64,000 nucleotides of DNA from Bryum argenteum. Taxonomy: Eukaryota; Streptophyta; Bryopsida; Bryales; Bryaceae. The notes under the pieces are model-generated. The model was not told the DNA's origin, made no database searches, and worked only from the letters and a program-made list of their open reading frames with translations. Numbering within the stretch: position 1 is the stretch's first letter; the number at the start of each line of letters is the position of its first letter. A program made the position numbers and the translations under genes. This document shows, piece after piece, positions 1 through 64,000 of this stretch. The stretch lies in contig CM073322.1 of the NCBI GenBank assembly GCA_037043015.1, positions 30,499,864 to 30,563,863 on the forward strand, written 5' to 3'.

Positions 1-458
1 GGATGATACTTGCTTTCAACAAAGTTCTAGAATTAATCAAACTTTGATTGGCATCTTCATCGGGAGCATTCCATAAGATAAAGCTCCTTGAATTGTACAG
101 TCATGTGGTACACATGATAAACTTCTACTTTATCAACAGCCAAGCATGTCTTTATAAAAAAAATATTAGGCTCAATAGAAAGTATCCAATTGTTTGACAA
201 AAAATTATTCCTCGAGGCTTTCAATCTAAGATATTAGCCACCAGATCTTCTATCGTGTCTGCACATAATCTGAAATAAGATCCACTCAGTCATCAATTCC
301 TAATAAGCAGCCGCTCCTGTAAAAGAAACTACACGGAGTCTTTACATTATGATAGTCTTGAATCTGAAGATCTGCCACCACAGTTCTTGAAACACAGTTC
401 ACTCATGCGCAATTCTGTCGACGAAAACTGGTCTGGTGACGGTGGCTGCGTTCAGTTT
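1..458. other. No gene seen
   Basis: AT-rich sequence downstream of the minus-strand membrane-protein gene. It probably contains that gene's 3' untranslated region. I see no other coding or repeat signal. Confidence 0.5.
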
Positions 459-1547
459 CTACGGAATATCAGATTGGGCGTGAACGATGGAATTCGTTCT
501 GTCCGGACGAAGAACCCGGCGGATGATTTTCTGGTATGAGAATCGCACAAGAACAACAAGCTCCACACCCGCAGACCACACAGACGCCCCAGCACACGTG
601 CCCAGCACCAGACTAGAAACGGCATCCAAGCTGACCTCCGTCACATCTTCCACGAGCTCCAGGTACATGCCCACCATGAAGAGCGCCACAAACTGCAAGA
701 ACACCTTCTGCCATAGCCAGCTCGCCTCTTGTCCCTTCCCCAACCCCCAGATCCTCAGGTCCAGCACAAGGCAGTGCCGAATGAACGTGGATATCGACGC
801 ACCCAATGTCAAGTACACATACGTGACGGCTCCGTTGTACATCAGCTGCGACCTCCATGTCCGGAGCGGCGCGTGAGCTATCCCTTCCATGAGGGCGCTG
901 CCCACCAGTGCCAGCAACAGAATATGGCATGTATCAGCAAATGCCTCTTCCTTGTCCAGAGAACGTTGCTTACCCTCTCTTTTTTTGTACGTCCCCATGT
1001 TACACTTGGAGCCTAACACCAGGAGCACCAAGATCAGAATCGCCAGCGGTGCGATGACTGCTGCCCATGCTATTGTGCCCTTCAACATTGCTTTGTTCCA
1101 GAACCGGTACTTGTAAAGCTGTCGCAAGTCGGTAACATCGCAGTATAAGGTGTGCACGCTGTTCACCTGCTTCTCTAGTAGGTTGTTGAAACGCCAGTTA
1201 CGCCAGTAATACTGCAAGCGACCTTTGTCCACAATGCCGAGGTCGAAGTACGGCGCGGGTTGCAGTGCTCCGCCCTCCGGACCATAGGCGTAATTTGCGA
1301 GCTCGAACGTTGATGAGGCTCCATTCGGTTGGTACTCGCAACAATATTGGAATTTAACGTGTTTGATATCTTCAGGCCATAGACCGAACTTGGGTCGTAG
1401 AACTGATTCGTTGCGAAACTGTGAGCAGTCCGACATAGTGAAGGCGTACACAGGTAGCCCTGGAAGCGACTCCGGACCACTGCCGACGACGAAGTGCACC
1501 TGAATCGCAAGGCCGAGGCTCAGCCATGCGAACGCGGAGCGCCACAT
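459..1547 (-). CDS. Multi-pass membrane protein of unknown function with a secreted N-terminal domain
   Basis: This is a single open frame with no intron needed. The frame is open upstream to an ATG at 1625. I prefer the ATG at 1547 because it begins a good signal peptide (MWRSAFAWLSLGLAIQVHFVVGSG), giving 362 residues. Residues about 25-155 form a probable extracellular domain with Cys 41, 69, 70 and 136 and many aromatic residues. A strong membrane segment follows (about 157-180, rich in A, I, L and V), then a short basic loop and about four further hydrophobic stretches (near 206-222, 235-260, 278-300 and 308-336). The C-tail is basic. I do not recognise the family. A receptor-like or channel-like membrane protein would fit the topology, but no signature motif supports a specific role. 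The long open frame, sensible topology and GC-richer codons than the flanks argue that it is real. Confidence 0.6.
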   Translation of the reverse strand: MWRSAFAWLSLGLAIQVHFVVGSGPESLPGLPVYAFTMSDCSQFRNESVLRPKFGLWPEDIKHVKFQYCCEYQPNGASSTFELANYAYGPEGGALQPAPYFDLGIVDKGRLQYYWRNWRFNNLLEKQVNSVHTLYCDVTDLRQLYKYRFWNKAMLKGTIAWAAVIAPLAILILVLLVLGSKCNMGTYKKREGKQRSLDKEEAFADTCHILLLALVGSALMEGIAHAPLRTWRSQLMYNGAVTYVYLTLGASISTFIRHCLVLDLRIWGLGKGQEASWLWQKVFLQFVALFMVGMYLELVEDVTEVSLDAVSSLVLGTCAGASVWSAGVELVVLVRFSYQKIIRRVLRPDRTNSIVHAQSDIP

Positions 1548-1625
1548 CTTGACGAAAACGGATCCGTCCAAGTTTACAGCGGCTTCAAGCCCACAGTATG
1601 TGAATCTGATCCGTCTTAATCCCAC

Positions 1626-3080
1626 CTAATGAATCAGAATGAAGAACTCCATTCACCCCAACTCAAGACTGACAGAGCATTTCGAACGCCGATTTGCAAA
1701 GTACCCTGCATCTTTTATATACGTGAGCACTGGTTCCAAGAATTACTGCAAGGCAGTCTGCAATTTCGATGGAGCATTCATCACGAGTGAAGTCCACTTG
1801 TTACGAAGTCTACCGATTCTTTGATCCGACAGACATACCGAACCTATTACCGACGAGTCGAATATCCGGCCAGAATTTAAAATCTTACTCACACGTGGAG
1901 TTTTGATAATCAAGCATTGAATTCTTTTTAATATGCAAAAAGCTTAGCCCTTTACCAGGTCGCTCTTGCTATATATTTCAATATATAATGCAGTTCTCTT
2001 TCTTCGAAGTCTGTATCCCGACTATTCTTTATCGCAATATTCCATGACAAGTGCCGATTCAACGACTTCGAGGTTTTGAAATGCTACAGGGTACTATGGA
2101 CCAGTCACAATCCTATAATATTGAGAAGAGCTTCCTCTCAATCACTTATCAAATCTAGGTTGAATTCATTGAACTGTAGTTTGAATGATGTGCAAACCGC
2201 GTAACCTATGTCTTTCGCATCGTTTCTCAACAGTAACTTTCGTCGATGGTCAAAAGAAAAACAGTACTGAACCGACACTGATTGATATCTAGAAAGCATC
2301 TTGACCAAAGGTATCACCGACCAAGTAAACCCCTGTGACCCTCCCTTTGTCAATCAGTATCACGGTACATTAGCTCACTATTACTGCAATTATATAGTTT
2401 AGTACTGAATTTTACCGATGGTCGCACGTCAGTACTATCCTATGGCCTCATCAGTGAAGTGAGTGGATCAATGGGATGTTACTCTGATTGTTCCTCGCTA
2501 GCTGTACTGAAAAAAAAGTCCAGATTCTGCAAGCTTTCCCATAGTCTGGGGAAGGCCGGGTCATGATAGCGTTTTCCGACGCCAGACCGGGGTTCGTAAG
2601 GCGACTCCGGAGAATCAAAATGTCTGCACAAACCAAACCATTTGCTTCGACTTTGTCTCATCTGATGCCACTTTGCGGTGCCAGATCTACAGATTTCAGA
2701 ACCCTAGAACAAGATTTTCCTTTACAAATTACACGCCATAAATTCATAAATTTAACTCGTCTCGAATAGATTGTTGGACTTCACCTGAAAACTAGACATG
2801 AGTTGGAATTCAATCTAAACCATTTTGTTAAAAATGGACTTTAGATGAAGATGTTACGAGTCTTCAAAGTGTCGTTCTATCATCTATCATCTAATTTTGT
2901 ACATTCTAGCATTGTGCTTCTCTTGGGACATTACAACGATATTGCTTGGAATATAAAAGTCAGATTTGCAATCCAATTGTTGCCCACACCTTCACAAGAT
3001 ATCTGCTTCCAACAACAACTCGTGCACCTCGATCTGTCCGGCTGCCTCCAAGATCATAATGTAAAGGATACCGTTGGTGC
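1626..3080. other. Intergenic, no gene seen
   Basis: AT-rich sequence with only short, unconvincing open frames. It contains the likely upstream region of the membrane-protein gene. I see no repeat or RNA gene. Confidence 0.5.
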
Positions 3081-3973
3081 TTAACCCCTAACATTCCTTG
3101 AAGCCCGAAATGGTTTTTTGCGATTCCGGGCAGCCAAGATGAAGGGGTTAAAAGTAATATTTTTGCTAAAGAATTTTATCGGGTCCTCCTTATACTGCAA
3201 AGTGTATGTGGTAAAATCTGCAAAGTCAAATTCCAATTTTTGAATCTTCTAGGACGATCCTTGAATTGCAAGCCGAGATGGGGCAGCTCAAAAAAGTAAC
3301 TTTTTCATTTTTTTTTTTTTTTTTTGAAACATGATCAAAACTAAATCACTACTCAAATTTCAAGCGACTCAAGTCAAAAAGTTTACCAATTTTACATGGG
3401 CAGCCTCCAAAAATTTTAAAACCAATCTTCGCAATACCCAAAAAAACTTGGGAGACAAACTTTGGATGTGAAGATCTCTCAAATGGTAAACATCCAACGG
3501 TCAATTTTTTATAGAGTAATCAGGCATATTCTTAGAAACAAGATCTTACGGTTGAAAGTTTTAAAAAAGGAAAAGAAATTGGTTTACACCCCGCGAGCTT
3601 AGAGGTAGAGAATCGCAGTTTTGAGATTTCAATCTCCCAAATTTTTTTTGGAGGCTGCCCATGTAAAATTGGTAAACTTTTTTACTTGAGTCACTTTGAA
3701 ATTTGAGTAGTGATTCAGTAATGATCATGTTTCAAATTTTTTTTTTGAAAAAAGTTACTTTTTTGAGCTGCCCCATTTCGGCTCGCAACCCAAGGATCGT
3801 CCTAGAAGACTCAAAAATTGGAATTTGATTTTGCAAATTTTACCACATACACTTTGGAGTATAAGGAGGACCCTATAAAATTCTTAGGCGAAAATATTAC
3901 TTCTAACCCCTTCATCTAGGCTGTCCGGGATTGCAAAAACCCATTTCGGGCTTCAAGGAAAGTTAGGGGTTAA
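3081..3973. mobile_element. Fold-back MITE with TTAA flanks (piggyBac type)
   Basis: The element starts TTAA-CCCCTAACATTCCTTG at 3081 and ends with the inverted match ending AGGGG-TTAA at 3973. The two arms (about 3081-3420 and 3650-3973) are nearly complementary along their whole length, with small mismatches, so the 893-bp unit would fold into one long hairpin. TTAA is the hallmark target duplication of the piggyBac superfamily, and a broken piggyBac transposase lies 750 bp away. The central 230 bp is not palindromic and holds a tRNA-like stretch near 3598-3645. A degraded relative lies at about 37430-37876. Confidence 0.85.
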
Positions 3974-4717
3974 CATTAAACGCCTTTGGGTCGGAAAGGA
4001 GGCAGCTCGGAGAATCAAAACAACATAATGCGGGGATTGGACAGGCTGGCGAGGTGGGCGCGGAGCGTGAAAACGGTGCTCGAAACTGCGAGCGATTGTG
4101 TGCAGTAGCCGGCCGTGCAGGGACCGGCGAGGGTCGCAGGAACGGAGCCCGGCGGATGCTGCAGAGCCCGGGCACAAGGCCGTTATCGGGAACGGCCGGG
4201 GGGAACACGGCGGGGAAACGGCCTCCGACTATTGCACGACCGGGAACGCGAAGGATGCTGGTGACTCACCTGAATGCTGACAAAAGGCCCCGACTTCATT
4301 GGAGGGTAAATGCGGCTGACATGGTACAGGAGGTTCAGTTACGCTGTCCAGGGCTCCTTCTGCTGCTGGTAGTCCAGGGCTTGTTCTGCTGCTGGTAGTC
4401 TAGGGCTCGTTGTGCTGCTGGTAGTCAAGGGGCGATTTCGGAATTGTAGTCCATGGACATTTATGGTTGAACCATCGAGGGCATCGTATTTGACTCATAT
4501 AGAAATGCTATACCGAATTTGTTATACATTTAGAGCTCTAGTGTTATGTGATAATAAAGCCCATTCCAGTATCCAATAAAATCCACAATTCATACATATC
4601 ACACTTTTGAAATAAAATGAAATAAGAGATGTGTGTTATTTTGTTGATAAGAAAAAAAACAAAATATATATACATATTTTAGAAACATAAGAACATCAAT
4701 AAGAGAGGCTATTCAAA
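3974..4717. other. GC-rich then AT-rich spacer
   Basis: About 4010-4300 is strongly GC-rich but shows no recognisable protein. It is followed by a 26-bp tandem repeat and then AT-rich sequence up to the piggyBac relic. Immediately after the MITE the text reads TTAACATTAAACGCC, which resembles the CCCTTAAACGCCC ends of other TTAA elements in the window, so a second element may start here. Confidence 0.4.
4349..4426. repeat. Three tandem copies of a 26-bp unit
   Basis: Three head-to-tail copies (4349-4374, 4375-4400, 4401-4426) share the core CTGCTGCTGGTAGTC. They differ at a few bases near the start of each unit. Confidence 0.9.
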
Positions 4718-6040
4718 TCATGAGTGAAGGGTTACATAACACTCTCCTTGGCAAACGGCAGTATTGCATGTAGGGCAATACCATTGCCTTACCTTCTTGC
4801 AAATTACACATTGGCGCCGTTTTCGATCTTCATGGCCTTTTCAAGCTATGGTGTAATGTATTTTGCCGGGATTTGGCACCGCCGCCCCGGGTATGCATGT
4901 AAGTTTCAGCTTGGGCACCTCGGTCAATGAATTAGCACATTCAATATAAAAACTCAAATGTGACATAGGGTTAGAGTTTCTACTTACCATAGCTTGCTTG
5001 TACAAAATATATGCATTCAAAAACGATTGATCTAAGATGTGAAAAAAAATCTTATGCCACAATTTGTGGTCTCTCCTTTGCAAAGAATAATATCTACTCA
5101 ATTGGTCATGGACATCTACCCCTCTCATCCGCTCTTGAGAGCGTAATAAAACCGGGGAGGCCGGGATTTGGATATTCCCACCTACATGCCAACAGGTAAT
5201 GAACAAAGACTTGGAACTATTTACTGGACTACATGCCGTAGAAAGTAAACTTACCGGTTTATTATCATACCATGTAATTGCACACATTCTCCCGCTTGCA
5301 TGCACCCGATGCCAAAGTTGCCCCCAGGATCTCGCCGCCAGCAAGTTTGTAAGTGCTTGGGGCCACCCGATACGATTAGTCTTACATGTGCCGGTTGCAA
5401 AAATTCCACGTTCCAACAAAGTCCAAAATAAAGTAGGTGAGGTAAATAAATTATCGCAAGTAACTATGTGCCCCTTTACATTCTAAACCTCCCATGAGGT
5501 TTAGTACCACCCGGCCGCCGACGTTGCCCTCTTCGGTAGATTCATTAGCACTACAATAAATTTTTATTTTTTGTACGTATTTATTTTCACAATTAGCAAG
5601 GCACCAAATTTTTAACCCGTATTGTGTTGGTTTAGCCTTCATGTATTGACGGATTGGTGCGTAATTATCCGTGTATTTTACCATCATTTTGTCTACACAT
5701 ACATTTTGTTCTGGGTGGTAAAAAAGAGAACAAAGTCTATTATGCTCTTTTACTAATCACTCTGTTTTTGCTAACTTGTTGTAATTAGGACTTGTTTATC
5801 CGTTGTTACATTTCGGTTATTTACCAAATGTAAACACCTAAGAATTGCTTCAAATCTATTCCTTTTCATACATTTCGTTATAGCCTCCATTTGGAATAAA
5901 TCTTTAAACGATTTTGACCAATGCAATCTTATGTTAAATACTTTCTTGGTTCCCATGTACATCAAGACACCAAAAAAGGTAAGAAGCTCTTTTACCGTTA
6001 GCGGGATCCAATGTGGTCATTTGTCATCATTACAATTCTA
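4718..6040 (-). pseudogene. piggyBac-family transposase, decayed
   Basis: Minus-strand fragments match the DDE_Tnp_1_7 (piggyBac) transposase in order. They are: an N-terminal part (PLTVKELLTFFGVLMYMG, then FKDLFQMEAITKCMKRNRFE, about 6040-5771); a central part (RQYMKAKPTQYGLKIWCL, 5687-5451); a part with ERGIFATGTCKTNR and RMRGVDVHDQLSRYYSLQ (5419-4841), the GVD aspartate being the family's third catalytic residue; and a C-terminal Cys-rich zinc-binding tail (CVICKKVRQWYCPTC, then CQGEC) ending at 4718. Several stops and frame changes separate them, for example a TGA just before the zinc tail and a TGA in place of a likely Trp near 6015. The active enzyme would cut and paste DNA at TTAA sites. 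This copy cannot be functional. It was probably the source, or a relative of the source, for the TTAA MITEs here. Confidence 0.85.
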
Positions 6041-7884
6041 ACCGAAACATCATTAGGCCAAAAAAGTAAAAAAATAATCAAGAGGAGTTTTACATAAGGG
6101 TAAAGAATTTACCAACCCTTGTTGTGAGCCTAAATTCAAGTGACCCGGTTTTTAAGCCACAAGTTGGGCCGTGGGGATGGAGTACAAAACTAACTAGCCT
6201 TCCAAGCAATAGACATCACTTTCAAATACAAACATGCAATGCAAGACAACTTCAAGTAAAGGACATAAACATGCAAGGACTCCAATCTTCATGCAAGCAA
6301 GTGATTTCAACATTAACCCAAGTTCCAAAATCCACCCTAGGAGGCTCAAAAAGCTTCCAAGTGACCACCAAGGGCCTAGGGCTCAGTAAGGGAGTCCAAA
6401 TGGGCATAAAACCACCACAAGACCTTCAAAATCCACTAAGCCTAATCATGTCAGTACACACACATGGGTTGCAATTGATGAAAAAATCAACTATAACCCT
6501 TCTTCCTTCAACAAATGCAAACCAAGGCACCCACATATTCTAGTGCACAATCTAGCAATGCATTCAAACCATTCCAACATAAACAAAGAAATTCAAGAGT
6601 GATTTGGGCAGCGCTTCGGCGCTCGATCCCAATTCCCCAAATTTTAGCCTAAAATTCACAAATTCAGCTGTAAAAATGGGCAGCGCTTCCGCACTGCCCT
6701 TGCACACGGTAAACACTAACACACAACCATACAAAACAACAAATCAAGCAAAAGACACAACCATTCCAACAAAAACAAACACCAATAACAAGTGTAAAGC
6801 AACACTAAACTAAATCAAAGCAAGCGGTTTTTGGGCAATGGATTTTGCCATTTTCAAGATAAAGGTTCAAGTATCTACTGCCTCCAACATAAGCAATCTA
6901 GCAAAAAGAACAATGAACAAGTAGAACAAAAAGGAAGAAAGGGGCTCCCTCTCTATTGTCACCCTGTAAACCCTCCGTATTATCACGGGAGGGGACAGGG
7001 CATCGGTGAGCTGCTGTCGACTTCCCCGTGCCTGCGGCTCCCCCCCTGGTCGTTGATGGCTCGTCCTGCAATGCTACTGCTGCTGACTCACGCCGTCGCC
7101 CATCGGCGCTAGCTGCTCCAGCTGTGGTGCCAAGCTCCTGCTGATGTCGCTGGGCTCAGAGTCGCTCCTTTCAATGGCCAAAGTGCCGACCTTGTGCCAA
7201 TGCTGGTTCGGCTTCGACTGCCAGTAGTGACCTCCGGCGCTCTGCTGTCGGTGTGTTGCCGGTTGTCTGGCGTCGCTGCCGAGCTGCTGCTGACCTCCAC
7301 TCCGATCGCTACCGGCTCTCCTTCGCCGGCGTTGACCTCCACGCCGATGCTGCCCTTGAACTGGACCACCGTGCGTTGCTGGCGGGGTTGCCTGGCCCTC
7401 GTGCTGATCGTATCGGCCTTTGCCGATGGCGGCCGTCGATACTGCCAAACTGCCTCCGATTCCCTGCCTTCGGCGCTCGTCCTCGTGGTGCTTCGGCTGT
7501 TGAACTGCCGCTCCTCCGACTGCCGAGCTACTCCAATCCAAGTCTCCCCGCCGCTACCGAACCTGGTGCCGGCGACCTTCGGCGATGCTCTCCTACCGTC
7601 ATCCTGCTGTCCGTCTCCTGCTCAAATTGTCGTCGCTACCGTGGCGCTGTCGCCTCGTCGATCTCTCACTCCTCCACTTGGAAGAAGCGGACGCAGATCC
7701 TCCTTTCCAAACTCACGCGCGCCGGCCTCTTGGATCGCCGTTGTTGCCACCGATGGCTGATTTCCGTCGCTACTAGAGTTGTCTTGCCCGCCGCTTCGTC
7801 GAAGCTCGCGGTTGCGCTGCTCCAATAGGTCCAGCACTTCATCCACCAGACCGGCACAAAGCTAGTACGTTGAGGGAAGAAACA
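6041..7884. other. No supported gene; low-complexity then GC-rich tract
   Basis: 6100-6830 is rich in A and C and of low complexity. 6950-7860 is GC-rich with long open frames on both strands. On the minus strand a frame at 7846-7622 begins MDEVLDLLEQRNRELRR, a plausible coiled coil. It may be part of a gene or retroelement cut by the hAT insertion at 7893. The overlapping open frames in this GC-rich stretch have no recognisable domain. Confidence 0.35.
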
Positions 7885-7892
7885 GGCTCAAC
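7885..7892. repeat. Left target-site duplication of the hAT element
   Basis: The sequence GGCTCAAC lies directly left of the element and is repeated exactly at 15227-15234. An 8-bp duplication is diagnostic of hAT-superfamily insertion. Confidence 0.9.
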
Positions 7893-8370
7893 GAGGGTTG
7901 TCAGGACGACCGGACCAGGGGGCGACCGGTCGACCATGGTCCGGTCGTCCTCAGCCCCTAGGACCTGTCGGTGACATAACGGGTTTTTAATAATTTACCT
8001 GGGGTAAATTACCGTCCGACCGCACCCCCGTCCGATCCTTTGACTAGCCGACCGCACCCCCGTCCGACCGTTGCCCGGCCGACCGCACCCCCGTCCGACG
8101 CTTGGACCGGCCGACCGGTGGCGGGACCGGCGTTCCCTAGGCCGACCGGTGTGCGGACCGGCGAGGTCGGCCGCCGACCGGTTAGCGGACCGGCGAGGTC
8201 GGCCGCCGACCGGGGTGACGACCGTCGAGGTCGGCCGCTGACCGGGGTGACGACCGGCGAGGTCGGCCGCCGTCGCCGTGGCGGTCCGGGGGTCGGGCTG
8301 GCGGTCGCCGTGGCTGTCGGGGGTCGGACCGGCGGTCGGCAAGGCCGTCGGATCGGTCGGCGGTCGATCT

Positions 8371-8714
8371 GACTGCCTGCAGTGGCTCTTTAAACTTGAA
8401 ATGCCCCTAACTTAGTCAAAACTTATCCGAATCGAACATTTAAGATGTTTTTTGACATCTACAGAACATGTACATGCCAAAAAACATCTTAAACGTCCAA
8501 TTTGGATACGTTTTGACGAAGTTATAGACCTTTGAAGGTTTGACGGCCTTTGAAGGCCTATAACTTTAACAAAACTAATCCAAATTGTGCATTTAAGATG
8601 TTTTTTGGCATCTACATGTTTTGCAGATGTCAAAAAACATCTTAAATAAGCAATTCGGATAATTTTTGACGAAATTGTGGGCATTTGAAGTTTAAAGAGC
8701 CACTGCAGGCAATC
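8371..8714 (+). repeat. Palindromic module, copy 1
   Basis: The module starts GACTGCCTGCAGTGGCTCTT and ends with the complement. It is fold-back overall. It contains two smaller hairpins, each built from AAGATGTTTTTTGACATCT and its complement, so it is a hairpin holding hairpins. The open frames seen across it are by-products of the palindrome. Confidence 0.85.
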
Positions 8715-11320
8715 AGATCGACCTCCGACCGATGTGCCGACCGATTCAACGGCCGGCGACCGATTCGACGGCCACACCCGGTCGGCCCACCCAACCTTCT
8801 TCTTTCAATACCCCTTCTCTTCCTAACTTCCCTTCCTCCCTCCCCCTCCCAAATGCTTGACTTTCGTGACAAATGAAAGGATCGTTGAGACTTACTGTTT
8901 TAGGACGTACAATCTAACATATATAGGCCTAATTGGGAAATTTCTGATACTTGTATTAATAGTCAAAAGAATTTCCGAAAGATTCTCTTGCAAGAAGGAC
9001 CATATCCCTAAAGGAGAAGCTCTGGAGTGACCTCCAAGACGGCCATATCTCAAATCTGCGAACAAATCCAACCGTAGGATCTTGTTCATAACGGTTGAAT
9101 TAGTTTATGTCCAACGGTTGAATTTTTACTTTCTAGAAGTTTGGTGAGTTAGGAACCACATCCAATTTACTGAACCTCATTTGGAATCATAGATTGTTCA
9201 CAGCAAGCCTTCAAACACAAACGTGGCAAAGTTTTCTTAGTGCTAGAAAACTTACTATTAGGGGAAACTATTAGTATTCTTCTTGAGTTATTAGTAGCCT
9301 TTTTCTATTTTATCATATAACATATAATATTAGCCAATCATATCAAATTTCAAGTACTAATAATAGAAAGTGTCATTTCTATTGATTTTTAAAGTTTTAC
9401 CTTTTTTAGTTCATTACAAAATGAATATTTACTATTTTAAGAAATTCAACCGTATCGGTCTAATTTAAACATTAAAGTCTTCATATTGTTCTTAGAGAAA
9501 AACTTCATAAGGGTTAGGGAACTCACATTTCATAACACATCTAAGTTTTTATCCAAACCCCTCGGGCTTTTAGGGGTTAAATGCTCCCAACTCTCATATG
9601 TTAACTGAAAACATTATCAAAAGCATTAATAAGCTTTAAATGGTACTAAATGGATAGAAAATTAGTATTATATGAATCCTACGATACCACCAACTTGTAT
9701 ATTCAAATATCTATCTACTATCCCTCGTATTTTAAATCTTGTTCACAATCTCTTACTCTCAATTTTAATTTATTATTTTTCAATTTTAATGAACATATCA
9801 CCCCCCAAGATTTCTTAATCTTGGTCTTATTTTATTTAAATTGATATTTCTAAAGCTTGATTGATAACTAAATTTCACATATCAACTTAAAGTAAAAAAA
9901 TTCAATAATTAAATGGAAGCATTTAAAATCTTAATTTAAACCGTGAATAATTTTAAATTGTACTAAATGGATACTTTAACATACATATGTGGATAATATA
10001 CATTCTATTTTACTTTTGAGAAAGTTGGAAGTTAATGCAATCTAATAATTGTAATAAATTGTCAAATTGTCCAATAGGCACAAACATTTACTGGAACGTG
10101 GTTTACGTAGTCTATAATCTATAAAAAACCCAAAATACTATGTGGTCTACATATGAGAGATGGAGGTGATTTAGTAATTACGACTTGTGTGAATAAGGTA
10201 CAAAAGGGCATTAGTCACATTAGTCATAACCTACAAAAAATTAAATAGAATTGTGTCAGGTCCTTCTTGACATAGATGAGGAAGAAGAGGAGAAAATCCA
10301 GCCAAGATAGCAAATTAGATTTGTTTAATTCCTACTCTATCCCTACCTTGTGTTTTAATTTCAATCTACCAACGCTAGTATTTTAAATCTTGTCCGGCGA
10401 CCTCAACTTCTAATTTTGATTTATTGCCTTTCAATTTTAATTAACATGTAACCCTCCTATATAATGTAAATTTGTATGCTATTTTACTTAAAACTTTAAT
10501 TTCAAAAGTTTTTCTTCTTGCCTTAATTATCTTCTTAAATTCCCAATTTATTTAATTTTTTGAATTTGCAAGTATCTTCCTATTAAATATTAATGTTTTT
10601 TCTTTCCTTTGTAATTTACATCTACCGCCCCCTTCCCCCAAATTTCATTCCTTTGTTTCACTCTAACAACTTAATTTCGCACCACTCTCCAAAAACTAAA
10701 ATTAAAAACCCAAAAATGAAACTATTAAGTTCAATAGTTTATATGTATACCCATAAGTATACCCCTTAACCCCTAAAGGAGAGTTTGACCCGAATCGGGT
10801 CGATTTGCTTGAAAAAGATATGATGTTTTTTACAAAAACTGAAACTTTGACTCAATATATCTCAAGATCCGTACAGTGAAATCTAATAAAAATTGATGGG
10901 TAGACTAATTTAACCGTTATGAACAAGATCCTACGGTTGGATTTTCCAAAATCAAATTAAAAAAAAAAATTTGTTTGCGGATTTGAGATATGGCCGTCTT
11001 GGAGGTCACTCTGGAGCTTCTCCTTTAGGGATATGGTCCTTCTTGCAAGAGAATCTTTCGGACATTCTTTTGACTATTAATACAAGTATCAGAAATTTCC
11101 CAATTAGGCCTATATATGTTAGATTGTACGTCCTAAAACAGTAAGTCTCAACGATCCTTTCATTTGTCACGAAAGTCAAGCATTTGGGAGGGGAGGGAGG
11201 AAGGGAAGTTAGGAAGAGAAGGGGTATTGAAAGAAGAAGGTTGGGTGGGCCGACCGGGTGTGGCCGTCGAATCGGTCGCCGGCCGTTGAATCGGTCGGCA
11301 CATCGGTCGGAGGTCGATCT

Positions 11321-11660
11321 GATTGCCTGCAGTGGCTCTTTAAACTTCAAATGCCCACAATTTCGTCAAAAATTATCCGAATTGCTTATTTAAGATGTTT
11401 TTTGACATCTGCAAAACATGTAGATGCCAAAAAACATCTTAAATGCACAATTTGGATTAGTTTTGTTAAAGTTATAGGCCTTCAAAGGCCGTCAAACCTT
11501 CAAAGGTCTATAACTTCGTCAAAACGTATCCAAATTGGACGTTTAAGATGTTTTTTGGCATGTACATGTTCTGTAGATGTCAAAAAACATCTTAAATGTT
11601 CGATTCGGATAAGTTTTGACTAAGTTAGGGGCATTTCAAGTTTCTGCAGGCAGTCACATC
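11321..11660 (-). repeat. Palindromic module, copy 2 (inverted)
   Basis: This is the reverse complement of copy 1 with few differences. The terminal AAAGAGCCACTGC piece is missing on its right side. Confidence 0.85.
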
Positions 11661-14306
11661 GGCCGCCGACCGATTTGCCAACCGATCCAACGACCGCCGA
11701 CCGATCCTACGGCCCACACCCGGTCGGCCTCTAGCACTCCCCTCTCTCCCTCTCCCCTCTCTCACTCACGAGCCCTTCCTCTCCTCTTCTTCAATGTATT
11801 TAAGAACTTTCTATTTCGAGGACCTGACATCATATTCTCAGCCTAATTCAAGGCATGGACCCACGTGCCATATTCTTTGGGAAATGTCAAGAAGATTTTA
11901 TTGTAATCTATGAGAATGTTTTATTTGAATAATCTTATGGGCTTGGATATGAAAAATAGAACTTTTTATGTATAGGTCCACTTTGTTCATATGAATTTTA
12001 GTTTTCACTATTCATGAACCATTCGACATGCTCAACGAGTAAAATGTCCACATGTTTTCATAGAATTTGCAATTTCTTCATATTGACATATGATAATGAA
12101 AAAGAATGTGGTCTTTATTTTTTAACAAATTTAACCATCTTTTGTCTGCCTCGTAATGGGTCATTCTTTTTTTAAGGGTTGGAGTGAACATGTATTGGTG
12201 AAGAAAAATTGTAGTATTCCAAAATTATGTTACTTCACCTTTCAGTAGCAACTTGAAGTAAATTCTATGAAACGTATGGAATAAATTTAAGCATGCACTA
12301 AATTGGAAGGCTAATAGCATTCATACAATTGTGTGAAATAAATAGATATATAAAATAAAACTTCCAATGTAAATTCGTATAACCCAAATTCAATAGACAT
12401 GTGTATAAACTAGTATATGCTAATATTTGTTTTTCGAGTGCCTAATAGGATTCAAAGATTACATTTCTATAAGACTTTCCTATATATATAACAAGTTACA
12501 TAGTGGCAATGTGTAAACTTAGACTATGCATTTATCGTTTTGGTCAATGTTCATAAGTTCCACACAAGAATGATTCTTTTCCACATTTATGGCCTATGTT
12601 ATTTTTTGTTTATGTATAAAATGATCTATTTTTGAGTTTTTATTTTATCAATTCTTGTTATTACAAGAAACTCCATTTTGACATAATTTACATGTATATT
12701 GGAAATATTTGACAGTACAACTTACGGATTATATTTTAAAACGTTCAATATATTGCACCTTGTAATATTCTTTCATATAAAATTCTAATCCTACATTACT
12801 TTATTAATGTACATCATGTACCCTATAATTTTCTTATAATATATTTTTGTTAGCATTCTTGGATTATGATTAAACTTGAGTTTTATCTAAGTGTAAGGTT
12901 TTCTATTTATATTGCGTACATAATAATTTTTTATCTTCTCTAGTATGATTTCTCTTCACATTATAATTAGAATACTTTTTAAATGACTTATACAAAGCAA
13001 ATAAGAATTTGTTTCTATTTTCTATTATTCCATGATAATAAATAATAATAATTTTAACCGAAGCCAAATAAAATTTCAAAAAACTACTAGTTTTATAATA
13101 TATAGCATTGGAATATTAGTATACTTGTTCCTATAGTTGTAGACTCATATGTTATTTTAATACGCAATTGGATAATATTAACTTCAATTGATTGATATGG
13201 CGATCAAATTTGTATTGAATAAGAATATTCTTTGTAGAAGCCTCTTCTTAGCCTCAATTAGATACTTTCTATTCATCTTGTTCGACCCCTATAATATTAA
13301 GCATTTTTGTCAAAGGACTTTAAAAACTTACACTCAAATACTAAATGCCCCCCGGGTTGAATTTGAATATGAGGCATGTTCCTAAAATTCCTTCTTTGGA
13401 CAAAAGGAAAGAAAAGGTAATTTTAAATACACAAAATGTAAAGATCTTTATATTTTCTTTTTACAGTTGTAAAACTATAATATGCGTTAAATAGTAAGTA
13501 ACATCTTATTGATCTTCATTATCCCCTAAAAATCCTTGATACAAAATTGTCTAAATTATCAAGAAGAACCTTCTTCTAGTTCAGGCCCAAAGAAACTCAA
13601 TCTAAGGATTAATAAGAAGATCCAACCGTAGGATCTTGAAGTTAACTTGACCCTTTACTCGAATGCCGAATTTGAACCATTGATATTTCTCCAATTTTGA
13701 GATTATAATGGTCAAAGTTGGCTGAATTTTTTCCCTGCGGAAATCCCAAAAAGCCATTCGGCTTTCTTGGATCTTTAGGGGTTATTAGAGTATGTGAATT
13801 ATTGAGAAATTAGCAAAAGTGGCTTGAGTCTAGTTTATGTCTTAGTTCAAATAGAGAGACTTTAATTCCTAAAGATCCTTGATGCAAAATTGCCTATATT
13901 CTCCACAATAATATTCTTCTACTTGAGGCCTAAAAAGCCTCAATTCAAGCATTATATAGAAGACTCAACCGTAGGATCTTAAGGTCACATGTCAAATTTC
14001 AACCTTTCATATATCTCCAAGGCCATATGATTATTCAAATAAAACATTCTCGTAGATTACAATGAAATCTTCTTAACATTCCTCAAAGAATATGGCACGT
14101 GGGTCCATGCCTTGAATTAGACAAAGAATTTAATGTCTGATCCCCAAAATAGAAAGTTCATAAATGCGTTGAAGAGGAGGAATACATTGAAGAAGAGGAG
14201 AGGAAGGGCTCGTGAGTGAGAGAGGGGAGAGGGAGAGAGGGGAGTGCTAGAGGTCGACCGGGTGTGGGCCGTAGGATCGGTCGGCAAATCGGTCGGCGGC
14301 CGATGT

Positions 14307-14630
14307 GACTGCCTGCAGAAACTTGAAATGCCCCTAACTTAGTCAAAACTTATCCGAATCGAACATTTAAGATGTTTTTTGACATCTACAGAACATGTAA
14401 ATGCCAAAAAACATCTTAAACGTCCAATTTGGATACGTTTTGACGAAGTTATAGACCTTTGAAGGTTTGACGGCCTTTGAAGGCCTATAACTTTGTCAAA
14501 ACTAATCCAAATTGTGCATTCAAGATGTTTTTTGGCATCTACATGTTTTGCAGATGTCAAAAAACATCTTAAATAAGCAATTCGGATAATTTTTGACGAA
14601 ATTGTGGGCATTTGAAGTTTAAAGAGCCCG
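14307..14630 (+). repeat. Palindromic module, copy 3
   Basis: Same orientation as copy 1 with few differences. Its left end has lost the TGGCTCTTT piece. On the right it runs into the GC-rich CCGACCG array. Confidence 0.85.
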
Positions 14631-15226
14631 CTGCGACGGTCGGATCGACCACCGACCGATCCGACGGCCTTGCCGACCGCCGGTCCGACCCCGGACCGCC
14701 ACGGCGACGGCTAGCCCGACCCCGACCGCCACGCAGCGACGGCCGGCCCGACTCCCGGACCGCCATGGCGGCAACCCGCCGACCCCGACCGCCCGCAGCG
14801 GCGACGGCCCCGACCCGACCGCCCGGCGGCGACGGCCACCCGACCCCGACCGCCATGGCGGCGGCACCGACCGACCCGATCTGTCGGCGCGCCCGAATCC
14901 GACGGCCGTCGGGCATGCGGGCGGCGGCCCGATCCAACGGCCATAGCGCTGGAATTGATCCGACGGCCATGATCTCTGCGGTCGGCCGCCGTCCGATCCG
15001 CGGGCGACGAGGCCGGTCGCCCGGGCCGGGATCAAATTTTGACGGCCGAGATGTGGCGGTGGATGATCCAACGGCCCCAGAAGTTACCAGGGACCGGGGT
15101 AACTCCCATTTACCCCCCCGGACCATGGTCCGGACTATGGTCCCGGTCGACATAGTCCGGACTACGTCCGCGGACTATGTCCGCGGACTAAGTTTACCCC
15201 GAATGTCGACCGATTTGACAACCCTG

Positions 15227-15234
15227 GGCTCAAC
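15227..15234. repeat. Right target-site duplication of the hAT element
   Basis: GGCTCAAC, identical to 7885-7892. Confidence 0.9.
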
Positions 15235-18200
15235 CAGGGGTCAACCTCTGCAACCGACTATCGGAGTGAAGACCTGCTGGCTGCTCCGTCTACCCCGTTG
15301 TTACTCCGATCCCGATTTTTTCTCTCCATTCAAAAAAATCTCGCACACACACAGTAAAACACAAAAACCCTAACTAACTCTCTTTTCTCCCTAACCAATT
15401 CGACTTAGTTTGATGGAGTACAAGTTTCATCTGCTTCAACGGATGAATTTTTGTTCATCCGACAATTTCATCCGCATGGTTTAATTGAGTTCCTTGATTA
15501 TTAATTAGGAGGAACACGAGCAATCACATGTACGTGCGCTAAATTATGAATACTAATGAAGGCATAAAAATACCCGAAAACATGCCATAATACATTGACA
15601 CCAATCAATATTACCAAATTAGAATAACCTAAATCAACGCCGGAGCATTAAGGCAAAACTCCCCCTAAGATCAAGGATTTCCCTGGAACCGAAAGAATTG
15701 GCCTAAATGTTCCAATTAGGGAATTTGAATATGAATAAAGTAAATTAAAGCTTATAGAAAGCATTTCCTGCAAGCGTAAACCGTTTCGGCTCGACCACAC
15801 AATGGGGGGAGAGTTCTATTCAATGGAGAGTTCTACATGCCTTGGGCAAACGCTCGGGCGCCGATAATTTTGAGAATTCGGTAAAAGAAAAATAATAATC
15901 TAACCCAATTTCGTTTGTTGCGGGTGATGAATTCAAGAACCACTTACGTGAATTAGGGGTTAATTCTAGATTTTCCAACTTATCCATGTCACCTTGAGTA
16001 TTGGGGGGGAATTTAGACCGGGGACATATGATGAATCGAAAGTATTACCATTACCAATTGTGGGGTTCTGAGCTACAAACATATTTAATTATGCGGCATC
16101 ACAATCTAATGGCACATGCAAATCCGCTAACTCAATTTTTGGAACGATCACAAATCTTCCACAACATCCAAGATCAAACAATGGAACAAATAAATTCTTG
16201 TTCAAGTCATTTCTTTGAGGTACATGAGTACATCAGTACATGGACATTGGACCACAAAAGCTCAAATTCACTTGAGGCATGACTATATAATACACATCTA
16301 CTATCATCTTGTAGCGCCTCAAGAATTTTATCTATTTCTCCTCCAACTTCACCGGGTGCCCACATTCAGCCACGTTAGGATTCTCAAGGGGAGAATCCAA
16401 ATTGGCAAAAATTAGAGGATGATGAGAAGGTTGGGTTAGAGACGTACCTGTGGAGTTTTCTCCATTTACCCCACTGCGATATTTACAGCCCTCTCGTTTT
16501 GGAGCCTGCGGTTGCGTGACTTATGTCTCCCATGTGGCTGTGGCCTCCTGTGCCTGCCAAACGTATGCAGCTGACTTGGCTCCGATCTCTCTTTGGCCTC
16601 CGCCCTCTTCTAGCTGCCGGCCGAACAGGGATGACCTGGCTCCGGTCTCTCCAAGCTCTACCGCCTCCTCCGACTGCCTCAGTTCTCTGGTCTCCTCTGC
16701 ATGCCTTAGTCTAATGATGGACTGTTCGAGGACGACCGAGCCTCCTTCCCCGAGCTCCAAACGCTGCCTTACACACCTGCCCGACCGTGCAACAAAATCA
16801 CTCGCTATGAGGACCAACCTCAGATCTATATCACGTGCAGGATTCACAATCGGCTGCTGTTGACTGGCAGTCGGTGAGATTTCACGGCCTCCGGATCTTT
16901 GAGCTATTCTTCCTCTGTTTCCACGATTCCTCGCACCCTGCCAATACAACCAACCGAAGCAGCGGTTAGATAGTGACCAACATTCAGCTGCCAGCCAATT
17001 CGTTCGAGTGGGCAGCTCCTGCGAGCGATGAAACGAAGCTGAAATCAGCAGCAGCGGAATTCCAAAGACTGGCGCGTTGGCGCAGGCGCTACCGACACCA
17101 CAGCGGCCGAGGGTATTCACAATCATGCGGTCCCCCTTGTGGACTTGCTTAGGGCGGAGCTCCAGCTACTGCTCAAGCTAATCAAGACGCAAGTGATTGA
17201 CTAGAACTCATGCCACGGACCACTGCAGAATGTGGCCAACCCTCACTCGACAGTAATGGCAAGAATTTTGTTGAATTCAGACTACGAACTAACAGTTTTA
17301 GATGACCGAAATACAGGCAAAGCGCATAGGAACGAGGTGGCTCCAAATTCAGCAGCATTTCCGCCAAATTTCGGCAGCGGTTCGGCACAGTTTTGGAGTT
17401 CATACTCACAGTTGAAGCCACAAACTCTTAAATAACCAATTCAAACAAGAATCCCACACGGAATCCTACAATGCGGATCGAGTCATCTAATCCCTAATCT
17501 CATGAATCGGGCCAATTCCATCGAAATCGGAAATGGAGGCATGGCAGTAGCTTACGTGGTCCATTCTAGGCTGCTTCGGCTCCTTTGACGTAGATGAGCG
17601 GCAATACTTCCGCTGGTGAGAAACCGTCGGTATTAAAGCAAAAGCTCAAAAACACGATTTTCGACAATTCCGATCCCCCTTGACTCGTGGGCGAAAAGCA
17701 GGCTCTGGTTTTGTCGCCCTGATGGCAATAAACCACTACAGAAGATCATTGCAACAGTAAGCCAATTGCCCCGAAACCCTAAAATACAAAATTGCCGAAT
17801 TTGCAAATTGTGACTCACCTGAAGGTGCGATTGTCGAGGCTATGGCTGTGGAGGGTCTCAGCGGTTTTGTCCGGCCACCATACGTCCCGGATGAAGCTAT
17901 TTAGCTTATTTGTAAATCCTTGGGTATCCCCTTCTTCTCTCCGCTCCTTCCAGTGAGAGAGGGATGCGACTTGTCTCCGAAAAAGAAGCAGAAAATTCCT
18001 TGCACCAAGGATGCTGGGTAGAACGACCGCGGGAGGCAACAAAAGCGATAATAATTTCTCCTCGTCAAGCAATGTTAGACACTATTGCACTACCATTTCA
18101 GATTGTTGTTGAGCGGGAATTAGCCACTGTTCAAGTTCTGTTCGAAAAACAGCACCATGGCTCAAACGTCAACGAAGTACCCAGTCCACCACCATCGCAC

Positions 18201-18540
18201 GGAGCCGTTGGTGCAACCGCAAAAAGAAAACGTTCTTGAGACTAAGACAACTAATAAAAGATCAAAAACTCTGACACAACTTTCAACAAAAGCGACCCGT
18301 TGTGCCTGAACGGCAACTCCCTTCCGCGATCGAAACTGAGATTTCAGCAATCAGGCAGGCCCAACTCCGCCTTGCTCATCACCCGTAACTAGCGGTTTGG
18401 GATTCTTGGATTGCAATCCTCACAATTGAGCACTGGATTGATTGGAACGGATTCGTTGTCAGACGCTGACCACTTTGACTATCGATATGACTGTTTCCGT
18501 GCGACGACTACGGAGCTACAGTGCTCGAAAGTTCTCGAAA
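15235..18540. other. No confident gene; possible exons of an unknown minus-strand gene
   Basis: A minus-strand open frame of 201 codons (17126-16521) ends in a stretch rich in Glu, Arg and Gln (for example RQRLELGEGGSVVLEQSI). It has an acceptor-like TATTGGCAG within it. Further up, a good donor (CTTCAGGTGAGTCAC) is seen on the minus strand at about 17816. Together these could be exons of an unrecognised gene, but I find no domain, and 15235-16400 shows nothing. I do not call a CDS. Confidence 0.3.
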
Positions 18541-18576
18541 ATGCCCCTCGGGCATGCTCGGGCGTTTAAGGGTTAA
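18541..18576. repeat. Solo right end of a TTAA element
   Basis: The sequence CTCGGGCGTTTAAGGGTTAA matches the right end of the TTAA MITEs at 42224-42240 and 62467-62483. No matching left end is seen within a few kb. Confidence 0.55.
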
Positions 18577-20338
18577 TGTCATTCACTCACACACAAAAAA
18601 AAACTACTTACCTTAAATAATAAATATGAAGCAGACATGTAGTTTTTTTTCGTGAGGTTGTGTGTAACATTATGATCTTGGGCATTTCCAGTCAAATCAG
18701 GACGTCGTTGGAAACGAGTGTTTACATCTTGGAGAGGCGAGCAATGATCATATTGCAAATTGGGACATGATTCCAAGACATCGAGTTTTGAAGTATTTAT
18801 GCCCTCAAAATTATTGGAAATTGATTGTATGAGTGTGGCAACACCACGGGACATACTGGTTAAAAAAAGTAGATACAAAATAATAGGTCTTGGGTAACAG
18901 AAAATTCACCATCACCAGTGGATAATGCAGTGTCAAGGACTAGGTAATAAAATAGAGCAGGAATATTACGGCTGATAGCCTTGTGTACCTACCTGCCTCC
19001 AAGTCCACGCGCACGAGGTGGCAGGTAGGTACATACCAATCAGTCAGCCGGAACATTCCCGCTCTTTTCGATTACCGAGCGTAACTCCCTTGCAGAGGAT
19101 TTTTCATCCATCGAATATGGTCGGTTACTTATATATTCAATTGGATTAGGATGATTTCTGTCGGACATGGATGTTTTCAAGCACCTTCAAATGCTCTAGT
19201 GGTGCTTGATCGTTACATCCTGCACCCAGCACGCTTGTGGAGATACTTTGAATTTCTTCGGAGAAGGATTGTCCATGAGCGATTGTAAGCGATTGTAGAG
19301 ACAAAGCTTAACCCCTAAAGTCGAAAGCCCTCAAAAGCCCTCAAAGTTGGAAAACAAGTTTTTTTTCACTTGTTGGAAAAAGGGTAAGGGTACTTTGAGG
19401 GCTCAAACAACCATTTTGGTGGCAACTTTGAAATGAGGCTCTTCACATTCTTGTTCCTAAGTGAGTTGGGAATATCTCCATGCAGTTTTTACCTTCATAC
19501 AACCTATAAGAAGGTAATGCTTGATTTTTCAGATGGAGGTATGCCAAAATTCAAACACAAAGGCAAAGTCTTCAACAATAAATATGGCTCGTGAAGAATA
19601 AGTGGATTGAAAATCTGAACTGTAAATTCATGCCTTGAAACGTTACTTATATGCACCACAAAAAAAAAAAATGAAAAAATGAAAAAAAGTAAAATATCAT
19701 TTTTTGGTGATTTTTTGAAGTTTTTGTAAATTATTTGATCTTGGGCAGATTTTGAGAATAGATGAGCATATACTACAGTTTGGGCAGTTTTGGGCGGATT
19801 TCAAATAGTGTTTTTTAACTTTGACTGCAAATATCTCCTAAAGCATAAGGAACTATGACGCACAAATATGACTTTTTAGAAAGGTCCTAAAAAACTCCAT
19901 AATGTGCCAAAGTAGCAACTTCATCGGATCTAAATTTAGTAACTCAAAGCCTAACCAATGTCGAATCGACCACAATATGGTTGATTCCAATTGTAAGAGT
20001 TAAGAGCATTGCTCATTTTGAAAATGACAGATGTAGACTACGCATCTTCTAACTGAAGAAGCCATTGCAGCCTAGACGAAGAAGACATTGCGACACGAAA
20101 AGGAGTCTCATCATAGTTTGTATAGGAGGTTATAAAAATCTTAAAATCAAGAAGGTCGTAGATTAGGGAGAATGCGAAGGCTAGGGGATGTAACCTTCTT
20201 CCTCTCAACGAATTGGAACTTGCCACATCACCAAAACTCCGAGGTTAGATCATTACGCCTCCATTACGCCTCCATCTCAAGCATACCGGGACATTAGTAT
20301 TGGATCATCCCTTCGATTCATCAACGGTGAAGGCACCA
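18577..20338. other. Intergenic, no gene seen
   Basis: AT-rich sequence with homopolymer runs. TTAACCCCTAAAG at 19318 looks like a left end of a TTAA element, but no partner was found. No protein-coding signal. Confidence 0.4.
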
Positions 20339-20520
20339 CAAGCCTGGGCTTGGTGGTTAGGGCTCATGGCCCCCAATGAGGAGGTCGTGGATTCAATGTG
20401 GCATGGTGCTCACCACCATAGTCCACCCAACTATGGAGGGGAGTTCTTGGACCTCGTTGTATGGGTACCTCAAAGTCCTCTCGGAGGATACCATGTGGGG
20501 TATTTTTAAGGTAGTAGTGG
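20339..20520 (+). mobile_element. SINE-like (tRNA-derived) sequence, tentative
   Basis: GGGCTTGGTGGTTAGGGCTC resembles an RNA polymerase III A box as found at the head of plant SINEs, and GTCGTGGATTCAATG about 40 bp later resembles a B box. No poly(A) or simple-repeat tail or target duplication was confirmed. Confidence 0.3.
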
Positions 20521-20640
20521 CTAGGAAGGAACTAGCATAGTGTTCATCCCTAAAGGGGTTAGTAGTCTTGCCATTGGTATGATGGAAGGAACTAGCATAG
20601 TGTTCATCCCTAAAGGGGTTAGTAGTCTTGCCATTGGTGT
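20521..20640. repeat. Exact-period 60-bp tandem duplication
   Basis: Two adjacent 60-bp units (20521-20580 and 20581-20640) are almost identical, differing only at a few unit-edge bases. They contain CATCCCTAAAGGGGTTAGTA. Confidence 0.95.
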
Positions 20641-21118
20641 GATGACCTTGGACATACATACAAAGATAGGTGATCGAACACTCTATTCACGCCAGCCTCT
20701 AAACAGGTTGGAATTCTCTTCTTCTTGTTTCTCTTCTTCTTGATCAGCAACGGTCATAGCGACGAAAGATCACACTTCACAAAACCCTCCATAGATCAGT
20801 ACAAGACTCAAGGGATAGCATGGAGTAATTAAAAAGTGTGTTGCAACAATTAAGACGCGGTCCTGTGTTATCAGTGTTCTATGATATTCTACATCCCTAT
20901 GTCCGTCGTCGTTAGTGCAAATGCCAGGCTTACTTTCTTTGCTACGAGTCTTTACAGTCAATTCAGCGGCAGACTAGAAGGCAAAGCGGCCATAATCACG
21001 GGTGCAGGCCAGGTGACATTGACTCGGAGGCCGTCGCCAGCAAATTCAAAGCCCTAATATGTCGATTGCCTGCCGCAATGAGAAACTCTGCAGATGCTGT
21101 GCTTTCTAGATGCCAAAT

Positions 21119-22690
21119 TCAACTCTGTATCCGCTTGGCATTAGCATTCAGATTCAATTGCTCCTTCTGTGACCTCCATCGGCTCCAGTGTATACTCGAG
21201 CTGGGGAATAATAAAGTGAGTTTATCTTCAAAGTCCTCCAGAAAGTCGAACTGCAGAGGCGGGTCATCCACTTCCACCAGTCCCTTCAACATGTCCACCA
21301 CTTTGGCCATCGATGGCCTCGTCCTTGGATTATCCTGGATACACCACATTGCGACCTTCACCGTTGTCTTCACCTGCTCCCATTCCTTCGAAGTCAACCA
21401 TCTAGTCAATCGTGCATCCAAAATCTCATCCCATGATTTTGTGTGCACCCGACCCACTGCCCAAGCTGGGGTGTATAGTTTCTCTTCCCCTGCATCCATA
21501 TTCTTCCGTCCACTCACAAGCTCCAGGAGCACCATGCCGTAGCTGTACACATCACACTTCTCCATGATGCCTGTTTGCAGCAGCCGTTCAGGTGCTAAAT
21601 ATCCTGGCGCATCCTCGTTTCCGCTGCCGTCAAATCTCTCTCGAACAACTTCGACATCCCGAAATCTGCCACCTTCGCACGAAAATGGTCATCCAACAGA
21701 ATGCTCTGGGCGGACTGGGCCTTCACATCCAGGTGGAATATCTTGTGTCTGCAATCACTGTGTAAGTAGCACAGCCCTTGAGCTGTGTCGACAACGATTT
21801 GATAGAGCATTACCCAGTCAAGGACGGCTTCCCGAAACAGCCACCGGTCCAAGGAACCATTCGGAAGGAACTCGTAAACAAGCATTCGATGCGCACCTTG
21901 GGAGCATAATCCCCACAATCACACGAGGCGAAGGTGATTGATACCTCCAATGGTTGCAACCTCTGCCCTAAAGTCCCTGTGGCCTTGCTTGGAGGCCCCC
22001 AGCCTCTTCACAGCCACTTTGCTGCCATCTGGTAGAGCTCCTATATACACAGTTAGTGCCGAATCCTCCCTCACTGATGATCGTGGTGAAGTGATTGGTA
22101 GCATGCTCAACGTCAGTGTAGGAGAATCTTGGGGGTAAGCCGGGTAGCGACCATCTTCGTCGTCGTCCGGATGTTGGTTAGTGTGCAGGTTTGGTAAAAC
22201 GAGTCGACGCCTTACGAAGAAAGCACTGCCGAGGAATGACATGAGGAAGAAGAGTATTCCTCTTGAGATACTGATATCCAGCTTCCAATCATCCGCTGAA
22301 GACAGACTTATCGTTGCAACTAATCTGATTCAAAGGTGCAGGAAAAGGTGAGATTTGAGGTGAGGGTGAAGGTAAAGGGGAGGGAGTACGGGAAGGTTGA
22401 CTTGAAGGTGGAGTACTGGAGTGTACTTAGTCTGAGTTGAAGTTGGGCAGAATTGAAGTTCGTAATAGCTGCGAGTTGGACACGCGAATGTCGCCATACT
22501 ATTATCATCCTTGGAGTAGGAATATGCATTTGGGGACGCATCTTTGAAAGCTTTCGTTCCGTTCGTAGGGCTGGAACTTGATTCGTCAGTATTCAAGCAG
22601 CCGTATGGGGACGGACCTGTGAGGACGTTCGGTGCTACTCACATCGGAGACGGTACAAGGGGGTGTTCCGCATCGAGAGTTACTGGAGTG
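21119..22690 (-). pseudogene. PR5K-like receptor kinase (thaumatin ectodomain plus kinase), decayed
   Basis: Reading the minus strand, the order is: a partial thaumatin-like domain (NVLTGPSPYGCLN, then SPNAYSYSKDD and LQFCP, about 22690-22440); a Pro/Thr-rich and hydrophobic stretch; a juxtamembrane piece; and a Ser/Thr kinase domain (ALPDGSKVAVKRL, HLDVK, KVADFGMSKLF, YLAPE, SYGMVLLELVSG) ending at 21119. Many lesions are visible: frame changes around the Gly-rich loop (SEGGFGT is readable only in a second frame); a TGA for a likely Arg (CGA) at about 21919; a 9-nt tandem insertion after HLDVK; and an apparent 7-nt loss just before PGYLAPE in the activation segment. The thaumatin N-terminal half is missing. 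Intact PR5K proteins are plasma-membrane kinases with a PR-5 ectodomain. Its closeness to the PR cluster is notable. Confidence 0.8.
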
Positions 22691-22699
22691 ATACATCAT

Positions 22700-24600
22700 T
22701 GGGAGATTGTAACCATTCTACAATCGGTTCAGAGAGTTTCCGCCAAATGAATACCATCTGCAGTAATAAGAATTTACGTATCGACATAGCCATCAGAGAT
22801 TTTGACAAACCGAATGCAAGAAAAGCTGTATAAGAATAGGTGCAAGTGAGGAAGCTGTACCACTTTGCTCAGAGCGTAATAATCGTTGCAATTGTAATCA
22901 ATTCAGAAGTCAGCTGTGTTAGCTGAAAATTTGAAGCCACTTCCTTGCGAGGGATCTGCATGTGTACCGAAGAACGCCCAAAGATCGTTTGGGTAGTCAT
23001 TCGACTCTCTTTCACACTGGTCGGGTCGTTGACGAGCGAGTCACAAGTAAAAATCTTCATCATAAGGAGTATGTCACACGCAGAGACAGCATACCAAAAC
23101 CCATTGTGGATGGTGATCCTTGTGGCTGCAATCGCAAAGGTCACCTTCAAAATCATCTTCACAGGTACTGATGCACCATCAAAACTCCATCCAGAATGCT
23201 AAGCATACTAGGAATGAAGTTCACAATTCAAAAACCACGGCCGGGGTGTAAACTCTACAAAAGTTAAGTGAACAGGAATGCATGAAGCACCCACATCTCT
23301 CTCACGAAAGAGTCCGCCTTTGAGCACAGAGCACGTAATATCGGGTCCATTCCAACCTTGATCACATGCTCAAATGACAGATTATGAAGACGTACCTAGT
23401 GTGGACGTTGATCTTCACGCTACAAGCTAACTTGCAAGATCATCAAATTTACTGTAGGCATAATTGGCATCAGGTTGCAATCCATCTAGGATGATATTTG
23501 AGCGAAGTTAGATTGTCAAGAACCACATGAACGAACACGGTAGTAACGGCACCAGATCGCCAAACGGGTAGCTAACCATGATTGTAGTAAATGTGAGCTT
23601 TCAGTAATCACGTCGAGTGCACTGAAGACCTAGACAGAATTGTTCGAGATGAGCCCGATTCAAACCCTAGAGTCACAAGGGTCGTCATTCAGTAATCCTT
23701 CCGGGGTACATTCGGCCATATATACTCGGCCATACGTATTCCATAAATTGAAAAGCTAGTAGGATCTTAACATTTTGTTATATTCCTGTACTTAATTTTC
23801 AATGAATATGATACGTAGGGCACAAAATCGAAAGATATGAAAATTACATTTTCTTATCGAGATCAATTTTACTTTCATAATTTGAGATATTAAATGTGTC
23901 ATATTAGGATCGCCAATTTTTGAATGACATTGATTTATACTTGCAATGAATTGTCATGGTTGAGTGCGCACTTCCAAATGTCTTCTTTTCAAGATATCTT
24001 TTCTAAGCGAAGAAAGTGGTGTTAAATTTCTAAATTAGATTTCCTATTAATAGCTTTAATTCTCCTCTTCATATTCGTCTATATCTTCAATTTTATGATA
24101 CAATTTTGATTTTGTTTTGACGAGATAGTCTTGGAGTCTCATTTTGATAAGAAAGTGTTGCAGGGGAAGTTGTTGGGATGCACCTAAAGATCACACCTAA
24201 GCAAAAAAAATCCAAGAAAAACTATGTTTGATTTCACATAATTGGCTTGCAATGGCAAACGTTTGAAAACCAAAAAAAGAAGTTGCCTTCACTAAAATGC
24301 AGGCCATTTATTTATTCTTTATCATACGAGTCTGAAATTTTTGTTGCACAAACTAAATTTGAATTTGTGACCCAACCCAAGTGATTTTGTCTAAAACGAA
24401 GTCTAAAAGAAGAAGTTATGGCAAAGTTTGTTTTTGTCTTCAAAGTTTGTGCTCTTCATCGTTTTTCGACACTAGGGACCTGTAGGGGTTAAGTGTTATT
24501 TCAAGGCACATGTAAGTTTAATTTTTGTTGAAACAAAATATTTTCCTTGCTATAATGACATGCAATCTAAAACTCTTATTCAATATCCACATTCAAAATC
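22700..24600. other. Intergenic, no gene seen
   Basis: Short open frames only. TTAA preceded by TAGGGG at 24483-24492 resembles a right end of a TTAA element, but no left partner was convincing. Confidence 0.4.
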
Positions 24601-24629
24601 CACAATTCTAAAGCTAGAAATAAGACTGA

Positions 24630-24942
24630 AGGCAATATCATTGGCGTTCAATCAACTTGTAAGAATGTCTGCAAATATATGCGTAGAGGTTGTGGGTTTT
24701 TTCACTCGCTCTAATTTCTTGTTACCACTTCATGCAAACCACTGCCTTGAGATCTTTTGAACTTGTGTGGCAAAAAATTAAAAAAGATAAAAAAATTCTG
24801 AAAACCTAACTCCCTTGCCATATTTCCAAAAATGCAAAGATCAAGTATTCAAATTATGCTCAATGATAATCAAAACTATTCTAGATAACTCAAATCACTT
24901 TACTAACAATCCTATTGGTTACACCTAGTTTACTAGTTATGT
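24630..24942. repeat. 3' flank shared by the tandem kinase genes, copy 1
   Basis: The sequence matches about 26610-26983 closely (for example ATATGCGTAGAGGTTGTGGG). The duplication that made the two kinase genes therefore extended past their stop codons. Confidence 0.85.
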
Positions 24943-26028
24943 CTATATCATCAAAGCATCAATCCTCCTCAAGTTACATACTATCTCTTGAAAAGTAGGC
25001 CTCTTAGAAGGCTCACAGTGCCAACACCTCTTCACTAATTCTTGAAGTTGGGGGTTCACATAGTCTGGCATAGGAGGCCTCTTACCACCAATAACACCAT
25101 CGTAATCGTATATAGGATGATCTTCAAAAGGGATGCAACCTGTTAAAACCTCATAACATGTCATGGCATAACTATAAACGTCTGACTTCTCTGTCCATAA
25201 TTTTTCAGTTGAATTGATGCCTTTGGAATTATTCTTCAAGGCAAGTAGTATCTCTGGGGCTCTCCAAAATCCAGTACCCACTACTCCCTCAGAGCTCTCA
25301 AAATCTACTACATTGCAAATATTCCACAATCCATACTTGAATGTGTGCTTCCATGGTGCAAATTCTTCTATTTTGTTGCAATTGTTTTTCTCAATCATAA
25401 ATTGCCCCGTGTTGTAGTTGATTGATTCCTCAGGATCTTCAACTAAAAGGCAATTTGCTGCTTTCAAATCTTTGTGGATTACGCCCCTGAAATGTAATAA
25501 ATCCATCCCCATCGCAATATCCTCCAATATACTAATACTTATGGAGAGTGAAAATAGAGAGCTCCGATGTGTTCTATCTTCGACCAGTTGAAGATCAATG
25601 GCCTTGCGTAAGTCACCCCAATATCTTTTTAAGACAAAAGCAAATCGTCCATCTTGCAATAGTGTACCATGATTGATGATACCATAGTTAAGTCCAACTA
25701 ATTCATTCGCACAAAATATAGAAACAATATGCTTAATCCATGTGCGTTCCAGATCTGCGAGAAGGTAGATACCTTTAAACACCTTAAGCACAATCCCCTT
25801 CAATCCTCTTCCATCAAAGATTACTTCGTGAATGTCCGCTTGGGCTCCCCCGCCAATCTTCTGCCCTGCCTCCAACCTTCCCCCAAAGTCCACGTAAAAT
25901 CGATTTAAATTCAAATCCGTCACATTTCGTAGATCTTCGAACTGAGAATATGTGTTCAGGCCAAAACAATTTAAACATCTGTATATTTTGGGAGGAGAAA
26001 ATATGAGCACGTCATTTAGTATTTTCAA
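24943..26028 (-). CDS. TKL-like protein kinase with altered DFG (DFE), tandem copy 1
   Basis: 361 residues in one frame. The kinase domain spans about 45-355: glycine loop IGGGAQADIHE (58-68), VLKVF with Lys82 for ATP, catalytic loop HKDLKAANC (185-193), VDFE with Asp242 in place of DFG, GTGFWRAPE (251-259), and SDVYSYAMTCYEVLTG in subdomain IX. HKD replaces HRD and Glu replaces the DFG glycine. Catalytic Asp and metal-binding Asp are kept, so activity is possible. The first about 28 residues do not match the sister gene at 26984. An acceptor-like ATTCTCAG precedes TTCGAAGAT, so the true gene may have an upstream exon rather than the ATG at 26028. The two genes lie head to tail, stops 2041 bp apart. 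I cannot name the pathway. Confidence 0.75.
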   Translation of the reverse strand: MKILNDVLIFSPPKIYRCLNCFGLNTYSQFEDLRNVTDLNLNRFYVDFGGRLEAGQKIGGGAQADIHEVIFDGRGLKGIVLKVFKGIYLLADLERTWIKHIVSIFCANELVGLNYGIINHGTLLQDGRFAFVLKRYWGDLRKAIDLQLVEDRTHRSSLFSLSISISILEDIAMGMDLLHFRGVIHKDLKAANCLLVEDPEESINYNTGQFMIEKNNCNKIEEFAPWKHTFKYGLWNICNVVDFESSEGVVGTGFWRAPEILLALKNNSKGINSTEKLWTEKSDVYSYAMTCYEVLTGCIPFEDHPIYDYDGVIGGKRPPMPDYVNPQLQELVKRCWHCEPSKRPTFQEIVCNLRRIDALMI

Positions 26029-26609
26029 TTGTTTTAAATTTTATTTGGCAGGAGCGATTATATCAATCCAGTAAGAAACCCCGAAAGCGTTCACCGTAAA
26101 CCAGGGAAACCCAATCAGAAACAGCCAGTAAGGTCTCAGAGGCAGCAGTAAAAGCTCAGAAGTAAATCCCTCATTTTAACATTTAATTTTACAGACCCTA
26201 TTTTGGGGCACAAAACTACTGGGAAATTACACAAGTCCTCGACCAAAGGAATGAAAATTCATTTTACCGTAAAGCTGAATCTGTCTATATTTAATCAGTG
26301 GTCAAAAAAACTTACCAAGTGGTAAATGAGTTAATGATGTAAATTAATGAGGCCAAAGCCGTAATTTTATCACATACTCACCATGGATAAATGGAAAAAC
26401 AGGGAGTGAATCCAGCATGGCATGGGGGCATGAGCCATTGCAGTCTACGTGTATTATTGACCCAATTGACTAGGAAATTAGCAGAATCCTGTTAATAGCT
26501 TGACCGAATCAAGGTACCCTAAATGACACCCAAATTAACAGGATCTTGTCACATTTTTGTCAATTAGGTCACCAGAACTCTTCTAGTGAAAAGACAATTT
26601 CATATGACT

Positions 26610-26983
26610 TTCAATCAACTTGTAAGAATGGCTGCAAATATATGCGTAGAGGGTGTGGGTTTTTTCACTAGCTCTAATTTCTCGTTACCACTTCCACTTG
26701 ATGCAAACCGCCGCCTTAAGATCTTTTGCACTTGTGTGGCAAAAAATTAAAAAAGATAAAAAAGTACTGGAAACCTATGTTCCTTGCTATATTTCCAAAG
26801 TGCAAATATCAAGTATTCAATTTATGCTCAATGATAATAAAAACGAACACAGTCAATTTAATGTACATCCATAAGAGGATACTTAAGAATGGTGATCACA
26901 CAAAAAGCAATACAAACTATTCTAGACAACCCAAATCGCTTTACAAAAAATCCTAATGGTTTCACCTAGTCTATTGGTAATGT
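26610..26983. repeat. 3' flank shared by the tandem kinase genes, copy 2
   Basis: Matches 24630-24942. Carries the same ATATGCGTAGAGGGTGTGGG and downstream A-rich block. Confidence 0.85.
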
Positions 26984-28615
26984 CTATATTAATCTCTTCA
27001 AATCATCAAACCTCCTCAACTCACATAATATCTCTTGAAAGGTAGGCCTCTTAGAAGGCTCAGAGTGCCAACACCTCCTCACTAATTTTTGAAGTTGGGG
27101 ATCCACATAGTCTGGCATACGAGGCCTCTTACCACCAATAACACCATCATAATCGTATATAGGATGATCTTCAAAAGGGATGCAACCTGTTAAAACCTCA
27201 TAACATGTCATGGCATAACTATAAACATCTGACTTCTCTGTCCATATTTTTTGAGTTGAATTAATGCCTTTCCGATTGTTCTTCAAGGCAAGTAGTACCT
27301 CTGGGGCTCTCCAAAATCCAGTACCCACCACTCCCTCAGAGCACTCATAATCTACTACTTTGCAAATATTCCACAATCCATGCTTGAATATGCGCTTCGG
27401 CAATGCAGATTCTTTTATTTTGTTGCAACCGTCTTTCTTAATCATAAATAGCTCCGTGTTGGGGTTGATTGATTCCTCAGGTTCTTCAAATAAAAGGCAA
27501 TTTGCTGCTTTCAAATCTTTGTGGATTATGCCCTTGGAATGTAGTAAAGTCATCCCCATCGCAATAGCCCACAATATTTCAATAGTTATGGATTGTGAAA
27601 ATGGAGAGCTCCGATGTGTGCTATCTTTGACCACTTGAAGATCAATGGCCTTGCGTAAGTCACCCCAATATCTTCGTAAGACAAAAGCAAATCGTCCATC
27701 TTGCAATAGTGTACCATGATTGATAATACCATAGTCAATTGATTCTTGTCCAACTAGATCCATCATAAAAGATAAAGAACCAATCTGCTTAATCCATGTG
27801 CGCTCCAGATCTGCAAGAAGGTAGATACCTTTGAACACTTTAAGCACAATCCCCTCCAATTCTTTTCCATCAAAGATTGCTTCGTGAATGTCCGCTTGGG
27901 CTCCTCCGCCAATCTTCTGCCCTGCCTCCAACATTCCCTTATAGTCCACATAAAATCGATTCGAATTCAATTGCGTCACATTTTGTAGAACTTCGAATAG
28001 AGAAAATGGGTACGGGCCACTGAGGCCAGCAGGGTGATCAGTAGGTTGTGTGTGGACAAGGTTCTGGAAGTGGAGTCGATTCTCTTCACGGATGCGCAGC
28101 AAGTCTGCGGGCGACGGATCGAGTGGAGCGCACGACGAGGAGCACGATGAAGAGTCCAGTTGAGTCCAAATGGGTTGCGTCCTCGCAGTCTGGAACTCTT
28201 CCTCGGTAGCGCACTCCCTCCGTAGCCTCTCCAGCCTCTCCGCGCGTGCCCTCCTAGCTTCCTCCACTCTGTTGTTGTCGTTATCGCGGCTGCTACCTCG
28301 ACTGCACGCCCAAACTGCACCCATGCTGCCTGCCTCACCAACGTCGCAACCCCACAAGAGAAAACCGACACAAGTGTTGCCTGCCTCACCAACTTTGCAA
28401 CCCCCCCACAAGAAAAAACCGACACAAGTCGTGGACTCCTTGGCTGCAGACAAGGTAGAATGAAGTCCAGCTCTGGTAAGAGAAGCGAAACTTTTTGAAT
28501 CGAAGCAAAGAAATGCCTGATAGTGGTCGGAGAGTAACCCAATCAGGCCTGTTTCAGCACACACCGTACCTTTTCGCGCGTGAACGTTGTGGCTGTAAAC
28601 ACTGCTGTGCCGCAA
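26984..28615 (-). CDS. TKL-like protein kinase with altered DFG (DYE), tandem copy 2
   Basis: The open frame gives 543 residues from 28615, or 446 from an internal ATG at 28324 (MGAVWACSRGSS). I favour the internal start: MG with a nearby Cys could be acylated, and the upstream part is a Cys/Gly-rich tandem repeat (TTCVGFFLWG and NTCVGFLLWG) unlike kinase N-termini. Numbering from 28615, a charged helix (RVEEARRARAERLERLRREC, 116-135) leads to the kinase domain at about 221-540: IGGGAQADIHE, Lys259, HKDLKAANC (365-373), VDYE with Asp422 in place of DFG, and GTGFWRAPE (431-439). It is closely similar to copy 1 across the kinase domain and is probably the more complete gene. Substrate and pathway are unknown. 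It is a soluble or membrane-anchored kinase with no transmembrane segment in the favoured form. Confidence 0.75.
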   Translation of the reverse strand: MRHSSVYSHNVHARKGTVCAETGLIGLLSDHYQAFLCFDSKSFASLTRAGLHSTLSAAKESTTCVGFFLWGGCKVGEAGNTCVGFLLWGCDVGEAGSMGAVWACSRGSSRDNDNNRVEEARRARAERLERLRRECATEEEFQTARTQPIWTQLDSSSCSSSCAPLDPSPADLLRIREENRLHFQNLVHTQPTDHPAGLSGPYPFSLFEVLQNVTQLNSNRFYVDYKGMLEAGQKIGGGAQADIHEAIFDGKELEGIVLKVFKGIYLLADLERTWIKQIGSLSFMMDLVGQESIDYGIINHGTLLQDGRFAFVLRRYWGDLRKAIDLQVVKDSTHRSSPFSQSITIEILWAIAMGMTLLHSKGIIHKDLKAANCLLFEEPEESINPNTELFMIKKDGCNKIKESALPKRIFKHGLWNICKVVDYECSEGVVGTGFWRAPEVLLALKNNRKGINSTQKIWTEKSDVYSYAMTCYEVLTGCIPFEDHPIYDYDGVIGGKRPRMPDYVDPQLQKLVRRCWHSEPSKRPTFQEILCELRRFDDLKRLI

Positions 28616-29837
28616 CAGTCCGCCGCTCCAAAGTTAGCGCCCTTGTTGAACGCGCACGCACCATACGCAAGAGACTTTCGACTGCCAGCCACGAACTCTG
28701 AACGCGCTATGCATCCGGAGACAACCATCTGGACGGAAACGAGGGTACCTGGCAGGGATACAGGATGGTATAATCAAAGATACCATTGCTCCAGGAATCT
28801 AGAGTGGTATTATTGAGTTACCATCTTTGACGGAGTCCTTTTTTTGCAAGCTGTGTAACGGTACAGTACTCAAATATCAGAAAATACAGTGGTCAATTGA
28901 TAAATACGGTAGCGCATCCAGGGCACGCTAGGTAAATTGTCGGTAAATAATTACTCTTATATGGCTTCAATGCACGCCACTCATTATGGAGGATTCCCTT
29001 CGTCTTCGAGAACGCGTTGAATTGAGGTGGAGTGCATGGGTCATATCAAATCCCAGCCACCTGTCTGAAGACGTATCCCTTCCAATCTAGGGTTTGGCGA
29101 GTTCGTTGATGCTAGTGGATATTCTAAAAGGATTCTAGGTTTTCTTGGATATCAATCATCCCGCAAGTGAAATGATACAAGAAAGCAAGCCAGAGTTTCT
29201 TGATGCACATCTTGTAGTGTAGAGTGCATTTTCTAGTGGGAGGTTCGATTTTCTAGAGTCGCTTTGAGCGTGCCTTCGATGATTGAATTCCGGTAATTCA
29301 ACAGCAAAAAGGTTCAGGAAAGTTCAGTGTGTAGTTGCATATTAACATTGTAGGCATGTTAGTTTGTTATTATTTGCATTCAACTTTGCCGCTTGCACTC
29401 TTCATATTCCATGACCCTAAAAATATGCTGAACAGGATTCTGACATCAAATGAGCTCTCGCTCAAGAAATGCTGGTGATTTTTGGGGCTATTTTGTAACA
29501 TGGTCTTTGATATTCTCAGGAGGTTTTACAACACTTCTAATCAAAGGAGCGTTTCCAGTGGAGCATTCAATGCTGTCCACTCTCCTGTGCTTGTACGTTC
29601 GATTACATGCTATGACCTAATATAGTGCCTGTCCATTCCAATGTTTGATCACATGATGAGTCCATGCTTGAAATTTTTCTCTGTAACAGATACCTCGGCA
29701 ACAATTCATTTACAGGAACCATGCCCGGAGTTTCTTAATGCATTTGAAAGAAGTGAAAGTGCACTCCATCTCCTCATTAAAAAAGGTTCAGTGAATCACA
29801 TATAAACTCATCGACGTTTGATGACCTTCATTATGTA

Positions 29838-29966
29838 TAAATTATAAATTATAAATAACGTTGCTTGGTGATGAGATAGCGTTGCTTATTTCCTTGGCAA
29901 TGTTGCTCAGTCACGTTCCAAAATAATGCTAGATTTGAGCAAAGTTTGAGAAGAAAACGTTGCAAA
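29838..29966 (+). repeat. Direct repeat, copy 1
   Basis: Similar to 30563-30698. Shared pieces include GATGAGATAGCGTT and GAGAAGAAAACGTTGCAAA, separated by TTGCTCA-containing sequence. Confidence 0.75.
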
Positions 29967-30562
29967 AACAGTAAATATTAAGACTTCTATGTACTATATT
30001 GATCTAAAATCATCTCTAAATACTCACCCTCAAAGTGACTTTAGTCATAAACATCTTCTTATAACTTGATATTGATACCATATATATTTCACTCCTTTTT
30101 TACAGAATTTACTACAAAGATGAGTATGCATCAGAAGCGGATCCTTTTATTGCAGTAGGTTGTCGTTGCATGGGTCACATCACAAGTCATGTTTGATACA
30201 GTGGAGACTTTGCGGCTCACTAGAAAATACTTGCGAGGTGTGCAAGTAAGTTCTCCAATCCATTTCTCCATATAAAACTTTTAAATAATTATATAACTTA
30301 AGCTTTTGCACTTTGTTGATACCATAAACTTTTGTGTAAGTTCTTGCAAAGGGGCTTTCGCCTTTCGGGAAGAACTTTAGAATCAACTCGTATTGAAAGA
30401 CATATTCAAGATTTGGCTCTAGTATGTAGAGGGCAAAATGCCATTGGAGTTAATCCTCCTTCAAGTTCCAATTGAAGATCTAGATGGCCTTTGAGTTCCA
30501 ATTGATACTCCACCCTTCAAGACGCTTGATGATGACACACAAGAGGCCATTGAAGAGATATT

Positions 30563-30698
30563 AAATTATAAGTTATAAATCATAAATAACGCTGCTTGGA
30601 GATGAGATAGCGTTTCTTATTTTCTTGAGAATGTTGCTCAATCAAGTTCCAAAACATTGCTAAACTTTGGCAACGTTAGAGAAGAAAACGTTGCAAAC
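30563..30698 (+). repeat. Direct repeat, copy 2
   Basis: See 29838-29966. Family unknown. Confidence 0.75.
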
Positions 30699-30825
30699 CG
30701 CCTCAAATTGTAGTAGTGCTACTTGTGAGTCTCTCTACAACTTCATTGTCATTTCGATGTAGTGCAATAGAACTATGGTACCTAAGATCATAATGTCACA
30801 ACCGAAACAAACAAACTTTCTGCCT

Positions 30826-30925
30826 TATATAATAGATTGCTTCATAAAATGATAGAATGCCTTCTAAAATAATAGATTGCCTTAGAAAATGATAGAATGC
30901 CTTACATAATAAATTGATTGTTTCA
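30826..30925. repeat. Short imperfect tandem repeat
   Basis: Four alternating units of about 20 bp of the type AATAGATTGCCTTA and AATGATAGAATGCCTTA. The expansion is present in the left arm only. Confidence 0.8.
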
Positions 30926-32546
30926 AGGAAAGTTATTTAAATGATGTTTTTAGTACCCTATCTCTGTATATATTTATACTTGGTAAGGGCACCAAAATAT
31001 GGTCAAATATGGGGTCCATTATCTTTCGCTTATAAAGCTCTAGAGTAAATATTTATAAATTGGGAAAATATTGGGAGCATGAAAATCTGTGAGCATGTTC
31101 TCACCAAGGAAAGGAGAGTGGAAGCGATTATTACTTTTTTGTTCTCTTTCCGCAAAAATCAATAGTGTTGGTTGTCAAATCTCAAGTTTTATCAGAAGAG
31201 TAGGAATTAATTTGACACATTAATATGATGATATGAATTTGGATCCGCATAGGCTATTTACAACTCATTACTAAAATCAGTCGCGCAAGGTAGAGTTTAT
31301 ACTTTTGATTAACGATTGTTACAAGTGTTGTTGCAAGTTCTTTGTGGTTAGTTTGTTGAGTGTTTGGTACTAATATCTCCCCCTTTAGTTGCCAATTGAT
31401 GTTAATTGGAGATTCTTATAGAGAAAGGCAAAGCATTAAATAATATCGAAACAATTGTTTGTGCCTTTCAAAGTATAATTATTCATGTTGGCAAGCTTAT
31501 TGGAGGATGGCCAAGGGAATCAAATCTGAGAAATGCACAAATCATGTACAAGATTGAACCAATTGATATAAGAAGTCCTTGATAATTATAAATAAAATTT
31601 CTTGAATTTATTTTTGGGTAGGTCTACTGAAAAACACACATTTTAAAATATACGCTAGATTTGAAGGTGAAAAGTAAAATGTCCCTCGTACTTTCTTCAT
31701 ACTTGAATGCCCATCGTAGCCCCTCGCCCCTCATACACAATTTTTGGTCACGTGTGGTTTTTGAGAGCTCTTCCTAATTTAACTTGCTTTCTTACACAAG
31801 TTCGTACACAAGATATGTTCCAATGTAACAACGCCATATCTCAAGATGTGCAAATTCTCTGAGACGATGATTGTTCTTCAAAGAGAAGCGGATGTGTAAA
31901 TCAAAAGAGAAAGAAAGAAGAATTAGAACGACAGAAAAACACAATTCAAAACTTCAACAGAACCCACAGTTTCCGGACGGTGCCTTCAACTCAAGAGCCA
32001 TCCTTGACCACAGCGTCAGTATGTACGAATAATCCAACAGAACTTTATTTCACTAAACTGTTCAGTTCACTTGAATTTCGTTATTACAGATATATGTATG
32101 CTGCACTCTAACATTTATTATTGTCAAGCTGGTCTAGCTAGGGACCTCTTGAATGCAGGCTAGTACAGACTAATTAAGGGATCTCTGTATTTCAGTGCTA
32201 CGAGTGTTTCTAGGAGCCCCCATCAGCCAATGGGACTTTTGCTTCAAAATCCCTGGAATTTTCTACTTGGACCTCCCAATGGCCGTTTCTGATAATTTTG
32301 AATTCAAATTTGAGGTCTGCGACGTAAATTACCTTGGAGTGCCTTCTCCTTGGAATTTCAAACCTATACATCAAAAAACTAGGGGGCAATTTATCCATCC
32401 CCTCCCTGGCTGCTGAAAAACGCTCGTAGCACTACAATAGAGAGATCCCTAATTAAGGGGAGCGTGGCTCCTCTCCGCCGCACAAGTGTCGGTGTCGGTG
32501 TCGGTAGCGAAGGAGATCCGCCACCGTAGCGATGCGGATCGATGAT

Positions 32547-33062
32547 TTAGTAGGGCTTCTGGCCACGTACGTTGCCGGCGGGGCTGTAGCTGCAGATGAT
32601 GTAGCTGGACTTGTACTGATCATTGCATGTCAAAGTGGCGCACCCCACTTGCGTCGTCGCCTTCCACACCACCTGCTTGTAGTGCCCGCACACTTTCCCC
32701 AGATTGCAGCTGTTGCTCTGGTAGTTGTAGTCTTTCTTCTCTCCCACCCACGACGCCACCGCATCCTTGGCCGATGGCGGCATCGTCGTGTTGTAGCCCC
32801 AGTACAGATTCTCGCCGTATGGTCCCGAGGAGTGGACCAAGGGAGTGCAGCTGTTCAACCGAGTGCTCCCGTAATTGCGAGCGTACGTCGCCAGAGTGGT
32901 GTTCCACGCGAGAGGTCCCACGCCCACTGCGCTCCGGGCTGCGTTGTGGGGTGTCAGAAACGCTTGCGCCGAGTTGAGATCGCTCTGCGCGTTTACTGCC
33001 ATCAGCCCTGACAGAGCCAGAGCAGCAACCAGCGCCGATAGCACCATACTGAATCTTGCCAT
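32547..33062 (-). CDS. PR-1 (CAP/SCP domain secreted protein), copy 1
   Basis: 171 residues, single exon. A signal peptide (about 1-25, ending MAVNA) precedes a CAP domain. The start at 33062 is chosen because it opens the signal peptide; the frame is open further upstream without one. Six Cys (72, 119, 125, 141, 146, 157) fit the three PR-1 disulphides. The CAP cavity residues are His39, Glu84 (GENL), Glu108 and His127 (CGHY). The C-terminus is PAGNVRGQKPY, the CAPE-peptide pattern. Compared with the copy at 40883 it differs at five sites: 4 F/I, 93 T/A, 121 L/P, 129 K/T and 162 A/P. Thr at 129 is the family norm (HYTQVVW), so this copy is the diverged one. PR-1 proteins act in the apoplast, bind sterols and restrain oomycetes. 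A TATA box lies at 33197-33204. Confidence 0.93.
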   Translation of the reverse strand: MARFSMVLSALVAALALSGLMAVNAQSDLNSAQAFLTPHNAARSAVGVGPLAWNTTLATYARNYGSTRLNSCTPLVHSSGPYGENLYWGYNTTMPPSAKDAVASWVGEKKDYNYQSNSCNLGKVCGHYKQVVWKATTQVGCATLTCNDQYKSSYIICSYSPAGNVRGQKPY

Positions 33063-33196
33063 GATTGACGTCGCTGGTCGAGCGATCGATCGATCACTCC
33101 TGGTCCTAGCCAACTTGAAAGACAGAATCGGAGAGCAGAAATGATTGCGGAGAGGTGCTGGATTGCGACTGTGTTTCAGCAAATGGGGGCATCTTC

Positions 33197-33204
33197 CTTA
33201 TATA
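33197..33204 (-). promoter_or_regulatory. TATA box of PR-1 copy 1
   Basis: TATATAAG on the minus strand, about 135 bp before the start codon. The matching site in the other arm is at 40741-40748. Confidence 0.6.
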
Positions 33205-33837
33205 CAGATCGATTCCGGAACATCAGTTGCTGATTCAATTGATTAATCACACGTGCGCTACTAAATGGTATTACCACTTCGCTCGCCTGATTTTCAGGAC
33301 TAGCACGCACCGATGAGGAACAGAAAGCAAGAATATATGGAGCTCCATTCTTTTATTTAACACCAAATTAGTAGCATATACTCTGAAGATATCTGCATTG
33401 AATAATTTCATATGTGAACTATCCTTGACCAGGTATCCAGCATCGGAATCGAGTCAAGCATAGTATTACTCAGTCAGAGCATGAAGCGGAATTCTTCGAC
33501 GTGAGAAAAGAAATTCATGACTAAGCTGCTAGAAAGCAGCGATGGAAGAGCATCCATCTGCTTCATTTAAAATGGCTGATGAAAAGTTACTTCAGTCGGT
33601 ACCATATTCAGGATTGTACTTCCACCTGAAGCTACTCGTGGAAAACTCGTAGCAGGGCCGCCGCGGGCAACGTGTACTCAGACATGGGATCGTGTGACCG
33701 TGCGAAGTCCGCCTGAAAGCGAAAATCTAAACTAGTGAGTTTCAAATGCTCAGGTCACTCTAGAGTCTAGAATATAAAGTCCCAAGATATGACAATGACA
33801 AACTAAATGTAAATAATCTGAAATGCAGCTGACTTTG

Positions 33838-33945
33838 TAATTGAATATCAACTGAAACACAAACACCGAATTTCAACTGAAACACAAACATTTGATTTCA
33901 ACTGATACACAAACACCCAGTTTCAACTGAAACACAGTCAGCGAA
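33838..33945. repeat. Minisatellite in the PR-1/thaumatin intergenic region, left arm
   Basis: Four units of about 27 bp carry TTTCAACTGAAACACAAACA or close variants. Each contains CAACTG, a MYB core-like word, inside a small palindrome. The counterpart in the right arm is at 40018-40112. Confidence 0.8.
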
Positions 33946-34811
33946 AACGACTGATCTCGACACATTGAATGTTCAGTCCTAAGTGAGATACACGTAACCA
34001 AATCCCAGTTGAGGCACACTTAATGTTCCCAAACGTTAATTTTCAATGATCACTATAGTAACCATTTCACAAAACTGAACAACCCATAGTAATTATTTCA
34101 GAAGACTGAATGATTAAGTCAAGATTTGGACTAGTAGTTGAAATGAGCCCATCTTTAGTTGAATGTGACCAGTATGAATGCACAATGCAGATGATTCTCA
34201 TGCGTCGACCATCATCACGCTCCTCCATGTCCGCTTTACTTCCTGAAGTGTGAATCGAGCTATACGAGCCACAGAAAAAAATAATATATGTAGCTGCGAT
34301 CTTCTGCTCGATACCGATCTCCACGTTCTGTAAGGACGTCAGCACTGAGACGGTTTTTCAATTGTCTGTACTGACACGATTTTTCAATTGTCTGTAATCA
34401 GTTAATAGCATGGTAATGGCAAGTGCTAAACCAGAGCTCGACACGAATTTGAGATCACTGCTGTGACGTGGACAAAAGAAATTGGTACGGTGGCTACTAA
34501 GATCGAAGCAGCTAGCGATGGAAAGTCAGCAATATTGCACTTCATGGAATTGGCTGAAGGTCAGACACGTCAAGATCGGTACCAATTTCCAGGACTCTAA
34601 GTTAGGTCCAGAGAAGCTACTTCTGGAACGCCCCTCCCTATGAGCAGACATGCGTACAGACATCGTGAGCGATTTCCACGTAGTGAAACGTGCTACTGGA
34701 TTATGTAAGAAGTGATCGAGGAGGTGATCCAAGCATCCCAGTATCGATCAGTTTGCTGTTCTCCTCTAGCTCCCAAGTCTATTTACTCTTCAGCTCAACC
34801 AAGACTCCGAG

Positions 34812-34919
34812 ATGTCGAAGTTGGGGAGGACTCCATTGATGGCAGCGCTGCTTCTTCAGCTCGCTGGCATCGCTTTTTTCGCTCTTAGCTCTGTCCTCAG
34901 ATTGGGACATCCTATGTAA
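34812..34919 (+). pseudogene. Thaumatin-like protein, first-exon fragment
   Basis: Starts MSKLGRTPLMAALLLQLAGI, the same signal peptide as the intact gene at 39132, but homology stops just before that gene's intron-1 donor. The frame then reads a few unrelated codons to TAA at 34917. No thaumatin domain follows. The TATA run seen upstream of the intact gene (39235-39248) is reduced to GGATTATGTAAG here. It is the relic of the divergent partner of PR-1 copy 1. Confidence 0.85.
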
Positions 34920-35143
34920 AGGAGTGATATTACAGAAGAAATAATGATATTATAGAATACACCACTTACTATGCATACAAAATGTAAGATCTGGTGTGAC
35001 AAAATGGCACATGGAATAGTGCCATTTACACGGAATTGAGGTTTGATATAATTGGCACTCACATTTATAAACATATAACATCATTTCAATAATTTTTCTT
35101 GAAAAAAACAATGAATTATTATGAGAACCATTTTTTAAATTTC

Positions 35144-35840
35144 CGCACGGGTAGAGCTCGTTCACGATGTCTGCAGCCAAGCACATCACTCACACGTTGC
35201 TGCCTCAGGCGACCAAGCAACGAGTTCTCCAGAAGTATTGTCAGTGGTCCTACAGTTCTGAATATGGTACAGACTGAAAGTACGGTGACTCTGAAGTCAA
35301 GAGCCATTCTCATCAAGTAGATGTACAATGTAGAATAGTCCTCTTTCCTAGCTGCTTCTGGCAGGCAACCATTTCTGTAAGGCACACCGAGCATGCATGA
35401 AGCTTGAGGCCCTGTAGCTCACCAACCAGTCCTTGATCGATCGCGACGGAGCTCTAACGTTGAAGTTGTTGCCACGCAACGGCTGAGTCCATGCGCTTGA
35501 TCCTCACTGCTATCCCAACAATGAAAATGTCTCACTGACATCCCGGCAGAGAATATGGTAGAAGGTGCTTACCGTAAGCACCATATATACTTAATTTCTG
35601 TGCCGCAGATTGCTCGATCTACACGTCAGGAATTGAAGTGGAAATGTTGGAACGCGCTAATGCTTGGAAAGTAGACACAGCTCGTCTGCTTTAGCTAGGT
35701 CCTGCCAACATGACAAGTGGTACTTGCGCAGCTGCCCTGGTGGCCATGGCAGCTCTGGTGCTTGTGCAGTTGCCTGGAGCTTCAGCTTAAAACCCGTCAT
35801 GTACAAGCTTTCTCACCAAAGACCTCCGGGGAAATTTGAA
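35144..35840 (+). repeat. Direct repeat of the chitinase upstream region plus start of exon 1
   Basis: 35144-35680 matches 43444-43980 in the same orientation (for example GAGCATGCATGAAGCT and GATCTACACGTCAGGAA). The part after about 35700 matches 44960-45090, the chitinase start. Sequence between these two parts in the intact locus (43980-44960) is missing here, so the copy has an internal deletion. Confidence 0.8.
35710..35840 (+). pseudogene. GH19 chitinase, first-exon fragment
   Basis: The ATG at 35710 opens a signal peptide almost identical to that of the chitinase at 44969 ([10 protein letters not shown]). The codon at the cleavage site, CAA for Gln in the intact gene, is TAA here (35788-35790). 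Homology continues for about 50 bp and then ends. The only possible product is a 26-residue signal peptide. Confidence 0.85.
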
Positions 35841-35982
35841 CAGTCAAACCAGTCTGTAGTGAGTTGTCTGTGCACTTGGTACCGATACAAATGGGATGCT
35901 CATCCTCAAAAAGGTAGCGCTGACTACCCCGGCATTGTCAGTTCTCTCGGTAGATTGATCAGTTCGAGTGTGCAATCAGTGA

Positions 35983-36999
35983 GTGATCATGAGAGGGTGT
36001 GGAGCGGTGATACTGCTCGTGACGGTGTTGGCCATGGCCACACTGAGTTCCGGAGCGACTATCGGTATTGACTTGGGCTTGCTCTCCACCCAACTGCCTC
36101 CAATCTCCGAAATCGTGCAGCTTCTCAAGAGCCGATCCGTGACGGGTGTTCGCATCTACGATGCTTCCGCGAGCGTTCTCCGGGCATTCGTGAACCAGGG
36201 GATCGCGGTGTCGGTGACGGTGCCGAACCCCAGCGTCGTCAGCTTCGCGAACAACCAGCAAGCAGCCACGGATTGGGTGAGAACCAACGTGCAGCCATTC
36301 GCGTCCACGATCGACCGTATCACAGTCGGCAATGAGTGGTTGAACAATCCCAGCAACGACCCGTCAAAGCTCCTGCCCGCGATGCAGAATGTGAACACGG
36401 CGCTCGCGTCCCTGGGCGTGAACAAGAAGGTGACTACTGCCCACGCCTACGATATCGTAGATGGGTTCCCTCCGTCTGCTGGGACCTTCAAAAACGCCGC
36501 AGTGATGACCCAGATTCTTGCGTTTCTGAAGCGCACAGACTCCGCATTCATGGTCAACATCTACCCCTACTTCACGTATTCGTACAATCCTAATACGATT
36601 AACCTGAACTATGCGCTAGGGAATGCGGGTGCTCCATCGGTGACGGACTCAGGCTCCGGCAAAACGTACACGAATTTGATGGATGCGCAGATCGACACTG
36701 TGATCTCGGCCATGACGAGGGTCGGTTCCGGCGACGTGAGGCTCATTGTGGGTGAGACGGGGTGGCCTTCTGCTGGCGGTACGGGCGCCACGGTGAGCAA
36801 TGCGAAAGCTTTCAACCAGAATATCGTGAGACAAGCGCTGGGTGGTAAGGGCACTCCGTTGCGGCCCGGTGTGAATATCCGAACTTACATCTTTGCTTTG
36901 TTTAATGAGAATCAAAAGACTGGTCCCGATGTGGAGCGTAACTTTGGCTTGTATTTCCCTAACAAGCAGCCCGTCTATGATATCAATCTGTCGGTATAG
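35983..36999 (+). CDS. GH17 glucan endo-1,3-beta-glucosidase (PR-2 type)
   Basis: 338 residues, single exon. Hydrolyses beta-1,3-glucan of fungal or oomycete walls and of callose, in the apoplast. A signal peptide (about 1-24, ending LSSGA) leads straight into the GH17 barrel. The acid/base is Glu118 in VGNEWL and the nucleophile Glu258 in VGETGWPSAGG. NIYPYFTY (192-199) and FALFNENQKTGPDVERNFGL (304-323) are family signatures. There is no C-terminal CBM43 or GPI signal, so it is the short, secreted class. An ATG two codons later is equally possible. It sits alone in the spacer between the two inverted-repeat arms and just after the chitinase fragment. A likely polyadenylation signal (AATAAA) lies at about 37092. 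Confidence 0.93.
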   Translation: MIMRGCGAVILLVTVLAMATLSSGATIGIDLGLLSTQLPPISEIVQLLKSRSVTGVRIYDASASVLRAFVNQGIAVSVTVPNPSVVSFANNQQAATDWVRTNVQPFASTIDRITVGNEWLNNPSNDPSKLLPAMQNVNTALASLGVNKKVTTAHAYDIVDGFPPSAGTFKNAAVMTQILAFLKRTDSAFMVNIYPYFTYSYNPNTINLNYALGNAGAPSVTDSGSGKTYTNLMDAQIDTVISAMTRVGSGDVRLIVGETGWPSAGGTGATVSNAKAFNQNIVRQALGGKGTPLRPGVNIRTYIFALFNENQKTGPDVERNFGLYFPNKQPVYDINLSV

Positions 37000-37429
37000 T
37001 AAGTGTGACAGAGCACAGTATCTGAAGCTTTACTTTGTCCTTGAGAGGTGCTCACAGTCATTTTGCAATGACAGAACTCGAGGTGCTAGCTGCAATAAAA
37101 CGTGTCTACGATTGACACAAACATTGTGTAATTTGCATATTCACATGTTGAGATCAATGAATTCAAAAGTGTTTTTGGCCATTGTCTAGGACACGCAGTG
37201 TAAATGATGCCAAGGGCAAGTTGTGGTTTGTTACCCCAAACATTTTGGGCATAATTTTTCCATAAAGGTATTCAAGTCTGATACATTCATGCAAAATTTT
37301 AGAGACTCTTTCTTTATTTTTGACCTTCATGCAGATTCTTTTTCAAAACAAGGTCTAGAAACAACAATATAATAAAAAATGCATTTCAATAAATATATAT
37401 TTGGTCTAAGAAAAATTAAACGACACGTA

Positions 37430-37876
37430 AATGCCTTTATGGGTGTGTGATTTTTGAGAAAATTTCAAAATCTCACATTTTGACAAAAAAATCAAGAAAT
37501 AATTTGGAAATTACTAGAAATTGTGACGATTGTTTTTGTAATTTTTGGAGGCTACCCTTGTGAATTGACAAACTTTTTATCGTATGTCATTTTGAAACTT
37601 GAATAATGATTTGGCTATGGACATCTTTCTTTTTAGATTTAAAAAAGTCTAAATCTAAACTGCCATTTCTAGACTTGAAACCTTAAATTCCTAGATGAAG
37701 GCTATAAAAGTAAAATTTGGTTTTGAAAATTTTACCACGTACACATTGTAATATAAAAAGCACCATGTATAAATCTTAAACAAAAAGATTACTTCTAACC
37801 CCCTTCATCCAAGCTGCAACAAAATCGCAAAAACCCATTTCATGTTTTAAGAATACTTAGGAGTTGAAAACTTTGA
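37430..37876. mobile_element. Degraded partial copy of the fold-back TTAA MITE
   Basis: Diverged match to the right half of the element at 3081-3973: the AGGCTAC..GTGAATTGACAAACTTTTT region, TTTTACCACGTACACATT, and CTTCTAACCCCCTTCATCCA. The expected right-hand TTAA is TTGA. No left half was found. Confidence 0.7.
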
Positions 37877-38179
37877 GAAACCACCTTACAAAGATCGCTG
37901 CAGAGACTGCAAAAATGATTCACACTCAGTACAAAAGTGCCATGATGAATTTACACCAGCGATTCGACATGTAAACAAAGATGTGGCTGATGGAAGGTCA
38001 TACACAAAACTAGAGACGTTTTATTGAACTCGAGAAGCCGGAGCGTTCTCGGTCGGAATCAAGCACAGTGACAAGTATTATTCGGATATACGGAACCATT
38101 CGTAGACATTATTTACTTATTCCATAGCTCGGCGTGCGGATGTACGAAGTGCTTCGATCAACCTCGGTTGGCAGAGCAT

Positions 38180-39132
38180 TTAAGGGCAGAACACAACTTG
38201 GTAGTTCATGCCCGTGTTGCACCCGAACACCGTGCCTGCGTCGTCCTTGGAGTAGGAGTAAGACGTCGGGCAACGGTCCTTGAACATCTTGGTGCCGGCG
38301 GTGGCAACCAGTCCTGGCCCATTCGTATTCTTGCAGCCATTCCCTGGAGGTCCCGTCAGCCTGTTGGGCGACTGGCAGAAGGCCGAAATGTCCCTGATGT
38401 CGCACGTTATGGTCTTGCAGTTCCCTCCTCCTCCTCCTGAAGCGGGCGCGATCTTCATGCGCATGTTGTATGCATCCTGCCCCGACAATAATAGTTAGTC
38501 AGTATGATTACAGATCGAGTATATGGGAAGCAGCAATGAAACGAGATTGATTTTGAATACTGACCACGTTGCTGATGTCGTAGTAGTCTACGCCATTGGC
38601 GCCGATAGTGAGTTCCGCCAAGTTGGCCTGAGGCTTGGCTTGGTTGCCGACGGACGGATTGCCACTGTTTCCGGGAAACGCCCAGATGACACCGGCCGTC
38701 CAAGTTCTGCCAACGTCGAGTGACTGCCTGCCCCCGGCGTTAAGGACATAACAGTTCACATTGGCACCGCCGCAGCATGTCGCGCATGCTGTCAGGGTCT
38801 GCGGACACTGGTTGATAATGTCAATCTTTGCGCCTGCATGCCATTCACAAATTGGTTCAGTCGTGACTGTACAAAGTGATCGAACCCATCAGCCAAGAAT
38901 CATAAACGAACTGTCCCTCTCATCATGATGATAGTGTCTGTCCATAATCACGACTGAGCAGTGCCCTCAATCCAACAACAGATCACAACATCGTAGTACA
39001 TTAAGCACAAGAAACAGGGGTTCGATTCGAACTGAGGCACATACCATGGACAGAGCTAAGAGCGAAGAAAGCGATGCCAGCGAGCTGAAGAAGCAGCGCT
39101 GCCATCAATGGAGTCCTCCCCAACTTCGACAT
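38180..39132 (-). CDS. Thaumatin-like protein (PR-5 type)
   Basis: Three exons by GT-AG rules: 39132-39045, 38833-38565 and 38476-38180, giving 217 residues. Exon 1 is the signal peptide (MSKLGRTPLMAALLLQLAGI onward). Exon 2 begins the mature domain (AKIDIINQCPQTL, then CATCCGG, RTWTAGVIW and VDYYDISNV). Exon 3 has CDIRDISAFC, LTGPPGNGC, RCPTSYSYSKDD and ends YQVVFCP, the classical thaumatin C-terminus. It has about 12 Cys rather than 16, so it belongs to a small, diverged subgroup. Thaumatin-like proteins are apoplastic, and many permeabilise fungal membranes or bind beta-glucan. It is transcribed divergently from PR-1 copy 2 with about 1.75 kb between start codons. Its twin in the left arm survives only as exon 1. 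TATA run at 39235-39248. Confidence 0.92.
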
Positions 39133-39234
39133 CTCGGAGTCTTGGTTGAGCTGAAGCGTAAATAGACTTGGGAGGTAGAGAAGAACAGCAAACTGATCGA
39201 TACTGGAATGCTTGGATCACCTCGTCGATCGCTA

Positions 39235-39248
39235 CTTATATATATAAT
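39235..39248 (-). promoter_or_regulatory. TATA box of the thaumatin-like gene
   Basis: ATTATATATATAAG on the minus strand, about 105 bp before the start codon. The run is shortened in the truncated left-arm copy. Confidence 0.6.
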
Positions 39249-40017
39249 CCAGCAGCACCTGCTACTACGTGGAAATCACTCACGATGTCTGTACGCATGT
39301 CTGCTCATAGGGAGGGGCGTTCCAGAAGTAGCTTCTCTGGACCTAACTTAGAGTCCTGAAAATTGGTACCGATCTTGACGTGTCTGACCTTCAGCCAATT
39401 CCATGAAGTGCAATATTGCTGACTTTCCATCGCTAGCTGCTTCGATCTTAGTAGCCACCGTACCAATTTCTTTTGTCCACGTCACAGCAGTGATGTCAAA
39501 TTCGTGTCGAGCTCTGGTTTAGCACTTGCCATTACCATGCTATTAACTGATTACAGACAATTGAAAAATCGTGTCAGTACAGACAATTGAAAAATCGTCT
39601 TAGTGCTGACGTCCTTACAGAACGTGGAAGATCGGTATCGAGCAGAAGATCGCAGCTACATATATTATTTTTTTCTGTGGCTCGTATAGCTCGATTCACA
39701 CTTCAGGAAGTAAAGCGGACATGGAGGAGCGTGATGATGGTCGACGCATGAGAATCATCTGCATTGTGCATTCATACTGGTCACATTCAACTAAAGATGG
39801 GCTCATTTCAACTACTAGTCCAAATCTTGACTTAATCATTCAGTCTTCTGAAATAATTACTATGGGTTGTTCAGTTTTGTGAAATGGTTACTATAGTGAT
39901 CATTGAAAATTAACGTTTGGGAACATTAAATGTGCCTCAACTGGGATTTGGTTACGTGTATCTCAGTTGGGACTGAACATTCAATGTGTCGAGATCAGTC
40001 GTTTTCGCTGACTGTGT

Positions 40018-40112
40018 TTCAGTTGAAACTCAGTGTTTGTTTATCAGTTGAAATCAAATGTTTGTGTTTCAGTTGAAATTCGGTGTTTGTGTTTCAGTTG
40101 ATATTCAATTAC
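40018..40112. repeat. Minisatellite in the PR-1/thaumatin intergenic region, right arm
   Basis: Inverted counterpart of 33838-33945: repeated TTTGTGTTTCAGTTGAAATT units with CAGTTG (MYB-like) cores. Confidence 0.8.
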
Positions 40113-40740
40113 AAAGTCAGCTGCATTTCAGATTATTTACATTTAGTTTGTCATTGTCATATCTTGGGACTTTATATTCTAGACTCTAGAGTGACCTGAG
40201 CATTTGAAACTCACTAGTTTAGATTTTCGCTTACAGGCGGACTTCGCACGGTCCCACGAGCACATGTCTGAGTACACGTTGCCCGCGGCGGCCCTGCTAC
40301 GAGTTTTCCACGAGTAGCTTCAGGTGGAAGTACAATCCTGGATATGGTACCGACTGAAGTAACTTTTCATCAGCCATTTTAAATGAAGCAGATGGATGCT
40401 CTTCCATCGCTGCTTTCTAGCAGCTTAGTCATGAATTTCTTTTCTCACGTCGAAGAATTCCGCTTCATGCTCTGACTGAGTAATACTATGCTTGACTCGA
40501 TTCCGATGCTGGATACCTGGTCAAGGATAGTTCACATATGATATTATTCAATGCAGATATCTTCAGAGTATATGCTACTAATTTGGTGTTAAATAAAAGA
40601 ATGGAGCTCCATATATTCTTGCTTTCTGTTCCTCATCGGAACGTGCTAGTCCTGAAATTCAGGCGAGCGAAGTGGTAATACCATTTAGTAGCGTGTGATT
40701 AATCAATTGATTCAGCAACTAATGTTCCGGAATCGATCTG

Positions 40741-40748
40741 TATATATG
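40741..40748 (+). promoter_or_regulatory. TATA box of PR-1 copy 2
   Basis: TATATATG, 135 bp before the start codon. Lies at the same place as the site in the left arm. Confidence 0.6.
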
Positions 40749-40882
40749 GAGGATGCCCCCATTTGCTGAAACACAGTCGCAATCCAGCACCTCTCCGCAA
40801 TCATTTCTGCTCTCCGATTCTGTCTTTCAAGTTGGCTAGGAGCAGGAGTGATCGATCGATCGCTCGACCAGCGACGTAAATC

Positions 40883-41398
40883 ATGGCAAGAATCAGTATG
40901 GTGCTATCGGCGCTGGTTGCTGCTCTGGCTCTATCAGGGCTGATGGCAGTAAACGCGCAGAGCGATCTCAACTCGGCGCAAGCGTTTCTGACACCCCACA
41001 ACGCAGCCCGGAGCGCAGTGGGCGTGGGACCTCTCGCGTGGAACACCACTCTGGCGACGTACGCTCGCAACTACGGGAGCACTCGGTTGAACAGCTGCAC
41101 TCCCTTGGTCCACTCCTCGGGACCATACGGCGAGAATCTGTACTGGGGCTACAACACGGCGATGCCGCCATCGGCCAAGGATGCGGTGGCGTCGTGGGTG
41201 GGAGAGAAGAAAGACTACAACTACCAGAGCAACAGCTGCAATCCGGGGAAAGTGTGCGGGCACTACACGCAGGTGGTGTGGAAGGCGACGACGCAAGTGG
41301 GGTGCGCCACTTTGACATGCAATGATCAGTACAAGTCCAGCTACATCATCTGCAGCTACAGCCCCCCCGGCAACGTACGTGGCCAGAAGCCCTACTAA
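40883..41398 (+). CDS. PR-1 (CAP/SCP domain secreted protein), copy 2
   Basis: 171 residues, single exon, differing from copy 1 at five positions (see 32547). Signal peptide about 1-25, CAP cavity His39, Glu84, Glu108 and His127, and six Cys. It has the standard HYTQVVW motif and ends PPGNVRGQKPY, matching the pattern from which CAPE defence peptides are released in other plants (PxGNxxxxxPY); the upstream context is CSYS rather than CNYx. Expected role: apoplastic, sterol-binding antimicrobial protein and possible peptide precursor. It is divergent to the intact thaumatin gene and shares a 1.75-kb region likely to carry control elements for both. Confidence 0.94.
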   Translation: MARISMVLSALVAALALSGLMAVNAQSDLNSAQAFLTPHNAARSAVGVGPLAWNTTLATYARNYGSTRLNSCTPLVHSSGPYGENLYWGYNTAMPPSAKDAVASWVGEKKDYNYQSNSCNPGKVCGHYTQVVWKATTQVGCATLTCNDQYKSSYIICSYSPPGNVRGQKPY

Positions 41399-41872
41399 AT
41401 CGTCGATCCGCATCGCTACGGTGGCGGATCTCCATCGCTACCGACACCGACACCGACACTTATGCAGCGGAGAGGAGCCACGCTCCCCTTAATAAGTCTG
41501 TACTAGCCTGCATTCAAGAGGTCCCTAGCTAGACCAGCTTGACAATAATAAATGTTAGAGTGCAGCATACATATATCTGTAATAACGAAATTCAAGTGAA
41601 CTGAACAGTTTTCTGAAATAAAGTTCTTTTGGATTATTCGTACAGACTGACGTTGTGGTCAAGGATGGCTCTTGAGTCTTGAGTTGAAGGCACCGTCCGG
41701 AAACTGTGGATTTTGTTGAAGGTTTGAATTACAAGTGTTTTTTTGTCATTCTAATTCTTCTTTCTTTCTCTTTTGATTTACACATCCGCTTACCCTCGAA
41801 GAATTTGCACATCTTGACATACGGTGTTACGATGGAACATATCTTGTGTACGAACTTGTGTAAGAAAGTAAG

Positions 41873-42240
41873 TTGACCCTTAAACGCCCAAGGTTACCCG
41901 AGGGGTCACCTTCCAACAGAATCTTCTCTGTAGCTCTCATTGTACTCAACTTTTCAATTATTTTGTTGTCAAACTGATCACCTTCTTGTGATACATTCAA
42001 AAAGTGAAATTTTACAATTCAAACCACAATTTGTATGAATGATTTTGTGCTTTGAAAGGATTGTGGTAGCGAGGTTGGGGTTGTACGTAACCTTGTAGGA
42101 GGTTGCAAGCTCATCATTGATTGGTGCATTCATGGTGCCCAAGTTCGAAAAGTGCACTATTCATGATGCCCAAGTCCAAAAGATGCTGTGATCCAATTTT
42201 GGGCTGCCCGTTCTAGACCCCATGGGCGTTTAAGGGTTAA
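41873..42240. mobile_element. 368-bp TTAA MITE inserted in the right arm
   Basis: Left end TTGA-CCCTTAAACGCCC, right end GGGCGTTTAAGGG-TTAA, with 13-bp perfect inverted repeats. The left target copy carries one change (TTGA). The corresponding place in the left arm (TTAA at 31779-31782) has a single TTAA and no insert, so the boundaries are supported by an empty site in the same window. Confidence 0.92.
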
Positions 42241-43443
42241 GGAAGGAAGCTCAAAATCCGCAAGTGACCAAAAATTGTGTACGAAGGGCCTATGAGGGGT
42301 CTACGGGGTCTATCATGGGCCTTCAAGTATGGGCCTTCAAGTTTGAGGGAAGTGGGAGGGACATCATACTTTTCACCTTCAAATTTAGCATACATTTGAA
42401 TATGTGTGGTTTTTGGAACACCTCCCAGAAATGTAACTTCAAGAAATTGTTACTAATTTTATATAAATCATTGATTATAATTTCAGTCTCGTACATGTTT
42501 TGTACATTTCTTAACTTTGATTCCCTTTGGCCATTCTCTACTGAGCTTGCCAACATGAATTTGCTTTGTTATGCATAAACAATTGTTTTAATATTATTAA
42601 GTACTATGCATTTTCTCTAAAAAAATCTCCAATTAACATCAATTGGCAACTACAGGGGGAGATCTTAGTACCAAACACTTAACAACTAACCACAAAGAAC
42701 TTGCAATTAACACCTTTTACAATCATTAATCAAAACTCTAAAATCTAACTTGTGCCAGTGATTTAATTAATGAGTTGTAATGACCTATTGAGATCCAAAT
42801 CGCAGTTATCAGTATATGCCATACTGATTCCTACTCTACTAGTAAAAACTTGAGATTTGACAACCAACATCATTAATGTTCACGGAGAGAGGGATAAAAT
42901 AAATAATATCATCCATATTATAAATAAATAAATAAAATAAATAATCGCATCCACTATCATTTTGTTGGTGAGAACATGCTCACAGATTGTCATGCTCCCA
43001 ATATTTTCACACGTATAAAATATGGTGTATAAAGGCGAAAGATAATGGACCCAAAATTGGTGCCCTTACCAAAATTGCAACATGTTCAAATATATACAGA
43101 GGAAGTGGGCCATAATATCATTTGAATAATTTTTCTTGAAACAAATCTAAGGCAGCATATTATATAATATATGGCTATTTTGGTTGTGACATTTATGATC
43201 TCAGAGACCATTGATCAGATCGGCCCAACAAGTATCTTTGTAGGGATAGCGGATCATCAACCGATGTGGGCAATAATTGGATCCCAGGTCGGGCCAACGA
43301 ATCGCCGTATTTGAATTTTAAAGTGTTTATGGCCCCAAAGATCACCGGAAATTATTCAAAATGACCTCATTTAAGATCGGGCGTACTGGTGCGTACTGGT
43401 GAATCTCAAAAAGTGCATCTTTTGAAATTCCCGACAAGAGGTG

Positions 43444-43980
43444 GCGCACGGACAGAGCTCGCTCACGATGTCTGTACGCACATCATTCACACGTTTCCCG
43501 CGGCGACCAAGCACCGAGTTTTCTCCAGAAGTTATGTCAGTGGTCCTACTGTCGTGAATTATATGGTACCGATTGAAGTAACTCTCAAGTCATAACCCAT
43601 TCTCATGGAAGTACAAATAGTGTAGAATAATCCTCTTTCATGGCTGCTTCTACCAGCCAACCACCATTCTTGTGTTTTACTGTACGGCACACGGAGCATG
43701 CATGAAGCTCGATCGAGGCACTGTAGCATACCAACTATTCCTCGATCGATCACTGTAACGTGGAATGTTTGTTGCCATGCAACGGCTGATCGAGTCCGTG
43801 CGCGTGATCCTCGATGCTACCCGTGGATGTTAAGCAAACAACGGAAATATCAGATCGCTAATCAACACCCCCAGAGAAAATATGGTAGTAGCTCCGTATA
43901 TACTTGTTTTCTATGCCGCATGGAGCTCGATCTACACGTCAGGAAGTGGAAGTGGAAATGTTGGTACGTGCTGGTGACAC
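43444..43980 (+). repeat. Direct repeat of the region upstream of the chitinase
   Basis: Pairs with 35144-35680. Lies 1 to 1.5 kb upstream of the intact chitinase. Contains no gene. Confidence 0.8.
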
Positions 43981-44820
43981 CATCAATTCAGTTTGTTTTA
44001 GTATTTCTGATGCAGATGACGCAATCCATGTCTATCTGGTAGATCCCTTTTCAGAGAAAGTGAATAAACACAGGAAAAATATTGCAATTCCTGCGAAAGA
44101 AAAAGCTTTAAGGTATTTACTCCCAGTAATTGGTCGGAAATTCATGTCTGTCTGTATCATTAACATTTCGACAAGCACCATAGCATGCGAACGAGCATGC
44201 ATTGCACGAGATGTTATTACAGACGTAGATTTAGACTTCATTGAGAGATAAGGTGGTGATATTTTACCCTTTGTATAATCATCGCCACACGAACGAATTT
44301 CGTCATCTTCACAGCACTTCAGGAAGTTACGTTACATTTTCGCACCAATGGAACATAATGTGACATTTGTTCAGTTGTTCACCGTCATTGATCGACTAAA
44401 TGAAGCGAAAAGGTCGTACTTCTGTCAGTGACAAACAGTTCAACCATAACAATTTCCTCTAATTTCGAGCAAGTAACCCAGATGGATCAACACAGATGGA
44501 TCAACACCCCAAAACTGATTTGCTTAATATCAACTGTATAATATTATGTTACTTCGAATGCGGAAGACTTCTGAGTGCATCGGTGGACCAGATGTCCTGT
44601 ACAGACATGTGTAGTCCACATACCATTTTTTCCATTGCTTGACATTTGTGTAGTCCACTGACATTGCTTGACATATGTCTGATGCATCGGTGAGGCCTTT
44701 CAGACAAATGTAGTCCACAAATGTCAATGATCGAGGCGGTGGTACTAGATACGGCTTCTCCATGATCATCGCTATCACCTGCAGCTCATCGATCGTGACG
44801 TGATCGGGAACTTCAATAAA
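43981..44820. other. Upstream region of the chitinase gene, no separate gene seen
   Basis: Three copies of GTAGTCCAC with nearby TTGACAT words lie at about 44600-44725. The small open frames here look incidental. Confidence 0.4.
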
Positions 44821-44835
44821 CTGGGGTTGTCAACT

Positions 44836-44841
44836 TTGACT
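44836..44841 (+). promoter_or_regulatory. W-box (WRKY-binding) next to the chitinase TATA box
   Basis: TTGACT is a canonical W-box. The context GTCAACTTTGAC places two TTGAC cores in opposite directions a few bases apart, 20-30 bp before the TATA box. WRKY factors drive many PR genes; binding here is inferred. Confidence 0.45.
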
Positions 44842-44859
44842 AAGCTCAGTCAGGAGTCC

Positions 44860-44867
44860 TATATAAG
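44860..44867 (+). promoter_or_regulatory. TATA box of the chitinase gene
   Basis: TATATAAG, about 105 bp before the start codon. Confidence 0.65.
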
Positions 44868-44968
44868 TCCACCCTCAACACCTCACTTCATCACAACTAC
44901 ATGCCTTCAGTGCCAGCTTGATCACGCACTGTAAGTTTCATAGCTCGTCTTCTCCTGCTCTCACCAAC

Positions 44969-45958
44969 ATGACAGGCGGTCCTTTCGCAGCTGCCCTGGT
45001 GGCCATGGCAGCTCTGATGCTTGTGCTGCTGCCTGGAGCTTCAGCTCAAAACCCGTCGTGGACGAGCTTCCTCACCAAAGACCTCTTCAACAGGCAATTC
45101 CCGGACCGTGTTGCTTTCTACACTTACGAGGCCTTCGTGAAGGCCGGCGCATCGCCTTACGCTAACTTCGGTGCAGAAGGAACTCAAGACGACAGGAAGC
45201 GCGAGTTGGCGGCATTTTTGGCCAACATCAAGCACGAGTCTGGAGGTACCCACGATCATGCAACTCCCATTGTGCTATCACCATACAGTTGACATTTTAC
45301 TATCAATGATTCCCGTTCACTTAATACTCCAACTCCATGCAGTACATGCTATCACCATGATGTTACTATCAGTGGTTTCCGTTGACTTCATACTCTAACT
45401 CCAACTTGTTGGCAATTTTGGAGCACAGGGTTGCGGTATACCGTGGAGCAGAACCCGCAATCGATCTACTGTGATGCATCGAACAGGAATTATCCGTGCG
45501 CTCCTGGAAAGACATACATCGGCCGAGGTCCCATTCAGCTATCATGGTAAGATGATGTTAAATACTTTCTCTTTGGAAATCATCCAAGAATTGGGTCTCG
45601 ATCGGGGGATATGTCATTGGCAGTATTTCAAGTTGGTGACTTGTTGGGGTGCAGGAACTACAACTACGGAGACTGCGGGAAGGCTATTGGAAAGAACTTG
45701 CTAGCCAACCCCGACCAAGTGGCTCAGGTCCCCGAAACGGCATGGCAGACAGCCATCTGGTTCTGGATGACTCGAGGTCCGCACGCCGCCATCATGAGAA
45801 ACTCCTTCTCCGGCACCATCAGGGCCATCAATGGCGGCCTGGAGTGCGGGAAACCCGCAGGAAGTCAGGGGAACAACCAAATGCAGACTCGCGTCACGTA
45901 CTACAAGAACTTCTGCAGCGCCCTCGGTGTCAACCCCGGCACTGACCTCACTTGCTGA
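44969..45958 (+). CDS. GH19 chitinase (PR-3 type), secreted
   Basis: Three exons with GT-AG borders: 44969-45245, 45429-45546 and 45655-45958; 232 residues. Cleaves chitin of fungal walls, acting in the apoplast. The signal peptide ends LPGASA (26) before Gln27. There is no chitin-binding (hevein) domain and no vacuolar tail. The catalytic Glu90 lies in KHESGG (equivalent to HETTGG) and the second Glu99 in [26 protein letters not shown] and GPIQLSWNYNYG are the GH19 signature. The protein is shorter than hevein-type chitinases and has the compact catalytic domain seen in classes II and IV. TATA box and W-box lie just upstream. A fragment of a second copy is at 35710. Polyadenylation signal AATAAA near 46007. 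Confidence 0.93.
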
Positions 45959-46338
45959 TCGCTGGATCGATCGAATAGCTCTCCCGATATTGAATTGATC
46001 GGATGCAATAAAATGGCATGGAGAGATCCACAATACAGTCAGGTGGAATACAATGATATAGTGCAATAAGAATACTGGAATAAGTTTAATAAGTGTTGAG
46101 CCTGATCGACGAAATGTTGATTCTGCTCTTGTAGCAGTCCAACTTAATCGACTAGACTCGTGTGCATTGGCAAACGACTCAAATATGGAATAAAGTGGAA
46201 GTCGCTGCTTTTAAACTTCATAGAGTTTGATTCTTAAATGTGTTCTCAATTTCGCTAAGTAAACTGACGATATGAGAAGGTTGTTCGAGATACTTTGAAA
46301 ATAGGCCTTCGTGTCTGTTTGGTTGGTTCTTCTGCAAC

Positions 46339-47084
46339 TTAACCCTGGAACGTCGGAGCCCATAACCGTGCCCTGAACTTTGATATGTCTTACTCTGAAT
46401 CCTCCATTTCGCCACTTTACCTGAAAGTAAAGTATTTTATTTTATTTTTCGTAGATGTGATCACATGCTTTTCATATGCTGTAAAAATTTCAGATTTTTT
46501 TGGGAAAATTTGAAATTCAAGTGAATTTTCAAAGAAAAACCAAAAATAATTCATATCAAATACAAATTACTTTCAAAAAATCTGAAATTTTTAGAATAAG
46601 GGGACATTGTAGTGAAGAATAGCATGGTGTAATCCATGGTTTCGTGTCATGCTATGTTTGAAAATTGAGAAAGAGACCCTATAGGCATGTAAACTTAAGG
46701 TGTCAGTCAATCACTAGATATTAGGAATTTCTTGAAATTCTAACTTGGAGTAGAAACAAGACTTGGTAAGATTCATTTTATGAATTGAGCTTGAACTCAA
46801 AAGAGATCATTTAGTTGTCTAAATTTGAGACTTAATAAAAGTAGGAAAAAGTTGCAGAAATGCACTTTGTGGTGATTTGTTTTTAACCATTCTTTCAACT
46901 TTCATACCACATGTGATCTTAGGAAATACCCTAAATGACCTCAAATGAATTCCATGATATGCTATTATCATTCATAAATCCAATTACAAAAATCATGAAT
47001 GAAATTCATCCCGCAATAATAGGTTACAGTGAAAATGTTCTGTTCATCGGACATAAAATGGCCGCTCCGACGTTCCAGGGTTAA
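46339..47084. mobile_element. 746-bp TTAA MITE
   Basis: TTAA at 46339-46342 is followed by CCCTGGAACGTCGGAGC, and its exact complement GCTCCGACGTTCCAGGG precedes TTAA at 47081-47084. The 17-bp perfect inverted ends and TTAA duplication fit piggyBac-type MITEs. The terminal sequence differs from the CCCTTAAACGCCC family, so it is a second family. No coding capacity. Confidence 0.9.
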
Positions 47085-48017
47085 GGATGTGCAGCACAAA
47101 GCGTCAAATTTGCACAATGGAGTTTTTTCAAATTTCCAAGATGGCAGATATTACATGTCACAGTGGCATGTTTTTTCTTCGTTTTCTAGGGCAGAATGAT
47201 ATCAATGAGTGATTTTCACATATTGTTCACCAAGACAGAAAAAAACTGTTGAGTTTTTGTTGCCCGAATGAAAGTGTGTAGTTGAGGACAAGCATACCAA
47301 TTTTAAAAAAATACTGGAGTAACGTAAACACAAAATACAAGAATGCCACAAGACTTCAACCAATCAGATCACACTTTCAGGATAAACTCCAACCGATCAA
47401 CCATTTGCATACCATGACGCATCACACAATTGGACAAAATCCCATCTGATACAATGAAAGCATTGGTCCATGGACAACAGCTGTGTAGAAACAGGATCCT
47501 CATTAATGAACAACGCTGGCTCTCTACAATCATCAAAAGGAGGCTGCAAGGGACTAACAGCACAAGTGGTCAAACGAACGAACGACTAGTGTAGGCACAA
47601 TCATTACATTGCCAACCAGTTGGACACTCCCGACACACTAGCTGCCCCGCATTTCAATAATAACAGTACAGGGCTCCCTTTAGTGTGTTAGGGTTCTACA
47701 TGAGGCAATCTCCCGAGAAGCTCGGAACCAAAAGTTGGGAGACAAACGAGCAACAGCTAAATCTTCACCGACAGGCCAGTAAAGATCTTACCTTTCTTAT
47801 GTTAAGACCCGCAAAAATACCTCCGGTGCATACCACGAACTACGAACTTAGGCAATGGTGCTAAACTGTTACATTTCTGTTTTGGAAAATCCTGTTCCCA
47901 ACCACAGATGAGATTCTGTTGCAAAACAGAACAATTCGCACTGGTCATTCTAGGTAGTAATCAACATTACTGCTGCAGCTGCATGTTGAGTAGTGCAAGA
48001 CTACAGTGTCGGCCAGT
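47085..48017. other. Downstream region of CAND1, no gene seen
   Basis: Contains the likely 3' untranslated region of CAND1. No other signal. Confidence 0.5.
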
Positions 48018-51000
48018 TTAATTCAGGTCCATAATGTCCCCAGCGCCGAGTGTATCGCTCTCATGACGCACTGCGTTGTACTTCTCTGCAAGAGAGCCGA
48101 CCTTGACCGTATGGTTCATGAAAGATTTGAATCGCAATGTAGGCTCCCCACTGTCATCCATACAATTACAAACGTCAACAACTGAAGGCCCTACAGAAGC
48201 ATCACTTGCACAGAACGTGTAGGCCAGGACCCTTCTTTCAACGCAATGCTCAGACATACCTTATCCGGTTCAGGGAGTCAATAGCACGAAGTGCACTTCG
48301 AATCATGTCCTCGTTGCGGTCAACCTCTTGCTTGACAGCATCTGGTTTTGTCTTGTGTTGAATTGTCTTTTCCAGAGGGTCCACAAGCGCATCCATAACT
48401 GTATCAAAGAATTCACTTCGTCACTCATTTTAAGCAGCTACTCACATTTCCTTCAATTTCCGGTAAAACTAGCGAACGACAATGCAATAGCTCATGAAAA
48501 TGAAAAGAAACTGCTTGTACCTGCCAAAACTGCACCCCCACACTTGGCTGCCAACTTTGATAAAATAAGGTGGCATGGCATCTTCACATCATAATGATCT
48601 GCACAGAAAGAAAGCCAAGACAATTTGTTCTAAATACATCAAATTTGGGGCTTAAATGGCTGCACCTTCAGTTGCAAATCCAGGACCCAATATTCAGACC
48701 CTCTCTGATGGGCTGCAATAAAAACGATGATGAAAAGCAAACAGGGACGCACCTGCTAAACCAGACAACAGATGAGGAGTGATGAAAAGTGAAGGATCAA
48801 TCTTGTCCAGGCAGCTATCGAGCAGTGTATCCACACATTCGAAAGCTCCCTTTCTAAGTTCCAACCCGTCGTCCACAATATGCTTGAAAGGACCGAGATC
48901 CACAGTCCTGATCAGCTCTTTCTGCACATCAGGAACAATAAAAACTCTCAGCGCAGATTTAGGATCACTCTAATCACTCAGAGTGATCGGAAGAACTGGT
49001 GAGCTCTAAGATAGGAACTCCGATGAGAACTGATTCTGCAGAACCGAGAAAATAAGCATCCAAATAACTAGCCACGTCGGACAGCATATCATGTAGATAG
49101 GAAGTTGCTTTACCTTGACTACTGTTTGATCATAGAGGAGTGGCAATAATGTGGGCAATAACTCCTTCACCAGTGCGGGCTTATTATGGGCTGCTGTACT
49201 CAAAGCTGAAACTGCGGCCCTCCTTACATGCTGGCATTACAATCAACATGAGACATTTCACTAATCCGGATCATGCTGGAACTGGCGAGAAGGTCATAGA
49301 GTACGCTCCTTCGTACTAAATCGCATACTAAGGATTATCTTACAAAACAACAGCAGCTACTCTTAACAAATACAAGCTCCACAAGATAATCTAATGAACT
49401 CTCTAATCTCTGGTTCTTATAGACCCATCATAGGCTATTTAGGAAAAGTAAAAATCTTACCCTATCTTCATCCTTGATAAGGAGCAAGAATGATGAGATA
49501 CATGACTTGACGTAGGAGTCAATAGGTTGCGGTCGCTCAACGATGGTATATTTGATAGCAATAACCACTGTGGCTCTAGTATAGGCTGAGGGACTAGCTG
49601 TGCGTTCCTGAGACAAACCAAACAGATATGCATGAGACCGTGCTGAACACAGGATAGGTAGATACATCTACACTATCAATAATCAAACGACAAGTACCGC
49701 CAAGAGCCAACCTTGAGAGCAGGCACCAATTTCTCAGGTTCAATGAGCGCCAACTTTCCGAGACACTCCGCAACGACATTGCGAACCCCTTCCTCTTCAC
49801 TCTCGCAATGTGTGAACAGCAAACTCAGGATTTTTTGCACGTCTGCATCTTGCAGATCCATATTTCCTTTTGCTTCACCATCCATAGATTGGCGTGCTAT
49901 CACCTCCTTCAAGGAATGAAGAAGTAGATACTGAAGTTTGGCTTGGCGGTCGATTTGGCTAAGAATGACAGGTAGATACAGAGCCAAGTTCCCAACGGCG
50001 ATATTGCCCAACGCATATGATGCGGCAGCCTTAATCTCCTCAGTTGGAGACTGGAAAGATCTAATTACAACGGCTTCGATGTTGGGGTGGTTACTTAAGT
50101 CCTTCCTTCTTCCAATTTCGCCAAGGCATAGCAGAGCTAATAGCTGAGTCTGCAATCAGACAGGAGTGACTTGATTAATTGAAACAGAGTAATTGATGAG
50201 TTGAACATTCATGCGATACGTAAGCAGCTAGTCAAATTTCAAGTAATACAGCATGAACGATTAAAATCATCTTCGATGTCAATAAATTTTAAAGAAAATT
50301 TTGAAGAGTTCTAAGCAAGAAGTGTCATCTGAAAATTCAAGATGTGACGATTTATGACTTACTGCATCCGTGCCACCGCTACTCCTTAGGGTAGAAACCA
50401 GCATGCTCACAGTCTGAGTGCACTGAGCCTCTCCTGCTGCGAGACAAAGTACTGCCGCACATTGCGCAGTAGAATGAAATGCCTGCTTGCTGGCAGGCCC
50501 ACCAGGAGATGCACTCCTTGCAGTAGAAAGTAAAGCTTCTAATAATGTGTCAAAACTTGTATTTGCTGATTGTACCAGCGCCGCGAAGAAGGCTTGAAGT
50601 GTCTGATATCCACGTATATCCAAGTCAGCCCTACGTTAGTCTGGCATCGTGTATTCATTGAGTGGATAAACTAAGTATTATGATACTAAGCATTAATGGC
50701 TCATTTACTGAAAGATCATTTAGATTCGGCTTCAATGATATTACCTGCAACGCTTGACCCTGCAGCAAGGAACTTTTAACAAGAACGAGCGCTTGAGGCA
50801 GAACACGTTCCCTAACAGCAGCACCAGCGTTGGAGTGGTGCTTCTTATCAACCATCATGGTACAACATAACTCCAACGTTAACGCTGTCATGTGTAAGTC
50901 TGCGTCACTGCAAAGCCAGGAACAGATAAGCCTTCTCACTGAGGCCGCAAATACAGAAGCACATTAACAACATTAAGACGTACTCGTCGAATGTATTGGA

Positions 51001-54000
51001 AACCTCGAAGAACTGGGACCTGTGTCATCTACATTGCATGATGACTATGAGTTTCTCAATACGCATTCTGGTTGTCAAATGAGGGGAGGTACGCACCTAA
51101 TAAGCGAAGATAACTCCGTAACAATAGATTCGTAACTGGCTGGGCTTATTTTGTTGCTGTAAGCAGTAAGCAACGAATTCAATGTGCCCAATGAGGCCTG
51201 TCTCAGGGCTCGGTTTGCCTGCCAGAATTGGGTGCTTGGTTAATTGCGGCAGCAAAATCATGCTTTCATTACATACAATCGGGTGCATTTCAAGAAAAAG
51301 TCCCTCAAAGAGATACAAGATTATGCATACCTTGCGTAGGAACGTAGTCAGCTCCGTCACAACTTGTTCTAAGACTGAGGATAAGTCAATATTCAAAGGA
51401 GACTCTGCAATAGTCGCAAATGCCTGTGTTCCAAGAGAGTAGTGTCAGAGCGAGGAAACTAGTAACATTCCAAGCACTCGACAGGATTCGCAGACATGCT
51501 TCAGCATGCTACAATCAGACAAACTATACAAACTTCAGTGAATTGTAGCTCTAACCTTAACAGCTGTGAGTCTTGTGATTTCATTGCGCAAACGCTCCAG
51601 CAACAGAGGCAAGCATGTGCCAAGCTCCTTCTTGAGGTGATCTCCAAGGATGGAAATAACAAGCCCCATGCAAGATATTGCACATTCCTTCACTTCCTGT
51701 AATGCAATTTACAATATAAAGCTCAAATTCAGGCTTGACATAACACCAAACGAACTCCGAGGAGGCGATTTGTGCCTTCATGATCGGGAGTTCACAAATG
51801 CACTACACCAAAACTTAATCATGCTTGGATGCACCTTGCAAGGCCACTTCTCAGCTGAAAGAGCGACAAACCTGATCTTGATCTTGAGCCGTCAACCGCT
51901 TGAAGATAGCATTGTAAATGGGTTGCACAAACGGTACAAAATTGAAAGCAGGAGGCTGCATAAATTCGCAGATAAATCAGATCCTAGAAGTTGCTCAACA
52001 AGAAACAATACCACTTGATAAAATCATCATGCCGTTTTGAACTGTAAACTTTTGTTCGTAGCTTATACCACATACCATAACACAAAGATGAAATTAGAAT
52101 ACACAAACAATGAACAGTATTCCTAGAAATCAACGAGCAGAATCTGCAAACTGTACGCCCACCATGGGAAGGGTAGGACTACAAAATGACAGAAGAAAGC
52201 CAGTGCTTACATTATCGAAATTAGGGCGAATCGCTTTAACAAGCTCTCCACAAACTCTCAAAGCCTCGGCAGTCACTTTGTAATATCTCTCTCCGACAGC
52301 AGCAAGCACAGGAGTTGATAAGGTCTGAAACAGGGACAGGTCACATAGTGTTAAGGCAGATGACCTACAACTTCTAACCATTACAAGCACAACTGATCAA
52401 CAGTCGCAGGGCTGAAGTTCAACAAAAAACGGAGACTTTTCCCCAAAACAACCAGAACTACTAGTTATTTCTGCAACAAAGAGCAGATTGAGATACATGA
52501 TACACATGTGTGAAGCAAGTTAAGCATACCATACCTTAACGTGTGGATGAAAGACTGCCGGTGCATGGGAAGCCATGACCAATCGAGTGAACACTAGAGC
52601 TTCAATTTTTAAGTTGGAGTTCGATGCTTTATCCTGTAGCAATAGACCAAGTTGTGAGGAATTCAGCCAATAACGTCACTCAACGCAGTAAAATCTGAAT
52701 TCCATGATCGGCACTTACATGCAACGCCTTTTCGATGCCAGGAACCAAAGAACCCATGTGTTCAGACAGGGAGTTGGGTAGCACTATGACCAGCTCCTTC
52801 AAAACAGAGAATGCTCCCACCTGACGAAGTCAATAGATTCGACATATTAATACCTCGCTAGACTTCTTTATCGCCGGAAAACGCCAGAAAATCACGAAAT
52901 TGACCGCTGGGTCAAAAGGTTCAAGCATCAGCTCTTTAGAAGTTTGAGCTGAAGTCAAGAAAAAAACCAGCAAGGAATTTACCTTTGTCTTCAAGGATTT
53001 CTCACGAAGCTGCTTGTTTAGTGACTTAACAACCTTGGAAACTTCCTGTTGTAGCACATGCAAAGGACTGCCAAAATCCAAATAAAATAAAATGTCAATT
53101 TTCTTGACATCACTAGCTCCGAATTATTTCAGGGAAAAATTCTGCCTCATTCAAGAATGTGACACAAGAGGATGCACTCAGGAATGAAATCATTGCTCGG
53201 TTTCTAGAACTCAAAATATCATGAGGTGAATAATGCACCTAGATGGATTCTGGAGGCCTCCAGAATTTTTCGTCACATTCCCTGTTTGCCGGAGAAGATC
53301 AATAAAAGCATTGAAGACATCGATCTGATGAAAAGTAGGAGCCAGTTAGTAGGTAGATAGAATGAACGAAGTCTACCGAATTCCCCGGTGCATTGAAAAA
53401 AACAATGCCCTTCGCCGTCAGATCAATAAAAGCATAACTATCCTTTCTCCCGCATTATTAAGTTTGAACTTTCTAACAAGTTTGGTCCCCGTAGAAAAGA
53501 CAGCAGAATATTTTGCAACAATTACCACAACTCTACTTTTCAGCTTTCACAAATTTCATATTACTATATTATAATCAAAGTGTGACGCGTGCGGTAAAGA
53601 AGATGGCTTGGTATATACCTTAACATTTTCCTCCCTCTCCTTGAAACGCTCGATCAATTTTGGACTGGCCTGGATTACCAACAAATCAGAGTGTGAGATA
53701 CATCGATTCCTAAGCTTAAGTTAGAGAAAAGAAAAGAACTATAAGTGATCATGTCTCTCAAAAAACACATCAGCTGAAATGTCAGTATAAGCAGTGTCAT
53801 AGAAGTACCAATACATGGCATACATCAATTCGAGACTACATACTCCGTACGAGATATGCCTGAAAATAGCCTCTAGAAAAAGAGCAAGATCAATACTTTG
53901 ACATAAAGAGTGGCAAGCATCTCAGGTCGCGAAGAGATCACAGCCGACAAGGACTTAGCCGCAGCCCTTCGCACTTTCCAGCTCACATCTTCATCGTCAC

Positions 54001-56766
54001 TGTACTCATCTGCACTCTCCCTGTCCACAAGATGAAGATCGTCAGGCCAAGTCTCTAAAGAACCGAACACATTCGTGGATCGTAAAGAGATGTCAAGTCT
54101 AATCTCTTGCAGTAGCGCTAAGACAACAGAGTAATATCTGATTCAAGGCATTAACGAGACAAAAACACTACTACACCTAATGGCGGAAAGATTCATTATC
54201 TATTCAGTATACGTAGTAAGAGACATGAAGAATTATGTCCAATGGCATGCTCTAGTAATAAACATGCATGTTCTAAAGAAAGATTAGAGGCAGTGTCCAT
54301 ACTCATCCTCTTCTTCCTCTCCATCCATATCCTCGTCCTGGTCTTCGTCCATATCATCCGTAAAATTGGGGTCGTAACTCAAATACTCCAGACTCAGGTC
54401 CAAAATCAAGCCAGTATGAGGTGCAACATCTCTAGGGCATCGTAGAATGAAACTCTCCAACGCCTGATACAATATAGGAAACAATAATGAATATAGTCTG
54501 CAACAATTTCAATTCATTTCTTGATCCACAGGAAATAATTAAGCTCATATATTACAACATCAAAATAGAACAAGGTACAATGAAATCTTCAGTCTATTTC
54601 AGGTCATTTATGAAAGCCTCAATACGTAATCCTCAGAATGGCCTCTCAAGCCTCAATTAAAACAGAAGCGCCAATGCAAACTGGAGTCATTGCCAACCTC
54701 TTAAGCCAGTTTCGAAGATCTATAGCGAAAAGACATGATATTACATCAGAAAAGGAACCATTATACCTGTAAGCTGTTCTCTCGTAGTTCATCATCATTC
54801 TCAGATGCATTGTGGCAATAGCTGATAAGGAGTGGGACAACTTCGTTCAAATGTGGGCCAAACCGATAACCAACTGCACGGCTGTCGGCAAAACACAACA
54901 TTTCATAAGATTTAGAACTTAAGTAATCCACCAATTCATCGAAACAACCAGAAAGCAATGACATGAGACTTCAGTAATCCTACACGCAAGACCTAATGGA
55001 GAACCTATTAAGTCACTAGAGCCTACCACTACGATACAGTATGATCGTACACCACACTAACTTGACATGGCTACTTGGCAAAAAGTGCTGCCGAAGGACA
55101 CTGCCTGTACGACATGTACATACCACCTGCATGACAATTTTGAGTTCGCAACCGCCTAGTATTCTGACTACAAGGACGTGCTCACCAGAACGCCCCAATC
55201 ATTTGAATATTAGTCCTAGTCATATCTGGTTTCACGTCTTTGTTCTTCAATATCTGAACAACGTTGACAGTTGCTCTTGCAAGAAGGTCATCAGACATGG
55301 TAGCAGCCAAAGTCGCTGCAAACAAACGCATGTGTCAGCACCGATGTGCAATGATCTTCATGAAGAGACATACAAGCATAAGCCGATTCAATACTCGCAA
55401 TCCCTCCACATCCCAAAATACATAAAGTTTCGACCAGACCACCTTCCACAGTGACCTTCGATACTTACCAAGACATTGGATGGCACGCTTTCTAAGACCT
55501 GCACGTTGCAAGTTGAGTTGCACTAGCAGTGCGTTCATCAACTTCTCATGGTCAGCAGTCATGAGACTTCCAAAACGATGAAGAACATCACACAAGATAT
55601 CCAGGCACTCACTCTTCACCTCTGTACTTGTGTCCTGCCACAACATCGTACTTTCGCATAAGCTACAGAACTTGACGACAGTACATCGAAGATTGGCTAT
55701 AAGTTCATCAGATCATTCGGAAGCTAAACCAAGGACATATATGAAGGCCAGGCAACAAACCGGATTTGTTATGCCCTTGATCAGCTTTGGGGTGAGGGAG
55801 ACAACCACACACTGTGCAACATTCCCACTAGAGATCTCAGCCACAACCGTCTTCAGTGCGATACTCGCAATGTCCCGCTGTTGCTCTTTGCCGGTAAGGA
55901 GCTTCTGACACAAAGATTCCACAATCTCCACAACTCTACCCTCATGAACCTTCTTCACCAATGGCGCCAAGCTGCATGCAGAAGTTGTTGGAATCAGAAC
56001 ATAATTTCATCAGTGACGAAACCAACTAACATGCCGAACAACTATATATGAGACATCAACATCCATTTTGCGTTTGATCGCACTTGTCTTTTACCCTAAA
56101 CTCTACAACGAAGACAAGAAACCCATCGAAAATACTCAATTTTGAGATCCCCTTCACATGCTAACTGTATGTATGTAAAAAGACACTGATGAAGCTTACC
56201 ACTTGACTGCAAGCCCTGATATATCTCCTGACGCATCATCAAGTTGCTGAAGAACTATTTGTGATACTTTGCGCTCTGTATCTGAATCTAATTTAAAATT
56301 ATCTTTCTGGAGCTCGTTCAGCAGGTCAGATGTGGCCATGTACCGAAAGTCCTTATCTTTTGAAGCAATCTGCAACGACAACCAGAATCATCAGAACAGT
56401 AAAATAAAATCGGTGACAAAGAGCTCAGCTGATGCTTGCTCAAACTGCTGCCGTTGTATTCTCTGAACTCTACAATTTCTGATGATCACCGCCTGACCGA
56501 TTAACTCCAAATAAGAAGACTGACAGAATCCTCTCTGAATCACTCATCTCATAGATCTTCATAGATGAACTCAGCTGCAGCTAGAAAAATCAACCACCAA
56601 ATTCAGGAGAAACTCAAGAATCAACCGCGGATAAAAAGAGACTTGGAAGGCAGTGAAAGTATTAGTGAGAACATCGCTCACGATAATTTAACACAATCTT
56701 TCGAAACGGCAGAATTTATAATAGACTTACCTTTTCTAAAATCAGGCCCACTGCGAGACTCGCCAT
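48018..56766 (-). CDS. CAND1: CAND1, cullin-associated NEDD8-dissociated protein
   Basis: I assemble 27 exons with GT-AG borders totalling 3714 bases, in frame, 1237 residues (Arabidopsis CAND1 is about 1219). Exons: 56766-56731, 56369-56200, 55971-55761, 55634-55469, 55315-55186, 54881-54767, 54463-54303, 54020-53897, 53669-53619, 53324-53239, 53067-52983, 52820-52719, 52633-52535, 52324-52211, 51955-51872, 51696-51556, 51423-51331, 51218-51097, 50907-50745, 50602-50363, 50149-49712, 49607-49461, 49230-49114, 48921-48753, 48598-48521, 48398-48260, 48150-48018. The protein is a HEAT-repeat solenoid: [12 protein letters not shown] start, [16 protein letters not shown], an acidic loop ([16 protein letters not shown]), [36 protein letters not shown] and [20 protein letters not shown]. 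It binds unneddylated cullin-RBX1 and swaps F-box modules in SCF ligases, hence roles in auxin and other hormone responses. It acts in cytosol and nucleus. All exons appear intact. Confidence 0.96.
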
Positions 56767-57604
56767 CTTGACAGTCTGTTTAATCAGTTGCCTCTGATGG
56801 TCGTGCCAAACCTCGCAATAACCGTTCTGCCGCTGCTTCCGGTTGTCAATCAGATTACAACATCGATGGAGAGCGTACTTCCCGATTCAAAAGATGTCGC
56901 TCGAGCAGTAATATTCTACACACGACGCCAGCCAGAAATATAACTCAAGCACACAAAACTTGAAAGGTCCGCCAATTAGGTCCTCTGTCACAATGCCATC
57001 TGACAATCGAACCTTTATTAGTGCACAAATTCTACACCTCACCCTACTGCAGGCAGAGATTCTCATCCTTCTGCATTCCGCAAAATCAAAACGAAAGCCA
57101 ACTACTGAACTTTGGACAATAGCGAACCTCTGAGTCTCACAACAACACCATCAAAACGAGTTCGTTTCCAATCGGGAGAATGAAATGACCACAATGCATG
57201 CATTCTCATCACATCGTGGATAAAGGCACGATTACAATGAGTGAAACCTATTTACAAGAAAGAACGTAAAACTTCCGGTCCAGGCGACATTAGCGCACAA
57301 AGCCCTAATCACTGTACAAATTGTGCCAATTTCTCATCTCCAACTCCAATTCAAAATACACATCGACGCAGATTCACAATTCAACTTTCCACGCTCCCGC
57401 AAAAGTCCTCGAATTCCAACTTACTCAATCCGATCAAACGCCACTCCAAATCGGAAGTGATAGCGCGATCGCCTGAACAAACACAAACTACTCCATTGCC
57501 CGAAAAAGCCGTATCTAACAAATTATAAACCTAAACGAAACGAAACCCTAATCGACGGAAAACAGAGATACTGAATTGAGCAGGTGAGCAGAAAATTAAC
57601 TCAC

Positions 57605-57735
57605 CAGCTGCGACTGAGTCAATGGAAGAGAGCAGCCCGGGACAGAGCCGGATTGCGAGCTGGCGAGCGAGAGTAACAGGAGTCTGATGTTTTCTAAGCT
57701 CCACAGCTTCTTCTTCTTCGTCCCCTGTGCACTAG
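57605..57735 (-). other. Probable 5' untranslated exon of CAND1
   Basis: A minus-strand donor (CGCAGCTG then GTGAGTTAA) ends at 57605, preceded by a GA-rich leader. It would be joined over an intron of about 0.8 kb to the exon with the start codon. The exact acceptor upstream of 56766 and the transcription start are not determined. Confidence 0.5.
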
Positions 57736-57949
57736 CACTGTTGTCTTTTCCGGTATAGCTTTGCTCTGTCCTTCACTTGCATGCCCCGGCCCAAAATTTA
57801 GGGTTTCGCTGTTGGGGAGGAAGGACGAGTACAAGTTCGAGTATTCCTTGGGATTGGAGTTTCATTCAAATAAACATTTTTTATTCCGGCCGGCCACTTA
57901 TCAAGTAAAATTATTTCAAATTATTGTGATGGGCTACATTTTGTATTAT

Positions 57950-58143
57950 TATTGTGAGCTTGGAAAGACGTGTTTTTTTCTTTTTTCTTTTTTCTTTTTT
58001 CCTTGTTGTCTTTAAAAAAATTGTTTCGTTTGTTAGATTTTCAATCATTATTGTGAGCTTTGAAAGACATTTTTTTTCTTTTTCTTTTTTCTTTCTTTAT
58101 GTTTAAAAAATATTTTATTTCGTTCGTTAGATTTTCAATCAAT
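57950..58143. repeat. Imperfect tandem duplication with polypyrimidine tract
   Basis: Two units of about 97 bp each run from ATTGTGAGCTTTGAAAGAC through a (TTTTTTC)n tract to TTAGATTTTCAATCA. Confidence 0.8.
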
Positions 58144-58441
58144 ATTATATATAAGCTTTTGGCCTAGAGTAAAAGATTCATGACGGAACACTTAAGAGAC
58201 ATGAAATTCTTGTACTTCCATTACCCTTGAATGCCGACTTCTTCATTTTATGAATAATCTATAGTTTAAACGGTTATTCTTTCTTCTTACAACCTTTTTT
58301 TGATTTGTCATGAAGAAATATGATGAAGACTAGTGGGACCCGTGCCGTTGAGCACGTTCAACTTGGATTGCCTAAAGCTATAAAACATTCATAAACTTCA
58401 AATAAGTTTATACAGAAAATATTAAAAAATACATATCGAAT

Positions 58442-59268
58442 TTATATATTTAGATTAATAAAATATACATCAATGGTCTCAAACATGGTCTCTATTGGAT
58501 CATTCCTCAAAATGGGTATTGACCGTTGGAATCCCTTTACTCTTTGTAAAAGGGTATTATAACATTCGTTTGCGGGTTCACTAATTGAGCAACCATAGGC
58601 CATGAGTGTATATCTCATAATCTGTGGACGAAATCTCACTTTGTCTTCATCAAAAGGCCCTATAATCCAAGATGCTATCCTTGATGTAACATACACATCG
58701 GTAGCTAAACTAAATTTAGCTACTTTTGATCCATAAACACTCATTAAAGATGGATCCACCCAAGGCCGTCTTATTCTATCTGCCTCCAATTCTTTTTGTG
58801 ATGGATATGCATAGTTGGATAGCAGAGGAAACTCTATCTTACATGCAAATCCCCAATCACAAACACCTATGTACATATTATCTTCTTCTCGTGTAATAAG
58901 ATGTTGTCGGGAGACAAATCACAATGTATGCTACCATTTTTATACAGAAATAGCATACCAAATAAAAAGTGCCAAGACAATCGGATTCGTAGTCGTTGAA
59001 ACAACTTCACATTGTCAGCATCCACTCCTGGCTCCATACGTGATTTTCCATTGCGCTTCAAGACCATACTTCTCAAAGTTCCAACATTCCACCATCGCAT
59101 ATATCCATGCGGTTTAGAAGGATGTATGGCAAATAATTTCATAAATAGAGGATGGACCAAAGGACAACTTGTGGCTTCTATGTTCATTGATTGAAAACTA
59201 TTTCTATGAACAAATACTAATGAAGGCTTTACAAGCGTACTCCTCTTCTCTTGGAATGAAATCGACTC
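58442..59268 (-). pseudogene. Kinase-like protein with DWG motif, frameshifted
   Basis: The first part (about 59268-58880) contains SMNIEATSCPLVHPLFMKLF and the catalytic-loop pattern IHCDLSPDNILLH (HxDLxPxN). After a one-base shift near 58890 a second frame continues GVCDWGFACKI, a DWG in place of DFG, and then about 130 residues to a stop at 58442, including VYVTSRIASWIIGPF. Catalytic and metal-binding Asp are both kept, so the lesion is the frameshift. The beginning is probably preceded by another exon: an AG acceptor-like site lies near 59268 and no upstream glycine loop is seen. It could be a decayed member of a small plant kinase-like family, or a gene with a sequencing error at the shift. 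Confidence 0.55.
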
Positions 59269-59893
59269 CTATTATGTGACACTTAAAAATCACACCGTAG
59301 CTACGCTCTAGCAACCTCCCTATTACCGTTCAAATCAATAACCTCTCGCATCGAGTGGGAGGAAATGCAACAAAGATCCATCTAACGGATCTTTGTTTAT
59401 CCCATGTACTAACCTACGAGGTTCAATTACTAATTCTCATCAACTCGGCATCAAGCCATGAAATTTTTGTCATTAAAGAGTCAAAATTGGGATCAAAAGG
59501 ATCTAAAACTTGAAGCATCCAATTTTTAAATTAGTGGTACCACTATTGACCTCCTCGCAAATAAGACTATCAAACCTCTCAAAAGACATCCGCTACCTAT
59601 TTCTTTCTAACACATTTATATCTTTTTACTATCTAAATACCTAAAAAAACTAAAGACTACTTCTAGTCTTTTTATTTTATATTCCAATTTTAGAGCTAAC
59701 GCATAGATCTTCCTATCTTTTAACCGTAGGTCTAAAACAATCTTATCTCTTTGAGAGAAGTTCCTTTCTCAAAAGACCAACAGTCTACTCCTACTCTTTT
59801 TACTTTCAGTTCCTACTTTAATTCTAAGTCATAGATTTAGCTACAATCTACTTCTAGTTTTTTTACTTTCTATTCCAATATTGGTTGTGTGGA

Positions 59894-59959
59894 TACAGGA
59901 GGCAAGTCTCCACGACGGATTCCAGCGCGGAACCGTCGTGTGAGACAAAGCCTCCTGTA
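59894..59959. other. Strong 66-nt stem-loop
   Basis: TACAGGAGGC and GCCTCCTGTA form a perfect 10-bp base. Inside, GTCTC-CACGACGG pairs with CCGTCGTG-T-GAGAC, then TTCC with GGAA around the loop AGCGC. About 27 of the 33 positions on each side pair. Function unknown: it could be an RNA hairpin or the remains of a palindromic insertion. Confidence 0.75.
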
Positions 59960-62080
59960 TTGTAATATAGATGTAAGTAGTATGCCTTCGCGGTGTTGTC
60001 ACGCCCACTTAACCTCTAAGGGTCAAAACAACTTTGTGTAAAGCCAAAAATTCAACTTCTTTTAATCCTAAAATGTCCAAGCAAATTATAGTCATTATTG
60101 CACTATATCTTAGTGGTCCATTTCTTAGTATATCTTCAGTAAACCAATCGCATGAGCGGAATTTTGCCCTTCTTAGGACCTATAATCAACTTTACTTTTT
60201 GTATAAAAAGTCTCTTTATGATACATTGCACGACAGAGTCACCTACCATTCTTTAGTACATTTTTTAATACTTCAAGATCTACAAATATAAGTGCAAGGG
60301 TTGCACTGGGCAAAGGTACACAATAACTCATTACTATATAAAAGTATTGGAAAATATGATAATGATTTGAACAAGTGTGAGATAAAGAATTACCTAGGAG
60401 GACCTTCATTTGATTGCTACAAATAGCATATGGTAAACACGTAGTGACCTTAATGTAAGATATAGTGAACTCAAAAGCGTGCGTACATACTTACTATCTC
60501 CATTTCAACTTTTTGTGTTTCTCTACTTTGTTAGAGATATTGGAAATTGACCAAAACAATTATGGGTCACCCTCGCACTTTTATTGGCCTTATAATTTAT
60601 TTTCTTAAGGTAACCTGCTCAAAGCCTACTCAACACCGAAAACCACACATTAGACTAATTAACCACGAAGAAAGTTGTACTTTTTATTTACAAATCCCAA
60701 CGTACTTGTGAGTTGGATTTAGGGGTGAACTCTTCGTACATCTACGAGCTTGTACTTATCTAGTGTTATAATACTAAGCCAAAATAGTCAGCGATTCTCC
60801 AATCTAAAATTTGGACAATTTATTAGTAGTTTACATATTAAAATGTAAGATACTCGGGATTATTGCTTACATCATATTAGTTTTAGAAGTCTTTGGTTCA
60901 CAACTCAACTCCCAAATACTTGTACTAAAATCTTGCCCTATATGTGTTTGAAGGCTTACAAAACATAATCTACAAACCAAGGAAGCTTTATAAATTGCAT
61001 ATGAAATTAGAGTCACCAAATTCTTGGTAACAATAGGTTTTTCTTTTTCTTTTTCTTCTTTCTGGAATCCTGTTAATTTTGGAAGTGGCAACCATTAGAA
61101 TTCAGATGTTGATTATTTCAAAGATACTTCAAAGTACTCAGTTGTATGTATGACTAGATTGAAGTAGTGTCCATTCCAGCATAAGATTTCTCTTCAACCT
61201 CATGAATAAATTTAATTGCCCATGTTCTAGGAAACTATACTAAACTACCTCATGATATGTATAAAATGAGATTCAACTGTCTACAAACACATGTTACTAA
61301 GGGCCGCTTTACATGCAGGGCCAAGCCATTGATGGGGCCAATTTATGGCAAATTCCTCTATAATGATTGGTCCACTTTTTGAAATTGGCCCAAAGGGCTT
61401 TACATAGGAAGTCAAGGCCAGTTTCCCATATTATTATATTTTAATGGGTGGAGGACAAGTTATGACACGGCTCACGCTCCAAAAGTTGAGAGATACAAGA
61501 ATGGAAGGCCAATTCATGGCCTAAAAGTTGTTGCTTGATTTCGTTACAAGATTATTATTTCACTAAAACTTTTTATTGTGAATGAGTCCAAAAGCATTGG
61601 ATGTAGCTAATAATACAAATTGGCCTTCTTTTATCTTTTACAAATTGACCCAAAGGGCTTCACACATGGCGAATTTGCCTCCACCTTATTATTTGTTTAA
61701 CATGTCCTGTAAGCTGTATATTGAGCCCATTGGCCTCAAAATGTGAGTGAATTGGATTTGGGGATTTGTTGGCCTCGAATCCCCCATGTAAAGCATCCCT
61801 AAGGGCACGTTTACACTTGAAGTTAAGGCCATTTTTTTGAGTTGGGGCCATGGAATAGAGCTCCGTGGTTGGTTAAGGAGGTAAAGGCAAGCCCCATTGG
61901 GTTTACACTTAGAGTGTGGTCAAAGTTTAATATTCTCATATTACACATACTTCGTTCTATATTAGCATCTAGTAATGTCTTCAAGCCAAGCAAAATGAAA
62001 ACACCATTTTGGTGGGTTCTTTTCTTTTTCTTGAGGCCATGTCAAGACAATATATGTACTTGAGGCACATTTCTATTTAT

Positions 62081-62150
62081 GACCCTAAGAATCCGTGCAC
62101 ATGCCACATTGGATGCATGACCCTAAGGATCCATGCACATGCCACATGGA
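62081..62150. repeat. 38-bp tandem duplication
   Basis: GACCCTAAGAATCCGTGCAC at 62081 and GACCCTAAGGATCCATGCAC at 62119, each followed by ATGCCACAT. Confidence 0.85.
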
Positions 62151-62403
62151 ATAGATTGGCCTCCATTCTCCAATAACCCTAATTCCAACCCACCCTAAAA
62201 ACTCATAATCTTATCAAACCTTATTTAAGATCAAACTAAAGTGAGAGTGCATATCCAAATCTAACACCGCGCCTAGCACCAAAGCTATGTCTTTACCACC
62301 ACCGTTAAGTATAAACACACATTTTCAATAGATCTCTCACAATTGCTTATAAACTCTCTTTACCTTGACACTGAATGGGCCTCAAGACACATTCTGAATT
62401 GTA

Positions 62404-62483
62404 TTCACCCTTAAACGCCCAAGCATGCCTCACGGGCTTGCTTTTTAGTGTATTTTCAGAGGGGCTGGGCGTTTAAAGGTTAA
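62404..62483. mobile_element. 80-bp miniature TTAA element
   Basis: Left end TTCA-CCCTTAAACGCCCA, right end TGGGCGTTTAAAGG-TTAA. Same terminal family as 41873-42240, reduced to little more than its ends. The left target copy has one change. Confidence 0.75.
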
Positions 62484-62833
62484 CCAACTAAAGGCAATAA
62501 ATCCCAGCAAAACTTCCTAAAACAATATTAGAGTGGGTAAACCATATTAGTGTGTAAGCGGTCACCCGAATGACGACGGGAGTGTGATGACTAAGGGAGG
62601 CGATGCTTGTTTCTGGTGGCTATGGCGGAGCAGGGAATGGCGAACCAGCTCGTCTAATCATGAGACCTTCTCTTGCACCAATGGTATCTCTTCCTCACTA
62701 GTGGGGAATTAGGCTAAGGGGCGCAATGCCCGTGATCTTTGATGGGAGGGGAACAAGAACACGCTTGATTGCTTGATCGGGGCTAGTGTTTGATTGTTAA
62801 GCGCCAGTGAGTGCGTGGGGGCGATCGACGAAG

Positions 62834-63988
62834 ATGGGGAACCAGATGGGGTGTTTGTGGGGCGGGGAGCCAAGCAAGAAGAAGAGACAGGGGTCGATGC
62901 GAGGTGGGGGGTTGCGCAAGCGCGGTGACTGGGAGAACGGTGTGATCGAGCAGCAAGCGTTGGCGATGGCGCTCCAGCAGCAGCACAAGGCGCAGATGCG
63001 ATTTGAACGCAGCATGTCACATCGCGAGTCTGGCTCCGTCCCGCCTCGCAAGAGTTACTCGGGCGCCAAGGCGGCCGGTGCCGGTGGGCGGGAAGAGTTC
63101 AAACGAAGCGCCAGTACTCGTGCCCGTCACATCGATGACCTGCTCGTCGATCCCCGCCAGCTTGTTAATGGCTCCAAGGTCCCATTTCTTCTACCCCAAT
63201 TCTTGCTGTAGGCTACACAGTGCCCGTTCTAATCCGCACCGTCCCTTCTATTTCCGCTTCTAATTCCACCGTCCCTACTTTTACTCATCAAGGCGTTCAA
63301 AAAGAAGGATCCTCTTTAATTAGAGGGCATTTAAGAAGGGGGAGAGCTAGTCAGAGTTTTTTCGCCACTGCACCATTGTCAATTCTGTCGTCAGAGAACA
63401 GGCTTCGGTGAAAGAGAACCTTGTATTCCTCTCAAACCTTAGTTCTAGTTGCATGGGAGAGATGATATGCTAATATTGTTAATTTACGTCTTCGTCCCTT
63501 AACCATCAATTAGAGGAGGCCTGAATTTTGACGGCTGCTTGGACTTATGGCAATTGTCTTGAATTAATGGAGTGGATCGACGGCTTTGCAATGTAGAATG
63601 ATAGAATGTTCAGATTTGTGGGTAGACCTCGTTCTTCCGGTGTCAGTTTACTGTTCAAATCGCTGTGTCATTCTTAAGGTGGTAGGAGAGTGATTCCTAG
63701 TCTATATAGATGATGCTGAACAGTTTCGTTGTTGGCAAACATTGACAGGAGGGAATTACGAAAGCAAGTATCGAGACGAAGCATTTTGTGTTGGTGCACG
63801 GAGGGGGTCTGGGAGCGTGGTGCTGGTACAAGTCCATCGCGCTGCTCGAGGAGTCAGGGTTGGTAGCCACGGCCATTGACTTGAAGGGGTCAGGAATTGA
63901 CTCGACAGATCCAAATCAGATTACTAGCATGGCAGTTTACGTGAAGCCGCTTACGGACTTTCTACAAAACTTGGGGCCTGATGAGAAG
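62834..63988 (+). CDS. MES11-like alpha/beta-hydrolase (methylesterase family), 5' part
   Basis: Two exons are visible: 62834-63178 (phase 0, donor AAG-GTCCC) and 63749-63988, with a donor at its end (GAGAAG-GTACGC). The gene continues beyond the window. I chose the ATG at 62834 because MGNQMGCLW is a good N-myristoylation/palmitoylation start. Exon 1 encodes a basic, low-complexity tail (SKKKRQGSMRGGG) followed by a helix EQQALAMALQQQHKAQ and ARHIDDLLVDPRQLVNGSK, which matches the N-terminal extension of Arabidopsis MES11-15. Exon 2 begins the hydrolase fold: HFVLVHGGGLGAWCWYKS (oxyanion region), then VATAIDLKGSGIDS. The catalytic Ser and later residues lie outside the window. MES enzymes hydrolyse methyl esters of hormones such as IAA, JA or SA. 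For this subgroup the substrate is unclear. Confidence 0.85.
63179..63748 (+). other. Intron 1 of the MES11-like gene
   Basis: 570 bp between donor GTCCCATTT and acceptor ATTGACAG. No separate feature seen inside. Confidence 0.75.
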
Positions 63989-64000
63989 GTACGCTCCCGA

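What the first reader, a model, noticed from the sequence alone, without database searches (positions are those of the whole stretch)
32547..45958. Four classes of PR genes in one 13.4-kb block
PR-1 (two copies), PR-2 glucanase, PR-3 chitinase and PR-5 thaumatin-like protein lie next to each other with no unrelated gene between them. In well-studied seed plants these families are usually scattered, or tandem only within one family. A mixed, secreted, cell-wall-attacking set suggests a co-inherited defence cluster, possibly co-induced. The sequence shows the genes; co-regulation is inference.
Basis: partly seen in the sequence, partly recalled or inferred. Interest (0 to 1): 0.85.

Follow-up and report, generated by a model that had tools for sequence, protein, structure and literature searches.

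The report
Duplicated moss-like defence-gene block, shared promoters
Five plant defence genes from four unrelated families really do sit side by side here, and they appear to have been put together by local copying, inversion and gene insertion that left a related stretch of upstream DNA beside every one of them, which makes joint control plausible and easy to test.

Summary
In detail: PR-1 (two genes), GH17 (PR-2), GH19 (PR-3) and thaumatin-like (PR-5) genes fill 32547-45958, and between them I found only repeats and gene relics. In this genome (258.8 Mb) the four families make 78 loci by my count; uniform random placement never put four families into 13.4 kb in 20,000 trials.
The PR-1 genes lie in arms of an inverted repeat: about 2.7 kb at 97.8% identity, then a step to 81.5%. 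The left arm carries an orphan thaumatin exon 1. A chitinase promoter plus truncated exon 1 precedes the glucanase, and there begins a 1.3-kb glucanase segment matching a paralogue 45 kb away. A roughly 0.5-kb upstream module (M) recurs beside all the genes; its 28-base core occurs six times in the genome, all here.
Best reading: a PR-5/PR-1/PR-3 unit was duplicated, partly inverted, received a glucanase behind a chitinase promoter, and its arms were homogenised. Co-regulation through M is likely but unproven; the one testable pair of M copies evolves no slower than its flanks. Probably a moss (inference). No plant relatives or expression data were available.

The parts
32547..33062 (-). PR1-A, intronless CAP/PR-1 gene, 171 aa, in left arm
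   Evidence: Pfam CAP; model and 5 aa / 2 synonymous codon differences to PR1-B
40883..41398 (+). PR1-B, intronless CAP/PR-1 gene, 171 aa, in right arm
   Evidence: Pfam CAP; best PDB match plant basic PR-1 9lyt, E 9e-34
35989..36999 (+). GH17 beta-1,3-glucanase (PR-2), intronless, 336 aa
   Evidence: Pfam GH17 E 2.5e-77; PDB 6jms/2cyg
35822..37139 (+). GH17 segment 90% identical to a paralogue at G000:C2:30491002-30492308, 45 kb to the left
   Evidence: blastn; dS 0.187, dN/dS 0.26; junction alignment
38180..39132 (-). Thaumatin-like (PR-5) gene, 3 exons, 217 aa
   Evidence: Pfam Thaumatin, splice model, PDB thaumatin-like hits
44969..45958 (+). GH19 chitinase (PR-3), 3 exons, 232 aa, closest in PDB to a moss chitinase
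   Evidence: Pfam GH19, model, PDB 3wh1 E 9e-82 (3wh1 = BcChi-A of the moss Bryum coronatum, PMC7844276 passages)
30918..34896 (-). Left arm of inverted duplication (PR1-A plus orphan TLP exon 1)
39048..43144 (+). Right arm of inverted duplication; inner end lies inside TLP exon 1, 3 bp before its end
   Evidence: 97.8% to about 41730 (2611 of 2671 ungapped columns), then 81.5% (790 of 969)
34812..34895 (+). Orphan TLP exon-1 copy (28 codons, donor site lost)
   Evidence: tblastn 28 of 28 residues identical; sequence at the break
35705..35826 (+). Chitinase exon-1 relic: signal peptide followed by an in-frame stop, truncated where the GH17 segment begins
   Evidence: 90% DNA identity to 44964-45085
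35137..35664 (+). Module M upstream of chitinase relic/GH17
   Evidence: nhmmer; 71% by blastn to the chitinase copy; core 35577-35604
43438..43978 (+). Module M upstream of chitinase
   Evidence: nhmmer; core 43890-43917
40221..40690 (+). Module M upstream of PR1-B (mirror copy 33259-33728, - strand, upstream of PR1-A)
   Evidence: left-out nhmmer E 6e-23; GH+CH-only model 4e-17 and 8e-5; core 40605-40632 and 33317-33344
39267..39741 (+). Module M in the shared TLP/PR1-B intergenic region; its 5' end is about 25 bp upstream of the TLP TATA (mirror copy 34208-34681, - strand)
   Evidence: left-out nhmmer E 1e-20; GH+CH-only model 2e-12 and 2e-6; core 39654-39681 and 34268-34295
32178..32455 (.). 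Repeat (MITE-like, about 49-bp inverted ends) only in left arm
41873..42240 (.). Repeat only in right arm, copies in 5 other fetched loci
   Evidence: L010, L016, L019, L024, L028
34906..35043 (.). Repeat at the junction between the inverted arm and the direct duplicate

Best explanation
This is a locally assembled PR-gene cluster. Read from the sequence: a TLP(-)/PR-1(+)/chitinase(+) unit (39048-45085) has a partial second copy to its left (30918-35826). In the copy, the TLP-exon-1/PR-1 part is inverted and the chitinase is cut off in exon 1. A 1.3-kb glucanase segment, also present 45 kb away, begins exactly at that cut, so the glucanase lies behind a duplicated chitinase promoter. The inner 2.7 kb of the inverted arms are 97.8% identical while the outer parts are 81.5%, as gene conversion between arms would produce. 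A roughly 0.5-kb upstream module M lies beside every gene (reversed for TLP). Inferred: the order of these events; and that M carries shared cis-elements that switch the secreted antifungal set (PR-1, glucanase, chitinase, TLP) on together, so the glucanase gained the cluster's induction by promoter capture.
For: Inverted arms and step in identity: (2611 of 2671 against 790 of 969 identical columns, Fisher P 8e-59; the cut at 41730 was set after seeing the profile). Arm-private repeats argue against an assembly duplicate. Direct duplicate of chitinase upstream plus exon 1. Short inverted copy of the same sequence at both ends of the inverted segment (30885-30948 and 35077-35143, 76%), as a staggered-break inversion leaves. 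Chimeric glucanase junction at 35822-35826; the paralogue has GATATAAATGG about 100 bp before its ATG, the block copy GATACAAATGG. Similar divergence of outer arms (80.1% identity), M_GH/M_CH (81.6%) and GH17 dS (0.187) fits one building episode. M homology: left-out profiles find each of the four copies (E 1e-66 to 1e-20); a profile from GH+CH alone finds collinear blocks in the PR-1 and TLP/PR-1 copies. Uniqueness: the 28-base TATA-like core of M, searched over the whole genome with up to 3 mismatches, gave 6 matches, all the copies of this block with 0 mismatches, and no other; the reversed-pattern control gave 1. Whole-genome DNA searches with M copies gave matches only in this block (one search adds one 64-bp match from the spacer, not from M). 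M profiles found none at E <= 0.1 in 33 other own-genome loci, 282 kb, which include all 11 other CAP and all 11 other thaumatin loci found outside the window, 8 of 12 other GH19 and 3 of 38 other GH17 loci. In the moss Physcomitrium, PR-1, PR-2, PR-3 and PR-5 genes are upregulated after Botrytis (PMC9520294, passages).
Against: No expression data. M_GH and M_CH differ as much as the outer arms (396 of 485 against 660 of 824 identical, P 0.51), so there is no sign of selection on M since that duplication. Four-way conservation along M is uneven (variance P 0.003) but its peak is not significant (P 0.06). Chitinase, PR-1 and TLP each have a TATA of their own nearer the start codon than M's TATA-like block, so M may act only as a distal element or not at all. 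In TLP the module is reversed, and before the chitinase it is about 1 kb away. Known defence motifs (W-box, TGACG) are not uniformly present. Ungapped identity between M subfamilies is only 53-57%. The plain DNA searches are not sensitive to such divergence: the search with the chitinase copy did not return the PR-1 and TLP/PR-1 copies that are known to be there, so only the core-pattern search and the 33 loci speak to distant copies.
Confidence: 0.55

Rival explanations
1. Passive hitch-hiking: the block is a duplication hotspot; M is merely non-coding DNA carried along by repeated local duplications and has no shared regulatory job. The PR genes are neighbours by accident of rearrangement.
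For: M_GH and M_CH diverge like the outer arms; the chitinase relic and orphan TLP exon show that non-functional pieces are carried along; a repeat lies at the junction.
Against: Hitch-hiking must still put M beside two unrelated gene families (PR-1 and chitinase) independently; four-family co-location is far from chance in this genome; the genes stay intact, with dN/dS 0.26 for the glucanase pair.
Confidence: 0.33
2. M is a transposable element or solo LTR that happened to insert several times here.
For: Repeated about 0.5-kb unit with a TATA-like end; other repeats in the block have copies elsewhere.
Against: The 28-base core has no match outside the block with up to 3 mismatches; DNA searches with M copies matched only the block; none of 33 other loci at E <= 0.1; no terminal inverted repeats (longest exact match 5-6 nt). 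The DNA search skips very common words and misses strongly diverged copies.
Confidence: 0.05
3. The 98% core is not conversion but a second, younger duplication laid over an older one.
For: The same data fit two events; identity is flat across about 2.6 kb and falls between 41.65 and 41.86 kb.
Against: The outer parts continue collinearly in both arms, so a second duplication would have to land exactly in register; conversion does this without further assumption.
Confidence: 0.2

Closest known systems
Tandem PR-gene arrays of seed plants (PR-1, TLP, GH17, chitinase clusters; recalled, not tested)
   Same: Secreted PR families, local duplication
   Different: Here four unrelated families are mixed, with homologous upstream DNA and a chimeric insertion
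Operon-like clusters of non-homologous plant genes (metabolic gene clusters; recalled)
   Same: Adjacent non-homologous genes proposed to act in one process
   Different: Products are secreted defence proteins, not a pathway; co-expression untested; a duplicated upstream module is visible
Inverted duplicates or palindromes homogenised by gene conversion (recalled)
   Same: Two arms with a near-identical core and diverged edges
   Different: Small (2.7-kb core) and flanking a defence gene set
Marchantia MTPSL terpene-synthase cluster (PMC12890914, passages)
   Same: Bryophyte gene cluster associated with symptom severity; the authors propose duplication via transposon activity
   Different: One gene family only

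Membership tests
   Pfam; six Cys and ...GNVRGQKPY end in both copies; PDB plant PR-1 match. Signal peptide judged by eye only
PR-2 (GH17) | Full GH17 domain with both catalytic Glu regions (motifs recalled) | tested here: met
   Profile 1-305 of 306; VGNE and GETGWPS present; PDB plant glucanases. The PR label (pathogen induction) was not testable
PR-3 (GH19 chitinase) | GH19 domain with catalytic Glu | tested here: met
   alignment to BcChi-A has HESGG where the 3wh1 E61A mutant has QASGG
PR-5 (thaumatin-like) | Thaumatin domain; 16 or 10 cysteines in the mature protein (recalled) | tested here: inconclusive
   Domain met; 12 Cys in the whole predicted protein, so neither classic count
Co-regulated non-homologous gene cluster | Co-expression of the members | not testable with these tools
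   No expression data; only homologous upstream modules
Co-regulated non-homologous gene cluster | Physical clustering beyond chance | tested here: met
   0 of 20,000 uniform placements put four families together
Conserved (syntenic) cluster | Same arrangement in relatives | not testable with these tools
   The tool says G000 has no relatives here; the genome collections held are prokaryotic
Transposable element (for module M) | Dispersed copies, terminal repeats | tested here: not met

The most novel reading that the evidence does not exclude
A promoter-capture defence cluster: one cis-regulatory module was copied beside genes of four unrelated PR families, and a glucanase was recruited by dropping into a decapitated chitinase copy, so that a single induction signal releases the whole cell-wall-attacking cocktail.
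Probability: 0.4. Interest if true: 0.82.

Novelty: new variant of a known kind. Interest (0 to 1): 0.62.

Why it matters
How clusters of non-homologous plant genes form is an open question. Here the scars are still readable: a glucanase and its paralogue, a truncated chitinase at the junction, duplicated upstream modules and homogenised arms. That makes the idea that clusters grow by duplicating promoters directly testable, probably in a moss, a lineage whose defence genes are much less studied than those of flowering plants.

Tried and rejected
Rejected: M as a dispersed repeat; assembly artefact (arm cores differ by about 2% and each arm carries a private repeat); a retrocopy origin of the glucanase (the duplicated segment includes the TATA region and I see no poly(A) tail); a second full chitinase in the block (the family search has, on this part of C2, only matches at window 45110-45955); an 'unrelated gene' at 42234-42575 (sub-threshold viral Pfam hit); known RNA families (none at gathering threshold in the window).

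Led nowhere: motif scan for W-box, TGACG, GCC and G-box gave no pattern common to all promoters; end blocks and middle of M do not differ in conservation between the GH17 and chitinase copies (P 0.56). The GH17 gene at C4:4724303 has a similar profile score but is only 37% identical in protein. Two sequence-only models of the M blocks could not be used on the whole genome.

Literature: seven searches, of which five looked for PR genes in clusters or tandem; I saw titles and starts of abstracts of the listed part only (20 of 66, 6 of 6, 12 of 192, none found, 10 of 231), and no listed title or abstract start reports a mixed PR-1/2/3/5 cluster. Searches were about placing the organism. I read passages only of PMC12890914, PMC9520294, PMC5350094 and PMC7844276.

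Hand choices: M boundaries, the merging of hits to loci, the core/outer cut at 41730 and the core pattern (written from the four copies, which therefore match by construction) were set by me after seeing the data.
Full report
OBSERVATION. The block is real and its coordinates are right. Pfam finds CAP twice, GH17, thaumatin and GH19 at the stated places. All five genes have open models: PR1-A 33062-32547(-), PR1-B 40883-41398(+), GH17 35989-36999(+), TLP with three exons 39132-38180(-), chitinase with three exons 44969-45958(+) (no transcript data). Six ORFs lying between the genes were tested and none gave a Pfam match over a curated cut-off; of three more tested outside the block one is a CAND1-type domain at 48697-48969. 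Catalytic-site regions of GH17 and GH19 are present (motifs recalled).

CHANCE. The window is C2:30499864-30563863 of a 258.8-Mb, 25-contig assembly. Family searches of the whole assembly gave 32 GH19, 54 GH17, 17 thaumatin and 13 CAP hits, which I merged by hand to 13, 39, 13 and 13 loci. In 20,000 uniform placements of these 78 loci, three or more families shared 13.4 kb in 0.01% of trials and four in none. Outside this neighbourhood only one other inter-family pair lies within 50 kb: a thaumatin/GH17 pair on C11. Uniform placement ignores gene density, and the tool calls its counts lower bounds, so the figure is rough, but the excess is large.

ARCHITECTURE. The block is a scarred duplication. 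The left arm 30918-34896 is an inverted copy of 39048-43144. Identity is 95.5-100% per 200 columns from the inner end out to about 41.65 kb, 93% in the next window, and then 78-82%; in totals 2611 of 2671 columns against 790 of 969. Each arm has a private repeat, 32178-32455 on the left and 41873-42240 on the right. The inner end of the arms cuts TLP exon 1, so the left arm carries an orphan copy of that exon (28 of 28 residues). Next to it, 35137-35826 is a direct copy of the chitinase upstream region and of the start of its exon 1 (90% over 122 bases), ending in a 26-codon signal-peptide ORF with an in-frame stop. About 960 bases that lie between module and exon in the chitinase locus (43977-44938) are missing from the copy and were found nowhere else in the genome; whether they were gained or lost is open. 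Relative to the source, the copied unit is therefore 39048-45085 with its first part inverted. A 67-base sequence present in inverted orientation at both ends of the inverted part is what a staggered-break inversion leaves. A repeat (34906-35043) sits at the junction.

GLUCANASE INSERTION. The GH17 gene belongs to a 1.3-kb segment, 35822-37139, that is 90% identical to C2:30491002-30492308. Its left end coincides, within five bases, with the end of the chitinase relic (35826). The block copy is therefore most simply the derived one, inserted into or replacing the rest of a chitinase copy; the direction is inference. dS between the two glucanases is 0.187 and dN/dS 0.26, which points to both being kept functional. 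The paralogue has a TATA-like GATATAAATGG about 100 bases before its ATG; the block copy has GATACAAATGG. Divergence of the outer arms (80.1% identity), of the duplicated module (81.6%) and the glucanase dS are alike, which fits one building episode followed by homogenisation of the arm cores; this timing is inference.

MODULE M. Upstream of PR-1, chitinase and the glucanase, and in the shared TLP/PR-1 intergenic region (reversed with respect to TLP), lies a related stretch of about 0.5 kb. Profiles built from three copies recover the fourth at E 1e-66 to 1e-20. A profile built only from the GH17 and chitinase copies recovers two collinear blocks in each of the other two (E 4e-17 and 8e-5; 2e-12 and 2e-6). 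Its best-kept part is a TATA-like block; a 28-base pattern written from the four copies, searched over the whole genome with up to 3 mismatches, matched 6 places, all of them the copies in this block (the four plus the two mirror copies of the left arm), and nothing else; the reversed pattern matched once, and shuffles of the window gave none. Whole-genome DNA searches with the GH17 copy (3 matches), the chitinase copy (2) and the TLP/PR-1 region (3) gave matches only in this block, apart from one 64-base match that lies in the spacer between modules. Those DNA searches are weak for diverged copies: the one with the chitinase copy missed the PR-1 and TLP/PR-1 copies. In 33 other own-genome loci (282 kb, 30 of the 33 around other PR-family genes) the four-copy profile had no match at E <= 1 and the two-copy profile one at E 0.61. 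There are no terminal inverted repeats.

WHAT IT PROBABLY DOES. The products are, by their families and N-termini, secreted proteins of the classic antifungal set. In Physcomitrium, PR-1, PR-2, PR-3 and PR-5 genes are upregulated after Botrytis (PMC9520294, passages), and TLP and chitinases are secreted after fungal elicitor treatment (PMC5350094, passages). I infer that M gives the genes of this block a common response and that the glucanase acquired it by capture. Against this, the two most similar M copies have diverged as fast as the outer arms (P 0.51), known motifs are not uniform, and three genes have a nearer TATA of their own. So the anatomy is shown, and the co-regulation is a reasoned hypothesis at about even odds or slightly better.

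ORGANISM. The chitinase is closest in the PDB to 3wh1 and 4ij4 (277 bits each; the next distinct chain 231 bits, a class IV chitinase 185). 3wh1 is BcChi-A of the moss Bryum coronatum (PMC7844276, passages). A moss is likely; the species is not known to me.

NOVELTY. Local duplication, inversion and arm conversion are known processes, and clusters of PR genes within one family are known (recalled). A mixed PR-1/2/3/5 block with a repeated private upstream module and a readable promoter-capture junction did not appear in the listed results of my five searches on the subject, of which I saw only titles and abstract starts. I rate it a new variant of a known kind.

Noticed in passing
21119-22638 (-): Thaumatin C-terminal domain directly followed by a receptor-type kinase (PR5K-like), by eye broken by at least one in-frame stop and a frame change; it lies 10 kb from the block, and its thaumatin part is 32% identical to the block's TLP.
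   Followed up: partly
L021 (G000:C11:1822000-1831999), 4876-9320: A second divergent pair of a thaumatin-like gene and a GH17 gene in this genome, without a match to module M.
   Followed up: partly
4844-5756 (-): piggyBac-type transposase fragment (DDE_Tnp_1_7, E 3.5e-20 for 4844-5482; the rest by eye) in a plant genome.
   Followed up: no
24943-28633 (-): Two tandem kinase genes, about 88% identical in DNA.
   Followed up: no
L009 and L010 (G000:C4:9803828 and 9810362): Another pair of CAP genes about 6 kb apart in divergent orientation; the closer one is 58% identical in protein to PR1-B.
   Followed up: no
8352-9107, 10901-11965, 13994-14789: A family of long repeats with inverted and direct copies, the longer matches at 80-94% identity.
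   Followed up: no
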